Origin: Deroplatys truncata
Lineage: Eukaryota; Arthropoda; Insecta; Mantodea; Mantidae
NCBI GenBank assembly: GCA_030765065.1
Contig: CM060989.1
Location: forward strand, 56,372,001 to 56,436,000
DNA: 64,000 nt
Direction of reading: 5' to 3'
The number at the start of each line of letters is the position of its first letter. Within the stretch, counting starts at the first letter, position 1. Below are positions 1 through 64,000 of this stretch, piece after piece. The position numbers were made by a program, and so were the translations under genes. A model generated the notes under the pieces. That model had not been told where the DNA came from, searched no databases, and saw nothing but the letters and a program-made list of their open reading frames with translations.

Positions 1-33
1 TAGTTGAACTAAGACCTTTCAAATTAAAGTATT
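1..33 (-). pseudogene. scrap of mariner transposase sequence
   Basis: These 33 bases match the mariner at 52777-54027 (bases 53785-53817) with two mismatches. They correspond to the N-terminal helix-turn-helix part of the transposase, read on the minus strand. The match stops where a family H copy begins, so the rest of the mariner lies left of the window or was lost. Confidence 0.45.
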
Positions 34-589
34 TACATGAACATTTTTTTGAAATTTCATTTTCTACAAAATGGCTAGGTAATGATTAAAATTCCATGTA
101 TTAAAGATATTTACATGACAAAATATATATCTTTAAATTTCTGGGAATAGCCTTTGAAGTCATTTGGAAGGAATTTAACAATCTTATATAATTGGTAAAC
201 GTTAAGCGATAGACGAAAACGTACTACACAAAAAAATGTAGATCTCTTTTAAAACACAATCTATTTTAAATAAAGCCATTTGGGATATCCGATTATTAAT
301 GGTTCAAATTGTTAAATACATTGTCATTCTCTTAAAGTCCTGTCAACATTCACTTGTTTCTCGCGATTGCATGGAATCAGCACGGAATTTTAAAGCTAGC
401 GTATGGCATCTAGTTCTTAAACATTTGACTATCGCTATTCACTTTGTATCCATAACGAAATCTGTAATGTAGCTATTTTTACAAAAGTATTTGGTTTAAA
501 ATGCAGTAGATAAACTTTACTAAGAATAGTTTGTATACCGACTAATAAATAGAGGACAGAGAAAGTCCTGTGAATGCATCACCTCAGAT
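34..589 (-). mobile_element. family H, subfamily C, 3'-truncated copy
   Basis: Read on the minus strand it begins near CATCTGAGGTG, then shows a degenerate subterminal motif (GACTTTCTCTGTCC), the MCTATCGC-type 5' module and the inner module down to the AATGTTCATGTAAA region. The microsatellite and 3' hairpin are missing. It is heavily diverged from the 18831-19648 copy, which fits an old insertion. Confidence 0.7.
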
Positions 590-676
590 GTTTAGGAGAA
601 AAGTCTACATTTAAACAGAGCATTGTTCAAGCATTTATAATAATTCTACAGAATATTTAATACGTGAAGTGCTTAC

Positions 677-755
677 CTGGAGCTACAGTGAGCAGGCTCA
701 GTAACATGAGAAAGGAAACACTGCCCCTTAAATCCCATTTCGATATGCTTATCAT
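677..755 (-). CDS. first coding exon of a secreted or membrane protein (partial host gene)
   Basis: On the minus strand, TTTTACAG at 773-780 is a plausible splice acceptor. The exon would run 772-677, with an ATG at 755-753 after 17 bases, and a strong donor (CAG then GTAAGC) at 676-671. The 26 codons give an N-terminus with a basic n-region (a Lys and an Arg) followed by the hydrophobic core FLMLLSLLTVAP, typical of a signal peptide; the intron falls in phase 1. A signal peptide on its own small exon is common in insect Ig-domain, receptor and secreted genes. The protein cannot be identified from this exon, and the remaining exons would lie left of base 1. It sits in non-repetitive DNA between family H copies. 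A chance ATG-hydrophobic-donor combination is possible. Confidence 0.5.
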
Positions 756-772
756 TCCAGCCAGCGCACGAC

Positions 773-1076
773 CTGTAAAAGTTACACCATCAATACTCTA
801 TGTTCTAGACATACTAAACGTCAACATGCAATGGATGCTAATAAGTTTGATAAAGGGAACCGACTAATTCCCAAAATTAATGTGTAGAAAATGGTAAGCC
901 AACAAAGTATTGATGCACAAAAACATCCAGAGCAGTGGCAACAACTTTTTAGGAAGATTTTAGTGCCCAACAGCAAGGTCACTGCTTATTTAACCAACTG
1001 AACGTGAATACTTTTAAGCATGTAGTTTTAAAACGTCAATATGACTAAACTTGCGTAAAGGACCACTATTTTTTTT
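773..1076. other. non-repetitive intron-like sequence
   Basis: AT-rich single-copy-looking DNA just upstream (minus strand) of the signal-peptide exon. Apart from the acceptor at its left edge I see no gene, RNA or repeat in it. Confidence 0.5.
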
Positions 1077-1187
1077 TACTTTCCTACTACCTATAGTAAG
1101 TAGGGGAAATATTGCATTCCAACCAAAAATTTGATATCGAGATTTCACTGGAAATGTTTTTGTTGCCCCCAAAACTTTTTTTAGAAA
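1077..1187 (-). mobile_element. family H 3' end, part 1 of a split copy
   Basis: Begins with the minus-strand 3' terminus (TTACTTTCCTACTACCTATA) and the conserved block TTCGATACCGAGATTTCACC in diverged form. It breaks off at an A-run (TTTAGAAAAAA) where the composite array 1192-2964 is inserted. The same copy resumes at 2975. Confidence 0.75.
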
Positions 1188-1191
1188 AAAA

Positions 1192-2750
1192 TCTGATGTG
1201 TTACACTCACATGACTTTCTCTACTCTTGTACAATCTATTTTTACAAACGCCTATTCTCCATATGCTTCATATTAATGGAGATATCGAGATGTCAATCTT
1301 ATTTGTAATTTTCTTGTAGATGCAAGGGGAATATGGTAGCTTTTAAGCGATAGTCAAATATTTTATCGCTGGTTGCTATGTGGCGCATTCCATTCTCTTT
1401 GCATGTCCAGGACATAAAAAAATCTGATGTGTTACACTCACATGACTTTCTCTACTCTTGTACAATTTAATTTTACAAACGCCTATTCTCCATATGCTTC
1501 ATGTTAATCGAGATATCGAGATGTCAATCTTATTGGTAATTTTCTTGTAGATGCAAGGGAAATATGGTAGCTTTTAAGCGATAGTCAAATATTTTAACGC
1601 TGGTTGCTATGTGGCGCATTCCATTCTCTTTGCATGTCCAGGACATAAAAAAAATGAATAACGAATTTGAGAAAAAGTATAAGTATTGGAAAATTTAAGA
1701 AAATAACAAGCAATATCTCGAAAACGGTTCACTCAACAAAAGAAATGTATATGACATAAGTTGTGTATTTTAACGAGATCTACATTTTTTGTGCAGTAAA
1801 ATTTTGTCTATCTCTTATGGTTTACCAGTTATGCAAAAGTCGTTCACAATGAAGAATACTTTTGGAGACATTCCCAGAAAATTCGAGATATACATTTCAT
1901 TTCTCATGACATTATCTTAAACATATGATATTTTAATCAAAATCGTTAGAGCCATTTTTGAGAAAATTAAAATTTTCGAAAAATGTTCCATGTAAAGGGT
2001 AGTCTGGGGTGGGGGGGATTTTCTTGAAAACCTTCGTGTCGCATCTCTGGAAGATACTGAACCCAAATACCAAGTTTGGTGTTTATCCGACTGTTCGTTT
2101 TTGAGTTATGCTGTTCACAGACACACAGACACACACACAGACACACACACGGACATGTTTCCAAAAATGCTTTTTTTGGATTCAAGAGGTCTCAAAACAT
2201 GTATTTCCGGTGAAATCTCGGTATCGAATTTTTGGGTGGAATGCAATACTTCCCCTACTTACTATACGTAGTAGAGAAAGTAAAAATGAATAACGAATTT
2301 GAGAAAAAGTATAAGTGTTGGAAAATTTAAGGAAATAACAAGCAATATCTCGAAAACGGTTCACTCAACAACAAAAATGTATATGATATAAGTTGTGTAT
2401 TTTAACGCGATCTACATTTTTTGTGTAGTAAAATTTTGTCTATCTCTTATGGTTTACCAGTTATGCAAAAGTCGTTCATAATAAAGAATACTTTTGGAGA
2501 CATTCCCAGAAATTTCGAGATATACATTTCATTTCTCATGACATTATCTTAAACATATGATATTTTCATCAAAATCGTTAGAGCCATTTTTGAGAAAATT
2601 AAAATTTTCGAAAAATGTTCCATGTAAAGGGTAGTCTGGGGTGGGGGGATTTTCTTGAAAATCCCCGTGTCGCATCTCTGGAAGATACTGAACGTAAATA
2701 CCAAGTTTGGTGTTTATCCGACTGTTAGTTTTTGAGTTATGCTGTCCACA

Positions 2751-2841
<91 letters not shown>

Positions 2842-2964
2842 CCAAAAATGCTTTTTTTTGGATTCAGGTGGTCTCAAAACGTGTATTTCCGGTGAAATCT
2901 CGGTATCGAATTTTTGGGTGGAATGCAATACTTCCCCTACTTACTATACGTAGTAGAGAAAGTA
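1192..2964 (+). mobile_element. family H composite array (5'-5'-3'-3')
   Basis: Two 5' modules start at 1192 and 1423 (TCTGATGTGTTACACTCACA), each about 220 bp and ending GTCCAGGACATAAAA. Two 3' modules follow, 1651-2282 and 2285-2964, each ending in the hairpin CTACTTACTATACGTAGTAG and AGAGAAAGTAA. Neither 3' module starts with its own 5' module except through the one upstream. The same order and similar length occur at 58894-60677. The first 3' module has a short GACA/CA tract and the second a pure (AC)43. A head-to-tail array with missing internal ends is what rolling-circle read-through can give, but unequal exchange could also produce it. Confidence 0.85.
2752..2837 (+). repeat. (AC)43 microsatellite inside family H
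   Basis: 86 bp of uninterrupted AC, the longest in the window. It lies at the position where other copies carry short GACA/CA tracts, between GTTATGCTGT and the CATGTTTCC-type block. Confidence 0.98.
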
Positions 2965-2974
2965 AAAATATGAA

Positions 2975-3247
2975 TGTGTGTGCAACATAACTCAAACGAA
3001 AAGTCGGTTAAATACCAAACTTGGTATTTAAGTTCAGATCTTCTAAGGATGCAACGAAGATTTTAGAAATTCTCGCCAACCCAAGCTGCATGAAAAAGTT
3101 TGGTTACCTATTCTGGATTTTCTGAAAAACAGATTTTAATGATTTTGACTAAAAGCATTGTTTTAAGATATTTTTATGACAAAATACATATCTTGAATTG
3201 TCTGGGTATAGCCTGTTATCTTCATTCGGAAAGAAAAACTTGCTACA
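2975..3247 (-). mobile_element. family H, part 2 of the copy split at 1187
   Basis: Resumes at the microsatellite position (AATGTGTGTGCAACATAACTC) and continues through ACCAAACTTGGTATTTAAGT, ATATCTTGAATTGTCTGGG and TTCATTCGGAAAG. It ends at another A-run, where the next plus copy begins at 3258. Confidence 0.75.
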
Positions 3248-3257
3248 TAAAAAAAAA

Positions 3258-4058
3258 TCTGATGTGTTACACTCGCATGACTTTCTCTACTCTTGTACAA
3301 ACTATTTTTACAGACGCTTCATGTTAATCGAGATGTTAATCTTATTGCTTATTTTCTTGTAGGTGCAAGGGGAATTGGTAGGCTTTAAGCGATAGTCAAA
3401 TATTTTAAGAGCTGGTTGCTATGTGGAGTATTCCATTCTCTCTGCATTACCAGGACAAAAAAAAAATGAATAACGAATTTGAGATAAAGTGCAAGTATTG
3501 GAAAATTTAAGGGAATAACAAGCAATATCTCGAAAATGGTTCACCCAACAAAAAAATGCATATGACAAATTGTGTATTTTAACGCGATCTACATTTTTTG
3601 TGTAGTAACATTTTGTCTATCTCTTATGGTTTACCAGTTATGCAAAAGTCTTTCACAATGAATACTTTTGGAGACATTCCCAGAAAATTCAAGATATACA
3701 TTTTATTTGTCATGAAAATATCTTAAACATATATTTTAATCAAAATCGTTAGCCATTTTTGAGAAAATTAAAATTTTCGAAAAATGTTCCATGTAAAGGG
3801 TACTCTGGGGTGGGGGGATTTTCTTGCAAACCCTCGTGTCGCATCTCTGGAAGATGCTGAACCTAAATACCAAGTTTCGTGTTTATCCGACTGTTCGTTT
3901 CTGAGTTGTGCTGTTCACACACATACAAGGACATGTTTCCAAAAATGTTTTTTTTATTCAGGGAATCTCAAAACATGTATTTCCGGTTAAATCTCGGTAT
4001 CGAATTTTTGGGTGGAATACAATACTTCCCCTACTTACTGTACGTAGTAGAGAAAGCA
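3258..4058 (+). mobile_element. family H, subfamily A, near full-length copy
   Basis: Complete from TCTGATGTGTTACACTCGCA to the 3' hairpin and AGAGAAAGCAA. The microsatellite is minimal (CACACACATACAAGGAC), close to what an unexpanded tract would look like. Short deletions distinguish it from the reference copy. Confidence 0.9.
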
Positions 4059-4554
4059 ATAATTATAGTAAACAATTCTCTGGTGATTGCTTTATATCTT
4101 TGGGAGAGTGAGACACAAACTAAATTATTTCAACATCAGATTAATGAAACGTTGCAATATTTACGTATATGAAATTATGATACAAGAGTTGAACCGAGTT
4201 TTATTTTACGAATAGGATTTTTTTCGGAACGAGGCTTAAATTCAAGTATAGCAATCCTCTACGAGTAGAATAAAATCACATGTATTATCAAACTAATATT
4301 TGAATATTACATTAAAGTTTCCAGCTGAAACTGTATGGAAATAGCAGTATCTATTGGAACATGCCAAACATGTTTGGCCTTCGTTGATGTCTGACCTCCA
4401 TAGCACTTGTGGTTTTAAGTTCACTTACACAATTATAACATTGTATAATACATGTATAGAAGGCTGTGGTAAAAATAAATCAAAAGTAACAATTATATTA
4501 AAACATTTCACACTATTATTACTTTGATGTAATGTGAAGATTGTTTTACGTTAT
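4059..4554. other. unassigned AT-rich sequence
   Basis: About 500 bp between a family H copy and the LTR-like repeat. No open frame with recognisable similarity and no RNA gene seen. It may include internal sequence of the LTR element, because it lies beyond the candidate primer-binding site. Confidence 0.4.
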
Positions 4555-5457
4555 TTGCACCACGCTTTGGGCGTCAATTTTTAAGTTGTATTGAAGGAGT
4601 TTTATTATATTTCGACTGTTGGGGAGCCGAGCTTGTAGTAGTTGCAACCGCACGTATAGTAAACAGTTTCCGGTAGCCTTCGCCCCAAAGGTACTTTCAG
4701 GTGACCTTTGCCCCAAGTTTAAAAATACTATTAACTTTGTAATTTAACTTTCTTTAAATATTATATATTTATGTTTGCCTCGGCTGCGTCAGTTATTAGA
4801 GGCACGTTTCTCTTAGCAGGGTTGAGGTGTGACTAAGAATGTAAGCTTACACAGATTATAATTTTACTTCACTACTTTTATTAATGCTTGACACGATTTA
4901 AACAACACTTCACTGATATAGAGAGCTGTGAGATTCTTTAATTACTTGCACTTTTTAACACAAACTATTTTCGTCTCACACGAATACGTAATAAATTTCT
5001 TGGACATGTCTTGCGTCCCGTTAGGAACACTGTTTGCAGGCAACTGAACTCTAAATTTGTAAAATTTTCTCCTTTACAGTTTCTGATTGGCTAATCCTAT
5101 TCCAATAGAATACCTTCATTTAACTAAAGCTTTTTCTGGTTGTTGATTGGCTATTTTATAAACTGTCACCAAAATTACATTATTGCTTCCAAGAATCAAA
5201 ATTAGTATTGTTAAACTCTCTAACTCATTGCCTCAAGGTTACCTCATTGTTAGCAACTTATTCTCACAGCTCCTACATTATTAAATTACGTAATATATTC
5301 ACATAACATTACACATGGATACAATAATATAAGCATATGCAATGACTGTTACATACATTTTACAAATTATTACATACACATATTGCTTCAAAGCGGGCTG
5401 TTATTAAATTTACATATATAATTAGACAATTATTTAAGTGTTAAAAATACTGCCTCA
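4555..5457 (-). mobile_element. candidate LTR with primer-binding-like site (copy 1)
   Basis: Reverse-complement match to 25865-26577. Read on the minus strand it starts TGAGGCAG at 5457, contains CCAAT-type boxes (AGCCAATCA) and an AATAAA-like signal, and leads into TTGACGCCCAAAGCGTGGTG near 4560-4576, which resembles a retroelement primer-binding site. The TG terminus is supported because three copies lose similarity exactly there. This copy is about 200 bp longer than copy 2 near its 3' part. No gag/pol is present, so it may be a solo or truncated LTR. The 3' boundary is uncertain. Confidence 0.45.
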
Positions 5458-6829
5458 AATGGTAATGTTGATTGTGCTATTGTTTTAATTTGCAATATTT
5501 ATTCTTTGAGCAGATAAAGCAGCATTGGTATTGATAACATTACATTCGATTGGAAACAGTTTGTCATTGAAAGAATCAATTTCAGTCATTACACTAATCG
5601 ATACAAGGCCTCCGTTTAATATAGGTACATTTAATTTCCATTGTAAGAAACAAAGATAATGAAGTGTTACAAAACTTAATCAATTTCTAGTATGAGTGGC
5701 TTGTGTTAAAATTTCTACTTTTAGTGCCAGTTGTCTAAAAATAATTCAACATTAAATAATATTATGGCGATTAACGAAGTCATTAATTTTCAAGTTTGCA
5801 CTCAAGATTATATGTCGATTTTGTTTACGACTGGAGTCCTACTTATCAGAACAGTTTGGATATCTTCGAGGTAGTAGTGTGCAAAACAGTTTACGAGTAT
5901 TGCATTCTTTACAAATGATGCTACATGAAAAATTCAAGGATTCTATCAGACTAACCTCTGAAACCTGGAGGCCAAACGTAGCTCACTGATGGCTTCCGAA
6001 TGGGAAGCAGGGACTGTGGACCTAGAACCCGGCTTGAGATTCCCTCTCAAGGTTTACCACTATTTTCCAGACTGAAATTTATGCAAACTCTGGTTGTGCA
6101 TGCATATGTGAATATGCAAGGCAAATGGGCAGGGTGAATTAGCCAGGCAGCCTTAAAAGCCCTTAAGACGGTTTAAACATCCAAATTGGTCTGACAATGC
6201 CAAAGAGTGTTTTCTAGATTGTGTGTCAGCGACCCGTCATCCTTGTTTGGGTCCTCGGGCATGCAGGTATTACGGCAATGAGATGGCAGACGTGCAGAGG
6301 GGCGTGGATCTTAGTTTCATAGGACCCGAGCCCTTTTTTTTGGCATGTCTTCCTGAAACACCAAGTATGAGATAAGCCAAGTAATAAAGAGCTCGTCTTG
6401 AATATTGGAATTAAACTATTAGCAGGCAAACCCATAAATTAATTTTGGGCGTTCACAAAATTTTAGTCAGATAGCTCTGAAAATCTGAAATAGGATCTAT
6501 TGCATAATAGTTGATTATAAACAAATTGATACAACTTTAGCCGCTCACAACAACAATGCATAAGTTGTCTGAAGAAAAGAGGGTTGCTTTTGCGAATGTT
6601 TGTTGTGCACATAAGTACAGCATTTTAAGGCAAGGACGAAGTAATGTGTAAATCAAATTGTAGTCGAGTGAATGAATGGTCTGCAATAAGCGGGAGAAGT
6701 TGCCGCACTCGTGTAGGTACTATATTATAATACAGACACTGTCTGCCGCAGTGTGCTACCACCTAGTGGCGTTAACGTAAAATTGTAGTCATAGTATGGT
6801 AAAACAGCGCGGGAGAAGCTTCGTACAAG
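5458..6829. other. unassigned, apparently low-copy sequence
   Basis: About 1.4 kb with no repeat seen elsewhere in the window, no convincing open frame and no RNA gene. The short open frame at 6226-6435 on the minus strand has no recognisable domain. Confidence 0.4.
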
Positions 6830-6841
6830 GCTTCAAATGTA

Positions 6842-6848
6842 TTTATTA

Positions 6849-6918
<70 letters not shown>

Positions 6919-7195
6919 TATTCATGGACGCTCCTTAACTACTACGGCCCTTAGCGTCTCATTCTATATTGAGCGTGAAAGACCGGTAATTTTGCTCAGA
7001 GGCCTCTTTATCAGGCTTGAGGTTCTTTTACGTGCCGTAAATCGACACGGGGCCACCGGCTTTACTTCCCTTCCGAAGGAAGCCATACCAAGGATTTTTA
7101 CGCCCGAAAAAAATCCATCGCCCTCCGCCGGGTTTGAACCCGCGACCTTGGGAACTAGAGGCTGGCAACGGTACCACTAGTCCACGGAGGACGCC
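6842..7195 (-). mobile_element. tRNA-derived SINE with (ATT)n tail
   Basis: On the minus strand the head GTCCTCCGTGGACTAGTGG has an A-box-like stretch, and GGGTTCAAACCCGGCG is a B box. The body runs through TTTTTTTCGGGCG and ends in an (ATT)n tail. The element is bounded by an identical 12-bp duplication GCTTCAAATGTA at 6830-6841 and 7196-7207, which proves retroposition. Related copies are at 34500-34757 and 56268-56487. Confidence 0.93.
6848..6917 (+). repeat. (ATT)n microsatellite forming the SINE tail
   Basis: About 70 bp of ATT repeats, interrupted once at its right end. It sits between the SINE body and the left target duplication, so it is the SINE 3' tail rather than an independent microsatellite. 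Confidence 0.95.
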
Positions 7196-7207
7196 GCTTC
7201 AAATGTA

Positions 7208-7570
7208 CACGATGTATTTGAACCATAAGGTAATTACATCATACCTGTTTGGCTTGCATTACACTTGCTAAATACAAATGCATTCTCTGCCACAATTTTA
7301 TTTAGAAAAAGGAAAACGACCCATTCCACTATTGGGTCTAAAATATTCATAAACCTATGTAAACTGTATTAACACATAAAACAAACATACCATTTGCAAA
7401 ACTACTGGTATTGTAGCTTGTCTAATGCTTCACTATATTTTAGGATATACATCAGCTAAATTAGTTTGGTTTTTTAAATCCATATTGCACCTTTACAAAA
7501 TTCAAAGTATCTTGTAATGCTAGCCAGTGAAATGACCTGTACATATAAGGTGGCGCGTAGTCTTAAATCT
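7208..7570. other. unassigned sequence
   Basis: AT-rich DNA between the SINE and the mariner-like element. No open frame or repeat recognised. Confidence 0.4.
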
Positions 7571-7576
7571 TGAGGG

Positions 7577-8712
7577 CCGGTGGGAATATAAAATTACAGG
7601 ACATAATTGGCAACACTTACACATATTCATTTGTTTGTCAGTCAGCTTTATTGGTTATTGTTAATATGTTGTGCAAGATACTTTGCTATGACAAATGTAC
7701 TAATGAATAACGCATTTGCAAGCTTCAATTATGGTGGAACTACGATAAAGTGATGGCAACTCAGCAACATTTGCGGAGACTCCGCATGAAATTTGAAAGA
7801 ATAAGGAACAATGCAGATGCTTCGAGATCCGGTCGGCCACGTAATATCGTAATGAAGGAAATGCTCAGTTCGTTGCTCAGGTATTTGTAGCAAGTCCTCG
7901 CAATCCACTAGGAAGGCGTCTGCTCAGTTGGATATATTTTGAAGGAGCCTGCAGAGAATCCTAAAAGACGTAAAACAAGCCTTTTCCTCAAAATTAGTTC
8001 ACGCATTGCATGAAGACAGAAGAGAGCTCTGCGATTAGTATGCAACGAAGCGGATTCCTAACTTTTGGCGGTCAATTTTGTGGACAGATGAGGCAAGTTT
8101 CAAACTAAATGGACGTGTTAATCACCATAATTGTGTTTATTGTACCAACACAAACTTCCGCGAGATAATTGAGAAACAGCTCAATGTTTCAGGTATTAAT
8201 GTCTTAGGAGGAATTTCAAGTGTTGGATTACCTGAGTTGGAAAATAAACTACATTCAGAATTTAATTTGGCAACAAGATGGAGCTCAACCCCACTTTGGA
8301 TTGAACGTTCGCAATTTTTTGAATAACGCATTCAGAGAGTGGAATGGACGCCGTGGAACTTTTGATTGGCCACCACGCTCTTGTGATTTGACGCCATTTG
8401 ATTTTAGTCTATGGAGGATTCTGAAGAATATGACGTTTTCGGTATCGCCAAGAAATTTATATGATCTGAGAATGTCCATTCAAAATGCATTTCATACCAT
8501 CAATTAAGAAAAACCTTTATTGTCGGTAATTTTAAATCAATTGTAAGGCGTTGCCTGAAATGTATTGAGCAAGGTGGCGGAGAATTTGAACAAAAATTAA
8601 GGTGTTTGTGTTGGCAACAAATTATAATTAAATCTAAACCTTTACATGTCTTGTCTCATTGTGTTTTTGTAGTATTAGGTACGTAAGGGGAAACTGACTT
8701 TCGGGCCACCGG
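7577..8712 (+). mobile_element. degenerate Tc1/mariner-superfamily element
   Basis: Encloses the decayed transposase at 7700-8505. The boundaries are set on the inverted pair CCGGTGG (7577-7583) and CCACCGG (8706-8712), embedded in GGGCCGGTGG and CGGGCCACCGG; they are tentative because the match is short and no clear TA duplication is visible. The size of about 1.1 kb suits a mariner-like element with deletions. Confidence 0.55.
7700..8505 (+). pseudogene. Tc1/mariner-superfamily DDE transposase, decayed
   Basis: The transposase would cut and rejoin DNA at TA sites. Three catalytic motifs are still readable in separate frames: WTDEASFKLNG near 8079 (first Asp), WQQDGAQPHFG near 8270 (second Asp) and SCDLTPFDFSLW near 8390 (third position Asp), with about 40 residues between the last two. 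The N-terminal part shows a fragment like CRPRN/AQFVAQ and an ASPRNPLGRR-like linker, with several stops and shifts. Frames change at about 8040 and 8230. The motif set matches the arthropod group whose N-terminus is a DUF4817-type helix-turn-helix. Clearly non-functional. Confidence 0.75.
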
Positions 8713-9876
8713 TACATAGAATGTTGCATATTCAACTGACAAGAGTTAGAGATGGTATACGAACACCATGATATAGGATTAATGGTCTGTGACGACAAAC
8801 TTTGAAGTTGCATAATGATTTTTCATTTGAATATTTGCACTGATAGATGCAAATAAAGACTGATTTCTATTAGAAAATAGTTTTTCTTCGACAAGCGCGA
8901 AAACAGCAACCATTACAGTATTTTCTAAGTTATGAGTTTTGCTTTTTCTGGATAAATGCAGCAAGAGCCAGTGCACCACTGATACTTTCACGTTCACAAG
9001 GAGAATCATACGTATCAGAGAAACAGTTAGCTGTAGTAATAGCGCAGTCATTAGAACACTCGGCTGCTACCCCGTACAAGCGGTTCAACATTTACTATTT
9101 ACCGTACGTTTGGAGTGAACAGAATTTTAATGTTTCGATTTATTTCAAAGTTTTAAGTATATATTTAAAAGGTATTCACATGGAATGTTTGAACACAGCA
9201 TGACCACGATTACCTGCAAATAGCAGCAACTCGGGGAACTTTTATCAATGGCGTACTGGCTCAATTTGTATCTATTGTAAACCATGAACTCGAGTACCAT
9301 AAATGTCCTTTGTTAAAATACTAACACTCCTTTGTAACCCCTGAAAGCTTGTCGGCTGAATTCTGTAACCCAGTATATGAACGAGACTCATTCCTCCCGA
9401 ACTGCGTATGCTGGGAGTGACAACAGTATCCAAGGACTGCTAAGTCCATCCTAATGATTAGCACATTACAATGTGATAAGGCGCCTACTTCAAGTTCTAG
9501 AATATATAAGGATTTCCTGGTTGAAGCGAAACCTTGCTATAGAATAATTCAAAGCCATAAATCCCTTCTCCCTTCATAGACCTGATATTTAAATATGATA
9601 AATCACCTAAAGAAACCACACACACAGAACCACTTGCAAGGTTGACAGCATTCTTTAGGCACTTGACTATTCTGTTTTACGCCATCACCTTACCTTCCGG
9701 AGCTAAACCCAACTGAATATAATAATTATTGCCCTATTTCAAGTGTGAAATTAAGCCTTTAATTTTAAACGTGACAAAAAACTAAGTTCTGCACCGATAG
9801 GCTTGTCGAATCACAGTCGATTATTTTTGATTCTATAATAAAACTTAAGCATTTTACTACTCTTACGTTCTATGTA
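8713..9876. other. unassigned sequence with a possible tRNA-like relic
   Basis: No recognisable gene. A minus-strand open frame of 90 codons at 8779-9051 has no known motif and overlaps the tRNA-like relic, so I do not call it. Confidence 0.4.
9033..9096 (+). mobile_element. possible degenerate tRNA-derived SINE head
   Basis: ATAGCGCAGTCATTAGAACA resembles an A box region and CGGCTGCTACCCCG an anticodon-stem region; GCGGTTCAACA resembles a B box. No tail or target duplication was found, so this could be coincidence. Confidence 0.25.
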
Positions 9877-10773
9877 AGAGGGATGATCAATAAAGACACT
9901 GATTTTTTTTCACAGATATTTATTACTCCATTTCAATGTTGACATGATCTTTTTCAAAGTAGTCCCCTCCTAACCGAATGCACTTTTTATACCGTCTGTC
10001 AGTCCTCGAACACATGGTGCAGGCCATTCTTTATCAGGTCTTTGAGAATCGCCTCCTTTTCTTTAGCACTGCTTCAGTGCTCTCAAATCAAATGCCTCGG
10101 AGCTTTGCCTTTAGTAATGGGAATAAAAAGAAATCACAGGGGGTAAGACCGGGGCTTTAAGGCGGATGCGGCACACAGGTAATGTTGAATTTAGCCAAAA
10201 ATTCCTGGACTTGATTTGCGACGTGAGGCCACGCGTTGTCGTGATGAAGTCGCCACCCATTCCGATTGATGTTCTGGACGTTTCCTTGTAATGTGCTTCC
10301 TCAGTGTAGCCAATACTGACGTGTAGTAGCTGCTGTAACAGTAGTGTGAGGGGGGGGAACTGCATGCTGGTAAATCATTCCATTCCGAAACACCAGGCCT
10401 ACCTTGTTTAGCACAGAGGACTCGCCCTTCTTTGAAGTCCTTGAACCACCTAAACACCGTTGCACGAGGTAGTGCATTTTCACCGTATGCTTGCTTCAGC
10501 TTTTCCAAAGTTTCAAGGCTGTATGATTTAAACGAAAATAAAATTTTATTGCGCTGTATTGCTCCTCTCGTGTCACCTCCATTTTGTGGTATGCGAAATT
10601 CAAGTAGGGTCAACAATATACAGCATTACTACCAACCTACCGTTACGAGAGTGCTGTCGCTTATGGACATTATACACGAAACCCTGCTCTTTTTCAAGTA
10701 TTCGTGGTAGACACACAAAACTATCAAGGAAACTACAGAAAAAAATCAGTCTGTCTTTATTGATCAGCCCTCG
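9877..10773 (-). mobile_element. mariner, internally deleted
   Basis: Terminal inverted repeats of about 30 bp: AGAGGGATGATCAATAAAGA at the left, matched by TCTTTATTGATCAGCCCTCG at the right. TA duplications lie at 9875-9876 and 10774-10775. At 897 bp it is shorter than the usual 1.2-1.3 kb because the middle of the transposase is missing. Confidence 0.9.
9960..10616 (-). pseudogene. mariner transposase (DD34D), deleted and frameshifted
   Basis: The N-terminal part (10616 downward) carries a helix-turn-helix region with LEKLKQAYGENALPRATVF and WFKDFKEGR. The sequence then jumps to NDLPACS-type sequence, so the region holding the first catalytic Asp is gone. Further on, HHDNAWPHVANQVQEF gives the second Asp and TPCDFFLFPLLKAKLRG the third, with 34 residues between them counting one stop. 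There are stops and at least two frame changes. A dead, non-autonomous copy. Confidence 0.85.
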
Positions 10774-11041
10774 TAGATTATTTCATGCGTTTGCTAAAAA
10801 TGAAACCATGGAAACTTAGGTGATGTTGAAACCATTTTTGCAGGAATTTTATGGCATTTACAGTATAGGAGGTAATGAGTTCTTAACTTCACACAGCCTA
10901 CACGATGTAACACTGAGTAAACTATCCATGAAAATAAATGCCAGAAAATGCAGATATGAAAACACATCCACGTCATTGCAAGCTATTTTGCTCCTCAAGC
11001 TCTACTATTCTGATATGGCAGACCAACTACATGCTATTTAG

Positions 11042-11280
11042 ACATGTAACAAACGGGTAGCGAAGTCGTTAAGGCACGGACTTTTGACGGGTGGTCTGCG
11101 GTTTAAATCCCGCCAGGACCGTCCTGCCTGATTGAGACTTTTCCCAGGTTTTTCTCAGTCCTCATACCTGGAAAATCTCTAGGAGTTACTTTAAACAGGT
11201 TTGGAACGTTTCTTTCCTAAATTGCCTCTCAATGCATTCACTAGTGTCCGTCTGTGGTGCCGTATGTAGTAGGAGTTTCA
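11042..11280 (+). mobile_element. tRNA-derived SINE (second type)
   Basis: GGGTAGCGAAGTCGTTAAGG fits a Pol III A box and GCGGTTTAAATCCCGCC a B box, about 45 bp apart. The body contains CCAGGTTTTTCTCAGTCCTC. It abuts a family H copy at its right end, and no target duplication is evident. Confidence 0.7.
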
Positions 11281-11981
11281 GAAATAGCTACATTACACGT
11301 TTGTTATAGAATACAAAGGGAGCAGCGATAGTCAAATGTTTAAGAACTGGATGCTACACGCTGGTCTTATTTATTCCATACTGTTTCCATGCAATCGCGA
11401 GAAACAACTGAATGTTGACATTTAAAAGAATGGCCAAGTAATGAACAATTCGAACCTTTAATAACGGACATCTCCGAAATGGCTTCTGAAAAAAAAAACT
11501 TATTTGAAATAAATTGTGCGTTTTAGAGAGAGACCTACATTTTTTGTGCAGTACGTTTTCATCTATCGCTTAACGTTTATCAATTATACAAGATTGTACA
11601 AAATTCCTTCCAAATGGGAGGCTATTCCCAGAAAATTCAAGGCACATATTTCATTGTCAAATATCTTTAACACATGGTATTTTAATAAATATCGTTGCAG
11701 CCATTTTTTAAAAAATAAATTTCAAGAATGTTCATGTAAAGGGTACTTTGAGGTGGGGGGGATTTTCTTTAAAATATTCGTGCCGCATCTTTGGAAGGTA
11801 TTGAACTAAAAGAACAAATTTGGTATTTATCCGATTTTTCATTTTTGAGTCATGCTGTTCAGACACACGGACCCTTTCCTAAATTATTTTATTTAGGGCC
11901 TCAAAACATGTATTTCCGGTGAAATATCGGTATCGAATTCTTAGATGGAATGCAATACCATGTATGTGGTAGAGAAAGTAA
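11281..11981 (+). mobile_element. family H, subfamily C, 5'-truncated
   Basis: Starts inside the 5' module (GAAATAGCTACATTACACG) and reaches a degenerate 3' end, GTATGTGGTAGAGAAAGTA. The microsatellite is only CAGACACACGGAC. Confidence 0.8.
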
Positions 11982-12034
11982 AAAGGAAATATAACCATAT
12001 TTAGTCAGCATACAAAAGCATAAATGTTCACGTT

Positions 12035-12225
12035 TAATAATGATAAATCTCGTGGCGCTACAGCCCATTTGGGGCTTCACGCCCACTTACGACATTCGTG
12101 GCCGGGAGCGCTTACTACCGCAGCTTCTCAATTTCCTCATGATGCTTACACCCTGGACTTAAAATGGTGGGATTGAACCTGGGCCAGAAACTAGAACTCC
12201 ACGCTCCAACCCATTGAATCATTTA
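12035..12225 (-). mobile_element. tRNA-derived SINE (third type)
   Basis: On the minus strand, CAATGGGTTGGAGCGTGG is A-box-like and CAGGTTCAATCCCACC is a good B box. The body continues with GGAAATTGAGAAGCTGCGG to a short A/T tail near 12035. No clear target duplication. Confidence 0.55.
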
Positions 12226-12682
12226 AATTCCAACTTCCGTGAAAAACGCTCCCATACTTGAGAAACCTATGGATTTCACGATTACAACATTTCCGTACCT
12301 AAAAGCGTTTTGACGTACTGACTTGTTTGTAGTTTTGAATCATCTCAGGTTACTAGTCAATAGCTGATTCTCGTGTTTCCCAATGGAATCTTCAGATTGT
12401 GGAAATGTTTTGTAAATATAGCTACTCCATCGCAACCGGTTTATTGAAATAGTTGTGCAGGTTTTATTTTGGTCAACAATGGCAAAAGCCGCAGCCTTGT
12501 GTATGTCAAGATATCCATTTCTCTGTCTCAACTACCATATTTTGCTACTGGTTTTAGGAATCACTAATGTTAGACTGAAGGACGGAGCCATGCCGGAAGA
12601 AATTGTCATTTAAGAATACGTCTCGTGGAATGTTAGTTATGTCCATTTAAGTAAGCACATTACCGAAAAGAATCAAGATTTA
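12226..12682. other. unassigned sequence
   Basis: No repeat, RNA or coding similarity recognised in this AT-rich stretch. Confidence 0.4.
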
Positions 12683-14948
12683 CAGACGTTGCACTTATAT
12701 CGCTTCCATTTATGCCGCCACCGTAGCTTTGGGAGGCATTCTACTGGCCTTCAGAGTTTGCGTATGTATACCAAGGAGGGGGTGTATTACCCGTTTCCCC
12801 CTTTCGCGTATGCAGTTGCGTCCTGTTTTACCTGCACAATTCTAGATTCACATATAAATAGTGATAGGACGATACCGCTATTTCTCCATACTCGATACTG
12901 ATTTGAAAATCGATACTTAATACTCACTTTGTAAAAGTGATAGCTTTTTTACTTAATTGTTCTTATTAGCAGTTTCGATGTATAAACGCATGTAACCAAT
13001 TATGTATTGTATGCTAATTCCGAAATTGTTCGTGTTTGACTTTGATTTTTTGTAAATTTTCTATCTTAATAAGCCACATTATATAACTTCTATTAGTCAA
13101 GTCTAATAATAATCATAATGCTATCCATGCTTCCCTTTTTATGTAACTTATTTTGACACTTTTAAAGAATTTTCTATCGATAGAAAAATAAATAGTAGCA
13201 ATCCTTTATTCTGCAATCTTGAAAATATAAACTAATGTGTATTTTAGATGAAACTCAAACAACTAAAAGTAATGTGTGTGTTAACCATTCTTCTATTCAC
13301 GACTACCACGTAGTATGTATTTTTTCATCCGATAATAATAAATTAGCCAGATAACACTCGGAAACCTACGTTTTTGGATTAAGCCCCCTCTACTACCCAC
13401 CCACATACATTAGCATTTACATATTTAATACAAAGGCATATTAGACACAAAAACGAAGAAAAAAATCGAGGAAGTATTATATGAAATGCAAAGATATAAA
13501 GGAAACAAAGAACACGAGCACTTGAGAAAAATATTTCCACGCGCTGTAATATCTCACATCTTAAATTTTGATTTATTTCTGCTGGATTCAGATTTTGGTC
13601 ACCGAAGGAGGTAAATGTAATGGCAGAGTGTTCAGCAAGCCCTTTCCAAATCCTTTCATTCCTTATCTAGCATAAAATTAAACGCACAACTTTCAATAAT
13701 GAAAAACTTAAAAACTTTAACGTATCGAAAAAGTATCGAAGATTTAATATACAACTAAACAAAACAGTTTTGCACAATATCTCCACAAAAAATATTTTAA
13801 TGGCAACAATGTAAAACAAATACATTACACGTTTTACTTCCAAATAGAACATTTACTAGACATTATTGGAATTATCTATCCAAACCAAATAAAACATTGT
13901 TTTCTATAATTTCTCCATGAAAAGGCATTTTAATTGCGATATAATCACTTGAGATCGATTTGGATACACAAAGCTTGAGAAGAAAATAATTCAAGCTTTT
14001 ATGTAGGTCAACTTGTATTTAAGTTGCCGAACCGTTAAACATATGTTACTTTGTTTTTCTGTATATTTTAAGCGGGTTTTGAGGTTAGTGAATGCTTTTG
14101 AGAAGAATAAATTGCGAATTATGAGAGCGATAAAAGTGGCTTTGCTGTGCGTTTTATTACATATGTGATTAACGATTTCCGCTATTAAAACAAAATAACA
14201 AGCATGCAGCATGTTACGAGTATAGTAGAGGATAGTATCTTTGGCGTATTCAAAACGACTTTAATACGGTAGGTGTTTCCACGCAACAAATTTCGATCCG
14301 ATCTTACTTTCTAAGAGGTTAGGATCCGCGGTTCAATACGATCTAGATCCGCGTTTCCATGCAGTATTCAATACGGAAGTGTACTCAAATCGATTTCAAT
14401 TCCCCATGGAAACGTAGCATTTGTAAAAACTGAAGTAAATTATACTGTTTACTCTCAAAAAGACACGTTTACTAGACATTTTAATTATTTGTTTCAATCT
14501 CCATTCTTGTCTAATATCTGATTTAGTCGCTTAAGCACAGAATCACTCGTCGCCATCTGGGAACACTCATGAAATGTGGGAGCATTTGCGTTTAAAGCCG
14601 GAGTACTTTCAGTAGGTACCTAAGTACCTGCCTAGGCGGCTAAATCAGGTATTAGAAAATGTGTCCTCCGAGTGTAATATATCACATTATGTTGCCATTA
14701 AAAACATTTCTCCGTAAAGATGCTACATAAAACGGAATTTTATTCAGTGATGTATTCAAACATGTGATATGTTTAATAGATATTCAGATGTGAATAATCT
14801 AGAATTGTGCACGTAAAATAGAACGCCACTGCATGCGCGAAAAGGTAAACAGATATACACCCCCCTCCGTTTTATACATACGCCACCTGTGAAGGTCAGT
14901 AGAATGCCTCCCGAAGCTGCCGTGGCGGCATAAATGGAAGCGAGTGTA
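12683..14948. mobile_element. foldback-like element with long inverted repeats (member A)
   Basis: The outer arms, about 165 bp each, at 12683-12860 and 14790-14948 are inverted copies: GCTTCCATTTATGCCGCCAC and GGGAGGCATTCTACTGGCC at the left are mirrored at the right. Inner inverted blocks include TTTTAATGGCAACA near 13795 and its complement near 14695. A left TA precedes CAGACG at 12681-12682. There is no transposase, so it is non-autonomous. It shares arms and a central spacer with the larger member at 45525-51609. The right end is bordered directly by the hairpin element 14949-15814. Confidence 0.75.
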
Positions 14949-15814
14949 CAGTGCTCTTCACACGGTGGCCGCCGCAGCTCGAACTCCCGCCGAAACAGTT
15001 ATAACCCCACAACCGCCTCATGTTCTCATAGTTACAATTACAATACGTACATACCTTACAAGAGGTATTGGAAGTCTTGTCCTCTATCCATACATTTCTG
15101 GTATCTTCAAGAAACTTTCGTTCACACTAGGAGTTCAATATCCGAAATTGAATTAATTTCTCGCCTGTTTTCTTTTAGCTATTGCAATGTATGGGGTTTG
15201 TTGCACACACATTTTTCAAAGCCCCCCATAGATAAACATCAGTTAAATCGGGGATCGTTAGGGTCTTAATTCTTACTAATTACCCATTTTTAAAAATTCC
15301 CTGACTCGTAAGTCCTATTGTGTAGTTATTGATTGGACACTAATTTTCGCGTCATGCACGGGAATCTCGTGTAAAATCGAGTTTTTCTGTACTCCAATAT
15401 CTGCTATTTTACGACGAAACGTCGCCGTATAAATGAAACCATGCTTCGTTAAAAGAATATTAAGTGTGGTCAATTTATTATTTAGCAACATCCAATTACA
15501 GAAATTTACCCAACTCTGATTACATGAAAAATAAGGTGTATGCAACAAACCTTATACATTACAAAAATAAAAAAACATCAGGCGAGAAATTTAATTTCGG
15601 ATATTGAACTCTCCAGTGTGAATGAAAGTGCCAGATGTGTGAATAGAGAAGGGCAATATTTCCAATCTCTTATAAGGTATGTGCTTATACTGTAATTGTA
15701 AATTTGAGCAGGTGAGGCAGTTGCGAGGATGGTATAACTTTCGCGGTAGCTCGAACTGCGGCGGCCGGCGCGCGAGCAGCCGTGCAGTGGCCACAGTATG
15801 AAGGAAAAGCACTG
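14949..15814. mobile_element. hairpin element with ~270-bp inverted repeats
   Basis: The arms 14949-15220 and 15540-15814 are imperfect inverted copies sharing blocks such as GAGTTCAATATCCGAAATT and GTTACAATTACAATACGTAC-like sequence. The ends read CAGTGCT and AGCACTG with TA on both sides (14947-14948, 15815-15816). The unpaired centre of about 320 bp shows no gene. Open frames in the arms mirror each other and are by-products of the repeat. Confidence 0.85.
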
Positions 15815-15816
15815 TA

Positions 15817-16371
15817 ATATGGGAAAGGACCATTGATTTGACTCCAGCAGTTGCTGATAATTTCCACAATCCATTTCTAAGCATTACTTCACTGACGTGG
15901 ACTTAAGCAACAGCCGCAAACAGGTAAGAGATGAGTGCCATTACTTTACCCACCATTTTGAGAACAGCAGTAGCCTGTGTACACTAAGGATACCCCATCT
16001 GTGAAATTTCAAACATCCACAATTTCAGGCAGATTGATTTGAAATATAACAATGAGGGTTTAGTGTCTAATATGTAGACGAAATGTAATGCACATTTCTA
16101 AATTAGTTCGAGATAATTTATTATTTTACTTTTTTACCGTTTTGAAAAAACTGCCCCAGACATGCAATTTGTTTTGAAAACATTAATATTCAATAGATAA
16201 AACTCTTTAATATACTATATAAATAAGTTTTAGAGATTACTTTCTAATTAAGTATATTAATTTGTGCGAAAGTAATCGTTCAATATAGAATTCAATTATT
16301 TGCTTAAAAAGTATACAACATGAAAATTGTTTAATGACATAACCAAGCATTTTGAAAAATTCGTCGCATTT
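15817..16371. other. unassigned sequence
   Basis: AT-rich, with no recognised feature; lies between the hairpin element and a family H copy. Confidence 0.4.
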
Positions 16372-17160
16372 TTATTTTCTCTACTACGTATAGTAAGTAG
16401 GGAAAGTATTGCATTCCCCCAAAAATTAAGTACCGAGATTTCACCGGAAATACTGTTTTGAGGTGCCCTGAATCCAAATAAAGCATTTTTAGAAACGCGT
16501 CCGTGTGTGTCTGAACAGGATAACTCAAAAAACGAAAGTCGGATAAATACCAAACTTGGTATTTGAATTTAGTATCTTCCAAGGATGCGACAAGAAAGTT
16601 TTCAAGAAAATCACCCTACCCCAGACTACCCTTTATATGGAACATTTTTCGAAAATTGATTTTCTCATAAACGGCTAACGATTTTGATTAAAATATATGT
16701 TTAGGATATTTTTTTATGGCAAATGAAATGTTTATCTTGAATTTTCTGGGAATGTCTCCAAAAGCTCTCTTCATTCTTAATGACTTTCGCATAACTGGTA
16801 AATCTTAAGACATAAGATAAAATGTTATACCAAAAATGTAGATCTCGTTAAAACATAGCATATGTTTTAATTTTTTGTACTTTTTTTTATCGAGTGAACT
16901 ATTCCGAGATATTCCTAATTTGTTTAAATTTTCTCGTTATTGGTTTTTTTATGTCCTGGACATACAAAGAGAATGGAGTGCTCCACATAGGAACCAGCTC
17001 TTAAAAGATTTGACTATAGCTTAAAGCCTATCATATTCCCCTTGCATCTACAAGAAAATTAGCAATACGATTAACATCTCGATTAACATGAAGTAGATGG
17101 AGAGTAAGCGTTTGTAAAAATAGTTTGTACAAGAGTAGAGAAAGTCATGAGTGCAACAGA
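16372..17160 (-). mobile_element. family H, subfamily A/C intermediate, full-length
   Basis: Runs from TTTTCTCTACTACGTATAGT to GAGTAGAGAAAGTCATGAGT. The microsatellite site is a short GTGTGTGTCTGAAC. Scattered differences from the reference suggest moderate age. Confidence 0.88.
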
Positions 17161-18830
17161 TATTTTATCCTGTTATTTACAGTGAGTTATACCAAACTTA
17201 TTTATGCCGAAAACTACCTCGTGTGGCACAAATTGAAAATGAGAAATTGCTTTCCGTCTTTTTCTGTTCTGCAATTCTTAGATCTCTTGAATGGTTTGTT
17301 CACTTATATAAGCAAAACCTGTCGTTCTTTACTACAGTTTTGTAGCAATTTAGGCTTGCAAGCAGACATGCATCACTATGACATGCTATAAAACCTATAT
17401 GGAACTGAAGTACAGGTTTTGTAGTCCTGTAATAACACAAATTATGAATGTTGGCAATTTGTCCTTTTTAGCATAAACATGTGCTATTTAATGTATTAGA
17501 AAGGATTTTAGACATGGAAAATAGGAGTATGTGATGCCAGAGGTAAGGAAATATCGGGAAGGGAACAAAGGATCGCTCACAACATCCATGGTAGGCATTC
17601 TCCACACAATATACTCGTTTGCGTAACACCATGCTCTACGCATTGTTGGATGCTTTGCCGCACTTCCGGTTACACCGCCAACTACATCCGGACCGCATCG
17701 AATCCTCAAGCGTAACAAGTATCTGATTTGTCACAGGTTTCGAAGAAAACCTGGAAGCGCTTTATTTGTACAACCATCTCCAATGGTGGCTAGACGTAAA
17801 CAACGCAAGATGTCTGCTTATCCTTCCCAATCCCTGGGATCGAAGAAAGTTTGTCACTGAGGTCTTTATTTTACTGTTGCAAGGGCAGTTAATTTAGAAG
17901 AGTAGACTTTGGAGATCATATATTATTAAAGGTTTGGCGCGGCGATTTAGAATAAAATAGAATATTTGTGTCGAACATTATACAAAGTTTTTAAGTATAT
18001 TTATCTTAAAGCTACTTACATTCTAGTGCTAATTAAATTAAATTTTACTTCCTTTTAAGCGCTACTTTTCACCTGGCTTTCAATTAGCCCTTATTTTTTT
18101 CTTCCCTTTCCACTCTTATTTGCCTAGAAAGCTCTCGCATATCCTTGATACATCTACCCCCCTTAACTTAATATTTTTATTTCCTTGCTCATTTTGGCCC
18201 ATATTGGATCCCAAACATCCTGTCTCCACTCCTCATTACATTCTACCAAGTAATGTATTTTATTCTCCTTTTCTCCACTTCCTCTTAACCCTCTAAGAAA
18301 GATGGTCCCTGTTCTCATCCATGCTAAACCTTCCCTATCCTGTCTGCTACATGTCAACATAACATTTTCTCCCTTAATCTTTTTAATTGTAGTATATAAG
18401 GACTATTTTCAAGGCTTCCCCAGGTACACTAATTTCTATAATATGGACAGAAAATCATTTAAAAGTTTTCAGCATAAAATATAACAAAACAAGCAAAAAA
18501 AAAAAATTATTTGTATTTGTTGAGTGGCGCAAAACTACTGCGCCCATCAACGCCACCCTCTGGCTATAGATTTATTCATGTCGAATACATAAGCAGCACA
18601 AAACTTAATTACAGGGTAAAGCAACCGAGATTAGAAAAGTAGAAAAAACAATAAATACACGTTAAAAAAACTCGCAAATCAATATATACCAGGACCAATC
18701 CTCAAACACAAGCAGTTAAATCAGTACTATCAGAGTGAAAGTCATTACCACCAGAAATTATGCGAATTATTACCATCCTCGACTAACAATGAGAAATATG
18801 TAACAAGTGGCATTACCAAAATAAAAAAAA
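17161..18830. other. unassigned island with a possible retroelement relic
   Basis: About 1.7 kb without family H. It contains a candidate retrotransposon tail at 18163-18360 and otherwise nothing I recognise. The small minus-strand open frame at 17488-17718 has no known motif. Confidence 0.4.
18163..18360 (-). pseudogene. possible C-terminal remnant of a non-LTR retrotransposon
   Basis: The conceptual product contains RQDREGLAWMRTG, a hydrophobic stretch, GEKENKIHYLVECNEEW and RQDVWDPIW. Its layout resembles the zinc-ribbon-like tail of some arthropod non-LTR ORF2 proteins (a Cys before an -EC-..EWR block). There is no reverse transcriptase domain nearby. The call rests on general pattern only. 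Confidence 0.25.
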
Positions 18831-19648
18831 CCTGATGTGTTACACTCACATGACTTTCTCTACTCTTGTACAAACTATTCTTACAAACTCTTATTCTCCA
18901 TATGCTTCATGTTAATCGAGATATCAATCTTATTGCTAATTTTGTTGTAGATGCAAGGGGAATTGGTAGGCTTTAAGCGATAGTCAAATATTATAAGAGC
19001 TGGTTGCTATGTGGCGCATTCCATTCTCTTTGCATGTCTAGGACAAAAAAAATGAATAACGAGTTTGAGAAAAAAGTATAAGTATTGGAAAATGTAAGGG
19101 AATAACAAGCAATATCTCGAAAACGGTTCACTCAACAAAAAAATGTATGACTAAGTTGTGTATTTTAACGCCATCTACATTTTTGTGTAGTAAAATTTTG
19201 TCTCTCTCTTATGGTTTACCAGTTATGCAAAAGTCGTTCACAATGAAGAATTCTTTTGGCGACATTCCCAGAAACTTCGAGATATACATTTCATTTCTCA
19301 TGACATCATCTTAAACATATGATATTTTAATCAATCGTTAGCCATTTTTGAGAAAATTAAAATTTTCGAAAAATGTTCCATGTAAAGGGTAGTTTCGGGT
19401 GGGGGATTTTCTTGAAAACCTTCGTGTCGCATCTCTGGAAGATACTGAACCTAAATACCAAGTTTGGTGTTTATCAGACTGTTCGTTTCCGAGTTATGCT
19501 GTTCACAGACACAGACAGACACGTTTCCAAAAATGTCTTTTTGGATTCAGGGGGTCTCAAAACATGTATTTCCGATGAAATCTCGGTATCGAATTTTTGG
19601 GTGGAATACAATACTTCCCCTACTTACTATACGTAGTAGAGAAAGTAA
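18831..19648 (+). mobile_element. family H reference copy (subfamily A, full length)
   Basis: 818 bp, intact at both ends. The 5' end CTGATGTGTTACACTCACAT can fold (ATGTG with CACAT) and is followed by ACTTTCTCTACTCTTGTAC. The 3' end has the hairpin CTACTTACTATACGTAGTAG and then AGAGAAAGTAA, whose complement again reads ACTTTCTCTACT, so the two ends carry a 12-bp subterminal inverted repeat. It lies in A-runs on both sides with no separate target duplication. The microsatellite is CAGACACAGACAGACACG. The layout matches non-autonomous Helentron/DINE-1-like elements as a group. An alternative is an unusual SINE, but no Pol III boxes are seen. Confidence 0.88.
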
Positions 19649-19880
19649 AAAAAAAGCTACCGTCAATTGGAGAATGTCAAACGGAACAATTTCGGAATTA
19701 GCATACAATACAAAATTGGTTACATGTGTTTATACATAGAAAACTACTAATAAGAACATAATTCAGTGAACAAGCTATTACCTTTACAGATTATTTTATA
19801 AAGCGAGTATCGAGTATTGGTGTTCAAAAATCAGTATCGTTATCGAGTGTCGAGAAAGTGGAATCGTGCCATCACTAATA
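19649..19880. other. unassigned spacer
   Basis: Between two family H copies; nothing recognised. Confidence 0.4.
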
Positions 19881-20478
19881 GTAATCGACACAAACATTTG
19901 CAGAGAAACGTCCATGAAATATTTAGTTGTAGATGTTAAGATGGGTAAAGGAAACCAAAGCGATTGTCAAATGTTTATAAACAGGTTGCTGGCCTTTAAC
20001 TTTCACACTCTTTCCACTACATCACAAGAAACAACTGAATGATAATGCTTATTAAAAAAATTGTTTTGAAAATGTTGGTTTTTGACAAATCCATGAAATA
20101 TCTGTGCATTAAGCTTATATCTCTTACAGTTTATTAGTTATACAAGATACACAATTCCTCCAAATGAATGAAGACTTCACAGGCTATTTCCAGAAAATTC
20201 AAGATATACATTTTGTCATGTAAATATCCTAAATATAACAGTACATCAATCAAAATCGTGAGTCATTTGAGAAAATCAAAAATAACTTTTCGTGTAAAGG
20301 ATAGTTTGGGGTGTGGGGAAAATCTCTTTAAAATCCTAATGTATCTTCGGAAGATACTGATCTAAAATTCAAAGTTTGGTGTTTATCCAGGATTGGAATT
20401 ATTTCCGGTGAAATCTTACTATCGAATTTTTGGGTGCAATGCAATACTTTATCTAGTAGGAGAGAGGTAGAGAAAGCA
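19881..20478 (+). mobile_element. family H, subfamily C, internally deleted
   Basis: Enters in the 5' module (AATCGACACAAACATTTGCA) and ends GGTAGAGAAAGCAA. The microsatellite region is deleted: TTTATCCAG runs straight to ATTTCCGGTGAAATC. Confidence 0.75.
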
Positions 20479-21003
20479 ATATAGAACACACTTCTTTATT
20501 ACTACGATGTTAGTTTCACCTTTCTAAGACAAACTAACCTTTAGAATAAAAATGTACACATTTTTCATTTCTAATCCTGTAACGCAAGATTTAAGAAGAT
20601 TCAGATAGATTTGTCTCTGGAGAACTCGCCGTGCTGTTCATGTTGGCAAAGTGGTACGTGAATTCCTTCAATCCGATAACAGACACTGTTGATGAGCTTG
20701 ACAAGATGTAACACGTAAATGCACTAAATAACAGCATGTCCTCAGCTAGGCTTATTCAGGACGAAACAGTTTCGTCACTTTATGGCTTATTAATGGGAGG
20801 CCAAGATGAAGATAAATTTTTCTAAAGTATTACAGCTACGGTAATGAATCTGGCATGACAATGTTAATATTGTATCAATTTTATCAATATTAATCGTAAT
20901 CAATTTTACTTACTGTACTATTTATATTTGTTGCTAAGCTCCAATTTTTACCTACTCGCAAAATTTCGCTGATTCCAGCTTTACACTTCCACACTAAAAA
21001 AAA
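20479..21003. other. unassigned sequence
   Basis: About 525 bp, no recognised gene or repeat. Confidence 0.4.
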
Positions 21004-21522
21004 TCTGATGTGTTACACTCACATGACTCTCTACTCTTGTACAAACTATTTTTACAAACGCTTATTCTCCATCTACTTCATGTTAATCGAGATAAACATT
21101 TGCAGACTATCTTATTGCTAATTTTCTTGTAGATGTAAGTGGATAATATATTTACAAGGGAAATTTGGAAATACAGTAGCCTTTAAGCACATACATATCT
21201 CTTAATAGCTGGTTGCTAGGTGCAGCACCATTCCCTTTCCCACAGATTAATACTCTTTGCATATCCAAGACAAAAAAATGAATAACGAATTCCCATTTGA
21301 GAAGATACTATTGAAAAATTTAAGGGAATAACAAGCAATATCTCGAAAATGGTTTCTGAGTTATGCTGTTCAGACTAGACACACACACGGACATGTTTCA
21401 AAAAATGCTTTTTTTTTTGGATTCAGGGGGTCTTAAAACATATTTTCGGTGAAATCTCGGTATCGAATTTTTGGGTGAAATACAATACTTCCCCTACTTA
21501 CTATACGTAGTAGAGAAAGTAA
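21004..21522 (+). mobile_element. family H, subfamily B, internally deleted
   Basis: Has the B-type 5' module (TTTACAAGGGAAATTTGG, CACAGATTAATACTCTTTGC). About 430 bp is missing between ATCTCGAAAATGG and TTTCTGAGTTATGCTG. Intact 3' hairpin. Confidence 0.88.
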
Positions 21523-21785
21523 AAATGAATAGCGATTTAGCACTCGAGTATAAAGTATTTGAAAATTAAAACCAATAAAGTATATTCGACTTATATTGCA
21601 TGCTTTTACGAGATCTACATTTTATGCGTAGTAAGTTTCTTTCTTACGGTTTATTAATCATACAAACATGATTCCTCACAAAGAGGAGTTCAAAATTATT
21701 CGCAGAAAATTCAAGATATACGTTTTACTTGCGATGTAAGTGGACAAGTAATACACTACGGCTCTTACAAATATTAAACATGCAT
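21523..21785 (+). mobile_element. family H inner-module fragment joined in tandem
   Basis: Follows the previous 3' end directly at AATGAATAGCGATTTAGC, with no 5' module, then runs through GAGATCTACATTTTATGCG to TTCAAGATATACGTTTTAC. Diverged. It repeats the 3'-to-inner-module junction seen at 2285 and 60022. Confidence 0.7.
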
Positions 21786-21792
21786 AGCTTTA

Positions 21793-22638
21793 TTACTTTC
21801 TCTACTACGTATAGTAAGTAGGGGAAGTATTGCATTCCATCCAAAAATTCGATACCGAGATTTCACCGGAAATACATGTTTTGAAGCCCCATGAATCCAA
21901 AAAAAGCATTTTTGGAAACATGTCCGTGTGGTGTGTCTGTGTGTGTGTGTGAACAGCATAACTCAGAAACGAACAGTCGGATAAACACCAAACTTGGTAT
22001 TTACGTTCAGTATCTTCCAGAGATGCGACACGAAGGTTTTCAAGAAAATCTCCCCACCCCAGATTACCCTTTACATGGAAGATTTTTCGAAAACTTTAAT
22101 TTTCTCAAAAATGGCTCTAACGATTTTGATGAAAATACCATATGTTTAAGATAATGTTATGAGAAATGAAATGTATATCTCGAATTTTCTGGGAATGTCT
22201 CCAAAAGTATTCTTCATTGTGAACGACTTTTGCATAACTGGTAAACCATAAGAGATAGACAAAGTTTTACTACACAAAAAATGTAGATCGCGTTAAAATA
22301 CACAACTTATGTCATATACATTTCTTTTGTTGAGTGAACCGTTTTCGAGATATTGCTTGTTATTTCCTTAAATTTTCCAATAATACTTTTTCTCAAATGC
22401 GTTATTCATTTTTTTTATGTCCTGGACATGCAAAGAGAATGGAATGCGCCACATAGCAACCAGCGTTAACATATTTGACTATCGCTTAAAAGCTACCATA
22501 TTTCCCTTGCATCTACAAGAAAATTACCAATAAGATTGACATCTCGATATCTCGATTAACATGAAGCATATGGAGAATAGGCGTTTGTAAAATTAGATTG
22601 TACAAGAGTAGAGAAAGTCATGTGAGTAACACATCAGA
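21793..22638 (-). mobile_element. family H, subfamily A, full-length
   Basis: Intact from TTACTTTCTCTACTACGTAT to GAGTAGAGAAAGTCATGTGA. It shares diagnostic bases with the composite arrays (TACCAATAAGATTGACATC, GCTTAAAAGCTACC), so it belongs to the same young lineage. Microsatellite GTGTGGTGTGTCTGTGTGTG. Confidence 0.92.
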
Positions 22639-22914
22639 TTTTTTTGTCTTGGATATGCAAAGAGTTATCTGTGGCAAAGGGAATGGTGCTGCACCTAGCA
22701 ACCAACTATTAAGAGATATGTATATGCTTAAAGGCTACTGTTTCTCTATATTGCCCTTGTAAATATATTTTCCCCTACATCTACAAGAAAATTAGCAATA
22801 AGATAGAGTTTGCAAATGTTTATCTCGATTAACATGAACTAGATGGAGAATAAGCGTTTGTAAAAATACTTTGTACAAGAGTAGAGAAAGTCATGTGAGT
22901 GTAACACATCAGAT
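22639..22914 (-). mobile_element. family H extra 5' module (B type)
   Basis: A second 5' module placed head-to-tail upstream of the previous copy, from TTTGTCTTGGATATGCAAAG to CATGTGAGTGTAACACATCA. Together the two make a 3'-5'-5' order on the minus strand, a partial version of the composite array. Confidence 0.85.
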
Positions 22915-22954
22915 TTTTTTTAGTAATAACCGTCTTTATAGGTTGTTTTACGTT

Positions 22955-23158
22955 ACAGCCATTGTTTGAGAAAAAGATTAAACTTTCCCAAGTAGAAAGT
23001 TTGGGTCGAGGGGATTTTCTTGAAACTCAACTTTTTCCAATCTGGGTATTTAACAGACTTAGTTATGGTAGGTTTAGTTACGCTGTGTTTTCTAAAATGC
23101 CTTTTTTTTGGCTCCAGGGATCCCAAAACGGTATGACATTTTTCAATGGGATACAATA
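22955..23158 (+). mobile_element. family H 3' module, very degenerate
   Basis: Recognisable only by GTTTGGGTCGAGGGGATTTT, GTTACGCTGTGTTTTCTAAA and ATGGGATACAATAGTTCC. It lacks the 3' hairpin and runs into a SINE. Confidence 0.55.
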
Positions 23159-23164
23159 GTTCCT

Positions 23165-23425
23165 CCGACTGCCTCTGTAGTCGAATGGGCAGCATTCCTA
23201 ACAACCCAGAGATCCCGAGTTCGATTCTCGTCTAGGCAGGGAGTTTTTCCTTTAACCAGAATCCTTCCTCCGCAGTGTCTGGTAGTATGAATGCGGAAGC
23301 TAACGTGTGTCCAAGGAAAACCACAGTTCAGAGAGTAAAACACCATCAGCAAATTGTTTCTGAAGTCAAGGCCCCCCGATATGAACGGGGCTATACAAAG
23401 GAACCCCCTATAAAAACTCTTAGCT
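23165..23425 (+). mobile_element. tRNA-derived SINE (fourth type)
   Basis: CTGTAGTCGAATGGGCAGC is A-box-like and CCGAGTTCGATTCTCG is a B box. The downstream body has CAGGGAGTTTTTCCTTTAAC and a GAACGGGGCTATACAAAGGA tail region. The 3' boundary is approximate. Confidence 0.65.
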
Positions 23426-24471
23426 ACTATAGGTAGGATTAGAGAATAACTATTTATCAAGCACGCAAAATAAGCTTTAGCGGAATTAAATATTTCTACT
23501 GGAATACTGGACGAGTCGGATAAAGCTTTTGCGTGCATGGTGCATACAATAGTTGAGTAAATTCTCTAAATTATATTAAATAAACATAATGTAAGCACTG
23601 TACTAATGTAAAAGCTAGTCATTTGTTGAAATTCTCACAGGCGCCTGAATCCTACGGTATGAAGCGTATCATTGCCTCTCGGGAAGCGTTGACTAACTAT
23701 ACAAAATGGTAGTGCTTATTCTATGCGCTCGTTTCTAAACAAGCTTGCGACTGAAAATATGGTTGAAAATCCTGAGGAAATTTCAATCCGAGCCAGAAAC
23801 ATCGAATCGGGAGCTGCTGCCAGCAAAATGGCGAGAAATATATTGCAATTAAAGACTGGTGCAGTGTTTCTCTTGTGAACGAAGATAGAATTACTGCCAT
23901 TTTGTTTTTATTACGCCGTTAAAGGTTTCCATAACATTTTAGCAGCGTCAGCCGCAAAAGTACTATTTTCGGAGTATTAACAGTCCGACAAGCAGTGCTT
24001 TAGAGTATGTACAAAAGTGATAAAATGGTCTTAAACTACCTCATCTAGACTGGAAAGTTTTTTGAACTTTTTTACTTATTTCTAATAACCAATGACGTAA
24101 TGAGCAAGGTTGCGGTCGGAGCGCTACGTCTTTCCTGGCCATCAGCTACGATTCGATTTGGTTTCTTCTCTCTTTTGTTTGTGATCCGAACTTCCATTTT
24201 GTGTTTACGTAATGGACACCTGCTTATGTACATTACCTACTAGGTATTATACCGATTTTTGATTGTTTTGTTTATATCTGTAAACTAATTTGCTAGGTCC
24301 CCTGACTAAAGATACAGCTCCTACTAGCTTTGTGACTACAGAGTCGAACAAACAGGTCATGCACCGCGCAAATGAGCAGTGCCAGATGACAATTCACGGA
24401 CCGTCCAAGTCCCAGTAAAGTCCTCCCGTACTTAAGTAAATCTTCCACAAAACCATACAACAATGGATAAG
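23426..24471. other. unassigned island
   Basis: About 1 kb of low-copy-looking DNA. The open frames across 24293-24673 run into the mariner terminus and have no known domain. Confidence 0.4.
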
Positions 24472-24473
24472 TA

Positions 24474-25687
24474 CGAGAGCAGTCCCAGAAGTACCCGACC
24501 TGATATATATTGTTTGTTTCATACAAATGACTGGTAGAAACTACCAGCCTTATAAAGCTTAAGTTTGAAGATGCTACTTCGTTTAGTAATTGTTTGACAG
24601 CCATCAATAGTGAACTCTCAGCGAATTTGTAAACATGGATAAAACTGGTCATTATGTGAAACAATACTTTCATTTGAAAGGTCTTGGTCCAACTAATATT
24701 AAAGCTGAGCTAGATTCTACTCTGGGGGAGTCTGCTCCTTCGTTTACAACAGTAAAATATTGGGTGGCAGAGTTTAAGCGAGGCCGTACGAGCTGCCAAG
24801 ACGAACATCGCAGTGGTCGACCAAATGAGGTGACCACAGCAGAAATTGTGAAGAAAATCCACAAAATGGTATTGGATGACCCGTCGACTGAAAGTGCGCG
24901 AGCTAGCAAGCATCATAGGCATTTCAAAAAGTGCTGTACATCGCATACTAACTGAAAATTTAGACATGAGAAAGCTGTGAGTAAGATGGGTGCCGCGTTT
25001 ACTCACATTGGAACAAAAGCAGCGTCGTGAAGATTTCTCAGTCGAGTGTTCGGCGATGATTTGCTGCAATAAAGCAGAGTTTTTGCGTCGATTCATAACC
25101 AGATGAAACATGGGTACATCACTTCAAGCTTGAGACGAAGGAATAGCCGAAACAGTGGAATGAAAGGGGAGAATCGGCCTCAAAGAAGGCGAAGATAGTT
25201 GCATCTGCAGGCAAGGTCATGGCGTCAGTTTTTTTTGGAATGTCTGTGGAATAATTTTGATTATCTTCAAAAAGGAACAGCAATCATTGGGGACGCATTT
25301 AGTGGAAAAGAAAGTTCTGTTTCATCAAGACAATGCACCAGTTCACACATCCATTATCGCCATGGCCAAAATCAATGAGTTAAAGTTCGAATTGCTTCCT
25401 CATGCATCCTATTCGCTAGATTTAGCTCCCTCTGATTATTTTCCATTTCCAAAGTTGAAGAAATAGCTTTGTGGTAAAAGATTTGCCAACAGTGAAGAGC
25501 TGGAGTCTGCAGTTGATGGCTATTTTGCAGAACTCGACAGTTCTCACTATAAGCAGGGTATCGAAGCTATTGAACATCGCTGGGAAGTGTGTCGAGCTGA
25601 AGGGAGTCTATGTAGAGAAATAAAGATGTTTTTCCCCAAAATGTTTGTTTTTCTTTGTTAGATCGGGTACTTCTGGGACAGCCCTCG
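24474..25687 (+). mobile_element. mariner element (copy 1), 1214 bp
   Basis: The ends CGAGAGCAGTCCCAGAAGTA and TACTTCTGGGACAGCCCTCG are inverted repeats of about 28 bp. TA duplications at 24472-24473 and 25688-25689. Same family as 52777-54027. Confidence 0.95.
24635..25630 (+). pseudogene. mariner transposase (DD34D), multiply disrupted
   Basis: Starts at the MDKTGH Met, the expected start, 160 bp inside the left end. The first helix-turn-helix is visible (FTTVKYWVAEFKRGRTSC, HRSGRPNEV), then a frameshift near 24875. RELASIIGISKSAVHRILT continues in another frame to a stop in MRKL*VRWVP. The first catalytic Asp region is decayed. HQDNAPVHTS near 25325 keeps the second Asp and DLAPSDYF near 25420 the third, exactly 34 residues apart. 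KLKK is followed by a stop. The copy cannot make active enzyme. Confidence 0.9.
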
Positions 25688-25689
25688 TA

Positions 25690-25864
25690 GTGGCACATGT
25701 GTATGGGAGAAAAACTTATAAAATAACATCCACTGTTCTGTTATTTCCCAACTCCTTCCGGCCCCCCCCCCCGCTTATGGGCTGCTCTGTTGTGCAAAAT
25801 TAAGTGCAAAGCCCATTCACAATGAAAGCTTAACGGTAACAACGCAGCTTAAAGACAGGCGAGT
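25690..25864. other. spacer with poly-C tract
   Basis: Contains an 11-12 bp C-run near 25762. It separates the mariner from the LTR-like repeat. Confidence 0.4.
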
Positions 25865-26577
25865 TGAGGCAGTATTTAACACTTAAATGATTTTAGTCAA
25901 ATTATATAATATGTAAATTCAATAACAGCCCACCTTGAAGCAATATGTATATAATAATTTGTAAAATGTATGCAACAGTCTTTGCATATGCTTATATTAT
26001 TGTATCCATGTGTATTAATGTTATGTGAATATATTACGTAATTTAATAATGTAGGAGCTGTGAGAATAATAAGTTAAACGTTGCTAACAATGAGGTAACC
26101 TTGAGGCAATAATGAGTTTGAGTGTTTAAATGTTATTTGTGATTCTTGGAAGCATTAATCTAATTTTAGTGACATTTTATAAAAATAGCAGCTTTAGTTA
26201 AATGCAGGTATTCTATTGGAGTAAGATTAGGCAATCATAGACTTGAAATACAGAAATTTACAAGTTTAGACGGTTGAAATCTAGTCGGTTGCCTGCAGAC
26301 AGTGATAGTAACCGGTTTCAAAATGCGTCCTCGAGAGATTTAATATGTATTCGTGCGAGACGAAAAATAGTTTTACGTGGTAAAAAGTGTAATTAATAAA
26401 AAGAATCTCACAGGTCTATATCAGTGAACTGCTATTTAATTTGTGTCAAGGATTAATAAAAAGGAGTGAATTAAAACTTCCAATCTGCGTAAGCCTACAT
26501 TCTTGTCGCATCACGCCCTGCCAATACATAGCAGCAACTAACTACTTCAAATTGACGCCCAAAGCGTGGTGCAAACT
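25865..26577 (+). mobile_element. candidate LTR with primer-binding-like site (copy 2)
   Basis: Starts TGAGGCAGTATTTAACAC and reads to ACTACTTCA near 26549, followed by TTGACGCCCAAAGCGTGGTG. It matches copy 1 in reverse orientation over most of its length. A second, diverged CTTCAAATTAGCGTCCATAC occurs about 50 bp further on. No internal coding region follows, so it is a solo or truncated LTR if the call is right. Confidence 0.45.
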
Positions 26578-27370
26578 CCTATAACAAAAGACTTCAAATT
26601 AGCGTCCATACGTGGAACTAAATAAACAACTCAAACAAGATATAACTTCTTCAGAGTTAAGGCCGTACACAATGCAACCGTAGACGTAACGCAATAACTT
26701 GACACGTTTCTAGACCCGTAAATTGCACGCAGAAATCTTCCGAGTGTACAATAAGTTTCAACCCGAATAACGCAACCAATAATATCCAATATGAAAATTC
26801 ATCCAGTCTTTACAATTAAATAGGCAATATAAAGTAGTTGTACCGAGCAAACAGATCAACATCTAACGTCAGCAATTAAAATGGTGTGACACGACTCCCT
26901 GGAAGAGCACAATGATTGTACAGTAGATGGTGTAAAACCTCGCATCGTGATAGTGTTGTTCAGCAGCTGGCACTGCATGGAGAGGGGGAAAAAATTCTTC
27001 CTGTTTGCACAACGCAAGCATAAAGTTGCGAGTTGCAAATGCGATGTGACTAATGGCCGTGTGCATCATCCTCGTTAAACCCTTCAGGGACCTTCAGCTT
27101 ACTGAGGTAAGAATTTGACCCGGGTAAATAACAGAGGTGCAACAATGTTTAGGTGACCGTGGTTACCTGGCAGGTGCTCACTTTGGTTGAGCGCACAGTT
27201 CATTGCATGCAGACTACTGAACGCACCCGAATGTACATTATGTCGTCTGTTTTTCACTTGTTCTATTTCTTTGTTGAAGCGTATGCATGTAGTTCAGCAT
27301 GGAATGGAGAAAAGCAAAAGCAGACCATAGTTTCTCTATTATGTTATTAAATTTAACATGCAATTCTTAA
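26578..27370. other. unassigned island
   Basis: No recognised gene or repeat. Overlapping short minus-strand open frames around 26860-27060 have no motif. Confidence 0.4.
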
Positions 27371-27377
27371 GAAAAAA

Positions 27378-28161
27378 TCTTAATGTATTACACTCGCATG
27401 ACTTTCTACTCTTGTACGAACTATTTTTACAAACGCTTATTCCCCATATGTTTCATGTTATTGCTAATTTTCTTATAGATGCAAGGGGAATTGGTAGGCT
27501 TTAAGCGATAGTCAAATATTTTAAGAACTGGTTGCTATGTAGAGCATTCCATTATCTTTGTATTACCAGGACAAAAAAAAATGAATAACGAATTTGAGAA
27601 AAAGTATAAGCATTGGAAAATTTAAGGGAACAAGCAATATCTCAAAAATGGTTCACTCAACAAAAAAACTGTATATGACAAATTATGTATTTTAACGCGA
27701 TCTACATTTTTTTGTGTAGTAAAAGTTTGTCTATCTCTTATGGTTTACCAGTTATGCAAAAGTCGTTCACAATGAAGAATGCCTTTGGAGACATTCCCAG
27801 AAAATTCGAGATATACATTTCATTTGTCATGAAAATGTCTTAAACATATTATATTTTAATCAAAATCGTTAGCCATTTGAGAAAATTAAAATTTTCGAAA
27901 AATGTTCCATATAAAGGATGAGGTGGGGGATTTTCTTGAAAACCTTCGTGTCGCATCTCTGGAAGATACTGAACCTAAATGCCCATTTGGTGTTCATCCG
28001 ACTGTTCGTTTCTGAGTTATGCTGTTCTCACACTCGCACACCTTTTTCTAAAAAGGATATTTTGGGATTCAAGGGCTTCAAACATGCATTTCCGGTGAAA
28101 CCTCGATATCGAATTTTTAGGTGGAATGCAATACTTCCCCTACTTACTATACGTAGTAGAG
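27378..28161 (+). mobile_element. family H, subfamily A, near full-length
   Basis: 5' end mutated (TCTTAATGTATTACACTCGC), 3' hairpin intact but the terminal AGAAAGTAA lost (TAGAGTATGTCCC). The microsatellite site is CTCACACTCGCACACC with no expansion. Confidence 0.88.
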
Positions 28162-28766
28162 TATGTCCCTTAGGATTTCAGATATCTGGAAACCCTGTTA
28201 GCAAATACTTCAACTGTTGAAATTCGTAGATGGATTAATCACACTATACAGGCAAAGCTATGCAAACAATGTAATTAGTACTGCAGTTATGCAGGTATAT
28301 AAATGTAGCTAAATTTGGTTGCATTATGTTGATACCATGGGCAACATGTTCGAATAGTTAATTTTATTTAAAACTGTGGAGTTCGTGATTTTTTTCTTTT
28401 TGTTCCTTCAGAGATAAGCATATTCTTGTGTACACCGTAACCATGTTTGGAGGTGGAAACGTAAATTGTCATTTCTACAGGTAGGAACAATGACCTCTTC
28501 TTTGAACTAAAACAAGCAAAACTGAAAAAGTTTTCAATTAGGTGGAGAGGACCAACACTTTCTAAAAGCACGCTCGTGTATCTACGTCATAACCGTAACG
28601 TGATTTCCAACGCTACAAAGAGCAAGTGCGCCAATATGCGGGTTCACTAACCCATTTACACGTTTTCCAAGTTCAAGGCCAACGTACTGCAACAAATAGC
28701 AATTCCGTACTTCAATGTTCACGCCGGTGGAAATGTTATTGCTGTAGATGAACGTTTGAGAGCTTA
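28162..28766. other. unassigned island
   Basis: About 600 bp with no recognised feature. Confidence 0.4.
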
Positions 28767-29563
28767 TTACTCTCTAAGACGTATAGAATAGGTAGAGAAC
28801 GTATTGTATTTCAGCCAAAAATTCGATACCGAGATTTCACCGGAAATACACGTTTTGAGGGCCCCTAAATAAACCGCTTTTAGAAAAAGGACCGCGTGTG
28901 TATCTGAACAGCATAACTAAAAAACGTAACCTCTTAATAAGTACCAAACTAGGTATTTAAGTTCAGTACCTTCCAAAGATTCGACGCAAAGATTTTCAAC
29001 AAAATCCCCCACCCCAAACTAACCTTTATATGGAACATAACTTTAATATAGCATATTTCGAAATATTTAGGTGACAAATTAAATATATATATATCATGAA
29101 TTTTCTGGAAATACTCTGAAGCCCTCTTCATTCGGAAGGAATTTTATATAATCTTTCATAACTAATAAATGTTAAGGGATAGACGAAAATGTGTTACACA
29201 AAAAATACATTTTTAAAAACACTATTTCAAAACTTTTGTGCCATAAGCCATTTCCGAGATTGTCTTATTAATGCTCGATTTGTTCAATGCGTTGTTATTC
29301 TTTTAAGTCTATTTTCAGTCGTTTCTCGCGATTGCATGGAAAGAGTAGGTATGCAATTTTAAGGCCAATGTATAGCACCCAGTTCTTAAAACATTTGACT
29401 ATTGCTGTTCTTTGTATCTATAACGAAACGTGTAATGTAGCTATTTCTACAAAGTTTTATTTGGATTAAAATGAAGTAGAAAAATAAACTTTCGAAAGAG
29501 TAACTTGTATACCCACTAATAAACGATAAAGGGTAGAGAAAGTCATGTGAATGCAACTATCAC
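28767..29563 (-). mobile_element. family H, subfamily C, full-length but decayed
   Basis: From ATTACTCTCTAAGACGTATA to GGGTAGAGAAAGTCATGTGA. It has the C-type 5' module (TCTCGCGATTGCATGGAAAG, CTATAACGAAACGTGTAATG). Several short deletions. Confidence 0.82.
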
Positions 29564-29574
29564 TTAGGTACCTA

Positions 29575-29668
29575 TATATTAAATAGAAAGGATCTTTTCG
29601 CCCAAAATTTCGTTATCGAGATTTCAATGGAAGCGCACATCAGGGTCCCCTGAATTTAAATATATATT
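29575..29668 (-). mobile_element. family H 3'-end scrap
   Basis: About 95 bp containing AATTTCGTTATCGAGATTTC and GGGTCCCCTGAATTTAAAT, then an A/T-rich break where the next plus copy begins. Confidence 0.55.
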
Positions 29669-29714
29669 ATGTATGTTATCTTTAATTATATAAAATTAAA
29701 AATTTTCTTCACAG

Positions 29715-30334
29715 CACTTATCCGCTATATACTGGCCTTAAAATGCTATACTCTTTACATTAAATCGCGAGAAACACGAACGTGGGCGGTAGGTACTTCA
29801 AAAGATGGCCAAGTATTAAATAATTCAAACCAATAATGGGTATCTTAAAAGTCTGACACCATAAAACAGGTTATTTGGAATAAACTGTTTTAGAGAGATT
29901 AAACTTTTGTGTAGTGCCCTTTTTTCCGTCTCCAATGGTTTACATTACATTATACAAAATTCCTTAAGAATGTAGGAATTCACAGGCTATTGCCAGAAAA
30001 TTTAAGATTATCTACATTTTGTTACGTAAATACCAAATATATTTCATTCTAATTAAAATCACTACAGCCACTTCTGAGACAATAAAAAATATCTAAAAGT
30101 TTGCCGTGTAAATGGTAGTTTGGGATAGGGAGATATTTTAAAACTCTTGTCGCATTTTTGGAAAATACTGAACTTAGTAGCCAAGTTTGGGTTATGCTGT
30201 GCACCCACACTCGCATATATTTCTAAGCATGTTCTTTTTTGGGATTCAAGGGAACACATTTCCGATGAAATCCCGACATAGAATTTGAGTGAAATGCAAT
30301 ACTGGGCTATCGACCATATACGTGGTAGAGAACT
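29715..30334 (+). mobile_element. family H, subfamily C, 5'-truncated
   Basis: Enters at CGCTATATACTGGCCTTAAA, passes AATCGCGAGAAACACGAACG and ends CCATATACGTGGTAGAGAAC. No expanded microsatellite. Confidence 0.75.
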
Positions 30335-30344
30335 TTTAGAAAAT

Positions 30345-30565
30345 AAAAAATAACGAAGGATTGTCCACATTAAGAGAAATTTGGGTCGGGGGGATTTTCT
30401 TTTAAATCATCGTCGCATCTTTCGAAAATGCTGAACTTATATACCATGTTTGGCATTTACCCAACATTTGAGTTGTAGGGTTTCGTTCTCTCTGACGTTC
30501 TTTTAAAAAGTTTTGGGTGGTTGAATGCAATATTTTATCTTTTAGGTACATGATAGAGAAATTAT
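30345..30565 (+). mobile_element. family H 3' module, degenerate tandem fragment
   Basis: Repeats the TTTGGGTCGGGGGGATTTTC to ATGATAGAGAAATTATAAA portion directly after the previous copy. A tandem 3' module without its 5' end. Confidence 0.6.
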
Positions 30566-30737
30566 AAAGTAAAACAAATTTTTAATCTCTGGGCTTTTTA
30601 TATTGTTTCATTATTCCTCTTTACAAGAGCCGATTCTCCAAACTCTGTTCCACGAAAATGTTTTAAAACTTATGCGGATGTTTTGGATGATAAACTATTT
30701 TAACTGTATATTTTCGCGGAAAGAACTATCTGAAAAA

Positions 30738-31492
30738 CTGATGTGTTGCACTCGCATGACTTTCTCTACTCTCTAAAAACTATTTTTACAAACGCTTATT
30801 CTCCATCTACTTCATGTTAATAGAGATAAACATTTGTAGAAACTTATCTTGCTGCCAATTTTCTTGTAGATGCAAGGGAAATATGGTAGGCTTTAAGCGA
30901 TAGTCAAATATTTTAGGAGCTCGTTGCTATGTGGAGTATTCCATTCTCTTTCCTATGAGAAAAAGTAGGAGTGTTGGAAAATTCAAACAGATAACAAGGA
31001 ATATCTCGGTAATGGCTCTCTCCAGTATATACATACAACGAATTAACTAGCTACACATTTTTTTTCGTATAAAAAATTTATTATGGTTTACCAGTTCTGT
31101 AAAACCCATTCAGAAAGGATATTTGGGGACATTCCCAGAAAATTCTAGATATACATTTTATTTGTCACGAAAATCTCTTAAATATGGTATTTTAAACAAA
31201 ACCGTTAAGAGCCATTTTTAAGAAAATCAAACTTTTCGAAAAATGTTCCATGTAAAGGGTAGTCTGGGGTGGGGGGATTTTCTTTAAAATCCCCGTGTCA
31301 CATCTTTGGAAGATGCTGAGCCTAAATACCAATTCTGGTATGAGTTATGCTCTTTAGACACATTGACCTTTTCTAGAAAGTATTTTTTGGATTCAGGGGA
31401 CCTCAAAACATGTATTTCCGGTGAAATCTCTGTATAGAATTTGGGTGGAATGCAATACTTACCCTTCTTACTGTATGTAGTAGAGAAAGTAA
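30738..31492 (+). mobile_element. family H, subfamily A, near full-length
   Basis: 5' end CTGATGTGTTGCACTCGCAT, 3' end ACTGTATGTAGTAGAGAAAG. The microsatellite site is nearly absent (TTTAGACACATTGACC). Confidence 0.88.
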
Positions 31493-33221
31493 AAATATAC
31501 AGGACTGAATTTAAAACTTTTTTCGAGGTCAACTCACAAAGGATGTTAATGGGTTGTTCCTGTGAAAAAGTGTCTTAAAATATACTGTTTTGCGCGTCTT
31601 GTTTTTTTTGGGGGGGGGAAGTTTCCATTTAACTGTAGCAGAAAATATACGGGACTTTTGAAACGCACTGTATAAATACTTATTTCATTTTTTTTAATAT
31701 TGTTTATTAAGCGTTTCATTCAGTCAAGTCTTAGCAAATACCACTCGTGAGTTAGATATTACCCAGATAAGATAACTGTAAAAATCATGCCTCGCATCGG
31801 CTTGCGATAAAAGGCTTTCTGCATGGATTGAAAAACCTCTTCGTAAAGTCATACTTGACTGCAACGCAAGCGCCGTTCTTAAACGCATTGACACCGGTAA
31901 CGTAATGCAGATACGTTGCCCTTTATTATATTTCTAATTAAAATCCGAATTTATCTTTTGAATAGAGTAGATTTGAGCTGTTTCCTGTGACCTTCAAGCA
32001 GGACGATGTACGAATATTAATTGTAATGCAAGATATACAGACGCTGAGGTTGAGTAAAATAGCTTATACGCACACTTTTCATTAACTGACTGGATAGCAA
32101 GATCTATGGGACTTATTCAGATATTTAGTTCGCTTTGGATTTCATCAAACTAGGTTGGGGTCTTTTTGAAAGGTTGAACACAAATTTATTGAAGTCTAAG
32201 TTGGACTGCATATTCTCTGGCCAAAAAGAGGGAGGAATTAAGGTAAGAAATTATTTAAGTTACGTTCAGGCGATTGTAATTTGATTATAACCACCACATT
32301 GAACAGTTTTTCATGCAGAAGCATAAGAGGACTTAAGTTTACCATGGTAAACGAATTCTCTACCTCGCAGATAATCAAAGTGCTTTAAAGGCGCCCTCTT
32401 CAGAACAAGTGAAATGAAAACTGTATGACAATGCCTAAATGTCTTGATTGCCCTGTTATCTCGAAATACGATGAGACATAAGGCATCTACGGAAATAAAG
32501 TTGATCAGCTGGCTAAAAGGATACCGAGGTATAGGGGAAACAAATTAATGGAAGTTCCCAAAAATTAAACATAGCCGACTTATCACTAAAATGAATTACT
32601 GTCAAACTTACAACGGTACTGCTATTTCCAAGAGTCTGAATAACCTATAGAAACAGGACATGCATTTTCGTATACCTGGCCCATTTTAACAGCTGTGCAA
32701 CTTAAAACGGACGATATAATGACTTAAAATCTATAAAAGTTTCATAACTAACATTTACAGTACAAGCAGTTTACCAGATATATCTGGAATAAAGAAAAAA
32801 TCTTTTCATATTCAAATTTATCAATAAACTATAGCCACATTTATTAACAGGGCCTTAGTCCACTTCTCTATCTCTACTGCAAAGCGGTGGAAAAAATAAC
32901 GGATCAAAGCAAAGACAATTAAAAAAAAAGTATTGAAAAATTGTTTTAAAACAATTAGAAAATGCGGAGCAGTAATTTAAGCACAAATAGTTCCAAATAA
33001 ACGCTTAAGTGAAACACAATGGCGTCTACACAACTAAGGATACTTTACGCTTTGTTTCATTGCGTAATTTCTTATGGTATCCATACTTAGGGCAATAGTG
33101 CCAATATATACAAAGTATTAACTCTGCAGAAAAATATCTTAAGAATTATAACTGGTTCATTGTCGACCTATATTTAAATATTTTAAAATCCTGACACTAT
33201 TTAATGGGGCCACAAATCTTT
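31493..33221. other. largest non-repetitive island of the middle region
   Basis: 1.7 kb with no family H, SINE or transposase. A G-run (GGGGGGGGG) lies near 31609. I see no open frame or splice-flanked exon I would defend. Confidence 0.45.
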
Positions 33222-34001
33222 TTACTTTCTCTACTACGTATAGTAAGTAGGGGAAGTATTGCATTCCACCCAAAAATTCCATACCGAGATTTCACCGGAA
33301 ATACATGTTTTCAGACCCCCTGAATCCAAAAAAAGCATTTTTGGAAACATGTCCGTGTGTGTCCGTCTGTGAACAGCATAACTCAGAAACGAACAGGCGG
33401 ATAAACACCAAACTTGGTATTTAGGTTCAGTATCTTCCAGAGATGCGACACGAAGGTTTTCAAGAAAATCCCCCACCCCAGGCTACCCTTTACATCGAAG
33501 ATTTTTCGAAAATTTTAATTTTCTCGAAAATGGCTCTAACGATTTTGATTAAAATATATGTTTAAGATATTTTCATGACAAATAAAATGTATATCTCGAA
33601 TTTTCTGGGAATGTCTCCAAAAGTATTCTTTATTGTGAACGACTTTTGCATAACTGGTAAACGATAAGAGATAGATAAAATTTTACTATACGAAAAATGT
33701 AGATCGCGTTAAAATACACAATTTATGTCACACATTTTTGTTGTTGAGTGAACCATTTTCGAGATATTGCTTGTTATTACCTTAAATTTTCCAATACTTG
33801 TACTTTTTCTCAAATTCGTTATTCATTTTTTTTTCGTCCTGGTAATACAAAGAATGGAATACTCCACATAGCAACCAGCTCTTAAACGCAATAAGATTAA
33901 CATCTCGATATCTCGATTAACATGAAGCATATGAAGAATAAGCGTTTGTAAAAATAGGTTGTACACGTGTAGAGAAAGTCATGTGAGTGTAACACATCAG
34001 A
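33222..34001 (-). mobile_element. family H, subfamily A, full-length
   Basis: Intact 3' hairpin, subterminal motifs at both ends, short microsatellite GTGTGTGTCCGTCTGTG. It lies in A-runs on both sides (minus-strand AAAGATTTG at the 3' flank and ATATAAAAA at the 5' flank). Confidence 0.92.
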
Positions 34002-34021
34002 TTTTTATATACTGTTACACA

Positions 34022-34107
34022 CACATTTCTTTAGGGCGGGCTGTTATTGAATTTACATATTATATAATTTGATTGAAATCATTTAAGTGTTAAAAACACT
34101 GCCTCAG
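34022..34107 (-). mobile_element. fragment of the candidate LTR (copy 3)
   Basis: GGCGGGCTGTTATTGAATTT to AAACACTGCCTCA matches 5390-5457 and ends at the same TGAGGCAG terminus, supporting that point as a true element end. Confidence 0.55.
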
Positions 34108-34499
34108 CACGTGGTTGGAATCAGCACACGTACTGCCAAAACCTCAGTAAAAGCATTAAGGAAGCACGCCCAAATCTATCCTGTACAAAGACAAGCCAGG
34201 AAACTGCTTTTTGGTCCATACAACATTTTCCTCATCTCTTCCGAGGCTGAACGGAAGAGAAACAAGGAAAGTAGTTTCATTAATTTCAGAACATGGCCAC
34301 TTTAGAAAACTATCTAGTAAAGTAGGTCTTTACAAAAAAACGACCCCATTAGAATGTACAAAGAGGATGAAGAACTGTCTTACATATCCTGTTTGATTTC
34401 CTTTCCTCAAGAAAGGTTTACACTTTCCATAACCAGGGAAAAACTAGGAAAGGATGCCGACATTGGAACTAAAATACTGCAACTTTGTCGTATTCCATT
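34108..34499. other. unassigned sequence
   Basis: Two short overlapping plus-strand open frames (34087-34305, 34211-34396) without recognisable similarity; not called. Confidence 0.4.
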
Positions 34500-34757
34500 C
34501 TAGCCTTTAGTTTCCAAGGTCGCGGGTTCAAACTCGGCGGAGGACGATGGATTTTTTTTTCGGGCGGAAAAATCCTTAGCATGGCTTCCATCGTAAGGGA
34601 AGTAAAGCCAAGCCAGTGGTCCCGTGTCGTAGATTTACGGCACGTAAAAGAACCTCAAGCCTGATAAAGAGGCCTCTGAGCTAAATTACCGGTCTTTCAC
34701 GCCCAATATAGAATGGAACGCTAAGGACCACAGCAGTTAAAGAGCGTCCATAAATAA
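34500..34757 (+). mobile_element. SINE, same family as 6842-7195, 5'-truncated
   Basis: Begins at TAGCCTTTAGTTTCCAAGG, so the A box is lost. B box CGGGTTCAAACTCGGCGG is present. The body is colinear with the 6.8-kb copy to GAGCGTCCATAAATAAAAC. It abuts a family H copy at 34769. Confidence 0.85.
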
Positions 34758-34768
34758 AACTCAATTTT

Positions 34769-35700
34769 TTACTTTCTCTACTACGTATAGTAAGTAGGGG
34801 AAGTATTGCATTCCACCCAAAAATTCGATACCGAGATTTCACCGGAAATAATGTTTTGAGACACCCTGAATCCAAAAAAAGCATTTTTGGAAACATGTCC
34901 GTGTGAGTGTGAACAGCATAACTCAGAAACGAACAGTCAGATAAACACCAAACTTTGTATTTAGGTTCGGTATCTTTCAGAGATGCAACACGAAGGTTTT
35001 CAAGAAAATCCCCCACCCCTAACTACCCTTTACATGGAACACTTTTCCAAAATTTTAATTTTCTCAAAAATGGCTCTAACGATTTTGATTAAAATATCAT
35101 GTGTAAGATGTTTTAATGACAAATGAAATGTATATCTTGAATTTTCTGGGAATGTCTCCAAAAGTATTCTTCTTTGTGAACGACTTTTGCATAACTGGTA
35201 AATCATAAGAGATAGACAAAATTTTACTACACAAAAAATGTAGATCGCGTTAAAATACACAATTTATGTCACATTTTGTTTTGTTGAGTGAACCATTTTC
35301 GAGATATTGCTTGTTATTCCCTTAAATTTTTCAATACTTATTTTCTCAATAGGGAATTCGTTATTCATTTTTTTTGTCTTGAATATGCAAAGAGTATTAA
35401 TCTGAGGCAAAGAGAATGGTACTGCACCTAGCAACCAGCTATTAAGTGATAGTCTATGCTTAAAGGCTACTGTATTTCTATATTGGCCTTGCAAATACAA
35501 AACAAGGGGAACATAGTAAGCCTTAAGCGATAGTCAAATATTTTTAGAACTGGTCGTTATGTGTAAAATGTAATTCTCTTTGCATGTCAAACGATCGTTT
35601 CTGCAAATGTTTATCTCGATTAATATGAAATAGATGGAGAATAAAGAGTTTGTAAAAATAATTTACAAGAGTAGAGAAAGTCATGCGAGTGTAACATTAG
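34769..35700 (-). mobile_element. family H, subfamily B with internal inversion
   Basis: Full-length, 932 bp. The stretch 35505-35602, holding AAGCGATAGTCAAATATTTT and TTCTCTTTGCATGTC, is flipped relative to the rest of the element. The identical arrangement recurs at 63256-63352, so it is a lineage marker rather than a local accident. Microsatellite GTGTGAGTGTG. Confidence 0.88.
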
Positions 35701-35704
35701 ATTT

Positions 35705-36261
35705 TTTACATGAACATTCTTAGAAATTTGATTTTCTCTAATGACTAACGATTTTGATTAAAATGCTATATATTCAAGATATTTACATGACAAATCTGTG
35801 TCAAATTTTCTGGGAATAACCTGCGAATCCTTTTCATTCGGAAGAAGTTTTGTATAATTTTAACTGTAAAATTTACGAGTTAAGACAAGTACCTACTGCA
35901 CAAAAATGTAGAACTCTTTAAAAAAACAATTCATTTCAAATTACTTGTTTTGTGGTATAAGCCATTTCGAAGATATCTTATTGGTTTGACTTTCAATACG
36001 TATGTCAATTATGTAAAGTACTTTAGCTATTGAGTTGTTTCTCGCAATATCATTAAAATAATAGGTAAAGAATTTCAAGACCAACATACAGCAGCCCGCT
36101 TTTTAACATTTACCTACAACGAAATGAGTAATTAACTATTTCTGCAAAGTTTTGAGTATTAACATGAAATAGAAAAAAAAAGCTTTCATAAAAATTGTCT
36201 GTAGAAGTTACTTTAAAGTAAACGATAGTGGGTAGAGAAATTCATGTAAACGTAACAGCAG
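35705..36261 (-). mobile_element. family H, subfamily C, 3'-truncated
   Basis: Begins at the inner module (ACATGAACATTCTTAGAAAT) and ends GGGTAGAGAAATTCATGTAA. Directly adjoins the previous copy. Confidence 0.75.
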
Positions 36262-36600
36262 AAAAAATTTTAAAGTTAGACACTCGCTTGTATTGCTGCT
36301 GACTTATGGCATATGCTGCATATGGCATGAGCCTCGAGGCATTTGCACTAAACGCAAAATCGAGTGTTTAAAGTTTGAGGAATATATCAAACTATCTTTC
36401 TCCCTATCCGCAAGTAGGTTGGAAACGAAGCACATAAGTCATTCCTGCTGCAGTTCCAAGGATAGAACATTTATGAATCGTGCGTATGCAATACAAAAAT
36501 TGCAGGGTAGTCAAGTACCCATATTGTATGGGAAGGAAAGTTTGTCACCGACTATAGGATACATCCGAGATCCTGCGGTTACGGAGAAGTAAAAGATCCA
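36262..36600. other. unassigned island
   Basis: A 99-codon plus-strand open frame (36293-36592) crosses it without any domain or splice-site support; not called as a gene. Confidence 0.4.
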
Positions 36601-36602
36601 TT

Positions 36603-36705
36603 TCGACTTTTACCACGTACCTAGTAGATATAACGTATTGTATTTCACCCAAAAATTCGATACCCAGTTCACCAGAAATACGTTTTGACATCGGAATAAA
36701 AAATA
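36603..36705 (-). mobile_element. family H 3'-end fragment
   Basis: Holds ACCACGTACCTAGTAGATAT and CCCAAAAATTCGATACCCAG, then stops at the A-run GAATAAAAAATA, beside the next plus copy. Confidence 0.65.
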
Positions 36706-36710
36706 TTTTT

Positions 36711-37365
36711 ACACTCGCACGACTTTCTCTACTCTTGTACAAACTATTTTTACAAACGCTTATTCTCCGTCTACTTCATGTTAATCGAGATAAACATTTG
36801 CAGAAACTTATTGCTAATTTTCTTGTAGGTGCAAGGGGAATTGGTAGGCTTTAAGCGATAGTCAAATATTTTAAGAGCTGGTTGCTATGTGGCGCATTCC
36901 ATTCTCTTTGCACGTCCAGAACAAAAATTCAAACAAATGAATATCTCTGAAATGGTTCACTCCACGAAAAAAAAATTGTTTTAACAAAAAAGTTTGTCTA
37001 TATCTTAGGGTTTACCAGTTGTGAAAAAGCCATTCAGAACGGACTTTTGGGGACATTCCCAGGAATTTCAAGATATACATTTTACTCCTCATAAAAATAT
37101 CTTAAATATATAATTTAATCACAATCGTTAGAGCTATTTGAAAAAAATCAATATTGGAAAAAGTTCCATATAAAGGATAGTTTGGGATGGGGGAATTTTC
37201 TTGAAAATCTTCGTGTCGTATCTTTGAAAGTTACTGAACCTAAATACCAAGTTTGGTATTTATCTAACTTTTCGTTTTTAGTGAAGTTGTTCATTTTTCT
37301 ATAGATGTATTTTTGGGTGGAATGCAATACCTTCTGTATCTACTAGATACGTGGTAGAGAAAGCA
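36711..37365 (+). mobile_element. family H, subfamily A/C intermediate
   Basis: Begins ACACTCGCACGACTTTCTCT, ends ACTAGATACGTGGTAGAGAAAG. The microsatellite block is deleted (GAAGTTGTTCATTTTTCTAT). Confidence 0.8.
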
Positions 37366-37640
37366 AAAATGTGATAAATGGAATTCTTTCGAAACTCCCA
37401 TTCACCCATAATCACTAACTTCAGTCTGAGCGTTATCACTTCGACACTTCGGCTCGTACGATACAGTCATCGAGAACCGGTTACCTTATCTAAAACCTCT
37501 TGTTCTTTCCAAGAAGGTGAACATTACGGAACAATTCAGTTCACGACGCGTAACCGTTCCATTCTTCAGATAAAGACTCAAGTACAAAATGTTTTAGCAC
37601 TGCGATCCTATTTTGTAAATTTTACCTCGAGAACACATTT
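37366..37640. other. unassigned sequence with an open frame running into a repeat
   Basis: A 113-codon open frame starts at 37378 but its last third lies in a family H fragment. No domain is recognisable, so coding is not supported. Confidence 0.35.
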
Positions 37641-37732
37641 TACGTACCTACTAGGTAGAGAAAGTATTGCATTCCACCAAAAAATTCGATCGAGTTTTCG
37701 CCGGAAATACAGGTTTTGAGGCACCCTGAATA
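37641..37732 (-). mobile_element. family H 3'-end fragment interrupted at an A-run
   Basis: CCTACTAGGTAGAGAAAGTA through CACCCTGAATAAAAAAA. It breaks at the run where resident copies read CCCTGAATCCAAAAAAAGC, the same site hit at 1187. Confidence 0.7.
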
Positions 37733-37738
37733 AAAAAA

Positions 37739-38456
37739 TCTGATGTGTTACACTCACATGGCTTTCCCTACTCTTGTACAAACTATTTTTACAAACGCTT
37801 ATTCTCCATATGCTCGAAATATCGAGATGTTAATCTTATTGCTAATTTTCTTGTAGATGCAAGGGGAATATATATTTACAAGGGCAATATAGAAATACAG
37901 TAACCTTTAAGCACATACATACCTCTTAATAGCTGGTTGCTAGGTGCAGCACCATTCCCTTTGCCACAGCTTAATACTCTTTGCATATCCAAGACAAAAA
38001 AAAAATGAATAACGAATTCCCATTTGAGAAAATAAGTATTGAAAAATATAAGGAAATAACAAGCAATATCTCGAAAATGGTTCACTCAAAAAAAAATGTA
38101 TGACAAATTATGTATTTTAACGCGATCTACATTTTTTTGTGTAGTACAATTTTGTCTCTTATGGTTTACCAGTTATGCAAACGTCGTTCACAATGAAGAA
38201 TACTTTTGGAGACATTCCCAGTAAATTCAAGATATACATTTTATTTTTCATGAAAATATCTTAAACATGATATTTTAATCAAAATCGTTAGCCATTTTTG
38301 AGAAAATTAAAATTTTCGAAAAATGTTCCATGTAAAGGGTAATCTGGGGTGGGAGAATTCTCTTGAAAACCTTCGTGTCGCATCTCTGGAAGATACTGAA
38401 CCTAAATACGAAGCTTGGTGTTTATCCGACTGCTCGTTTCTGAGTTATGCTGTTCA

Positions 38457-38510
<54 letters not shown>

Positions 38511-38640
38511 CATGTTTCCAAAAATGCTTTTTGTGGATTCAGGGGGTCTCAAAACGTATATTTCCGTTGAAATCTCGGTATCGAATTTTTGGGTGGAATA
38601 CAATACTTCCCCTACTTACTATACGTAGTAGAGAAAGTAA
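37739..38640 (+). mobile_element. family H, subfamily B, full-length
   Basis: 902 bp, both ends intact. B-type insert (TATATTTACAAGGGCAATAT to CACAGCTTAATACTC). Carries an expanded (AC)25. Confidence 0.92.
38458..38507 (+). repeat. (AC)25 microsatellite inside family H
   Basis: Pure AC tract at the family's fixed microsatellite position, between GTTATGCTGTTCAG and GGACATGTTTCC. Confidence 0.97.
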
Positions 38641-39335
38641 AAAATTCTGCTGCGATACATTCACATGACTCTTCTCTAACTTTATAGTGGGTATACAAAT
38701 TATTCTTACCAAAGCTTATTCTCCCATCTAATTCACTTTAGTCAAGATAAATCTTTCCGGAAATAGCTACATTACACATTATAGATACAAAGGGAATAGC
38801 GACAGTCAAGTGTTACACAACTAGAACTGCGAATTCCTCGGAAGCGGCCGATGCCACAAAAATAAATAAGTGTTTTAAAGAGATTACCTTTTCTGTGTAG
38901 TATGTTTTCGTCTATAGTTTAACGTTTATCAGTATTACAAGATTATACGAAATTCCTTCCGAATGTAGAGAACTTCTAGGCTATTCCCAGAAAATTCAAG
39001 ATACACATTTCACTTGTCATGCAAGTATTTTAATAAAAAACTTTAGAACCATTTTTATAATATTAAAAATTTCGAAAAATAATTCTAGTAAAGGGTTTTT
39101 GGGATGCGGGGATTTTATCGAAAAACTTTGTACTTAAATACAAACTTTGGTATTCCGACTTTTCGTTTGAGTTATGCTGTTCACAAACCCACAGACATAC
39201 ACGAACCTTTTTCTAAGAATGCTTTTTTGGATTCGGGGGATCTCAAAACATGCATTAAAATGAAATCTCTGTATAGAAATTTTGGGTGGAATGCAGTATC
39301 TTCCCTACTTACTATGTACGAGGTAAAGAAATTAA
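38641..39335 (+). mobile_element. family H, subfamily C, tandem to previous copy
   Basis: Starts directly after the preceding GTAAAAAATT with a C-type 5' end (CTGCGATACATTCACATGAC) and ends GTACGAGGTAAAGAAATTAA. Interior deletions. Confidence 0.78.
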
Positions 39336-39339
39336 AAAA

Positions 39340-39575
39340 TTGTGGTGCTAATCACTTCAGAGAGATCTTATTGGTTTGAATTTTCAGCTACTTTTCTCAA
39401 GTGAAAAGTAGCTGTTCGTTTTGGCTCGTGATCTTGCAAAGAGCGCGATATTTCAAAGCGCTCACATAGTATGTCTATTTACAAGAAGTGGATACATTAA
39501 CAAGAAGCAGATAACGAACAAGATCTTTTGTGTATTTGTATGGGAGTAGAGTCATGTGAATGGAACATCAGATTT
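39340..39575 (-). mobile_element. family H 5'-module fragment, rearranged
   Basis: The outer part (TAACAAGAAGCAGATAACG to GGGAGTAGAGTCATGTGAAT) is recognisable. It contains a small perfect hairpin CAGCTACTTTTCTC/GAAAAGTAGCTG near 39387-39412. Confidence 0.5.
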
Positions 39576-39655
39576 TTTTTCAAGTCGCTTTTCATTTTTT
39601 CTCGTTGACGGGCAAAGTGTCTCGAATTTCACATAACGATCCGCTTATTTAAAAA

Positions 39656-40453
39656 TCTGATGTGTTACACTCGTATGGCTACTCTTGTACAAACTATTTT
39701 TACAAACACTTATTCTCCATCTACTTCATGTTAATCGAGATAAACATTTGCGGAAACTATCTCATTGCTAATTTTCTTGTAGGTGCAAGTGGAATATGGT
39801 AGGCTTTAAGCGATAGTCAAATGTTTCAAGATCTGGTTGCTATGTGGAGCGTTTCATTCTTTGCATGTCTTGGACATAAAAAAAAACTAATAACGAATTG
39901 CCATTTGTGAAAAAGTATAACTATTGGAAAATTCAAACAAATAAGGAATATATTTGAAATGGTTCACTCCACAAAAACGTGTGACAAATGTGTTATAAAG
40001 AGATCTACATTTTTTGTGTAGAAAAATTGTCTCACGTTTACCAGTAATGCAAAGGCCATTCAGAAAGAAGACTTTTGGGGACATTCCTAGAAAATTCAAG
40101 ATATACATTTCATTTGTCATGAAAATATCTTAAACATGTGGTATTTTAACCAAAATCGTTAAAGTCTTTTTGAGAAAATCAAAATTTTCGAAAAATGTTC
40201 CATGTAAAGGGTAGTCTGGGGTGGGGGGATTTTCTTGTAAAACCCCGTGTCGCATCTTTGAAAGATACTGAACCTAAATCCCAAGTTTGATATTTATCCG
40301 ACTTTTCGTTTGAGTTATGCTGTTCGCAAACACACACGAACTTTCTTTTCTTAGCGACTCTTTTGGATTCAGAGGACCTCAACATATGTATTTCCGGTGA
40401 AATCTCGGTATAGAATTTTTTGGTGGAATATGATGCTTCCCCTACTTACTCTA
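39656..40453 (+). mobile_element. family H, subfamily A, 3' end lost
   Basis: 5' end TCTGATGTGTTACACTCGTA intact. It stops within the hairpin (CTACTTACTCTACC). The microsatellite site is GCAAACACACACGAAC. Confidence 0.87.
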
Positions 40454-40664
40454 CCAAAAACTCTTACTATCGAAGTTAAATGCCTTCTTCTCTCAAAATA
40501 GTTAGCCAGCGATTCTAAAACTGTGGGGCGTGTATCTAGATGGGCTGGCTCGAATAAATTATCAATACAAAGCATCAGAAAAAATGTTTGCCAAATCGAG
40601 CTTACGTTCCAGCATATCTTTCTATCGCATATTATTACAGCGAACGAAGAATTATACAAATACT
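40454..40664. other. unassigned spacer
   Basis: Nothing recognised. Confidence 0.35.
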
Positions 40665-41246
40665 ACATTCACACGACTTTAAAATTCCACAATATTTCCA
40701 TGCAATAACGAAAAACTGAAATGTAGAGAACTTTAAAACAATGAAAGTATTGAACAATGGGAACCATTAATAATGGATACCACAAAAAGTTATTTGAAAT
40801 ATATTGTGTGCTTACAGATCTAAATTTTTTGTAAAGTACATTTTCGTCTATTGCTTAACATTTAGATTATACAAACATCCTTCCTTATGGAGTTTACTTC
40901 GCAGGCTGTTCCCAGAAAATTCAAGATATGTTTTGTCATGTAAATATATTTAATATTATGTACTTCAATCAAAATCGTTAACCATTTTTAGAAAAATTAG
41001 GAAAAGTTTCTGTGAAAAGGCTATTTGGATGGGGAGAAAATCTCCGTGTCGCATTTGGAAGATACTGAACTTAAATACGGAGTTTGGCATTTATGAGACT
41101 TTTCGTTTTCGAGTCCTGCTGTACACAGACAAGACTTTTCTAAAAATGTTTTTATTCAGGGGCTTCAAAACGTGTATTTCCGGTGAAATCTCGATTACGA
41201 ATTTGGCTTTTCGTGGAATGCAATACGTACGTGGTAGAGAAAGTAT
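40665..41246 (+). mobile_element. family H, subfamily C, 5'-truncated
   Basis: Begins ATTCACACGACTTTAAAATT and ends ACGTACGTGGTAGAGAAAGT. Short microsatellite remnant ACACAGACAAGAC. Confidence 0.75.
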
Positions 41247-41648
41247 AAATGGGAGACGCGAAGTAGGAAATTTGAGAACCGCTGGTTTACGCGATTATGG
41301 AACGAACCAGAAGAAACATCGATTAAGGAAGATAAACGGAAATACATGTAGGTGCATCGTATGAAAGTATTTATTTCTCGTGGGATGAGTTGCCCTATTT
41401 GACGTTTCACTTCGTTCCCACAGAATTGCTACGCATGCAGTCTGCACGACTCGTGCCCGTTTACCAAGAAACGGTTAAAGTAGCTTCATATAACGTTTTC
41501 ACATGCAAGCACATTCTTTAAGGTCTGTCGATGACAGTTATGCAACTGTCAATTGCATTCTCTTGCTAAAAGTGTATGTACCATTCACTTACCTACATCA
41601 ACACTGCTCTACGGTCAAAAATATTTATAAGAGAGTAAATCTACATAC
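41247..41648. other. unassigned sequence; intron side of a candidate donor
   Basis: No repeat recognised. Its right edge is the GTATGTAG donor-like sequence on the minus strand. Confidence 0.4.
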
Positions 41649-41930
41649 CTGAAGGACCTCTGGCTTGTGGAACGGAGGCAATGTACTGCCTACTCCGGAA
41701 CTAGAGCGACAACCACTTAACGGACCTCTGCTGAATGGTCAACCGACGACAAATGCCTCTGCCTACGCGTTTTCGATGTCGAAGAATGAAATGAAGACGG
41801 CGTGGTGGTGGAGCGTTTGGCCTTCACCACCTCTGCTACTATTACCACCACTCCTCCCTCCCCACCACTCTACCACATCGTACGATACTCACCCTCCCCT
41901 CCCGCGGCACTAACTCGGTTATTATTAATG
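41649..41930 (-). other. candidate non-coding first exon of a host gene
   Basis: A GC-richer, non-repetitive block ending on the minus strand in CCTTCAG followed by GTATGTAGAT, a good 5' splice site. It is purine-rich (GGTGGGGAGGGAGGAGTGG) on the minus strand. All three minus frames stop, so it would be 5' UTR. It has the right orientation to splice to the acceptor at 772. The transcription start is not placed; 41930 is arbitrary. The join is inference. Confidence 0.25.
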
Positions 41931-42118
41931 CCAGGTAGTTTTTCTACCTTTTCACCTTTTAAGCCTGGTTTCCGCCATGAAGAAAAATCCACTTATTTAA
42001 GTTATTTATGCATTCAAATAAAAACTCTTACGCCTAAGAGTCACACGACTTCTTTACACGTTACCATTTCAAATGATTCATACGAAAACGTTTTTCTCTA
42101 TTTCCTCTCAGAAAAAAA
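41931..42118. other. unassigned sequence upstream of the candidate exon
   Basis: Would be promoter-side sequence if the exon call is right. I see no clear TATA or initiator to commit to. Confidence 0.3.
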
Positions 42119-42878
42119 TTGATGTAATACATTCACATGACTTTCTCTACACTCTATCGTTTATTAGTGGGCATACAAGTCATTCTTACGAAAGTTTATT
42201 TTCCTGTTTACTGCATTTAATTCAGATAAACCTTTCCGGAAATAGCTACATTACGCTTTCGTTATGGATACAAAGGAAATAACGATAGTCAAATGTTTAA
42301 GAACTGGACGCTATACGACTGGCCTTAAACTTCCATACTTTCTCCATGTCAACGCGAAAAACAATTGAAAATCTACAGAACTTTAAAAGAATGGCTATAT
42401 ATTGAACAATTCTAACCATTAATAACGGATACCTCGGAAATGGCTAATGCCACAAAAAACGCATTTGAAATAAACTGTGTGTTTTAAAGAGATATACATT
42501 TTTTTTTGTGAGTACGTTTTCGTGTATCGCTTAACGTTTACTAGTCATACAGGATTATACAAAATTCCTTCCGAATGAAGATACTTCAATTAGAGGCATT
42601 TTTAGAACATCAAAATATTCGAAAAATGTTCCATACAAAGGGTAGTTTGGGGGATTTTCTTGAACATCGCATCCTTGGAAGATACTGAACTTAAATAGCA
42701 AGTTTGGTATTTATCCCACTTTTCGTTTTTGAATTGTGCTGTTCACAGACACAAGGACATGTTTCCAAAAGTTTTTTGGATTCAGGGGGCCTCAAAACAT
42801 GTATTTCCGGTGAAAACTCGGTATCGAATTTTTGGGCGGAACCTTCTCTACCTAATAGGTACATTGTAGAGAAAGCAA
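42119..42878 (+). mobile_element. family H, subfamily C, near full-length
   Basis: C-type 5' end (TGATGTAATACATTCACATG), 5' module with TTATGGATACAAAGGAAATA and 3' end ATAGGTACATTGTAGAGAAA. Microsatellite CAGACACAAGGAC. Confidence 0.85.
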
Positions 42879-42895
42879 AAAGAAATATATATGCA

Positions 42896-43484
42896 TTGTG
42901 TTACATTCACATGACCTTCTCTATTCACTCTTCTACAAACTACTCTTAAAAATCTTATTATTCTATTTCTTGTTACTCCTGATAAACTTTCAATTCATAT
43001 TTACACATTTCGTTGTAGGATTTTTTCGTATACAGATTTTTAAAGAGTGCCTCCCTATCTGATGCCTTTGAAGTTCTATACTCTTTTCAGAACAACGAGA
43101 AAAAGAACGAATAACAACTTCCCAGAGGAGAAAAGTATTTGAAAATTCAAATCAATAACAAGGAATATCTCAGAAATGGATAACCCCACAAAACGATTTG
43201 GCATCAACTGTGCACTCTAACGAGATCTACATTTTTTGTGTAGTAAGATTTTGTCTATCTCTTACGGTTTACCAGTTGTACAAAAGTCACTCAGAATGAA
43301 GAAGTCTTTACAGGTTATTCTTAAAAAATTCGAGATATACTTTTCATTTATCATAAAAATATCTTAAACATGGTTTTAAATCAAAATCGTTAGAGCAATT
43401 TTTGAGAAAATCAAAAATTCTGAAAATGTTTCCATGTAAAGGGTAGAATGAGTTGGGGAAATTTTCTTGAAAAATCTTTTGTTT
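42896..43484 (+). mobile_element. family H, subfamily C, 3' end replaced
   Basis: Starts TTGTGTTACATTCACATGAC and is cut at GGAAATTTTCTTGAAAAATC, followed by an A-run and the next copy. The later element probably inserted here. Confidence 0.78.
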
Positions 43485-43498
43485 GTTTTAGAAAAAAC

Positions 43499-44333
43499 CT
43501 TATGTGTTACACTCACATGACTCTCTCTACACTTGTACAAACTATTTTTACAAACGCTTATTCTCCATATGCTTCATGTTAATCGAGATATCGAGATGTT
43601 AATCTTATTGCTAATTTTCTTGTAGATGCAAGGGCAATTGGTAGGCTTTAAGCGAGTCAAATATTTTAAGAGCTGGTTGCTATGTGGCGCATTCCATTCT
43701 CTTTGCATTACCAGGACAAAAAAAATGAATAACGAATTTGAGAAAAAGTATATTTTAGGGAATAAAAAGCAATATCTCGAAAATGGTTCACCGAACAAAA
43801 AAAATGTATATGACATAAATTGTGTATTTTAACGCGATCTACATTTTTTGTGTAGTAAAAGTCTGTCTATCTCTTATGGTTTACCAGTTATGCAAAAGTC
43901 GTTCAGAATGAAGAATACTTTTGGAGACATTCCCAGTAAATTCGAGATATACATTTCATTTGTCATGAAAATATCTTAAACATATGATATTTTAATCAAA
44001 ATCGTTACAGCCATTTTTGAGAAAATTAAAATTTTCGAGAAATGTTCCATGTAAGGGGTAATCTGGGGTGGGGGGGATTTTCTTGAAAACCTTCGTGTCG
44101 CATCTCTGTAAGATACTGAACCTAAATACCAAGTTTGGTGTTTATCCGACTGTTCGTTTATGAGTTATGCTGTTCACTGACACACAGACACACACACGGA
44201 CATGTTTCCAAAAATGTTTTTTTTTTTTGGATTCAGGGGGTGTCAAAACATATATTTCCGCTGAAATCTCGGCATCGAATTTTTGGGTGAAATACAATAC
44301 TTCCCCTACTTACTATACGTAGTAGAGAAAGTA
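43499..44333 (+). mobile_element. family H, subfamily A, full-length
   Basis: 5' end slightly mutated (CCTTATGTGTTACACTCACA), intact 3' hairpin and AGAGAAAGTAA. Microsatellite CTGACACACAGACACACACA. Confidence 0.92.
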
Positions 44334-44448
44334 AAAATGAAAACTTTAAATAAAAATCATTTCTGCAACAATTTATCCTAGTGCTCGAATTAATTATGTC
44401 ATAGCTTGATCAATTTAAAAGTCTAACAAAAACCACATGTCAGTTTTT
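44334..44448. other. unassigned spacer
   Basis: Nothing recognised. Confidence 0.35.
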
Positions 44449-44594
44449 ATTTTATCTACTACTTACCTATAATAAGCACAGGAAGATTTGCATTCCACCC
44501 AAAAATTCCATACCGAGATTTCACCGGAAATACACGTTTTGAGACTCCCTGAATAACAAAAAAGGTACTTTTAGAACAAAAATGTCCACATGTA

Positions 44595-44633
<39 letters not shown>

Positions 44634-45194
44634 TGTCTGTGAACAGCATAACTGAAAAAGAAAAGGTTAGTTAAATACCAAACTTGGTATTTAAATTCAG
44701 CATCTTCCAAGGATGCGATACGAAGATTATCAAGAAAATTTGCTACCCCAAACTACCCTTTAAATGTAAATGTTTTGTTTTCTCAAAAATGGCTGTAACA
44801 ATTTTTGTTTAAATACTATATAATTTAACATATATACGAGTACCTGACAAATAAAATCCATTTTTGGAATTTTGTGAGAATAGCCTGTGAAGTCCTGTTT
44901 ATTCTAAATCAGAGATACAAACCATATAGATCTCGTTAAAGCACGCAATTTATGTCAAAAACAATTTTTTTTGTGGCATTAACCATTTCCGAGATATTTC
45001 TTGTTATTGGTTTGAATTTTTAAATACTTGAATATCGCTTCAACCTAACGTGTTCTTCTTATACCTACAACGAAATGCGTAAATGTGTATGCAAGTTTTT
45101 GTCCATTAACAAGAAGTATACAGAATAATAAGCTTTTGTAAGAATAGTTTGTAGAACAGTGAGTAGAGAAATTCATGTGAATGCTACACATCAG
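44449..45194 (-). mobile_element. family H, subfamily C, full-length
   Basis: 3' end altered (TTTATCTACTACTTACCTAT), 5' end GAGTAGAGAAATTCATGTGA. Carries a (GT)17 tract at the fixed site. Confidence 0.85.
44598..44631 (+). repeat. (TG)17 microsatellite inside family H
   Basis: 34-bp TG tract in a minus-strand copy, so AC in element orientation, at the fixed position. Confidence 0.95.
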
Positions 45195-45524
45195 ATTTTT
45201 TAGAAAGCAAATCTATATATGCTATACATGAGCTCATAATAAAAGTGATTAAACGTCTCGGAATTTTGCCGTGGGGAGCCACAAGCTGATATGTGCGTTT
45301 TTGCGATTTTGGGTTTTTATTGATATTGCTTTAATGGTAATCTTGAACCTGTCAAAAGTTGATAAGTGTACGATTTGAAAAAGAGCCACGTAGTTACCTA
45401 CACACTTACTAATATTGATTTGTGAGTTGAATAGTAAAAGCTGAAACCTAATATGTGACACTCATCATATTTTGGCATGTCTTGATTTCATATATTCACA
45501 GAATTACTAAATCATCCGACTTAG
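45195..45524. other. unassigned sequence
   Basis: Flank of the foldback element; no feature seen. Confidence 0.35.
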
Positions 45525-46799
45525 CAGGGTGCACTGGTTTCCATTTATGCCGTTCCCGCAGCTTTGGGAGGCATTCTGCTGGCCATCACAGGTGAGTATC
45601 TTTAACAAGGAGGTGCGTGTATCTGTTTACCTTTTCGCGCAAGCGGTGGCATCCTGTTTTACGTGCACAATTCTAGATTATTCTCATATGAATATACGGC
45701 TTTGATTTACTCGTCATCACTTATAATAACCATGTTTAAATATACAACTAAATAAAACTCTATTTTGCACAATTTCTCCATGAAAAAGTATATCCAATGG
45801 TAACATAATATAAAACTAAAACTCATACTTTTTACTCTCAAATATGATACAGGATTATTTATGAAGAACTGACACATTTCTTTCTTTAATTACTCTGTTC
45901 GAAATTCACCCAATGCGCCAATTTTAGCAACAAATTAAGCAGAATGTTCTGGAGTTTCGATTGCCTGCCACTAGATGCGCAGATGTTCATGTTTTATTCG
46001 TAATTGTTAAGTTTTATTGTCGGTAATAGTTTTTGAGATTTTGTTCTAGTCAACGTGTAAATGGAGTACACATTAAATGAACGACTCTTCCTTGTAAAGC
46101 AATACTGGATTACGAATTCAATTACAGCTACTCAAAGGGCATACCGGAGAGAATTTGGTGTTCGGAATCCTCCCCAAAGAAACACAATACCGGGACTGGT
46201 AAACAAATTGGAAACAACTGCATCTCAGGTGAGTGAAAAAGGCAAAACTCGTTCATCTAGGCTTCCCACGGTTGTTGATGTAAGAGCACGACTGGATCAG
46301 TCACCCAAAAAACCATTAAGATGTTTGTTGCAGAAGACAAGGTACAGCTACTCAATGTGTCAAAGAGCTGTGAAAAGTGCAGGTCTAACGCCGTATAGGA
46401 TTACGGTTGTCCATCAGTTACAGGAACCAGATAAGGATAGATGACTGAATTATTGTCGTTGGTTCCAGGCGTTCATTGTACAAAATCCTGTCATATTGTC
46501 CATCACATGGTTCACAGATGAAGCTTGGTTCCGTTTATCCGGCTATGTGAAATCAAATAACTCACGCTGTTGGGCCAGCGAAAATCCACATGTTATTCAT
46601 GAAGCACCTATGCACCTGGTTAAAATCGGAGTTTGATGCGCAACATCCGCACAGAGAATAGTGGACCAATTGTTTTTTTGAAAACAATGTGAACACTGAG
46701 AGTACCGATGGATTTTCATGGAGTTTGTTGAGCAACTAGACGATGTAGAGCTGAGTCAAGGATATTTTCAGCAGGACGGCGCTACATGCCATACATCAA

Positions 46800-47232
46800 T
46801 TTTTTTTATTTATTTAAATTTCATACTAAGTGTGAGAACTTATCTAGTAGCTTCACTATCATAATTGTGTCACTGTTTGGCAGTAATGTATTCCAATGAA
46901 TATATTCTGCTAATAATTGCATTTTTCACGCAATAACACACATCACTGCACCAAGTCTTCAGGTTTTGTCCTTTTTAATCTTTTTAGTACTGCACTGGTA
47001 TCCAATAACTGAAGCGCAAGAGGGTTTAAATGGTAGTGAAGTCGTTTTTCATGCTTCACTGCCATGGTTCTTATTTCTTCACTAACAATGTCCATTTTTA
47101 AGTCTCTATGGATGTGTCATTCCTGATGTACCATGGTGCATTAACAATACCACGTAGCACTTTATTTTGGAAAAGTTGTATAATTTTAATATTTGATTTC
47201 TTGGTGCAGCCCCAGAACTGCAACTCATACAT
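46800..47232 (-). mobile_element. 5'-truncated Jockey-like non-LTR retrotransposon
   Basis: 433 bp inserted into the transposase and flanked by an 11-bp duplication CCATACATCAA (46789-46799 and 47233-47243). On the minus strand it ends in AAATAAATAAAAAAAA, the expected 3' tail. The 5' end is cut within the ORF2 C-terminal coding region. Confidence 0.92.
46943..47232 (-). pseudogene. C-terminus of Jockey-like ORF2 (reverse transcriptase protein)
   Basis: From 47232 the conceptual product reads YELQFWGCTKKSNIKIIQ, QNKVLRGIVNAPWYIRND, the conserved tail of Jockey-clade ORF2 after the reverse transcriptase domain. A one-base frameshift near 47105 ends that frame at 47098. A second frame (from 47095) continues with MDIVSEEIRTM, HEKRLHYHLNPLALQLLD and a natural stop at 46943. 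The frameshift means it is dead, and it is in any case only the last 95 or so residues. Confidence 0.9.
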
Positions 47233-47944
47233 CCATACATCAAATGAATCCATGGCACTAATTGAAGGTTTCTTTGACGACCGGATAATTTCCAAGAACC
47301 TGTGGCCACCGAGATCTCCGGATTTGACATCGCCGGACTTCGTTCTATGGGGTTACTTAAATGACAGGGTTTATGCCACACGTCACCAGACATTGGACGA
47401 TCTGAAGCACAGCATTCATTACACAGGAGATTCATGCTATTGACAACAGAGTCGTCCAACGAGTGGCCAGTAACATGGAAAGATGTGTTGAGTTGTGCCT
47501 TATGCAGGATGGAGGACATTTTCAACATTTGCTATAGAGGTAAATAATCTCGCAAAATTCCTCTGCATTTCAGGTATAATAAATTGTCACTAGCATAACT
47601 CGTTCTCAAACAAAGAAATAAATCATCCTGTACATTTGCTAGACATTATTTTAATAATCTGTCCAAACTCTATTCTTGTCCAATACCTGATTTAGCCACC
47701 TAGGCACTGAATCACTCGTCGCCCTCTGGGAACACTGTCATGAAATGTGGCAATATATGCGTTTAGAGTCAGAGATGTCTAGGCGGTTAAATCAGGTGTT
47801 GCATACGAATGGAGATTGATTGGACAGATTATTAAAATAATGTCTAGTAAATGTGTCCTTTTTGAGAGTAAAAAGTATAATATATTTCAGTTTTACATTA
47901 TGTTGCCATTAAAACTTTTTTTTTCGTGGAGATATTGTACAAAC

Positions 47945-48127
47945 CATTTATTATTTATTTATTGTGGCAGAGCTAAGGCCATTTGGCCTTCTCTTCCGCT
48001 TAACCACTTATTCCGATCACATCGATGGTACATAGATAATATCTAAAGGAACACAAAACAGAAATAACACAAATATTAGAGGAATAGTTAAGTTAATTGA
48101 AAATATAGAGAAACTAAGTTAATATTA
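47945..48127 (-). mobile_element. possible retroelement 3' end or SINE tail
   Basis: On the minus strand GGAAGAGAAGGCCAAATGG and GCTCTGCCACAATAAATAAA end in an (AATA)n-type tail, as retroposons do. It interrupts the right inner arm of the foldback. No coding sequence or Pol III box seen. Confidence 0.35.
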
Positions 48128-48489
48128 ATGAATATCTTAAAGCATTTTTGGAAACATGTCCGTGTGTATGTCTGTCTGTCTGTCTGTGAACAGCATAACT
48201 TAGAAACGAACAGTCCGATAAACACCAAACTTGGTATTTAGGTTCAGTATCTTCCAGAGATGCGACACGAAGGTTTTCAAGAAAATCCCCCCAACCCAGA
48301 TTACCCTTTACATGTAATATTTTTGGAACATTTTAATTTTCTCAAAAATGGCTCTAATGATTTTGATTAAAATATCATATGTTGAAGATACTTTCATGAC
48401 AAATGAAATGTATATCTTGAATTTTCTGGGAATGTCTCCAAAAGTATTCTTCATTGTGAACGACTTTTGCATAACTGGTAAACCATAAA
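48128..48489 (-). mobile_element. family H, subfamily A, left part of a split copy
   Basis: Begins at AAAGCATTTTTGGAAACATG (3' hairpin missing), passes the microsatellite GTGTGTATGTCTGTCTGTCT and stops at AACTGGTAAACCATAA. The copy resumes at 49393 beyond an inserted plus-strand element. Confidence 0.85.
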
Positions 48490-48492
48490 AAA

Positions 48493-49392
48493 TCTGATGT
48501 GTTACACTCACATGACTTTCTCTACTCTTGTACAAACTATTTTTACAAACGCTTATTCTCCATCTACTTCATGTTAATCGAGATAAACATTTGCAGACTC
48601 TATCTTATTGCTAAGTTTCTTGTAGATGCAAGGGGTATATATATATATTTACAAGGGCAATATAGAAATACAGTAGCCTTTAAGCACATACATATCTCTT
48701 AATAGCTGGTTGCTAGGTGAAGCACTATTCCCTTTGCCACAGATTAATACTCTTTGCATATCCAAGACAAAAAAATGAATAACGAATTCCCATTTGAGAA
48801 AATAAGTATTGAAAAATTTAAGGGAATAACAAGCAATATCTCGAAAATGGTTCACTCAACAAAAAAAATGTATATGACATAAATTGTGTATTTTAACGCG
48901 ATCTACATTTTTTGTGTAGTAAAATTTTGTCTATCTCTTATGGTTTACCAGTTTACCAAAAGTCGTTCACAATGAAGAATACTTGTGGAGATATTCCCAG
49001 AAAATTCAAGATATACATTTTATTTGTCATGAAAATATCTTAAACATATGATATTTTAATCAAAATCGTTAGAGCCATTTTTGAGAAAATTAAAATTTTC
49101 GAAATATCTTCCATGTAAAGGGTACTCTGGGGTGGGGGTTTTTCCTCAAAACCTTCGTGTCGCATCTCTGGAAGATACTGAACCTAAATACCAAGTTTGG
49201 TGTTTATCCGACTGTTCGTTTCTGATTTATGCTGTTCACAGACAGACACACAGACACACGGACATGTTTCCAAAAATGCTTTTTTTGGATTCAGGGGATC
49301 TCAAAACATGTATTTCCGGTGAAATCTCGATATCGGTTTTTTGGGTGGAATACAATAATTCCCCTGCTTACTATACGTAGTAGAGAAAGTAA
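48493..49392 (+). mobile_element. family H, subfamily B, inserted in another copy
   Basis: 900 bp, complete from TCTGATGTGTTACACTCACA to AGAGAAAGTAA. Left and right neighbours are the two parts of one minus-strand copy, with about 25 bp of it missing at the junction. Direct evidence of insertion into an A-run (ACACAAAAAATGTAG in intact relatives). Microsatellite CAGACAGACACACAGACACA. Confidence 0.92.
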
Positions 49393-49757
49393 AAATGTAG
49401 ATCGCGTTAAAATACATACTTTATGTCATATACATTTTTTGTTGTTGGGTGAACCATTTTCGAGATATTCCTTGTTATTCCCTTAAATTTTCCAATACTT
49501 ATACTTTTTCTCAAATTCTTTATTCATTTTTTTTGTCCTGGTAATGCAAAGAGAATGGAATACTCCACATAGCAACCAGCTGTTAAAATATTTGACTATC
49601 GCTTAAAGCCTACCAATTCCCCTTGCACCTACAAGAAAATTAGCAATAAGATTAACATCTCGATATCTCGATTAACATGAAGCATGTGGAGAATAAGCGT
49701 TTGTAAAAATAGTTTGTACAAGAGTAGAGAAAGCCATGTGAGTGTAACACATCAGAA
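49393..49757 (-). mobile_element. family H, subfamily A, right part of the split copy
   Basis: Resumes AAATGTAGATCGCGTTAAAA and ends normally at GAGTAGAGAAAGCCATGTGA and CATCAGA. It in turn cuts the end of the CR1-like fragment. Confidence 0.88.
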
Positions 49758-50238
49758 GTTTTTAAACTAAAATCTGCAACCTGTGACGAAAAGCTTATAT
49801 GACAGCCCCTTACATTTTGTGGAAGTAAATTCCAGAGCCTAGCAACCTTCACAGTAAAAGATGACGAGTATAGAGATGTTGGATGAAGTGGTATTGAAAG
49901 TATGTGACGATTTCCCGAGCGTGTATGAAGGCTGTGAGACGAGGACAAACTTTTAAAGCGAGAAGCTAGGTATGTAGGGGAAGAAGTGTGAATAAGTTTA
50001 AAGAGAAGTAAAAGACAATGGATGTTTCTACGGTCAACCAAATGGAACCATGACAACTGGTGGAGAGATGGTGTTATATGATCGTAACGACGTACATCGC
50101 AGATGTAACGTACACATGTATTGTGAGCTAACTGTAATTTACGTGACAGATCAGGTCTTAAGTCTGTGAGGAGGGAATTGCAATAATCAAAGTGGAGTAT
50201 CACCATTGTTTGTACCAAAGTCTTTCTTAGGTTCCTAG

Positions 50239-51287
50239 TGCGGCAGTATCTCCTCCTGTCCGATGTTGTGGTTTTTTAATGCCCGTTGCTCGCGGCTTAC
50301 CTCTCTGCAGCCTCCGCGTTGACTCCAGATGTTCGAAGTATGCTGGTTCTCTGCATTTTTATCCTCGGCTAGCTGAAGTAATTTCTAGAATATGTGAGAG
50401 CATGGACTTTTCCTTGGTAAAGGAAACGTAGATCTCGGGTGTGGCAAAGGAGAAAATAGACGTACTTTAGTTACAAAAAGATGACACTGCTGTTTCTTTT
50501 ATTTAGCTACTTCTGGTGGTACACAACACTGATATTGCCGCCGTTAAAACACTGTCCACTGCTGTCGAAACACGGCACTGATATGACGCGAAGTTTATAT
50601 ACTTATTAGATCTCTTTACGCGTAGCGATTCTTATGTGTGTTGCGAAATCTGTCTCAATTCACTTTTGGCGCGATATCTCTCAAGTATCCTGCAGCATCT
50701 CTCCCTGCCTGTAGTTTAGAAAATGACCCCGAATTTGTTCCTAGCAGATCCATTTATAGTCGCAGGCTTTTTGGGCTGCTTCATTTCCTATTGGCGCATT
50801 TTTAGCGCAACTCAACGCGTCTCACAATTTCATATAACTTACAGGGTTCTCATTGGTCCAAGTTTAACATAAATCGCGGCTTTCCTAAATTTACCGTTAA
50901 GCTAGTTGTCTCTCTCACTTGGTCACGGCGAATTATCGTATAAAGGAACAAAAACTCTACACCCTCGCTGTATGAACAATGCCCCTGCTACCAGAGAGAC
51001 ATCTTAAAACTAGACTTTTTGCCTTCGAAGACACTATTCCTGCAGCTAAAATATCTCGTCGTGGACAATATTTTAACATAGCGCTTAAATTATTTACATT
51101 AAACAATTTATAACTCCTCTAATATTAGTAACCTAAATACAGACATATCGTTAAATCACCCTTCTTAAGCTACACAGGCAGTAAAAGTAAAAGATACGTA
51201 CATAGCATGATTTAACCTCACTAAAAATTAATTAATCAAATTATTAATAATTACATATCTCGGGCTCGGCCTAAAATTACCGTTTCA
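50239..51287 (-). mobile_element. solo LTR, 1049 bp
   Basis: Bounded by a 4-bp duplication CTAG (50235-50238, 51288-51291). Its ends are TG...CA on either strand (TGCGGCAG / GTTTCA). On the minus strand TATATAAACTTCGCG followed by ATATCAGTGCC looks like a TATA box and insect initiator, and a CCAAT box lies upstream, which suggests minus orientation. No internal region or second LTR, so it is a recombination product. A 4-bp duplication fits Gypsy-like elements. Confidence 0.88.
50590..50625 (-). promoter_or_regulatory. TATA box and initiator of the solo LTR
   Basis: TATATAAACTTCGCGTCATA leads to ATCAGTG within about 25 bases, the spacing and TCAGT motif expected of an insect core promoter. 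Predicted only from sequence. Confidence 0.4.
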
Positions 51288-51611
51288 CTAGGCAGGGGCG
51301 TATTTAAACGCTTGAAAGTGTGGATTAAAGAATTTATTTTCCTATAAATTTCAGTAATATGATTGTCCCAACTAAGTTTACATGACTTTGTCATGTCCCA
51401 TGATGAAGAGTAAAGCTATTGCTCAACGCTATATATATTCATATATGAATAATCTAGAATTGTGTACGTAAAACAGGACGCCACTGTATACGCTAAAAGG
51501 TAAACAGATACACGCCCTCCTCCTGCTACATATATTCGCATGTGAAGGCCAGTAGAATGCCTCCCAAAGCTGTGAGGACGAAATAAATGGAAGCTAGTGT
51601 ATCACCCTGTT

Positions 51612-52434
51612 TTTACTACCTCTGCCACGTACATAATAGGGAAAGAAGGTATTGCATTTCACCCAAAAATTCGATACCAAGATTTCACCGTAAATACATG
51701 TTTGAGGTCTCCTGAGCCGGAAAAAAAAAACTTTTAGAAATACACCCGTGTGTTTGTTTTTGTGTGTCTGTGAACAGCATAACTCAAAAACGAAATGTCA
51801 AATAAGTAGCAAACTTGGTATTTAAGTTCAGAAACTACCCTTTACATGGAACATTTTTCGATTTTTTTATTTTCTGAATGGGTCTAACGATTTTGATTAA
51901 AGTACCATACATTAAAGATATTTACTTGACAAATAAAATGCATATCTTGAAGTTTTGGGGAATAACTTGTGAAGTCCTCTTCATTCGGAAAGAAATTTAT
52001 AATCTTGCATAACTGGTAAACGTTAAGCGACAGACAGAAACTTACTGCACAAAAATGTAGATCCCTTTAAAACACACACTTTAAAGAACTATTTTTGTGG
52101 CATCAGCCATTTCCGAGATATCCGTTATTAATGGTTCTAAGTGTTCAATAATTAGTCATTCTTTTAAAGTCCTGTCCATTTTCAACTGTTTCTCGCGATG
52201 TTATGGAAAGAGTATTGAATTTTAAGCCCAGCATATTATAACGTCCATTCTAAAACATTTGACTATCGCTGTTCCCTTGTATCTATAATGAAATGTGTAA
52301 TGCAGCTATTTGTGAAAAGGTTTATCTCGATTAAAATGAAGTAGATAGAATAATAAACTTTCGTAAGAATGATTTGTATACCCACTAATAAGCGATAACG
52401 AGTAGGGAAAGTCATCTGAATGTAACATATCAGA
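51612..52434 (-). mobile_element. family H, subfamily C, full-length
   Basis: From TTTTACTACCTCTGCCACGT to GAGTAGGGAAAGTCATCTGA. C-type 5' module (TCTCGCGATGTTATGGAAAG). It starts just outside the foldback end at 51609. Microsatellite GTGTGTTTGTTTTTGTGTGT. Confidence 0.88.
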
Positions 52435-52774
52435 TTTTAATGACCTTTTTCAACCCTTGGTTAAAAATCCAGAAAAGGAATATTTCCATATATTTTGGAG
52501 TAAATTAAATTTGGGAATTTAAGTTGAACTTGAGAGTAATGAATTGCTAATGAAATAATTTAATTATCAGATGCATCTGCTTCGACGTCATTGGGAAATA
52601 AGGATGTTCAAGCTTCAAGTATACAAATAAGTCTGTGGTCAAATAGTCAAAGTTCTCAAGCAATATAAAAAGAGCTCAAAAGAGTAGAAATAAAAAGGAT
52701 CAAAGCTCTAGGATAGATATATGAAACATGAAAAGGAATTACGAAATCTGCAAAAGAATTTGTGCCTAAAATAG
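52435..52774. other. unassigned sequence
   Basis: No feature recognised before the mariner's left TA. Confidence 0.35.
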
Positions 52775-52776
52775 TA

Positions 52777-54027
52777 CGTGGGCTGTCCCGGAAGTACTCG
52801 ACCTAACAAAGAAAGCACAACAATTTTGGAAAAAAACATCTTCATAGTCTCCTTTCAGCTCGATACACTTTTCCCAGCGATGTTCAATGCCCTGTTTATA
52901 GTGAGAACCCTCGAGTTCTGCAAAATAGCCATCAACTGCAAACCCCACGTCCTCATTGTTGGCAAATCTTTTACCACCAAGGCATTTCTTCAACTTTGGA
53001 AACAGAAAATAATCAGAGGGGGTTAATTCTGGCGAATAGGGTGCATGAGGAAGCAATTCGAACTTTATCTCATTGACTTGGCCATGGTGATAATGGATGT
53101 GTGAACTGGTGCATTGTCTTGATGAAACAGAACTTTCTTTTCCACTAAATGCGGCCGTTTTTGCTTGATTTCATCATTCAAAGGCTGCAATAAGTTTGCA
53201 TAATACTCGCCATTGATTGCTTTTCCTTTTTGAACATAATTAATGAAAATTATCCCACGCGCATCCCAAAAAAAAACTGACACCATGACCTTGACTGCAG
53301 GTGAAACTGTCTTCGCCTTTTTTGGAGCCGATTCTGCCCTTTCAATCCACTGTTTTGTCTGTTCCTTCGTCTCAGGCGTGAAGCGATGTACCCATGTTTC
53401 ATCCATGGTTATGAATCGACGCAAAAACTCGAAACATCGCCGAACACTCGACTGAAACATCCTCACGACGCTGCTTTTGTTCCACCGGCACCCATCTTGC
53501 GCACAGCTTTCTCATGTCTAAATGTTCAGTCAGTATGCAATGTACAGAACTTTTTGAAATGCCTATGATGTCCACTAGCTCGCGCACTTTCAGTCGACGG
53601 TCATCCAATATCATTTTGTGCATTTTCTTCACAATTTCTGGCATGGTCACCTCATTTGGTCGACCATTGCGATGTTCGTCTTGGCAGCTCGTACGGTCTC
53701 GCTTAAACTCTGCCACCCAATATTTTACTGTTGTAAACGAAGGAGCAGACTCCCTCAGAGTAGAATCTAGCTCAGGTTTAATATTAGTTGGACTAAGACC
53801 TTTCAAATGAAAGTATTGTATCACATAACGATGACCAGTTTTATCCATGTTTACAAATTCGCTGAGAGAGTTCACTATTAATGGCTGCCAAGCAATTACT
53901 AAACAACGTAGCATCGTCAAACTTCAAACTTAAGCTTTATAAGGGTGGTACTTTCTGCCATAGCCATTTGTTTGAAACAACAACCGCTATATATACATCA
54001 GGTCGGCTACTTCTGGGTCTGCCCTCG
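52777..54027 (-). mobile_element. mariner element (copy 2), 1251 bp
   Basis: Ends CGTGGGCTGTCCCGGAAGTA and TACTTCTGGGTCTGCCCTCG, TA duplications at 52775-52776 and 54028-54029. Full length for a mariner and better preserved than copy 1 at 24474. Confidence 0.95.
52790..53848 (-). pseudogene. mariner transposase (DD34D), two frameshifts
   Basis: Start at MDKTGH (53848). The N-terminal frame (to 53399) has the two helix-turn-helix units FTTVKYWVAEFKRDRTSC and RELVDIIGISKSSVHCIL. A shift near 53460 leads to RRFITMDETWVHRFTPETK (first Asp) and VLFHQDNAPVHTS (second Asp). Another shift near 53060 leads to YSPELTPSDYFLFPKLKKCL (third Asp). All three catalytic Asp are present and only two indels separate the pieces, so inactivation is comparatively recent. 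The C-terminal extension reads into the terminal repeat. Confidence 0.93.
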
Positions 54028-54029
54028 TA

Positions 54030-54695
54030 TGTTGCTGTAGAAGATATGCTAACAAGTATATGGGGAATCATAGGATTTAATAGTTACATCATTTTATAAG
54101 TGAGGTTCAACAGTGTCCCAAGATCAATAATTCTAGAAATGCGCAGGGTTTCTACCCTCCAATATGTCACAGTAGACTTTTAGTGAATTTCAATAACTCG
54201 CGTTCTCTATATAACATCCCAGGGTTACAATTTTGATTTCCTGACAGAGGTAAGACTGTTATACAAGAGACTTGCATGTTGATGTAATGGCGGATAATTC
54301 GAATGCAATAATTATGGAATCTGAAGAACCAGCCTAAATTTTACAAGCAGCGAGAGAGGGTAACTTTAGAATTACTGCCAAAAAAACAAAAGTCAAGGCG
54401 AAATAGCATATAACAGGTTTCATCAATGGTCCAAGGTAAGAAACGTGCAAACTAATTATAGTAAAAATGTGCTGCTGGCACATTTTGAAGACAAAGCCAA
54501 AACATGGATATGTTCAACCTTGTGTGCAAATTATTCTATGATCAAGCTGTGGCTCAATGTCAAGGACAACAAAGACACTACCAGATACTACAAGCGAATA
54601 GCATTCTTTAACGGATGTCTGAAGATTATCAGCCGAATTATACTCATAGCGTTCTTTACATCTAATGTTTTTTCTTACGCGTCGTGTTGAAAATG
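54030..54695. other. unassigned sequence
   Basis: About 670 bp. An 81-codon open frame at 54445-54690 has no recognised motif; not called. Confidence 0.4.
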
Positions 54696-54697
54696 TA

Positions 54698-56245
54698 CGG
54701 CACAAATTGCAGAACACATTCCTCACACGTAGACGAAGAAATTATGTTATATGAACATGGGTCCGGAAACGCTTTATTTTCATGTTACAACTCATTTTCT
54801 CGAACCCATTAATCATGTGAAACACACACGAACAGAACGTTAGAATCACGAGGAACATGCACTCTTGGTTACGTCTGGTTACGTTGTCATAGGTGCACCG
54901 CCAGTGTTTTGTTTTACATGTCGCTGTTGCCATGCGACTTACGTCATTGCTTGTTTACAGGTAACATCAACTGTTCCAGCGAGCAGTACGACGTTGGCAA
55001 GCACACGGGTTACTACGTACTAGTAGAGTTGATCACAGACTTGGCTCGTGCAATGGCAGTGTACACAAATGCAGAGATGGCAGATGCCCATTTGATGTAT
55101 GGATTAGCAGACGGCAATGGCGTTTGCGCTAAACGTTTGTACCGGGAGAAATTTCCAGAACGAAGGTGCCCCGACAGGAAAATGTTTGAAGCCATTGATC
55201 GTCGTCTTAGGGATCATGGACCATTTCAGCCTGATACTCACGTTCGAGGGAGGCCTAGAAGGACGAGGACACTGCAACGGGAGGCGGCAATTCTTCAGGC
55301 AGTTGACGACGACCCTAGTGTCAGTACAAGACAAGTAGCTGCAACAGTGAATGTTGACCGCATGACTGTCTGGCGAGTGTTACACGAGGTCTGGCTGTAT
55401 CCATACCATTTACAGCGTGTGCAGGCACTATCAGCAGCTGTTTCTCCTGCACGGGTACGTTTCTGTGAATGGTTTAAGCAACAAAGTGTCAACCCTAATT
55501 TTAGTGCAACGGTGAGACGTCGTTTCGACGAGATCAGATTGTAAATTATCACAATCCGCATGTATGGGCCGACGTGAATCCTCATGAAGCAAGTCATCAA
55601 CAAGGATTTTCTGTCAATGTTTGGGCCGGCATTGTTGGCGACTGTTTGGTTCTTCCACCCAGGCTCAACGGACAAAGTTACTATAATTTCGTAAAGAGTG
55701 TTCTACCTGATCTGATAACAGATGTGCCTTTAACTGTGCGACAAAACATGTACTTCATGCACGATGGAGCACCTCCTCATTTTGGTGTTAATGTCTGTCA
55801 GCTTCTAAATAAGAGATTCGGTGACAGATGGGTACATAAAGTGGACCAATTGCCTGGCCTCCACGCTCCCCGGACCTAAACCCACTGGGCTTTTATTTGT
55901 GGGTGCATTTGAAAGCTCTTGTGTATCGAACCCCAGTACCAGATGCTCAGAGTCTCCGTGCCCATATTATGGAAGGCTCTGCGAAACAATGCGCAATGCT
56001 CCAGGGATACATCAGCGCATCCGGGATTCACTACGACGGCGGGTTGATGCATGTATCAATGCTCACATCTCTTGTGAGAAAGAGTTGCACGTGGTATGCT
56101 GATACGTTCTATTCTTGTGTGTTTCCCATGATTAATGAGTTGGATAAAATGAGTTGTAACATGGAAACAAAGCGTTTCCAGACCCAGGTTCATATGACGT
56201 AATTTCTTCGTCGACATGTGAGGAATGTGTCTGCAATTTGTGCGG
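54698..56245 (+). mobile_element. Tc1/mariner-superfamily element with ~150-bp terminal inverted repeats
   Basis: Starts CGGCACAAATTGCAGAACAC and ends mirrored CTGCAATTTGTGCGG, with TA at 54696-54697 and 56246-56247. The arms 54698-54845 and 56100-56245 align over about 145 bp (CGAAGAAATTA, GTTACAACTCATTTT). Such long repeats are unusual beside the 28-30 bp of the mariners here. Confidence 0.92.
55053..56090 (+). pseudogene. DDE transposase with DUF4817-type N-terminus, catalytic residues lost
   Basis: Open from the Met at 55053 to 55541: MADAHLMYGLADGNG, RLYREKFPERRCPD (DUF4817-like helix-turn-helix), a GRPRRTRTLQ hinge, then STRQVAATVNVDRMTVWRVL (second HTH). At about 55510 a small deletion removes the TDEA block with the first catalytic Asp and shifts the frame. 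HNPHVWADVNPHEASHQQ, NVWAGIVGDCL and MHDGAPPHFGVNV (second Asp) follow. The third motif reads PDLNPLGFYLW, Gly where Asp is expected. Further shifts occur near 55850 and 55980. Inactive on three independent grounds. Confidence 0.92.
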
Positions 56246-56267
56246 TACAGTTTTGTTACATTATGTA

Positions 56268-56487
56268 TATTGGGCGTGAAAGACCGGTAATTTTGCTCAC
56301 AGGCTTGAGGTTTATTACGCGCCGTAATAAATCAATGACACGGGACCATCGGGTTTACTTCCCTTCCGAAGGAAATCATGCTAAGGATTTTTACGCCCGA
56401 AAAAAATCCATTGCCCTCCTCCGAGTTTGAACCCGAGACCTCGGGAACTAGAGGCTAGTATGGTAACCACTACACCACGGAGGACAT
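56268..56487 (-). mobile_element. SINE, same family as 6842-7195
   Basis: Head GTCCTCCGTGGTGTAGTGG (A box) at 56487, B box CGGGTTCAAACTCGGAGG. The body is colinear to TTACCGGTCTTTCACGCCCA. The ATT tail and terminal segment are absent. Confidence 0.87.
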
Positions 56488-56517
56488 CAGCCACGCTGAG
56501 CATTACAATATTATATA

Positions 56518-57342
56518 CAGTGTATAAAGAAAAACACACCTATAACTGTTAATATGTTGGGCGGGATGTTAAAGTGAACATTTTTCAAGAGGGAACCCAT
56601 GTCCGGAAATACATGGTCAAACATTCATGTTTGGGCAGATGAAAATCTGCGTGCGCAAGCGGTTGGAAGCAACCAATTCAGATTCGGCGTGAACGTATAG
56701 ACTGGAACAATTGATGACCAGATAATTGGGTCGTATCTACTGCCAAACAGACTAACAGGACGAACATACCTCACTTTTGTCAGAGATGTTCTTCCTATTC
56801 TACTTGATGTGGTACCACAACAGGTTCGTCAGGTAATGTGGTAGCAACATGACGGAGCTCCAGCTCACTTTGATGCAAATGTGTGGCCTCACCTAACGTC
56901 ACATACCCCAATCGATGGGTTGGTAGAGGGGGACCTGTGCCATGGTCACTGGATCTTACACTTCTTACTAATATCTGTGGGCTACCATGAAGACTATGCT
57001 GTATGCTAACCCTGTAACGTCAGAAGAGGACCTTATCAAATCCACGCAGCTTCTGAAATACTGGACACACAGTCGTACTTATTTAGCCTTGTGCGCCTGT
57101 CTTTGTGTACGCTTTGCATGCAAGTAGAAGGTCAACATTTGAACGCCTTTTGTAATTTGCTGCACAATGTGATGTTATTGTTGGGTTGCAACCCATCAAT
57201 ATATCCAAACCGTTCGCAAACTTCGACGACTCACAGCGTCCAAACTGTGTATTTGCGGACATGGGTTCCCTCTTGAAAAATGTCCACTTTAATGTTCCGC
57301 CCAACATACTAAGCGTTGTCGGTGTTTTTTTTATACACGCTG
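56518..57342 (+). mobile_element. Tc1/mariner-superfamily element, 825 bp, ~95-bp terminal repeats
   Basis: The left arm CAGTGTATAAAGAAAAACAC... and the right arm are inverted over about 95 bp (shared GGGAACCCATGTCCG). TA at 56516-56517 and 57343-57344. It holds only the middle of a transposase gene. Confidence 0.88.
56612..57130 (+). pseudogene. central fragment of a DDE transposase
   Basis: NIHVWADENLRAQAVGSNQF, LLPNRLTGRTYLTFVRDVLP and QHDGAPAHFDANVWPHL (second catalytic Asp) are readable with stops. The first Asp motif and the helix-turn-helix region are deleted; the third motif is lost in a garbled stretch after 56925. A PVTSEEDLI-like tail is recognisable near 57015. Related to the 54698 element at the family level. 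Confidence 0.82.
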
Positions 57343-57537
57343 TATACACAGGGCGGGCCATTTAAGTTGAGACTATACATTATCTCCAAAACTAAGCGTT
57401 GTAGAAAGAAATGCCTTTAATACTAAGTTGCCTGATATTATGGAGAAAAGTAAATGTCATTAGTCGTGTTTTATTTGGTGGACGTTGTGATGGTTATTTT
57501 AGGGTCAATTTAATTTTTTTAAATGGGAGCTACCTTT

Positions 57538-58374
57538 TTACTTTCTCTACTACGTATAGTAAGTAGGGGAAGTATTGTATTCCACCCAAAAATTCGATAC
57601 CGAGATTTCACCGGAAATATATGTTTTGAGACTCCCTGAATCCAAAAAAAGCATTTTTGGAAACATGTCCGTGTGTGTGTCTGTGAACAGCATAACTCAG
57701 AAACGAACAGTCGGATAAACACCAAACTTGGTATTTAGGTTCAGTATCTTCCAGAGATGCGACACGAAGGTTTTCAAGAAAATCCCCCCACCCCAGACTA
57801 CCCTTTACATGGAACATTTTTCGAAAATTTTAATTTTCTCAAAAATGGCTATAACACTTTTGATGAAAATATCATATGTTTAAGATATGTTCATGACAAA
57901 TGAAATGTATATCTCGAATTTTCTGGGAATGTCCCTAAAAGTGTTCTTCATTCTGAACGACTTTTGCATAACTGGTAAACCATAAGATATAGACAAAATT
58001 TTACTACACAAAAAATGTAGAACGCGTTACAATACACAATTTATGTCATATACATTTCTTTTGTTGAGTGAACCGTTTTCGAGATATTGCTTGTTATTCC
58101 CTTAAATTTTCCAATACTTATACTTTTTCTCAAATTCGTTACTCATTTTTTTTGTCCTGGACTTGCAAAGAGAATGGAATGCGCCACATAGCAACCAGCG
58201 CTTAAATATTTGACTATCGCTTAAAAGCTACCATATTCCACTTGCATCTACAAGAAAATTACCAATAAGATTGACATCTCGATATCTCGATTAATATGAA
58301 GCATATGGAGAATAGGCGTTTGTAAAAATAGATTGTACAAGAGTAGAGAAAGTCATGTGAGTGTAACACATCAG
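57538..58374 (-). mobile_element. family H, subfamily A, full-length, inside the foldback's left arm
   Basis: Intact ends; belongs to the lineage of the composite arrays (TACCAATAAGATTGACATC). The foldback arm reads TACC before it and TATGTTGTTTTCTCAC after it, as in the uninterrupted right arm (GGCATTTTGTATGTTGTTTTC), so the site was a T-run on the plus strand. Confidence 0.93.
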
Positions 58375-58689
58375 ATTTTTTATGTTGTTTTCTCACTCTT
58401 CATAAGAAACTAAACTACATTTGTATAAAACACTTTGTAATTGTTCTTATACCAACGTAAATGACAACGAAAATCTGAATGGCTGTGTATGAGGAGTGTA
58501 ATGAATGGTTGGATCATCCATTTGAGGATCAAGTTACGTTTCGTAATTGGGAATCAACATTTTTTATTTTGTTTCCTTATTCCTCATCTAAAAATAAACA
58601 GCTTTATAAACCATTTTCTAGTGCGAAAACAACATACAAAATGCCGATTCCCAATTAAAAAAATTAAATTGATCCTAAAATGACCATCA

Positions 58690-58893
58690 CAAGCCGACCC
58701 TCGTAGCCGTGGTCTCTGGAGTAGTCGCTCCGGCGCTCCGCCAAGCTGAGGGTCGCGGGTTCGAGTCCCGCCACGGGCATGGGTGTTTGTGTGTGTATAT
58801 GTGTTGCGGAAATAAACGGTAAAATAACAAAAAAAAAAACAGCTAAACACAGTAGTGTAAATCTGGGAAAGACAAGGGAACTTTAAAAAAAAA
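58690..58893 (+). mobile_element. tRNA-derived SINE (fifth type)
   Basis: CCCTCGTAGCCGTGGTCTCT and TCTGGAGTAGTCGCTCC form the A-box side. GGTCGCGGGTTCGAGTCCCG is an excellent B box. A GTGT-rich body and A-runs follow. The duplication TCACAA at 58687-58692 recurs at 60680-60686, on the far side of the composite array, which therefore inserted into this SINE's A-rich tail. Confidence 0.85.
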
Positions 58894-59816
58894 TCTGATG
58901 TGTTACACTCACATGACTTTCTCTACTCTTGTACAATCTATTTTTACAAACGCCTATTCTCCATATGCTTCATATTAATCGAGATATCGAGATGTCAATC
59001 TTATTGGTAATTTTCTTGTAGATGCAAGGGGAATATGGTAGCTTTTAAGCGATAGTCAAATATTTTATCGCTGGTTGCTATGCGGCGCATTCCATTCTCT
59101 TTGCATGTCCAGGACATAAAAAAATCTGATGTGTTACACTCACATAACTTTCTCTACTCTTGTACAATCTAATTTTACAAACGCCTATTCTCCATATGCT
59201 TCATGTTAATCGAGATATCGAGATGTCAATCTTATTGGTAATTTTCTTGTAGATGCAAGGGGAATATGGTAGCTTTTAAGCGATAGTCAAATATTTTAAC
59301 GCTGGTTGCTATGTGGCGAATTCCATTCTCTTTGCATGTTCAGGACATAAAAAAATGAATAACGAATTTGAGAAAAAGTATAAGTATTGGAAAATTTAAG
59401 GAAATAACAAGCAATATCTCGAAAACGGTTCACTCAACAAAAGAAACGTATATGACATAAGTTGTGTATTTTAACGCGATCTACATTTTTTGTGTAGTAA
59501 AATTTTGTCTATCTCTTATGGTTTACCAGTTATGCAAAAGTCGTTCACAATGAAGAATATTTTTGGAGACATTCCCAGAAAATTCGAGATATACATTTTA
59601 TTTGTCATGACAATATCTTAAACATATGATATTTCAATCAAAATCGTTAGAGCCGTTTTTGAGAAAATTAAAATTTTCGAAAAATGTTCCATGTAAAGGG
59701 TAGTCTGGGGTGGGGGGATTTTCTTGAAAACCTTCGTGTCGCATCTCTGGAAGATACTGAACCTAAATACCAAGTTTGGTGTTTATCCGACTGTTCGTTT
59801 TTGAGTTATGCTGTTC

Positions 59817-59888
59817 ACAGACACACAGACACACAGACAGACACACAGACACACAGACACACAGACACACAGACAGACACACACACGG
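59817..59888 (+). repeat. compound GACA/CA microsatellite in family H
   Basis: About 72 bp of mixed CACAGA and CAGA units in the first 3' module of the array. Confidence 0.95.
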
Positions 59889-60480
59889 ACATGTTTCCAA
59901 AAATGCTTTTTTTGGATTCAGTGATTCTCAAAACATGTATTTCCGGTGAAATCTCGGTATCGAATTTTTGGGTGGAATGCAATACTTCCCCTACTTACTA
60001 TACGTAGTAGAGAAAGTAAAAATGATTAACGAATTTGAGAAGTATAAGTATTGGAAAATTTAAGGAAATAACAAGCAATATCTCGAAAACGGTTCACTCA
60101 ACAAAAGAAATGTATATGACATAAGTTGTGTATTTTAATGCGATCTACATTTTTTGTGTAGTAAAATTTTGTCTATCTCTTATGGTTTACCAGTTATGCA
60201 AAAGTCGTTCACTATGAAGAATACTTTTGGAGACATTCCCATAAAATTCGAGATATACATTTCATTTCTCATAACATTATCTTAAACATATGATATTTTC
60301 ATTAAAATCGTTAGAGCCATTTTTGAGAAAATTAAAATTTTCGAAAAATCTTCCATGTAAAGGGTAGTCTGGGGTGAGGGGATTTTCTTAAAAACCTTCG
60401 TGTCGCATCTCTGGAAGATACTGAACCTAAATACCAAGTTTGGTGTTTATCCGACTGTTCGTTTTTGAGTTATGCTGTTC

Positions 60481-60506
60481 ACAGACACACACACTCAGAC
60501 ACACAG

Positions 60507-60538
<32 letters not shown>

Positions 60539-60545
60539 ACACACG
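60481..60545 (+). repeat. compound CA/CAGA microsatellite in family H
   Basis: About 65 bp in the second 3' module, with a different pattern from its neighbour. Confidence 0.95.
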
Positions 60546-60827
60546 GACATGTTTCCAAAAATGCTTTTTTTGGATTCAGGAGGTCTCAAAACATGTATTT
60601 CCGGTGAAATCTCGGTATCGAATTTTTGGGTGGAATGCAATACTTCCCCTACTTACTATACGTAGTAGAGAAAGTAAAAATCACAACGTCCTCCAAACAA
60701 AACACAACTATTGGAATTTACTTTCCCCCATAATATCAGGCAACTTTTATTAAAGACATTTCTTTCTACAACGCTTACTTTTGGAAATATTATACAGTCT
60801 CAACTTAAATGGCCCACCCTGTATACA

Positions 60828-61288
60828 CAAATATATATGTTTGTTAATGACGCTGTCAATTGCCAGGATTATATCAGCACCGCCGGTGTGCCTGAATTTT
60901 GTCCCGCAGGAGTTATTTTACATGCCAGTAAATCTACTTACGAAGTAGGTAAAAAGAATCTAATTTATAATTTGTTTATAAATATTGACTGTCTAAAAAA
61001 CTAGTGTGTGACAGGCATGTTCAGGGCAGTTTTATTTTGCTCGCAGGATAAAATCTCGCTTTTAACTCCTGTATCATACATAACTTACCTGCTAGTTAAC
61101 GACTATATCTCTCACTCTCTTTTACTCTCTCCCCAGTAGTGACCAGGTCAAATAGACGTGCTTCGCCTCGTAAGTAATCTTTCTAGCCGCGTCTGGGTTT
61201 TCTTACAATCTTTCTTTTCGAGTGATACAGCAATACTCGTTTTATTAATTTAGTTCTTGTATTTAGAAAATATGAGCCTTTCAGTTTT
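60828..61288. other. unassigned sequence
   Basis: Flank of the foldback; no feature recognised. Confidence 0.35.
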
Positions 61289-62115
61289 TTACTTTCTCTA
61301 CTACGTATAGTAAGTAGGGGAAGTATTGTATTCCACCCAAAAATTCGATACCGAGATTTCACGGGAAATACATGTTTTGAGACCCCAGAATCCAAAAAAA
61401 AAAAGCATTTTTGGAAACATGTCCGTGTGTGTCTGTGAACAGCATAGCTCAGAAACGAACAGTCCGATAAACACCAAACTTGCTATTTAGGTTCAGTATC
61501 TTACAGAGATGAGAAACGAAGGTTTTCAAGAAAATTCCCCCCACCCCAGATTACCCTTTACATGGAACATTTTTCGAAAATTTTAATTTTCTCAAATGGC
61601 TCTAACGATTTTGATTAAAAAATCATATGTTTAAGATATTTTCATGACAAATGAAATGTATATCTCGAATTTTCTGGGAATGTCTCCAAAAGTATTCTTC
61701 ATTGTAAACGACTTTTGCATAACTGGTAAACCATAAGAGATAGACAAAATTTTACTACACAAAAAATGTAGATTGCGTTAAAATACACAATTTAGTCATA
61801 TAAATCTTTTTTGTTGAGTGAATCATTTTCGAGATATTGCTTGTTATTCCCTTAAATTTTCCAATACTTATACTTTTTCTCAAATTCGTTATTCATTTTT
61901 TTTGTCCTGGTAATGCATTGAGAATGGAATATTCCACATAGCAACCAGCTCTTAAAATATTTTACCATAGCTTAAAGCCTAACAATTCCCCTTGCACCTA
62001 CAAGAAAATTAGCAGTAAGATTAACATCTCGATTAACATATAATATGGAGAATAAGCGTTTGTAAAAATAGTTTGTACAAGAGTAGAGAAAGTCACGTGA
62101 ATGTAACACATCAGA
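61289..62115 (-). mobile_element. family H, subfamily A, full-length
   Basis: Intact hairpin and subterminal motifs, from TTACTTTCTCTACTACGTAT to GAGTAGAGAAAGTCACGTGA. Minimal microsatellite GTGTGTGTCTGTG. Confidence 0.93.
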
Positions 62116-62307
62116 GTTTTTTTAATTCCATTGTATTTTATTCTTTACGTAAAGAATATTAAGTTTATTTCTAGTCGTATTATTATGAAATTGTCGCAAT
62201 CAATTAGAAACTGGCAAAAAAGCTGTGTTTGCTTAGCCAAGTGAGCATAGGTTCGTTATGTCAAGCAGTAGTGATGGTTGTGATTTGACTTTAATTTCAT
62301 CAGAAAA

Positions 62308-62880
62308 TATGTACCGAGCGAGGCGGCCCCGCGGTAATGTGTGTGACACGCATTCCGAAGGTTCTGGGTTCGATCCTCGGCCATCGTGCAGTCTTAACCA
62401 TCGGTTTTTCGTAGTTTTCACGGGTCGGCAAGCGAATGCTTCGGTGATTCATCTTCTACCACAACTCTCCTACCTCTCATTTCCTGTACCCATCTTGTTA
62501 TCTGTTTCAGGGTTGTAGGACCAGGCGACGGTTTTCGGCGGGTTGCGGCTGGGCGGTGGCTGTGCGCTCTGTGAAGGTTTCTTCCCTAGCATTGTTGCGG
62601 GACTGCTCAGTTAGGATCCGCCTTCGTGTGCTTTCCGGCAAGTGCTCCTTGGGATACTCTCCGTAGGCTATGGGTGAACCCGGGCGGAATTGGAAGCGTT
62701 CAGTCTGGAAACATTAAGGACCCCGCTCATCGTCATCCGGATCTGGTAGCCCTTTGGGTCTCTTTCCTCATCTCTCCCTCCCAGGGGTCACGGTAGAAGC
62801 ACAAAACATAGCCTGCGTGCGGTGCTTTGCCCCGGTTTCGGGGGCTCCTCCATTCGTCAGTACCTTTAGCATTTTAAGGA
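62308..62880 (+). mobile_element. GC-rich tRNA-headed SINE-like block
   Basis: Starts ACCGAGCGAGGCGGCCCCGC (A-box-like), with B box CTGGGTTCGATCCTCGG near 62368. About 500 bp of GC-rich, pyrimidine-rich DNA follows, in sharp contrast to its surroundings. It ends in ATTTTAAGGAAAA without a clear tail or target duplication. The head is SINE-like; the long body could be a second element or a 5' UTR-derived piece. Confidence 0.5.
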
Positions 62881-63165
62881 AAATATGCGACAAAAAACCA
62901 CTGTTATCCTAATCTTCCAAATAAAACTCGCTCGCCACATCTTATCAATCTCAAGCCCAACTGATAGTAAATAATGTCAATACCCAGCTTTAACATGTTT
63001 TCCTTCACTATCTTTTACTATTTGGGTTTAAACCTGACAAATTCTAAGTTAAAAGAACAGCTAATGTTTGGTACTTGATCTTTCTAGAGAATTTAACGGC
63101 TAAGCCTTTATTTTTCCTGCTCATTGTAAAATCACCGTACATATATACTTCAATATAAAAAAAAA
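62881..63165. other. unassigned spacer
   Basis: AT-rich, nothing recognised. Confidence 0.35.
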
Positions 63166-64000
63166 TCTGATGTGTTACACTCACATGACTTTCTCTACTC
63201 TTGTACAAACTATTTTTACAAACTCTTATTCTCCATCTATTTCATATTAATCGAGATAAACGATCTTTTGACATGCAAAGAGAATTACATTTTACACATA
63301 GCGACCAGTTCTAAAAATATTTGACTATCGCTTAAGGCGTACTATGTTCCCCTTGTTTTGTATTTACAAGGGCAATATAGAAATACAGTAGCCTTTAAGC
63401 ATAGACATATCTCTTAATAGCTGGTTGCTAGGTGCAGCACCATTCTTTGCCACAGATTAATACTCTTTGCATATCCAAGAAAAAAAATGAATAAGGAATT
63501 CCCATTTGAGAAAATAAGTATTGAAAAATTTAAGGAAATAACAAGTAATATCTCGAAAATGCTTCAACAAAAAAAAAAATGTATATGACATACATTGTGT
63601 ATTTTAACGCGATTTACATTTTTTGTGTGGTAAAATTTTGTCTATCTCTTATGATTTACTAGTTATGCAAAAGTCGTTCACAATGAAGAATACTTTTGGA
63701 GACATTCCCAGAAAATTCAAGATATACATTTTATTTGTCATGAAAATATCTTAAACATATGATATTTTAATCAAAATAGTTAGAGTCATTTTTGAGAAAA
63801 TTAAAATTTGCGAAAAATGTTCCATGTAAAGGGTAATCTGTGGTGGGGGGGATTTTCTTGAAAACCTTCGTGTCGCATCTCTGGAAGATACTGAACCTAA
63901 ATACCAAGTTTGGTGTTTATCCGACTGTTCGTTTCTGAGTTATGCTTTTGACAGACACACAGACACATACAGACAGACAGACACACACACACACGGACAT
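63166..64000 (+). mobile_element. family H, subfamily B with internal inversion, cut by the window edge
   Basis: Starts TCTGATGTGTTACACTCACA. 63256-63352 is inverted exactly as in 34769-35700. It reaches the microsatellite (ACAGACAGACAGACACACAC) and GGACAT at the window end, so the 3' hairpin is outside. Confidence 0.92.

Follow-up and report, generated by a model that had tools for sequence, protein, structure and literature searches.

A high-copy non-autonomous Helentron family in the mantis Deroplatys truncata and the Rep/helicase elements that share its ends

The repeat at 18831-19648 of the Deroplatys truncata DNA analysed here (the window: 64,000 nucleotides, G000:C15:56372001-56436000, in a genome of 4.29 Gb and 818 contigs) is almost certainly a non-autonomous Helentron (HINE, of the DINE-1 kind), whose ends would be recognised by the Rep/PIF1-helicase of Helentrons about 10.4 kb long. 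The minus strand of the copy shows all the parts of a textbook HINE, set in T-runs without target duplication, and the HINE family itself makes no protein. Short and long elements have common ends, the long ones encode Rep and helicase domains, and the copies sit in T-run sites, some of them head to tail or nested. Moreover, a composite, in which the 5' part of a HINE lies upstream of a second 5' end and of the Rep gene, was found at two unrelated sites. The first-pass annotation, made from the window alone, had proposed a high-copy non-autonomous Helentron family; this kind is upheld by the Rep/helicase element that shares the ends of the repeat.

The consensus and the ends of the family were defined from 38 copies with both ends aligned (window and L002-L028). 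The named copy (L001) was left out of the copy-end, insertion-site, fold-row and consensus counts, and L002-L008 in these counts had been selected by likeness to it. On the minus strand the consensus runs from TT-ACTTTCTCTACT at the 5' end, through the complementary GTAAGTAGGGGAAGT and a microsatellite, to AGTAGAGAAAGT-CATGTGAGTGTAACACATCAGATT at the 3' end. The two arms, ACTTTCTCTACT and AGTAGAGAAAGT, are 12 bp long, within the roughly 11-15 bp of HINE and Helentron subTIRs, and 100% complementary in the named copy, so that the inverted repeats first described near both ends are confirmed; the A-runs on both sides and the internal microsatellite are likewise present, and longer microsatellite arrays occur in other copies. 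The polarity, by contrast, had been reversed. The direction in which the partner Rep gene reads, together with the subTIR spacing, makes 19648 the 5' end and 18831 the 3' end. The ATGTG/CACAT end that had been read as a foldable 5' end does exist, but it is the 3' palindrome; a hairpin is also present at the other end, where it corresponds to the 5' subTIR paired with the adjacent inverted repeat and not to a 3' hairpin. On the plus strand, many copies show the layout A-run, (T)CTGATGTGTTACACTCACATGACTTTCTCTACT ... CCCCTACTTACTATACGTAGTAGAGAAAGT, A-run, with sharp ends. In that reading 27 of 38 copies start with TC, and a T follows the AGAAAG of the other end in 37 of 38.

The DNA of the 5' end folds better on the minus strand (z -3.36, with none of 200 shuffles as good) than on the plus strand (z -1.46). 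The fold of the 3' end is weak when taken alone (z -1.08; 31 of 200 shuffles fold equally well). From 83 rows, 17 copies were chosen, and in these 78.7% of the cells of the 5' fold are paired, against 41-57% with slid partners. The pair changes do not exceed their control (78.7% pairing versus 77.8% in a shuffle of the 3' letters): one pair is altered on both sides in 5 of the 17 rows, but the structure as a whole does not beat the shuffle.

Table 1. Parts of the named copy and other family copies in the window (strand in Helentron polarity).
Feature	Position	Strand	Remark
HINE copy (named copy)	18831..19648	-	5' end 19648, 3' end 18831; A/T-run flanks excluded
5' subTIR ACTTTCTCTACT	19635..19646	-	2 nt from 5' terminus; family consensus starts TTACTTTCTCTACT
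5' subTIR and complementary inverted repeat	19613..19646	-	15-pair fold on minus strand
Short microsatellite	19504..19522	-	ACAG/ACAC type, in 5' part
Internal T8 run	19045..19052	-	A8 on plus strand; used self-insertion site, nested copies at consensus 613-617
3' subTIR AGTAGAGAAAGT	18853..18864	-	inverted-repeat arm
3' palindrome	18835..18851	-	ATGTG-7 nt-CACAT, few nt from 3' terminus
Nested insertion, complete	1185..2968	-	full copy 1416-2286 in T8 run of copy 1185-1421 + 2282-2968
Full-length copy	3250..4062	-	blastn
Nearly full-length copy	16369..17161	+	query 35-851
Full-length copy	21789..22645	+	adjoined directly by consensus 617 onward of another copy, 68% identity
Nearly full-length copy	27372..28161	-	blastn
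Full-length older copy	30733..31495	-	73% to named copy
Full-length copy	33219..34006	+	blastn
Subfamily copy with inverted internal segment	34765..35707	+	query 154-238; like layout in L010, L018, L020, L024
Two head-to-tail copies, second a fragment	37732..38755	-	one common A/T-run at about 38640
Nearly full-length copy	39651..40454	-	blastn
Full-length copy	43489..44337	-	blastn
Full-length copy	48487..49395	-	blastn
Full-length copy within another repeat	57535..58381	+	related empty site in L006
Second nested insertion	58886..60680	-	layout like 1185..2968; 59118-60022 inside, outer flanks differ
Full-length copy	61285..62127	+	blastn

Over a third of the window belongs to this one mobile family. 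A blastn search with 18801-19670 gave 62 matches (E<=1e-4) covering 23,688 of the 64,000 bases (37%), in agreement with the two fifths first estimated; the coverage was 36.0% with the element alone as query and 38.5% with the family consensus. The count of about 45 copies or fragments was right in order, the figure of 62 being one of matches, into several of which a single copy may be split. In the nested insertion at 1185-2968, the outer-copy part 2282-2968 holds a CA array at 2747-2837. No same-direction 5' part of the copy that adjoins 21789-22645 was found directly before it. The subfamily with the inverted query segment 154-238 has a further window member at 63158-63966, besides that of Table 1 and the four sampled loci given there, and this rearranged form seems to have multiplied in its own right.

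Neither Rfam nor a tRNA search found anything in the window. Other transposon remains were observed in it: broken frames of mariner (Mos1-type) transposase at 52766-53923 and 10191-10625, both on the minus strand (Transposase_1 2.3e-21, HTH_48); a broken Tc-type element at 54813-56202 on the plus strand, with a HTH_Tnp_Tc3_2 match followed by two frames without Pfam match; and, at 46061-46444 on the plus strand, a frame matching the DUF4817 helix-turn-helix (5.3e-13), probably another transposon gene.

The flanks read AA/AA on the plus strand in 32 and 34 of the 37 copies with both ends, and no target duplication was found, as first reported: 31 of the 37 flank pairs share no string beyond As, while 30.5 are expected from random pairing. 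Comparison of filled and empty nested sites gave about eight As in the empty copies versus seven before and five after the element when filled, with nothing besides As duplicated among the pairs listed. Head-to-tail copies with one common A/T-run were observed in L019 as well as in the window pair of Table 1. When only junctions with full flanks were counted (window and L009-L028, with the script's rule of adjacency), 18 of 52 3' junctions (35%) and 9 of 39 5' junctions (23%) adjoined another copy, the family filling about 20% of the same sequence. Any excess over this fill is modest, and self-targeting is not claimed as a cause of local crowding.

The first-pass annotation had suggested a search for a Rep/helicase element that begins and ends with the terminal 30 bp of the repeat, and such an element was found. 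Searching the genome with PF14214 (Helitron_like_N) yielded at least 152 matches (150 of 291 candidates scored), and among the matches listed at least 18 sit in stop-free frames of 2,108-2,543 aa. Two of these autonomous partners, hereafter masters, lie on C9 and C13; each is about 10.4 kb long, and they are 99.2% identical over 10.46 kb while their flanks differ. The family consensus matches the master start (about 620 bp) at 93.9% on C9 (over 636 bp) and at 89.8% on C13; for the last 35 bp the identity is 94.3% in both masters. It is at this 3' end, matched by the consensus, that the mutual identity of the two masters stops. The master carries the same 5' subTIR as the HINE and 11 bp of the 3' subTIR. 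In the last 60 bp, 35 bp match at 94% and the rest aligns poorly, which leaves the pair below the 80% of the subfamily criterion, and upstream of the final 35 bp there is little in common. Judged by these alignments, master and HINE would be of the same family, but not of the same subfamily, in the Thomas scheme.

The last 267 bp of the master gave 250 candidates in the genome. All 40 that were scored are 97-100% identical, and all 40 stop at position 263-267 of the query, within the T-run. In four further masters a HINE 5' end was present in each of the four 461-bp stretches inspected, 15-38 nt from the position computed from the 3' end; this is not expected by chance, because such end motifs occur about once per 9 kb (21 in 197.5 kb). 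Two of the four have same-direction HINE sequence, up to consensus 615-616, directly upstream of this 5' end, and a third has HINE sequence in the opposite direction there. These three may be longer stacks, or be inserted in a HINE, and the 5' end found is possibly an inner one in some of them. Open frames together with near-identity suggest that the master is probably active. Another group of Rep matches in the genome scores higher against Pfam (up to 196 bits; for instance C1:38116489-38117034 and C13:170325206-170325754). Most of its best matches contain stops, and these are perhaps older Helitrons of another kind.

The masters are themselves composite. In the C9 unit the order is consensus 1-622, 1-704, an inverted piece (711-434), 314-511 and then the gene, and this order recurs in the C13 unit. 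Since the layout is found at two sites that are unrelated, the composite has moved as a single unit. Over the 4.9 kb that follow the 3' end on C9 no family match was found, so that nothing of the outer HINE is left there. In the simplest reading, replication would have started from the outer 5' end and run as far as the inner 3' end. On C13 a full HINE precedes the unit in head-to-tail order, and the two lie in the T5 run that a third copy has near consensus 117. PMC4067079 and PMC7492417 describe comparable tandem and composite Helitrons, the latter paper stating that the inner copies of tandems are often cut at the 3' end; the stacked pattern is not new in kind.

The master protein P0001 is a 2,324-aa frame, stop to stop (L029:1129-8100). 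Pfam matches above cut-off are DUF6570, Helitron_like_N (1.2e-27), PIF1 (1.9e-28) and Pif1 2B (3.1e-7), and Helraiser is among its PDB matches (E 1.4e-22). Rep motif 2 reads VEFQMRGSPHEH, with the G-S-P form; according to PMC4067079, the S between G and P is the Helentron form. At the N-terminus of this frame, which also holds Rep and helicase, a Herpes_teg_N match covers residues 67-212 (1.2e-8). Between this tegument-type protease match and the Rep part lies a 21-aa charged repeat; in 11 of the 18 listed frames, the length differs from 2,324 by a multiple of 21 aa (0 included), which suggests that the number of repeats varies between master copies. The C-terminus (residues 2136-2292) matches Exo_endo_phos below the Pfam cut-off (13.6 bits against 24.5, E 0.057), and its assignment as a putative endonuclease is a weak one, based on where it lies and on visual reading of one stretch. 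An RPA frame was not detected: apart from the Rep frame, nothing of 150 aa or longer is open in the C9 master (stop to stop, six frames, introns ignored). Mite Helentrons have an RPA frame; one is not known from every Helentron.

A search of the genome with the named copy gave 8,575 first-look candidates, and the 40 that were scored, the named copy included, are all long matches at 90-100%. The family share was 13.6-14.6% in 20 regions of 10 kb (197.5 kb without N), 8.0-9.5% in 20 regions of 1.2 kb (interval 0-21%, with any match in 3 to 5 of the 20) and 13.0-14.0% in the 40 regions pooled (221.5 kb, bootstrap 8.9-18.2%), the two ends of each range coming from two queries; matches of at least 80% identity make up 7.2-7.4%. 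The 10-kb regions were set by hand at round coordinates on C1-C15, leaving out the contigs beyond C15 (about 0.8 Gb), and the 1.2-kb regions come from 80 that a script had drawn, the first 20 being used after trimming to 1.2 kb. Two controls were run on the 20 sampled 10-kb regions, one with their sequence dinucleotide-shuffled and one with the query reversed and the regions left as they are; each covered 0 bases. If the samples are representative, the family appears to amount to about 0.4-0.8 Gb, roughly an eighth of the genome. The 21 5' ends and 27 3' ends counted by end motif in the 197.5 kb extrapolate to about 0.46 and 0.59 million per genome, rough figures from few counts. The spread is uneven, with no named-copy match in four of the twenty 10-kb samples (L022, L023, L025 and L027) and more than 30% in L019 and L024.

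Such a mass is high, but for the class as a whole it has precedents. Helitrons make up 6% of a bat genome and 6.62% of a butterfly genome, as quoted in PMC4067079, both below the share of this single family, and about 4.23% is given for the silkworm. For the Pacific oyster, PMC7992393 reports DNA transposons as 32% of the assembly, with Helitrons the most abundant among them. In gomphocerine grasshoppers, which also have large insect genomes, 7-20% of the repeatome is called helitron (PMC7486953), a precedent for high mass; that figure concerns the class as a whole and comes from reads, whereas one family with its ends and its master is described here.

The published Helentron model would account for these observations as follows. 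The Rep/PIF1-helicase protein of the master, with its endonuclease-like tail, would recognise the 5' subTIR together with the repeat that it folds against, and the 3' subTIR together with the palindrome. One strand would be nicked in the T-run beside the element, displaced in the 5' to 3' direction by rolling-circle replication until this is stopped at the 3' end, and then joined into another T-run. We infer that the master protein moves the HINE family, in what order the nicks are made, and that the intermediate is single-stranded; as arrangements of sequence, the composites and the tandem copies fit rolling-circle movement.

Three other origins were considered, and all were rejected on the ends, the lack of target duplication and the Rep element with the same ends. 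The repeat could be a MITE, that is a deletion derivative of a DDE cut-and-paste transposon using the ACTTTCTCTACT inverted repeats, and the 12-bp repeats near both ends, the mariner/Tc transposase fragments in the window and the former description of DINE-1 itself as a MITE (as related in the literature) would all suit such an origin. These repeats are, however, subterminal and unequally placed, the flanks share strings no more often than random pairs do, and the element with the same ends encodes Rep and helicase; we consider a MITE very improbable. A processed repeat such as a SINE, with an A-tail copied by a LINE, would explain the A-runs on the plus strand and the A-rich sites, but hardly their presence on both sides of the copies without target duplication, nor ends held in common with a Rep element, and this origin is improbable in the extreme.

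The canonical Helitron reading (TC...CTRR, between A and T) arises when the element is read in the orientation first assigned to it, in which many copies begin A-TC. The TC starts counted above speak for it, as does the existence in this genome of the other, higher-scoring Rep matches, most of the best of which carry stops. But the other end is GTAA followed by A, where a canonical Helitron would have CTRR and then T, the direction of the Rep gene is the opposite one, and the master Rep has the GSP form of Helentrons, so that a canonical Helitron is highly unlikely. The Helentron reading is the one retained in what follows.

The kind of element was already known from the work of Thomas, Vadnagara and Pritham (2014, PMC4067079), and the present family is a new member of it, as far as tested. 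A search by title of the literature on Helentrons and insect Helitrons, made without comparison to Repbase/Dfam, gave no description of the family among the papers listed. The HINEs and Helentrons of PMC4067079 resemble it in the 5' subTIR 2 nt from the end, the 3' subTIR inboard of a palindrome, insertion in T-runs with a varying number of Ts and no target change, short forms with the ends of a Rep/PIF1 element, the GSP motif 2, and tandem and composite copies. In the mite HINEs of that paper the subTIRs stand 2-4 nt inside the 5' terminus and 38-60 nt inside the 3' terminus, a palindrome lies at the 3' end, and insertion is into T-runs, also without target change. In the mantis, by comparison, about 24 nt separate the 3' subTIR from the 3' terminus, and about 6 nt the palindrome (8-35 in PMC4067079); compared with the Helentrons treated there, no RPA frame was seen, the endonuclease match is weak, and the masters bear stacked HINE 5' parts. 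By the description in the same paper, DINE-1 of Drosophila is alike in its inverted repeat with the 5' side inside the 5' subTIR, its microsatellite and its 3' stem-loop.

Cg_HINE of the Pacific oyster (PMC7492417) has a similar left flank (subTIR, complementary inverted repeat and microsatellite) and a similar right one (subTIR and palindrome). It differs in its satellite-like central repeats and, in the account given there, in that no master could be related to it, whereas a master was identified here. The Herpes_teg_N match in the Rep/helicase frame recalls Helentrons with a herpes-tegument-type deubiquitinase (VTD), PMC9741609 assigning most VTDs outside viruses to Helitron frames, those of the Helentron subclass; the likeness is one of predicted domains, and the 21-aa charged repeat that follows the domain here sets the mantis protein apart from those VTD Helentrons.

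HINEs can be known without their master, as in the oyster, but here a HINE and a Rep element are paired by both ends within one genome. A broader reading, which we hold tentatively and at somewhat less than even confidence, is that this one Helentron family, with a master that is still active, is among the largest single DNA-transposon families by mass and grows partly by stacking. A Helentron landing in the T-run of a HINE would then be re-mobilised from the outer 5' end of that HINE, and the master would gain HINE 5' parts. If this is true, every new copy supplies fresh T-run landing sites. With intact-looking masters, scored 3' ends 97-100% alike and a very large family, this genome is a good place to test how Helentrons choose their ends and sites, and the family offers a test of how one non-coding family can swell a genome.
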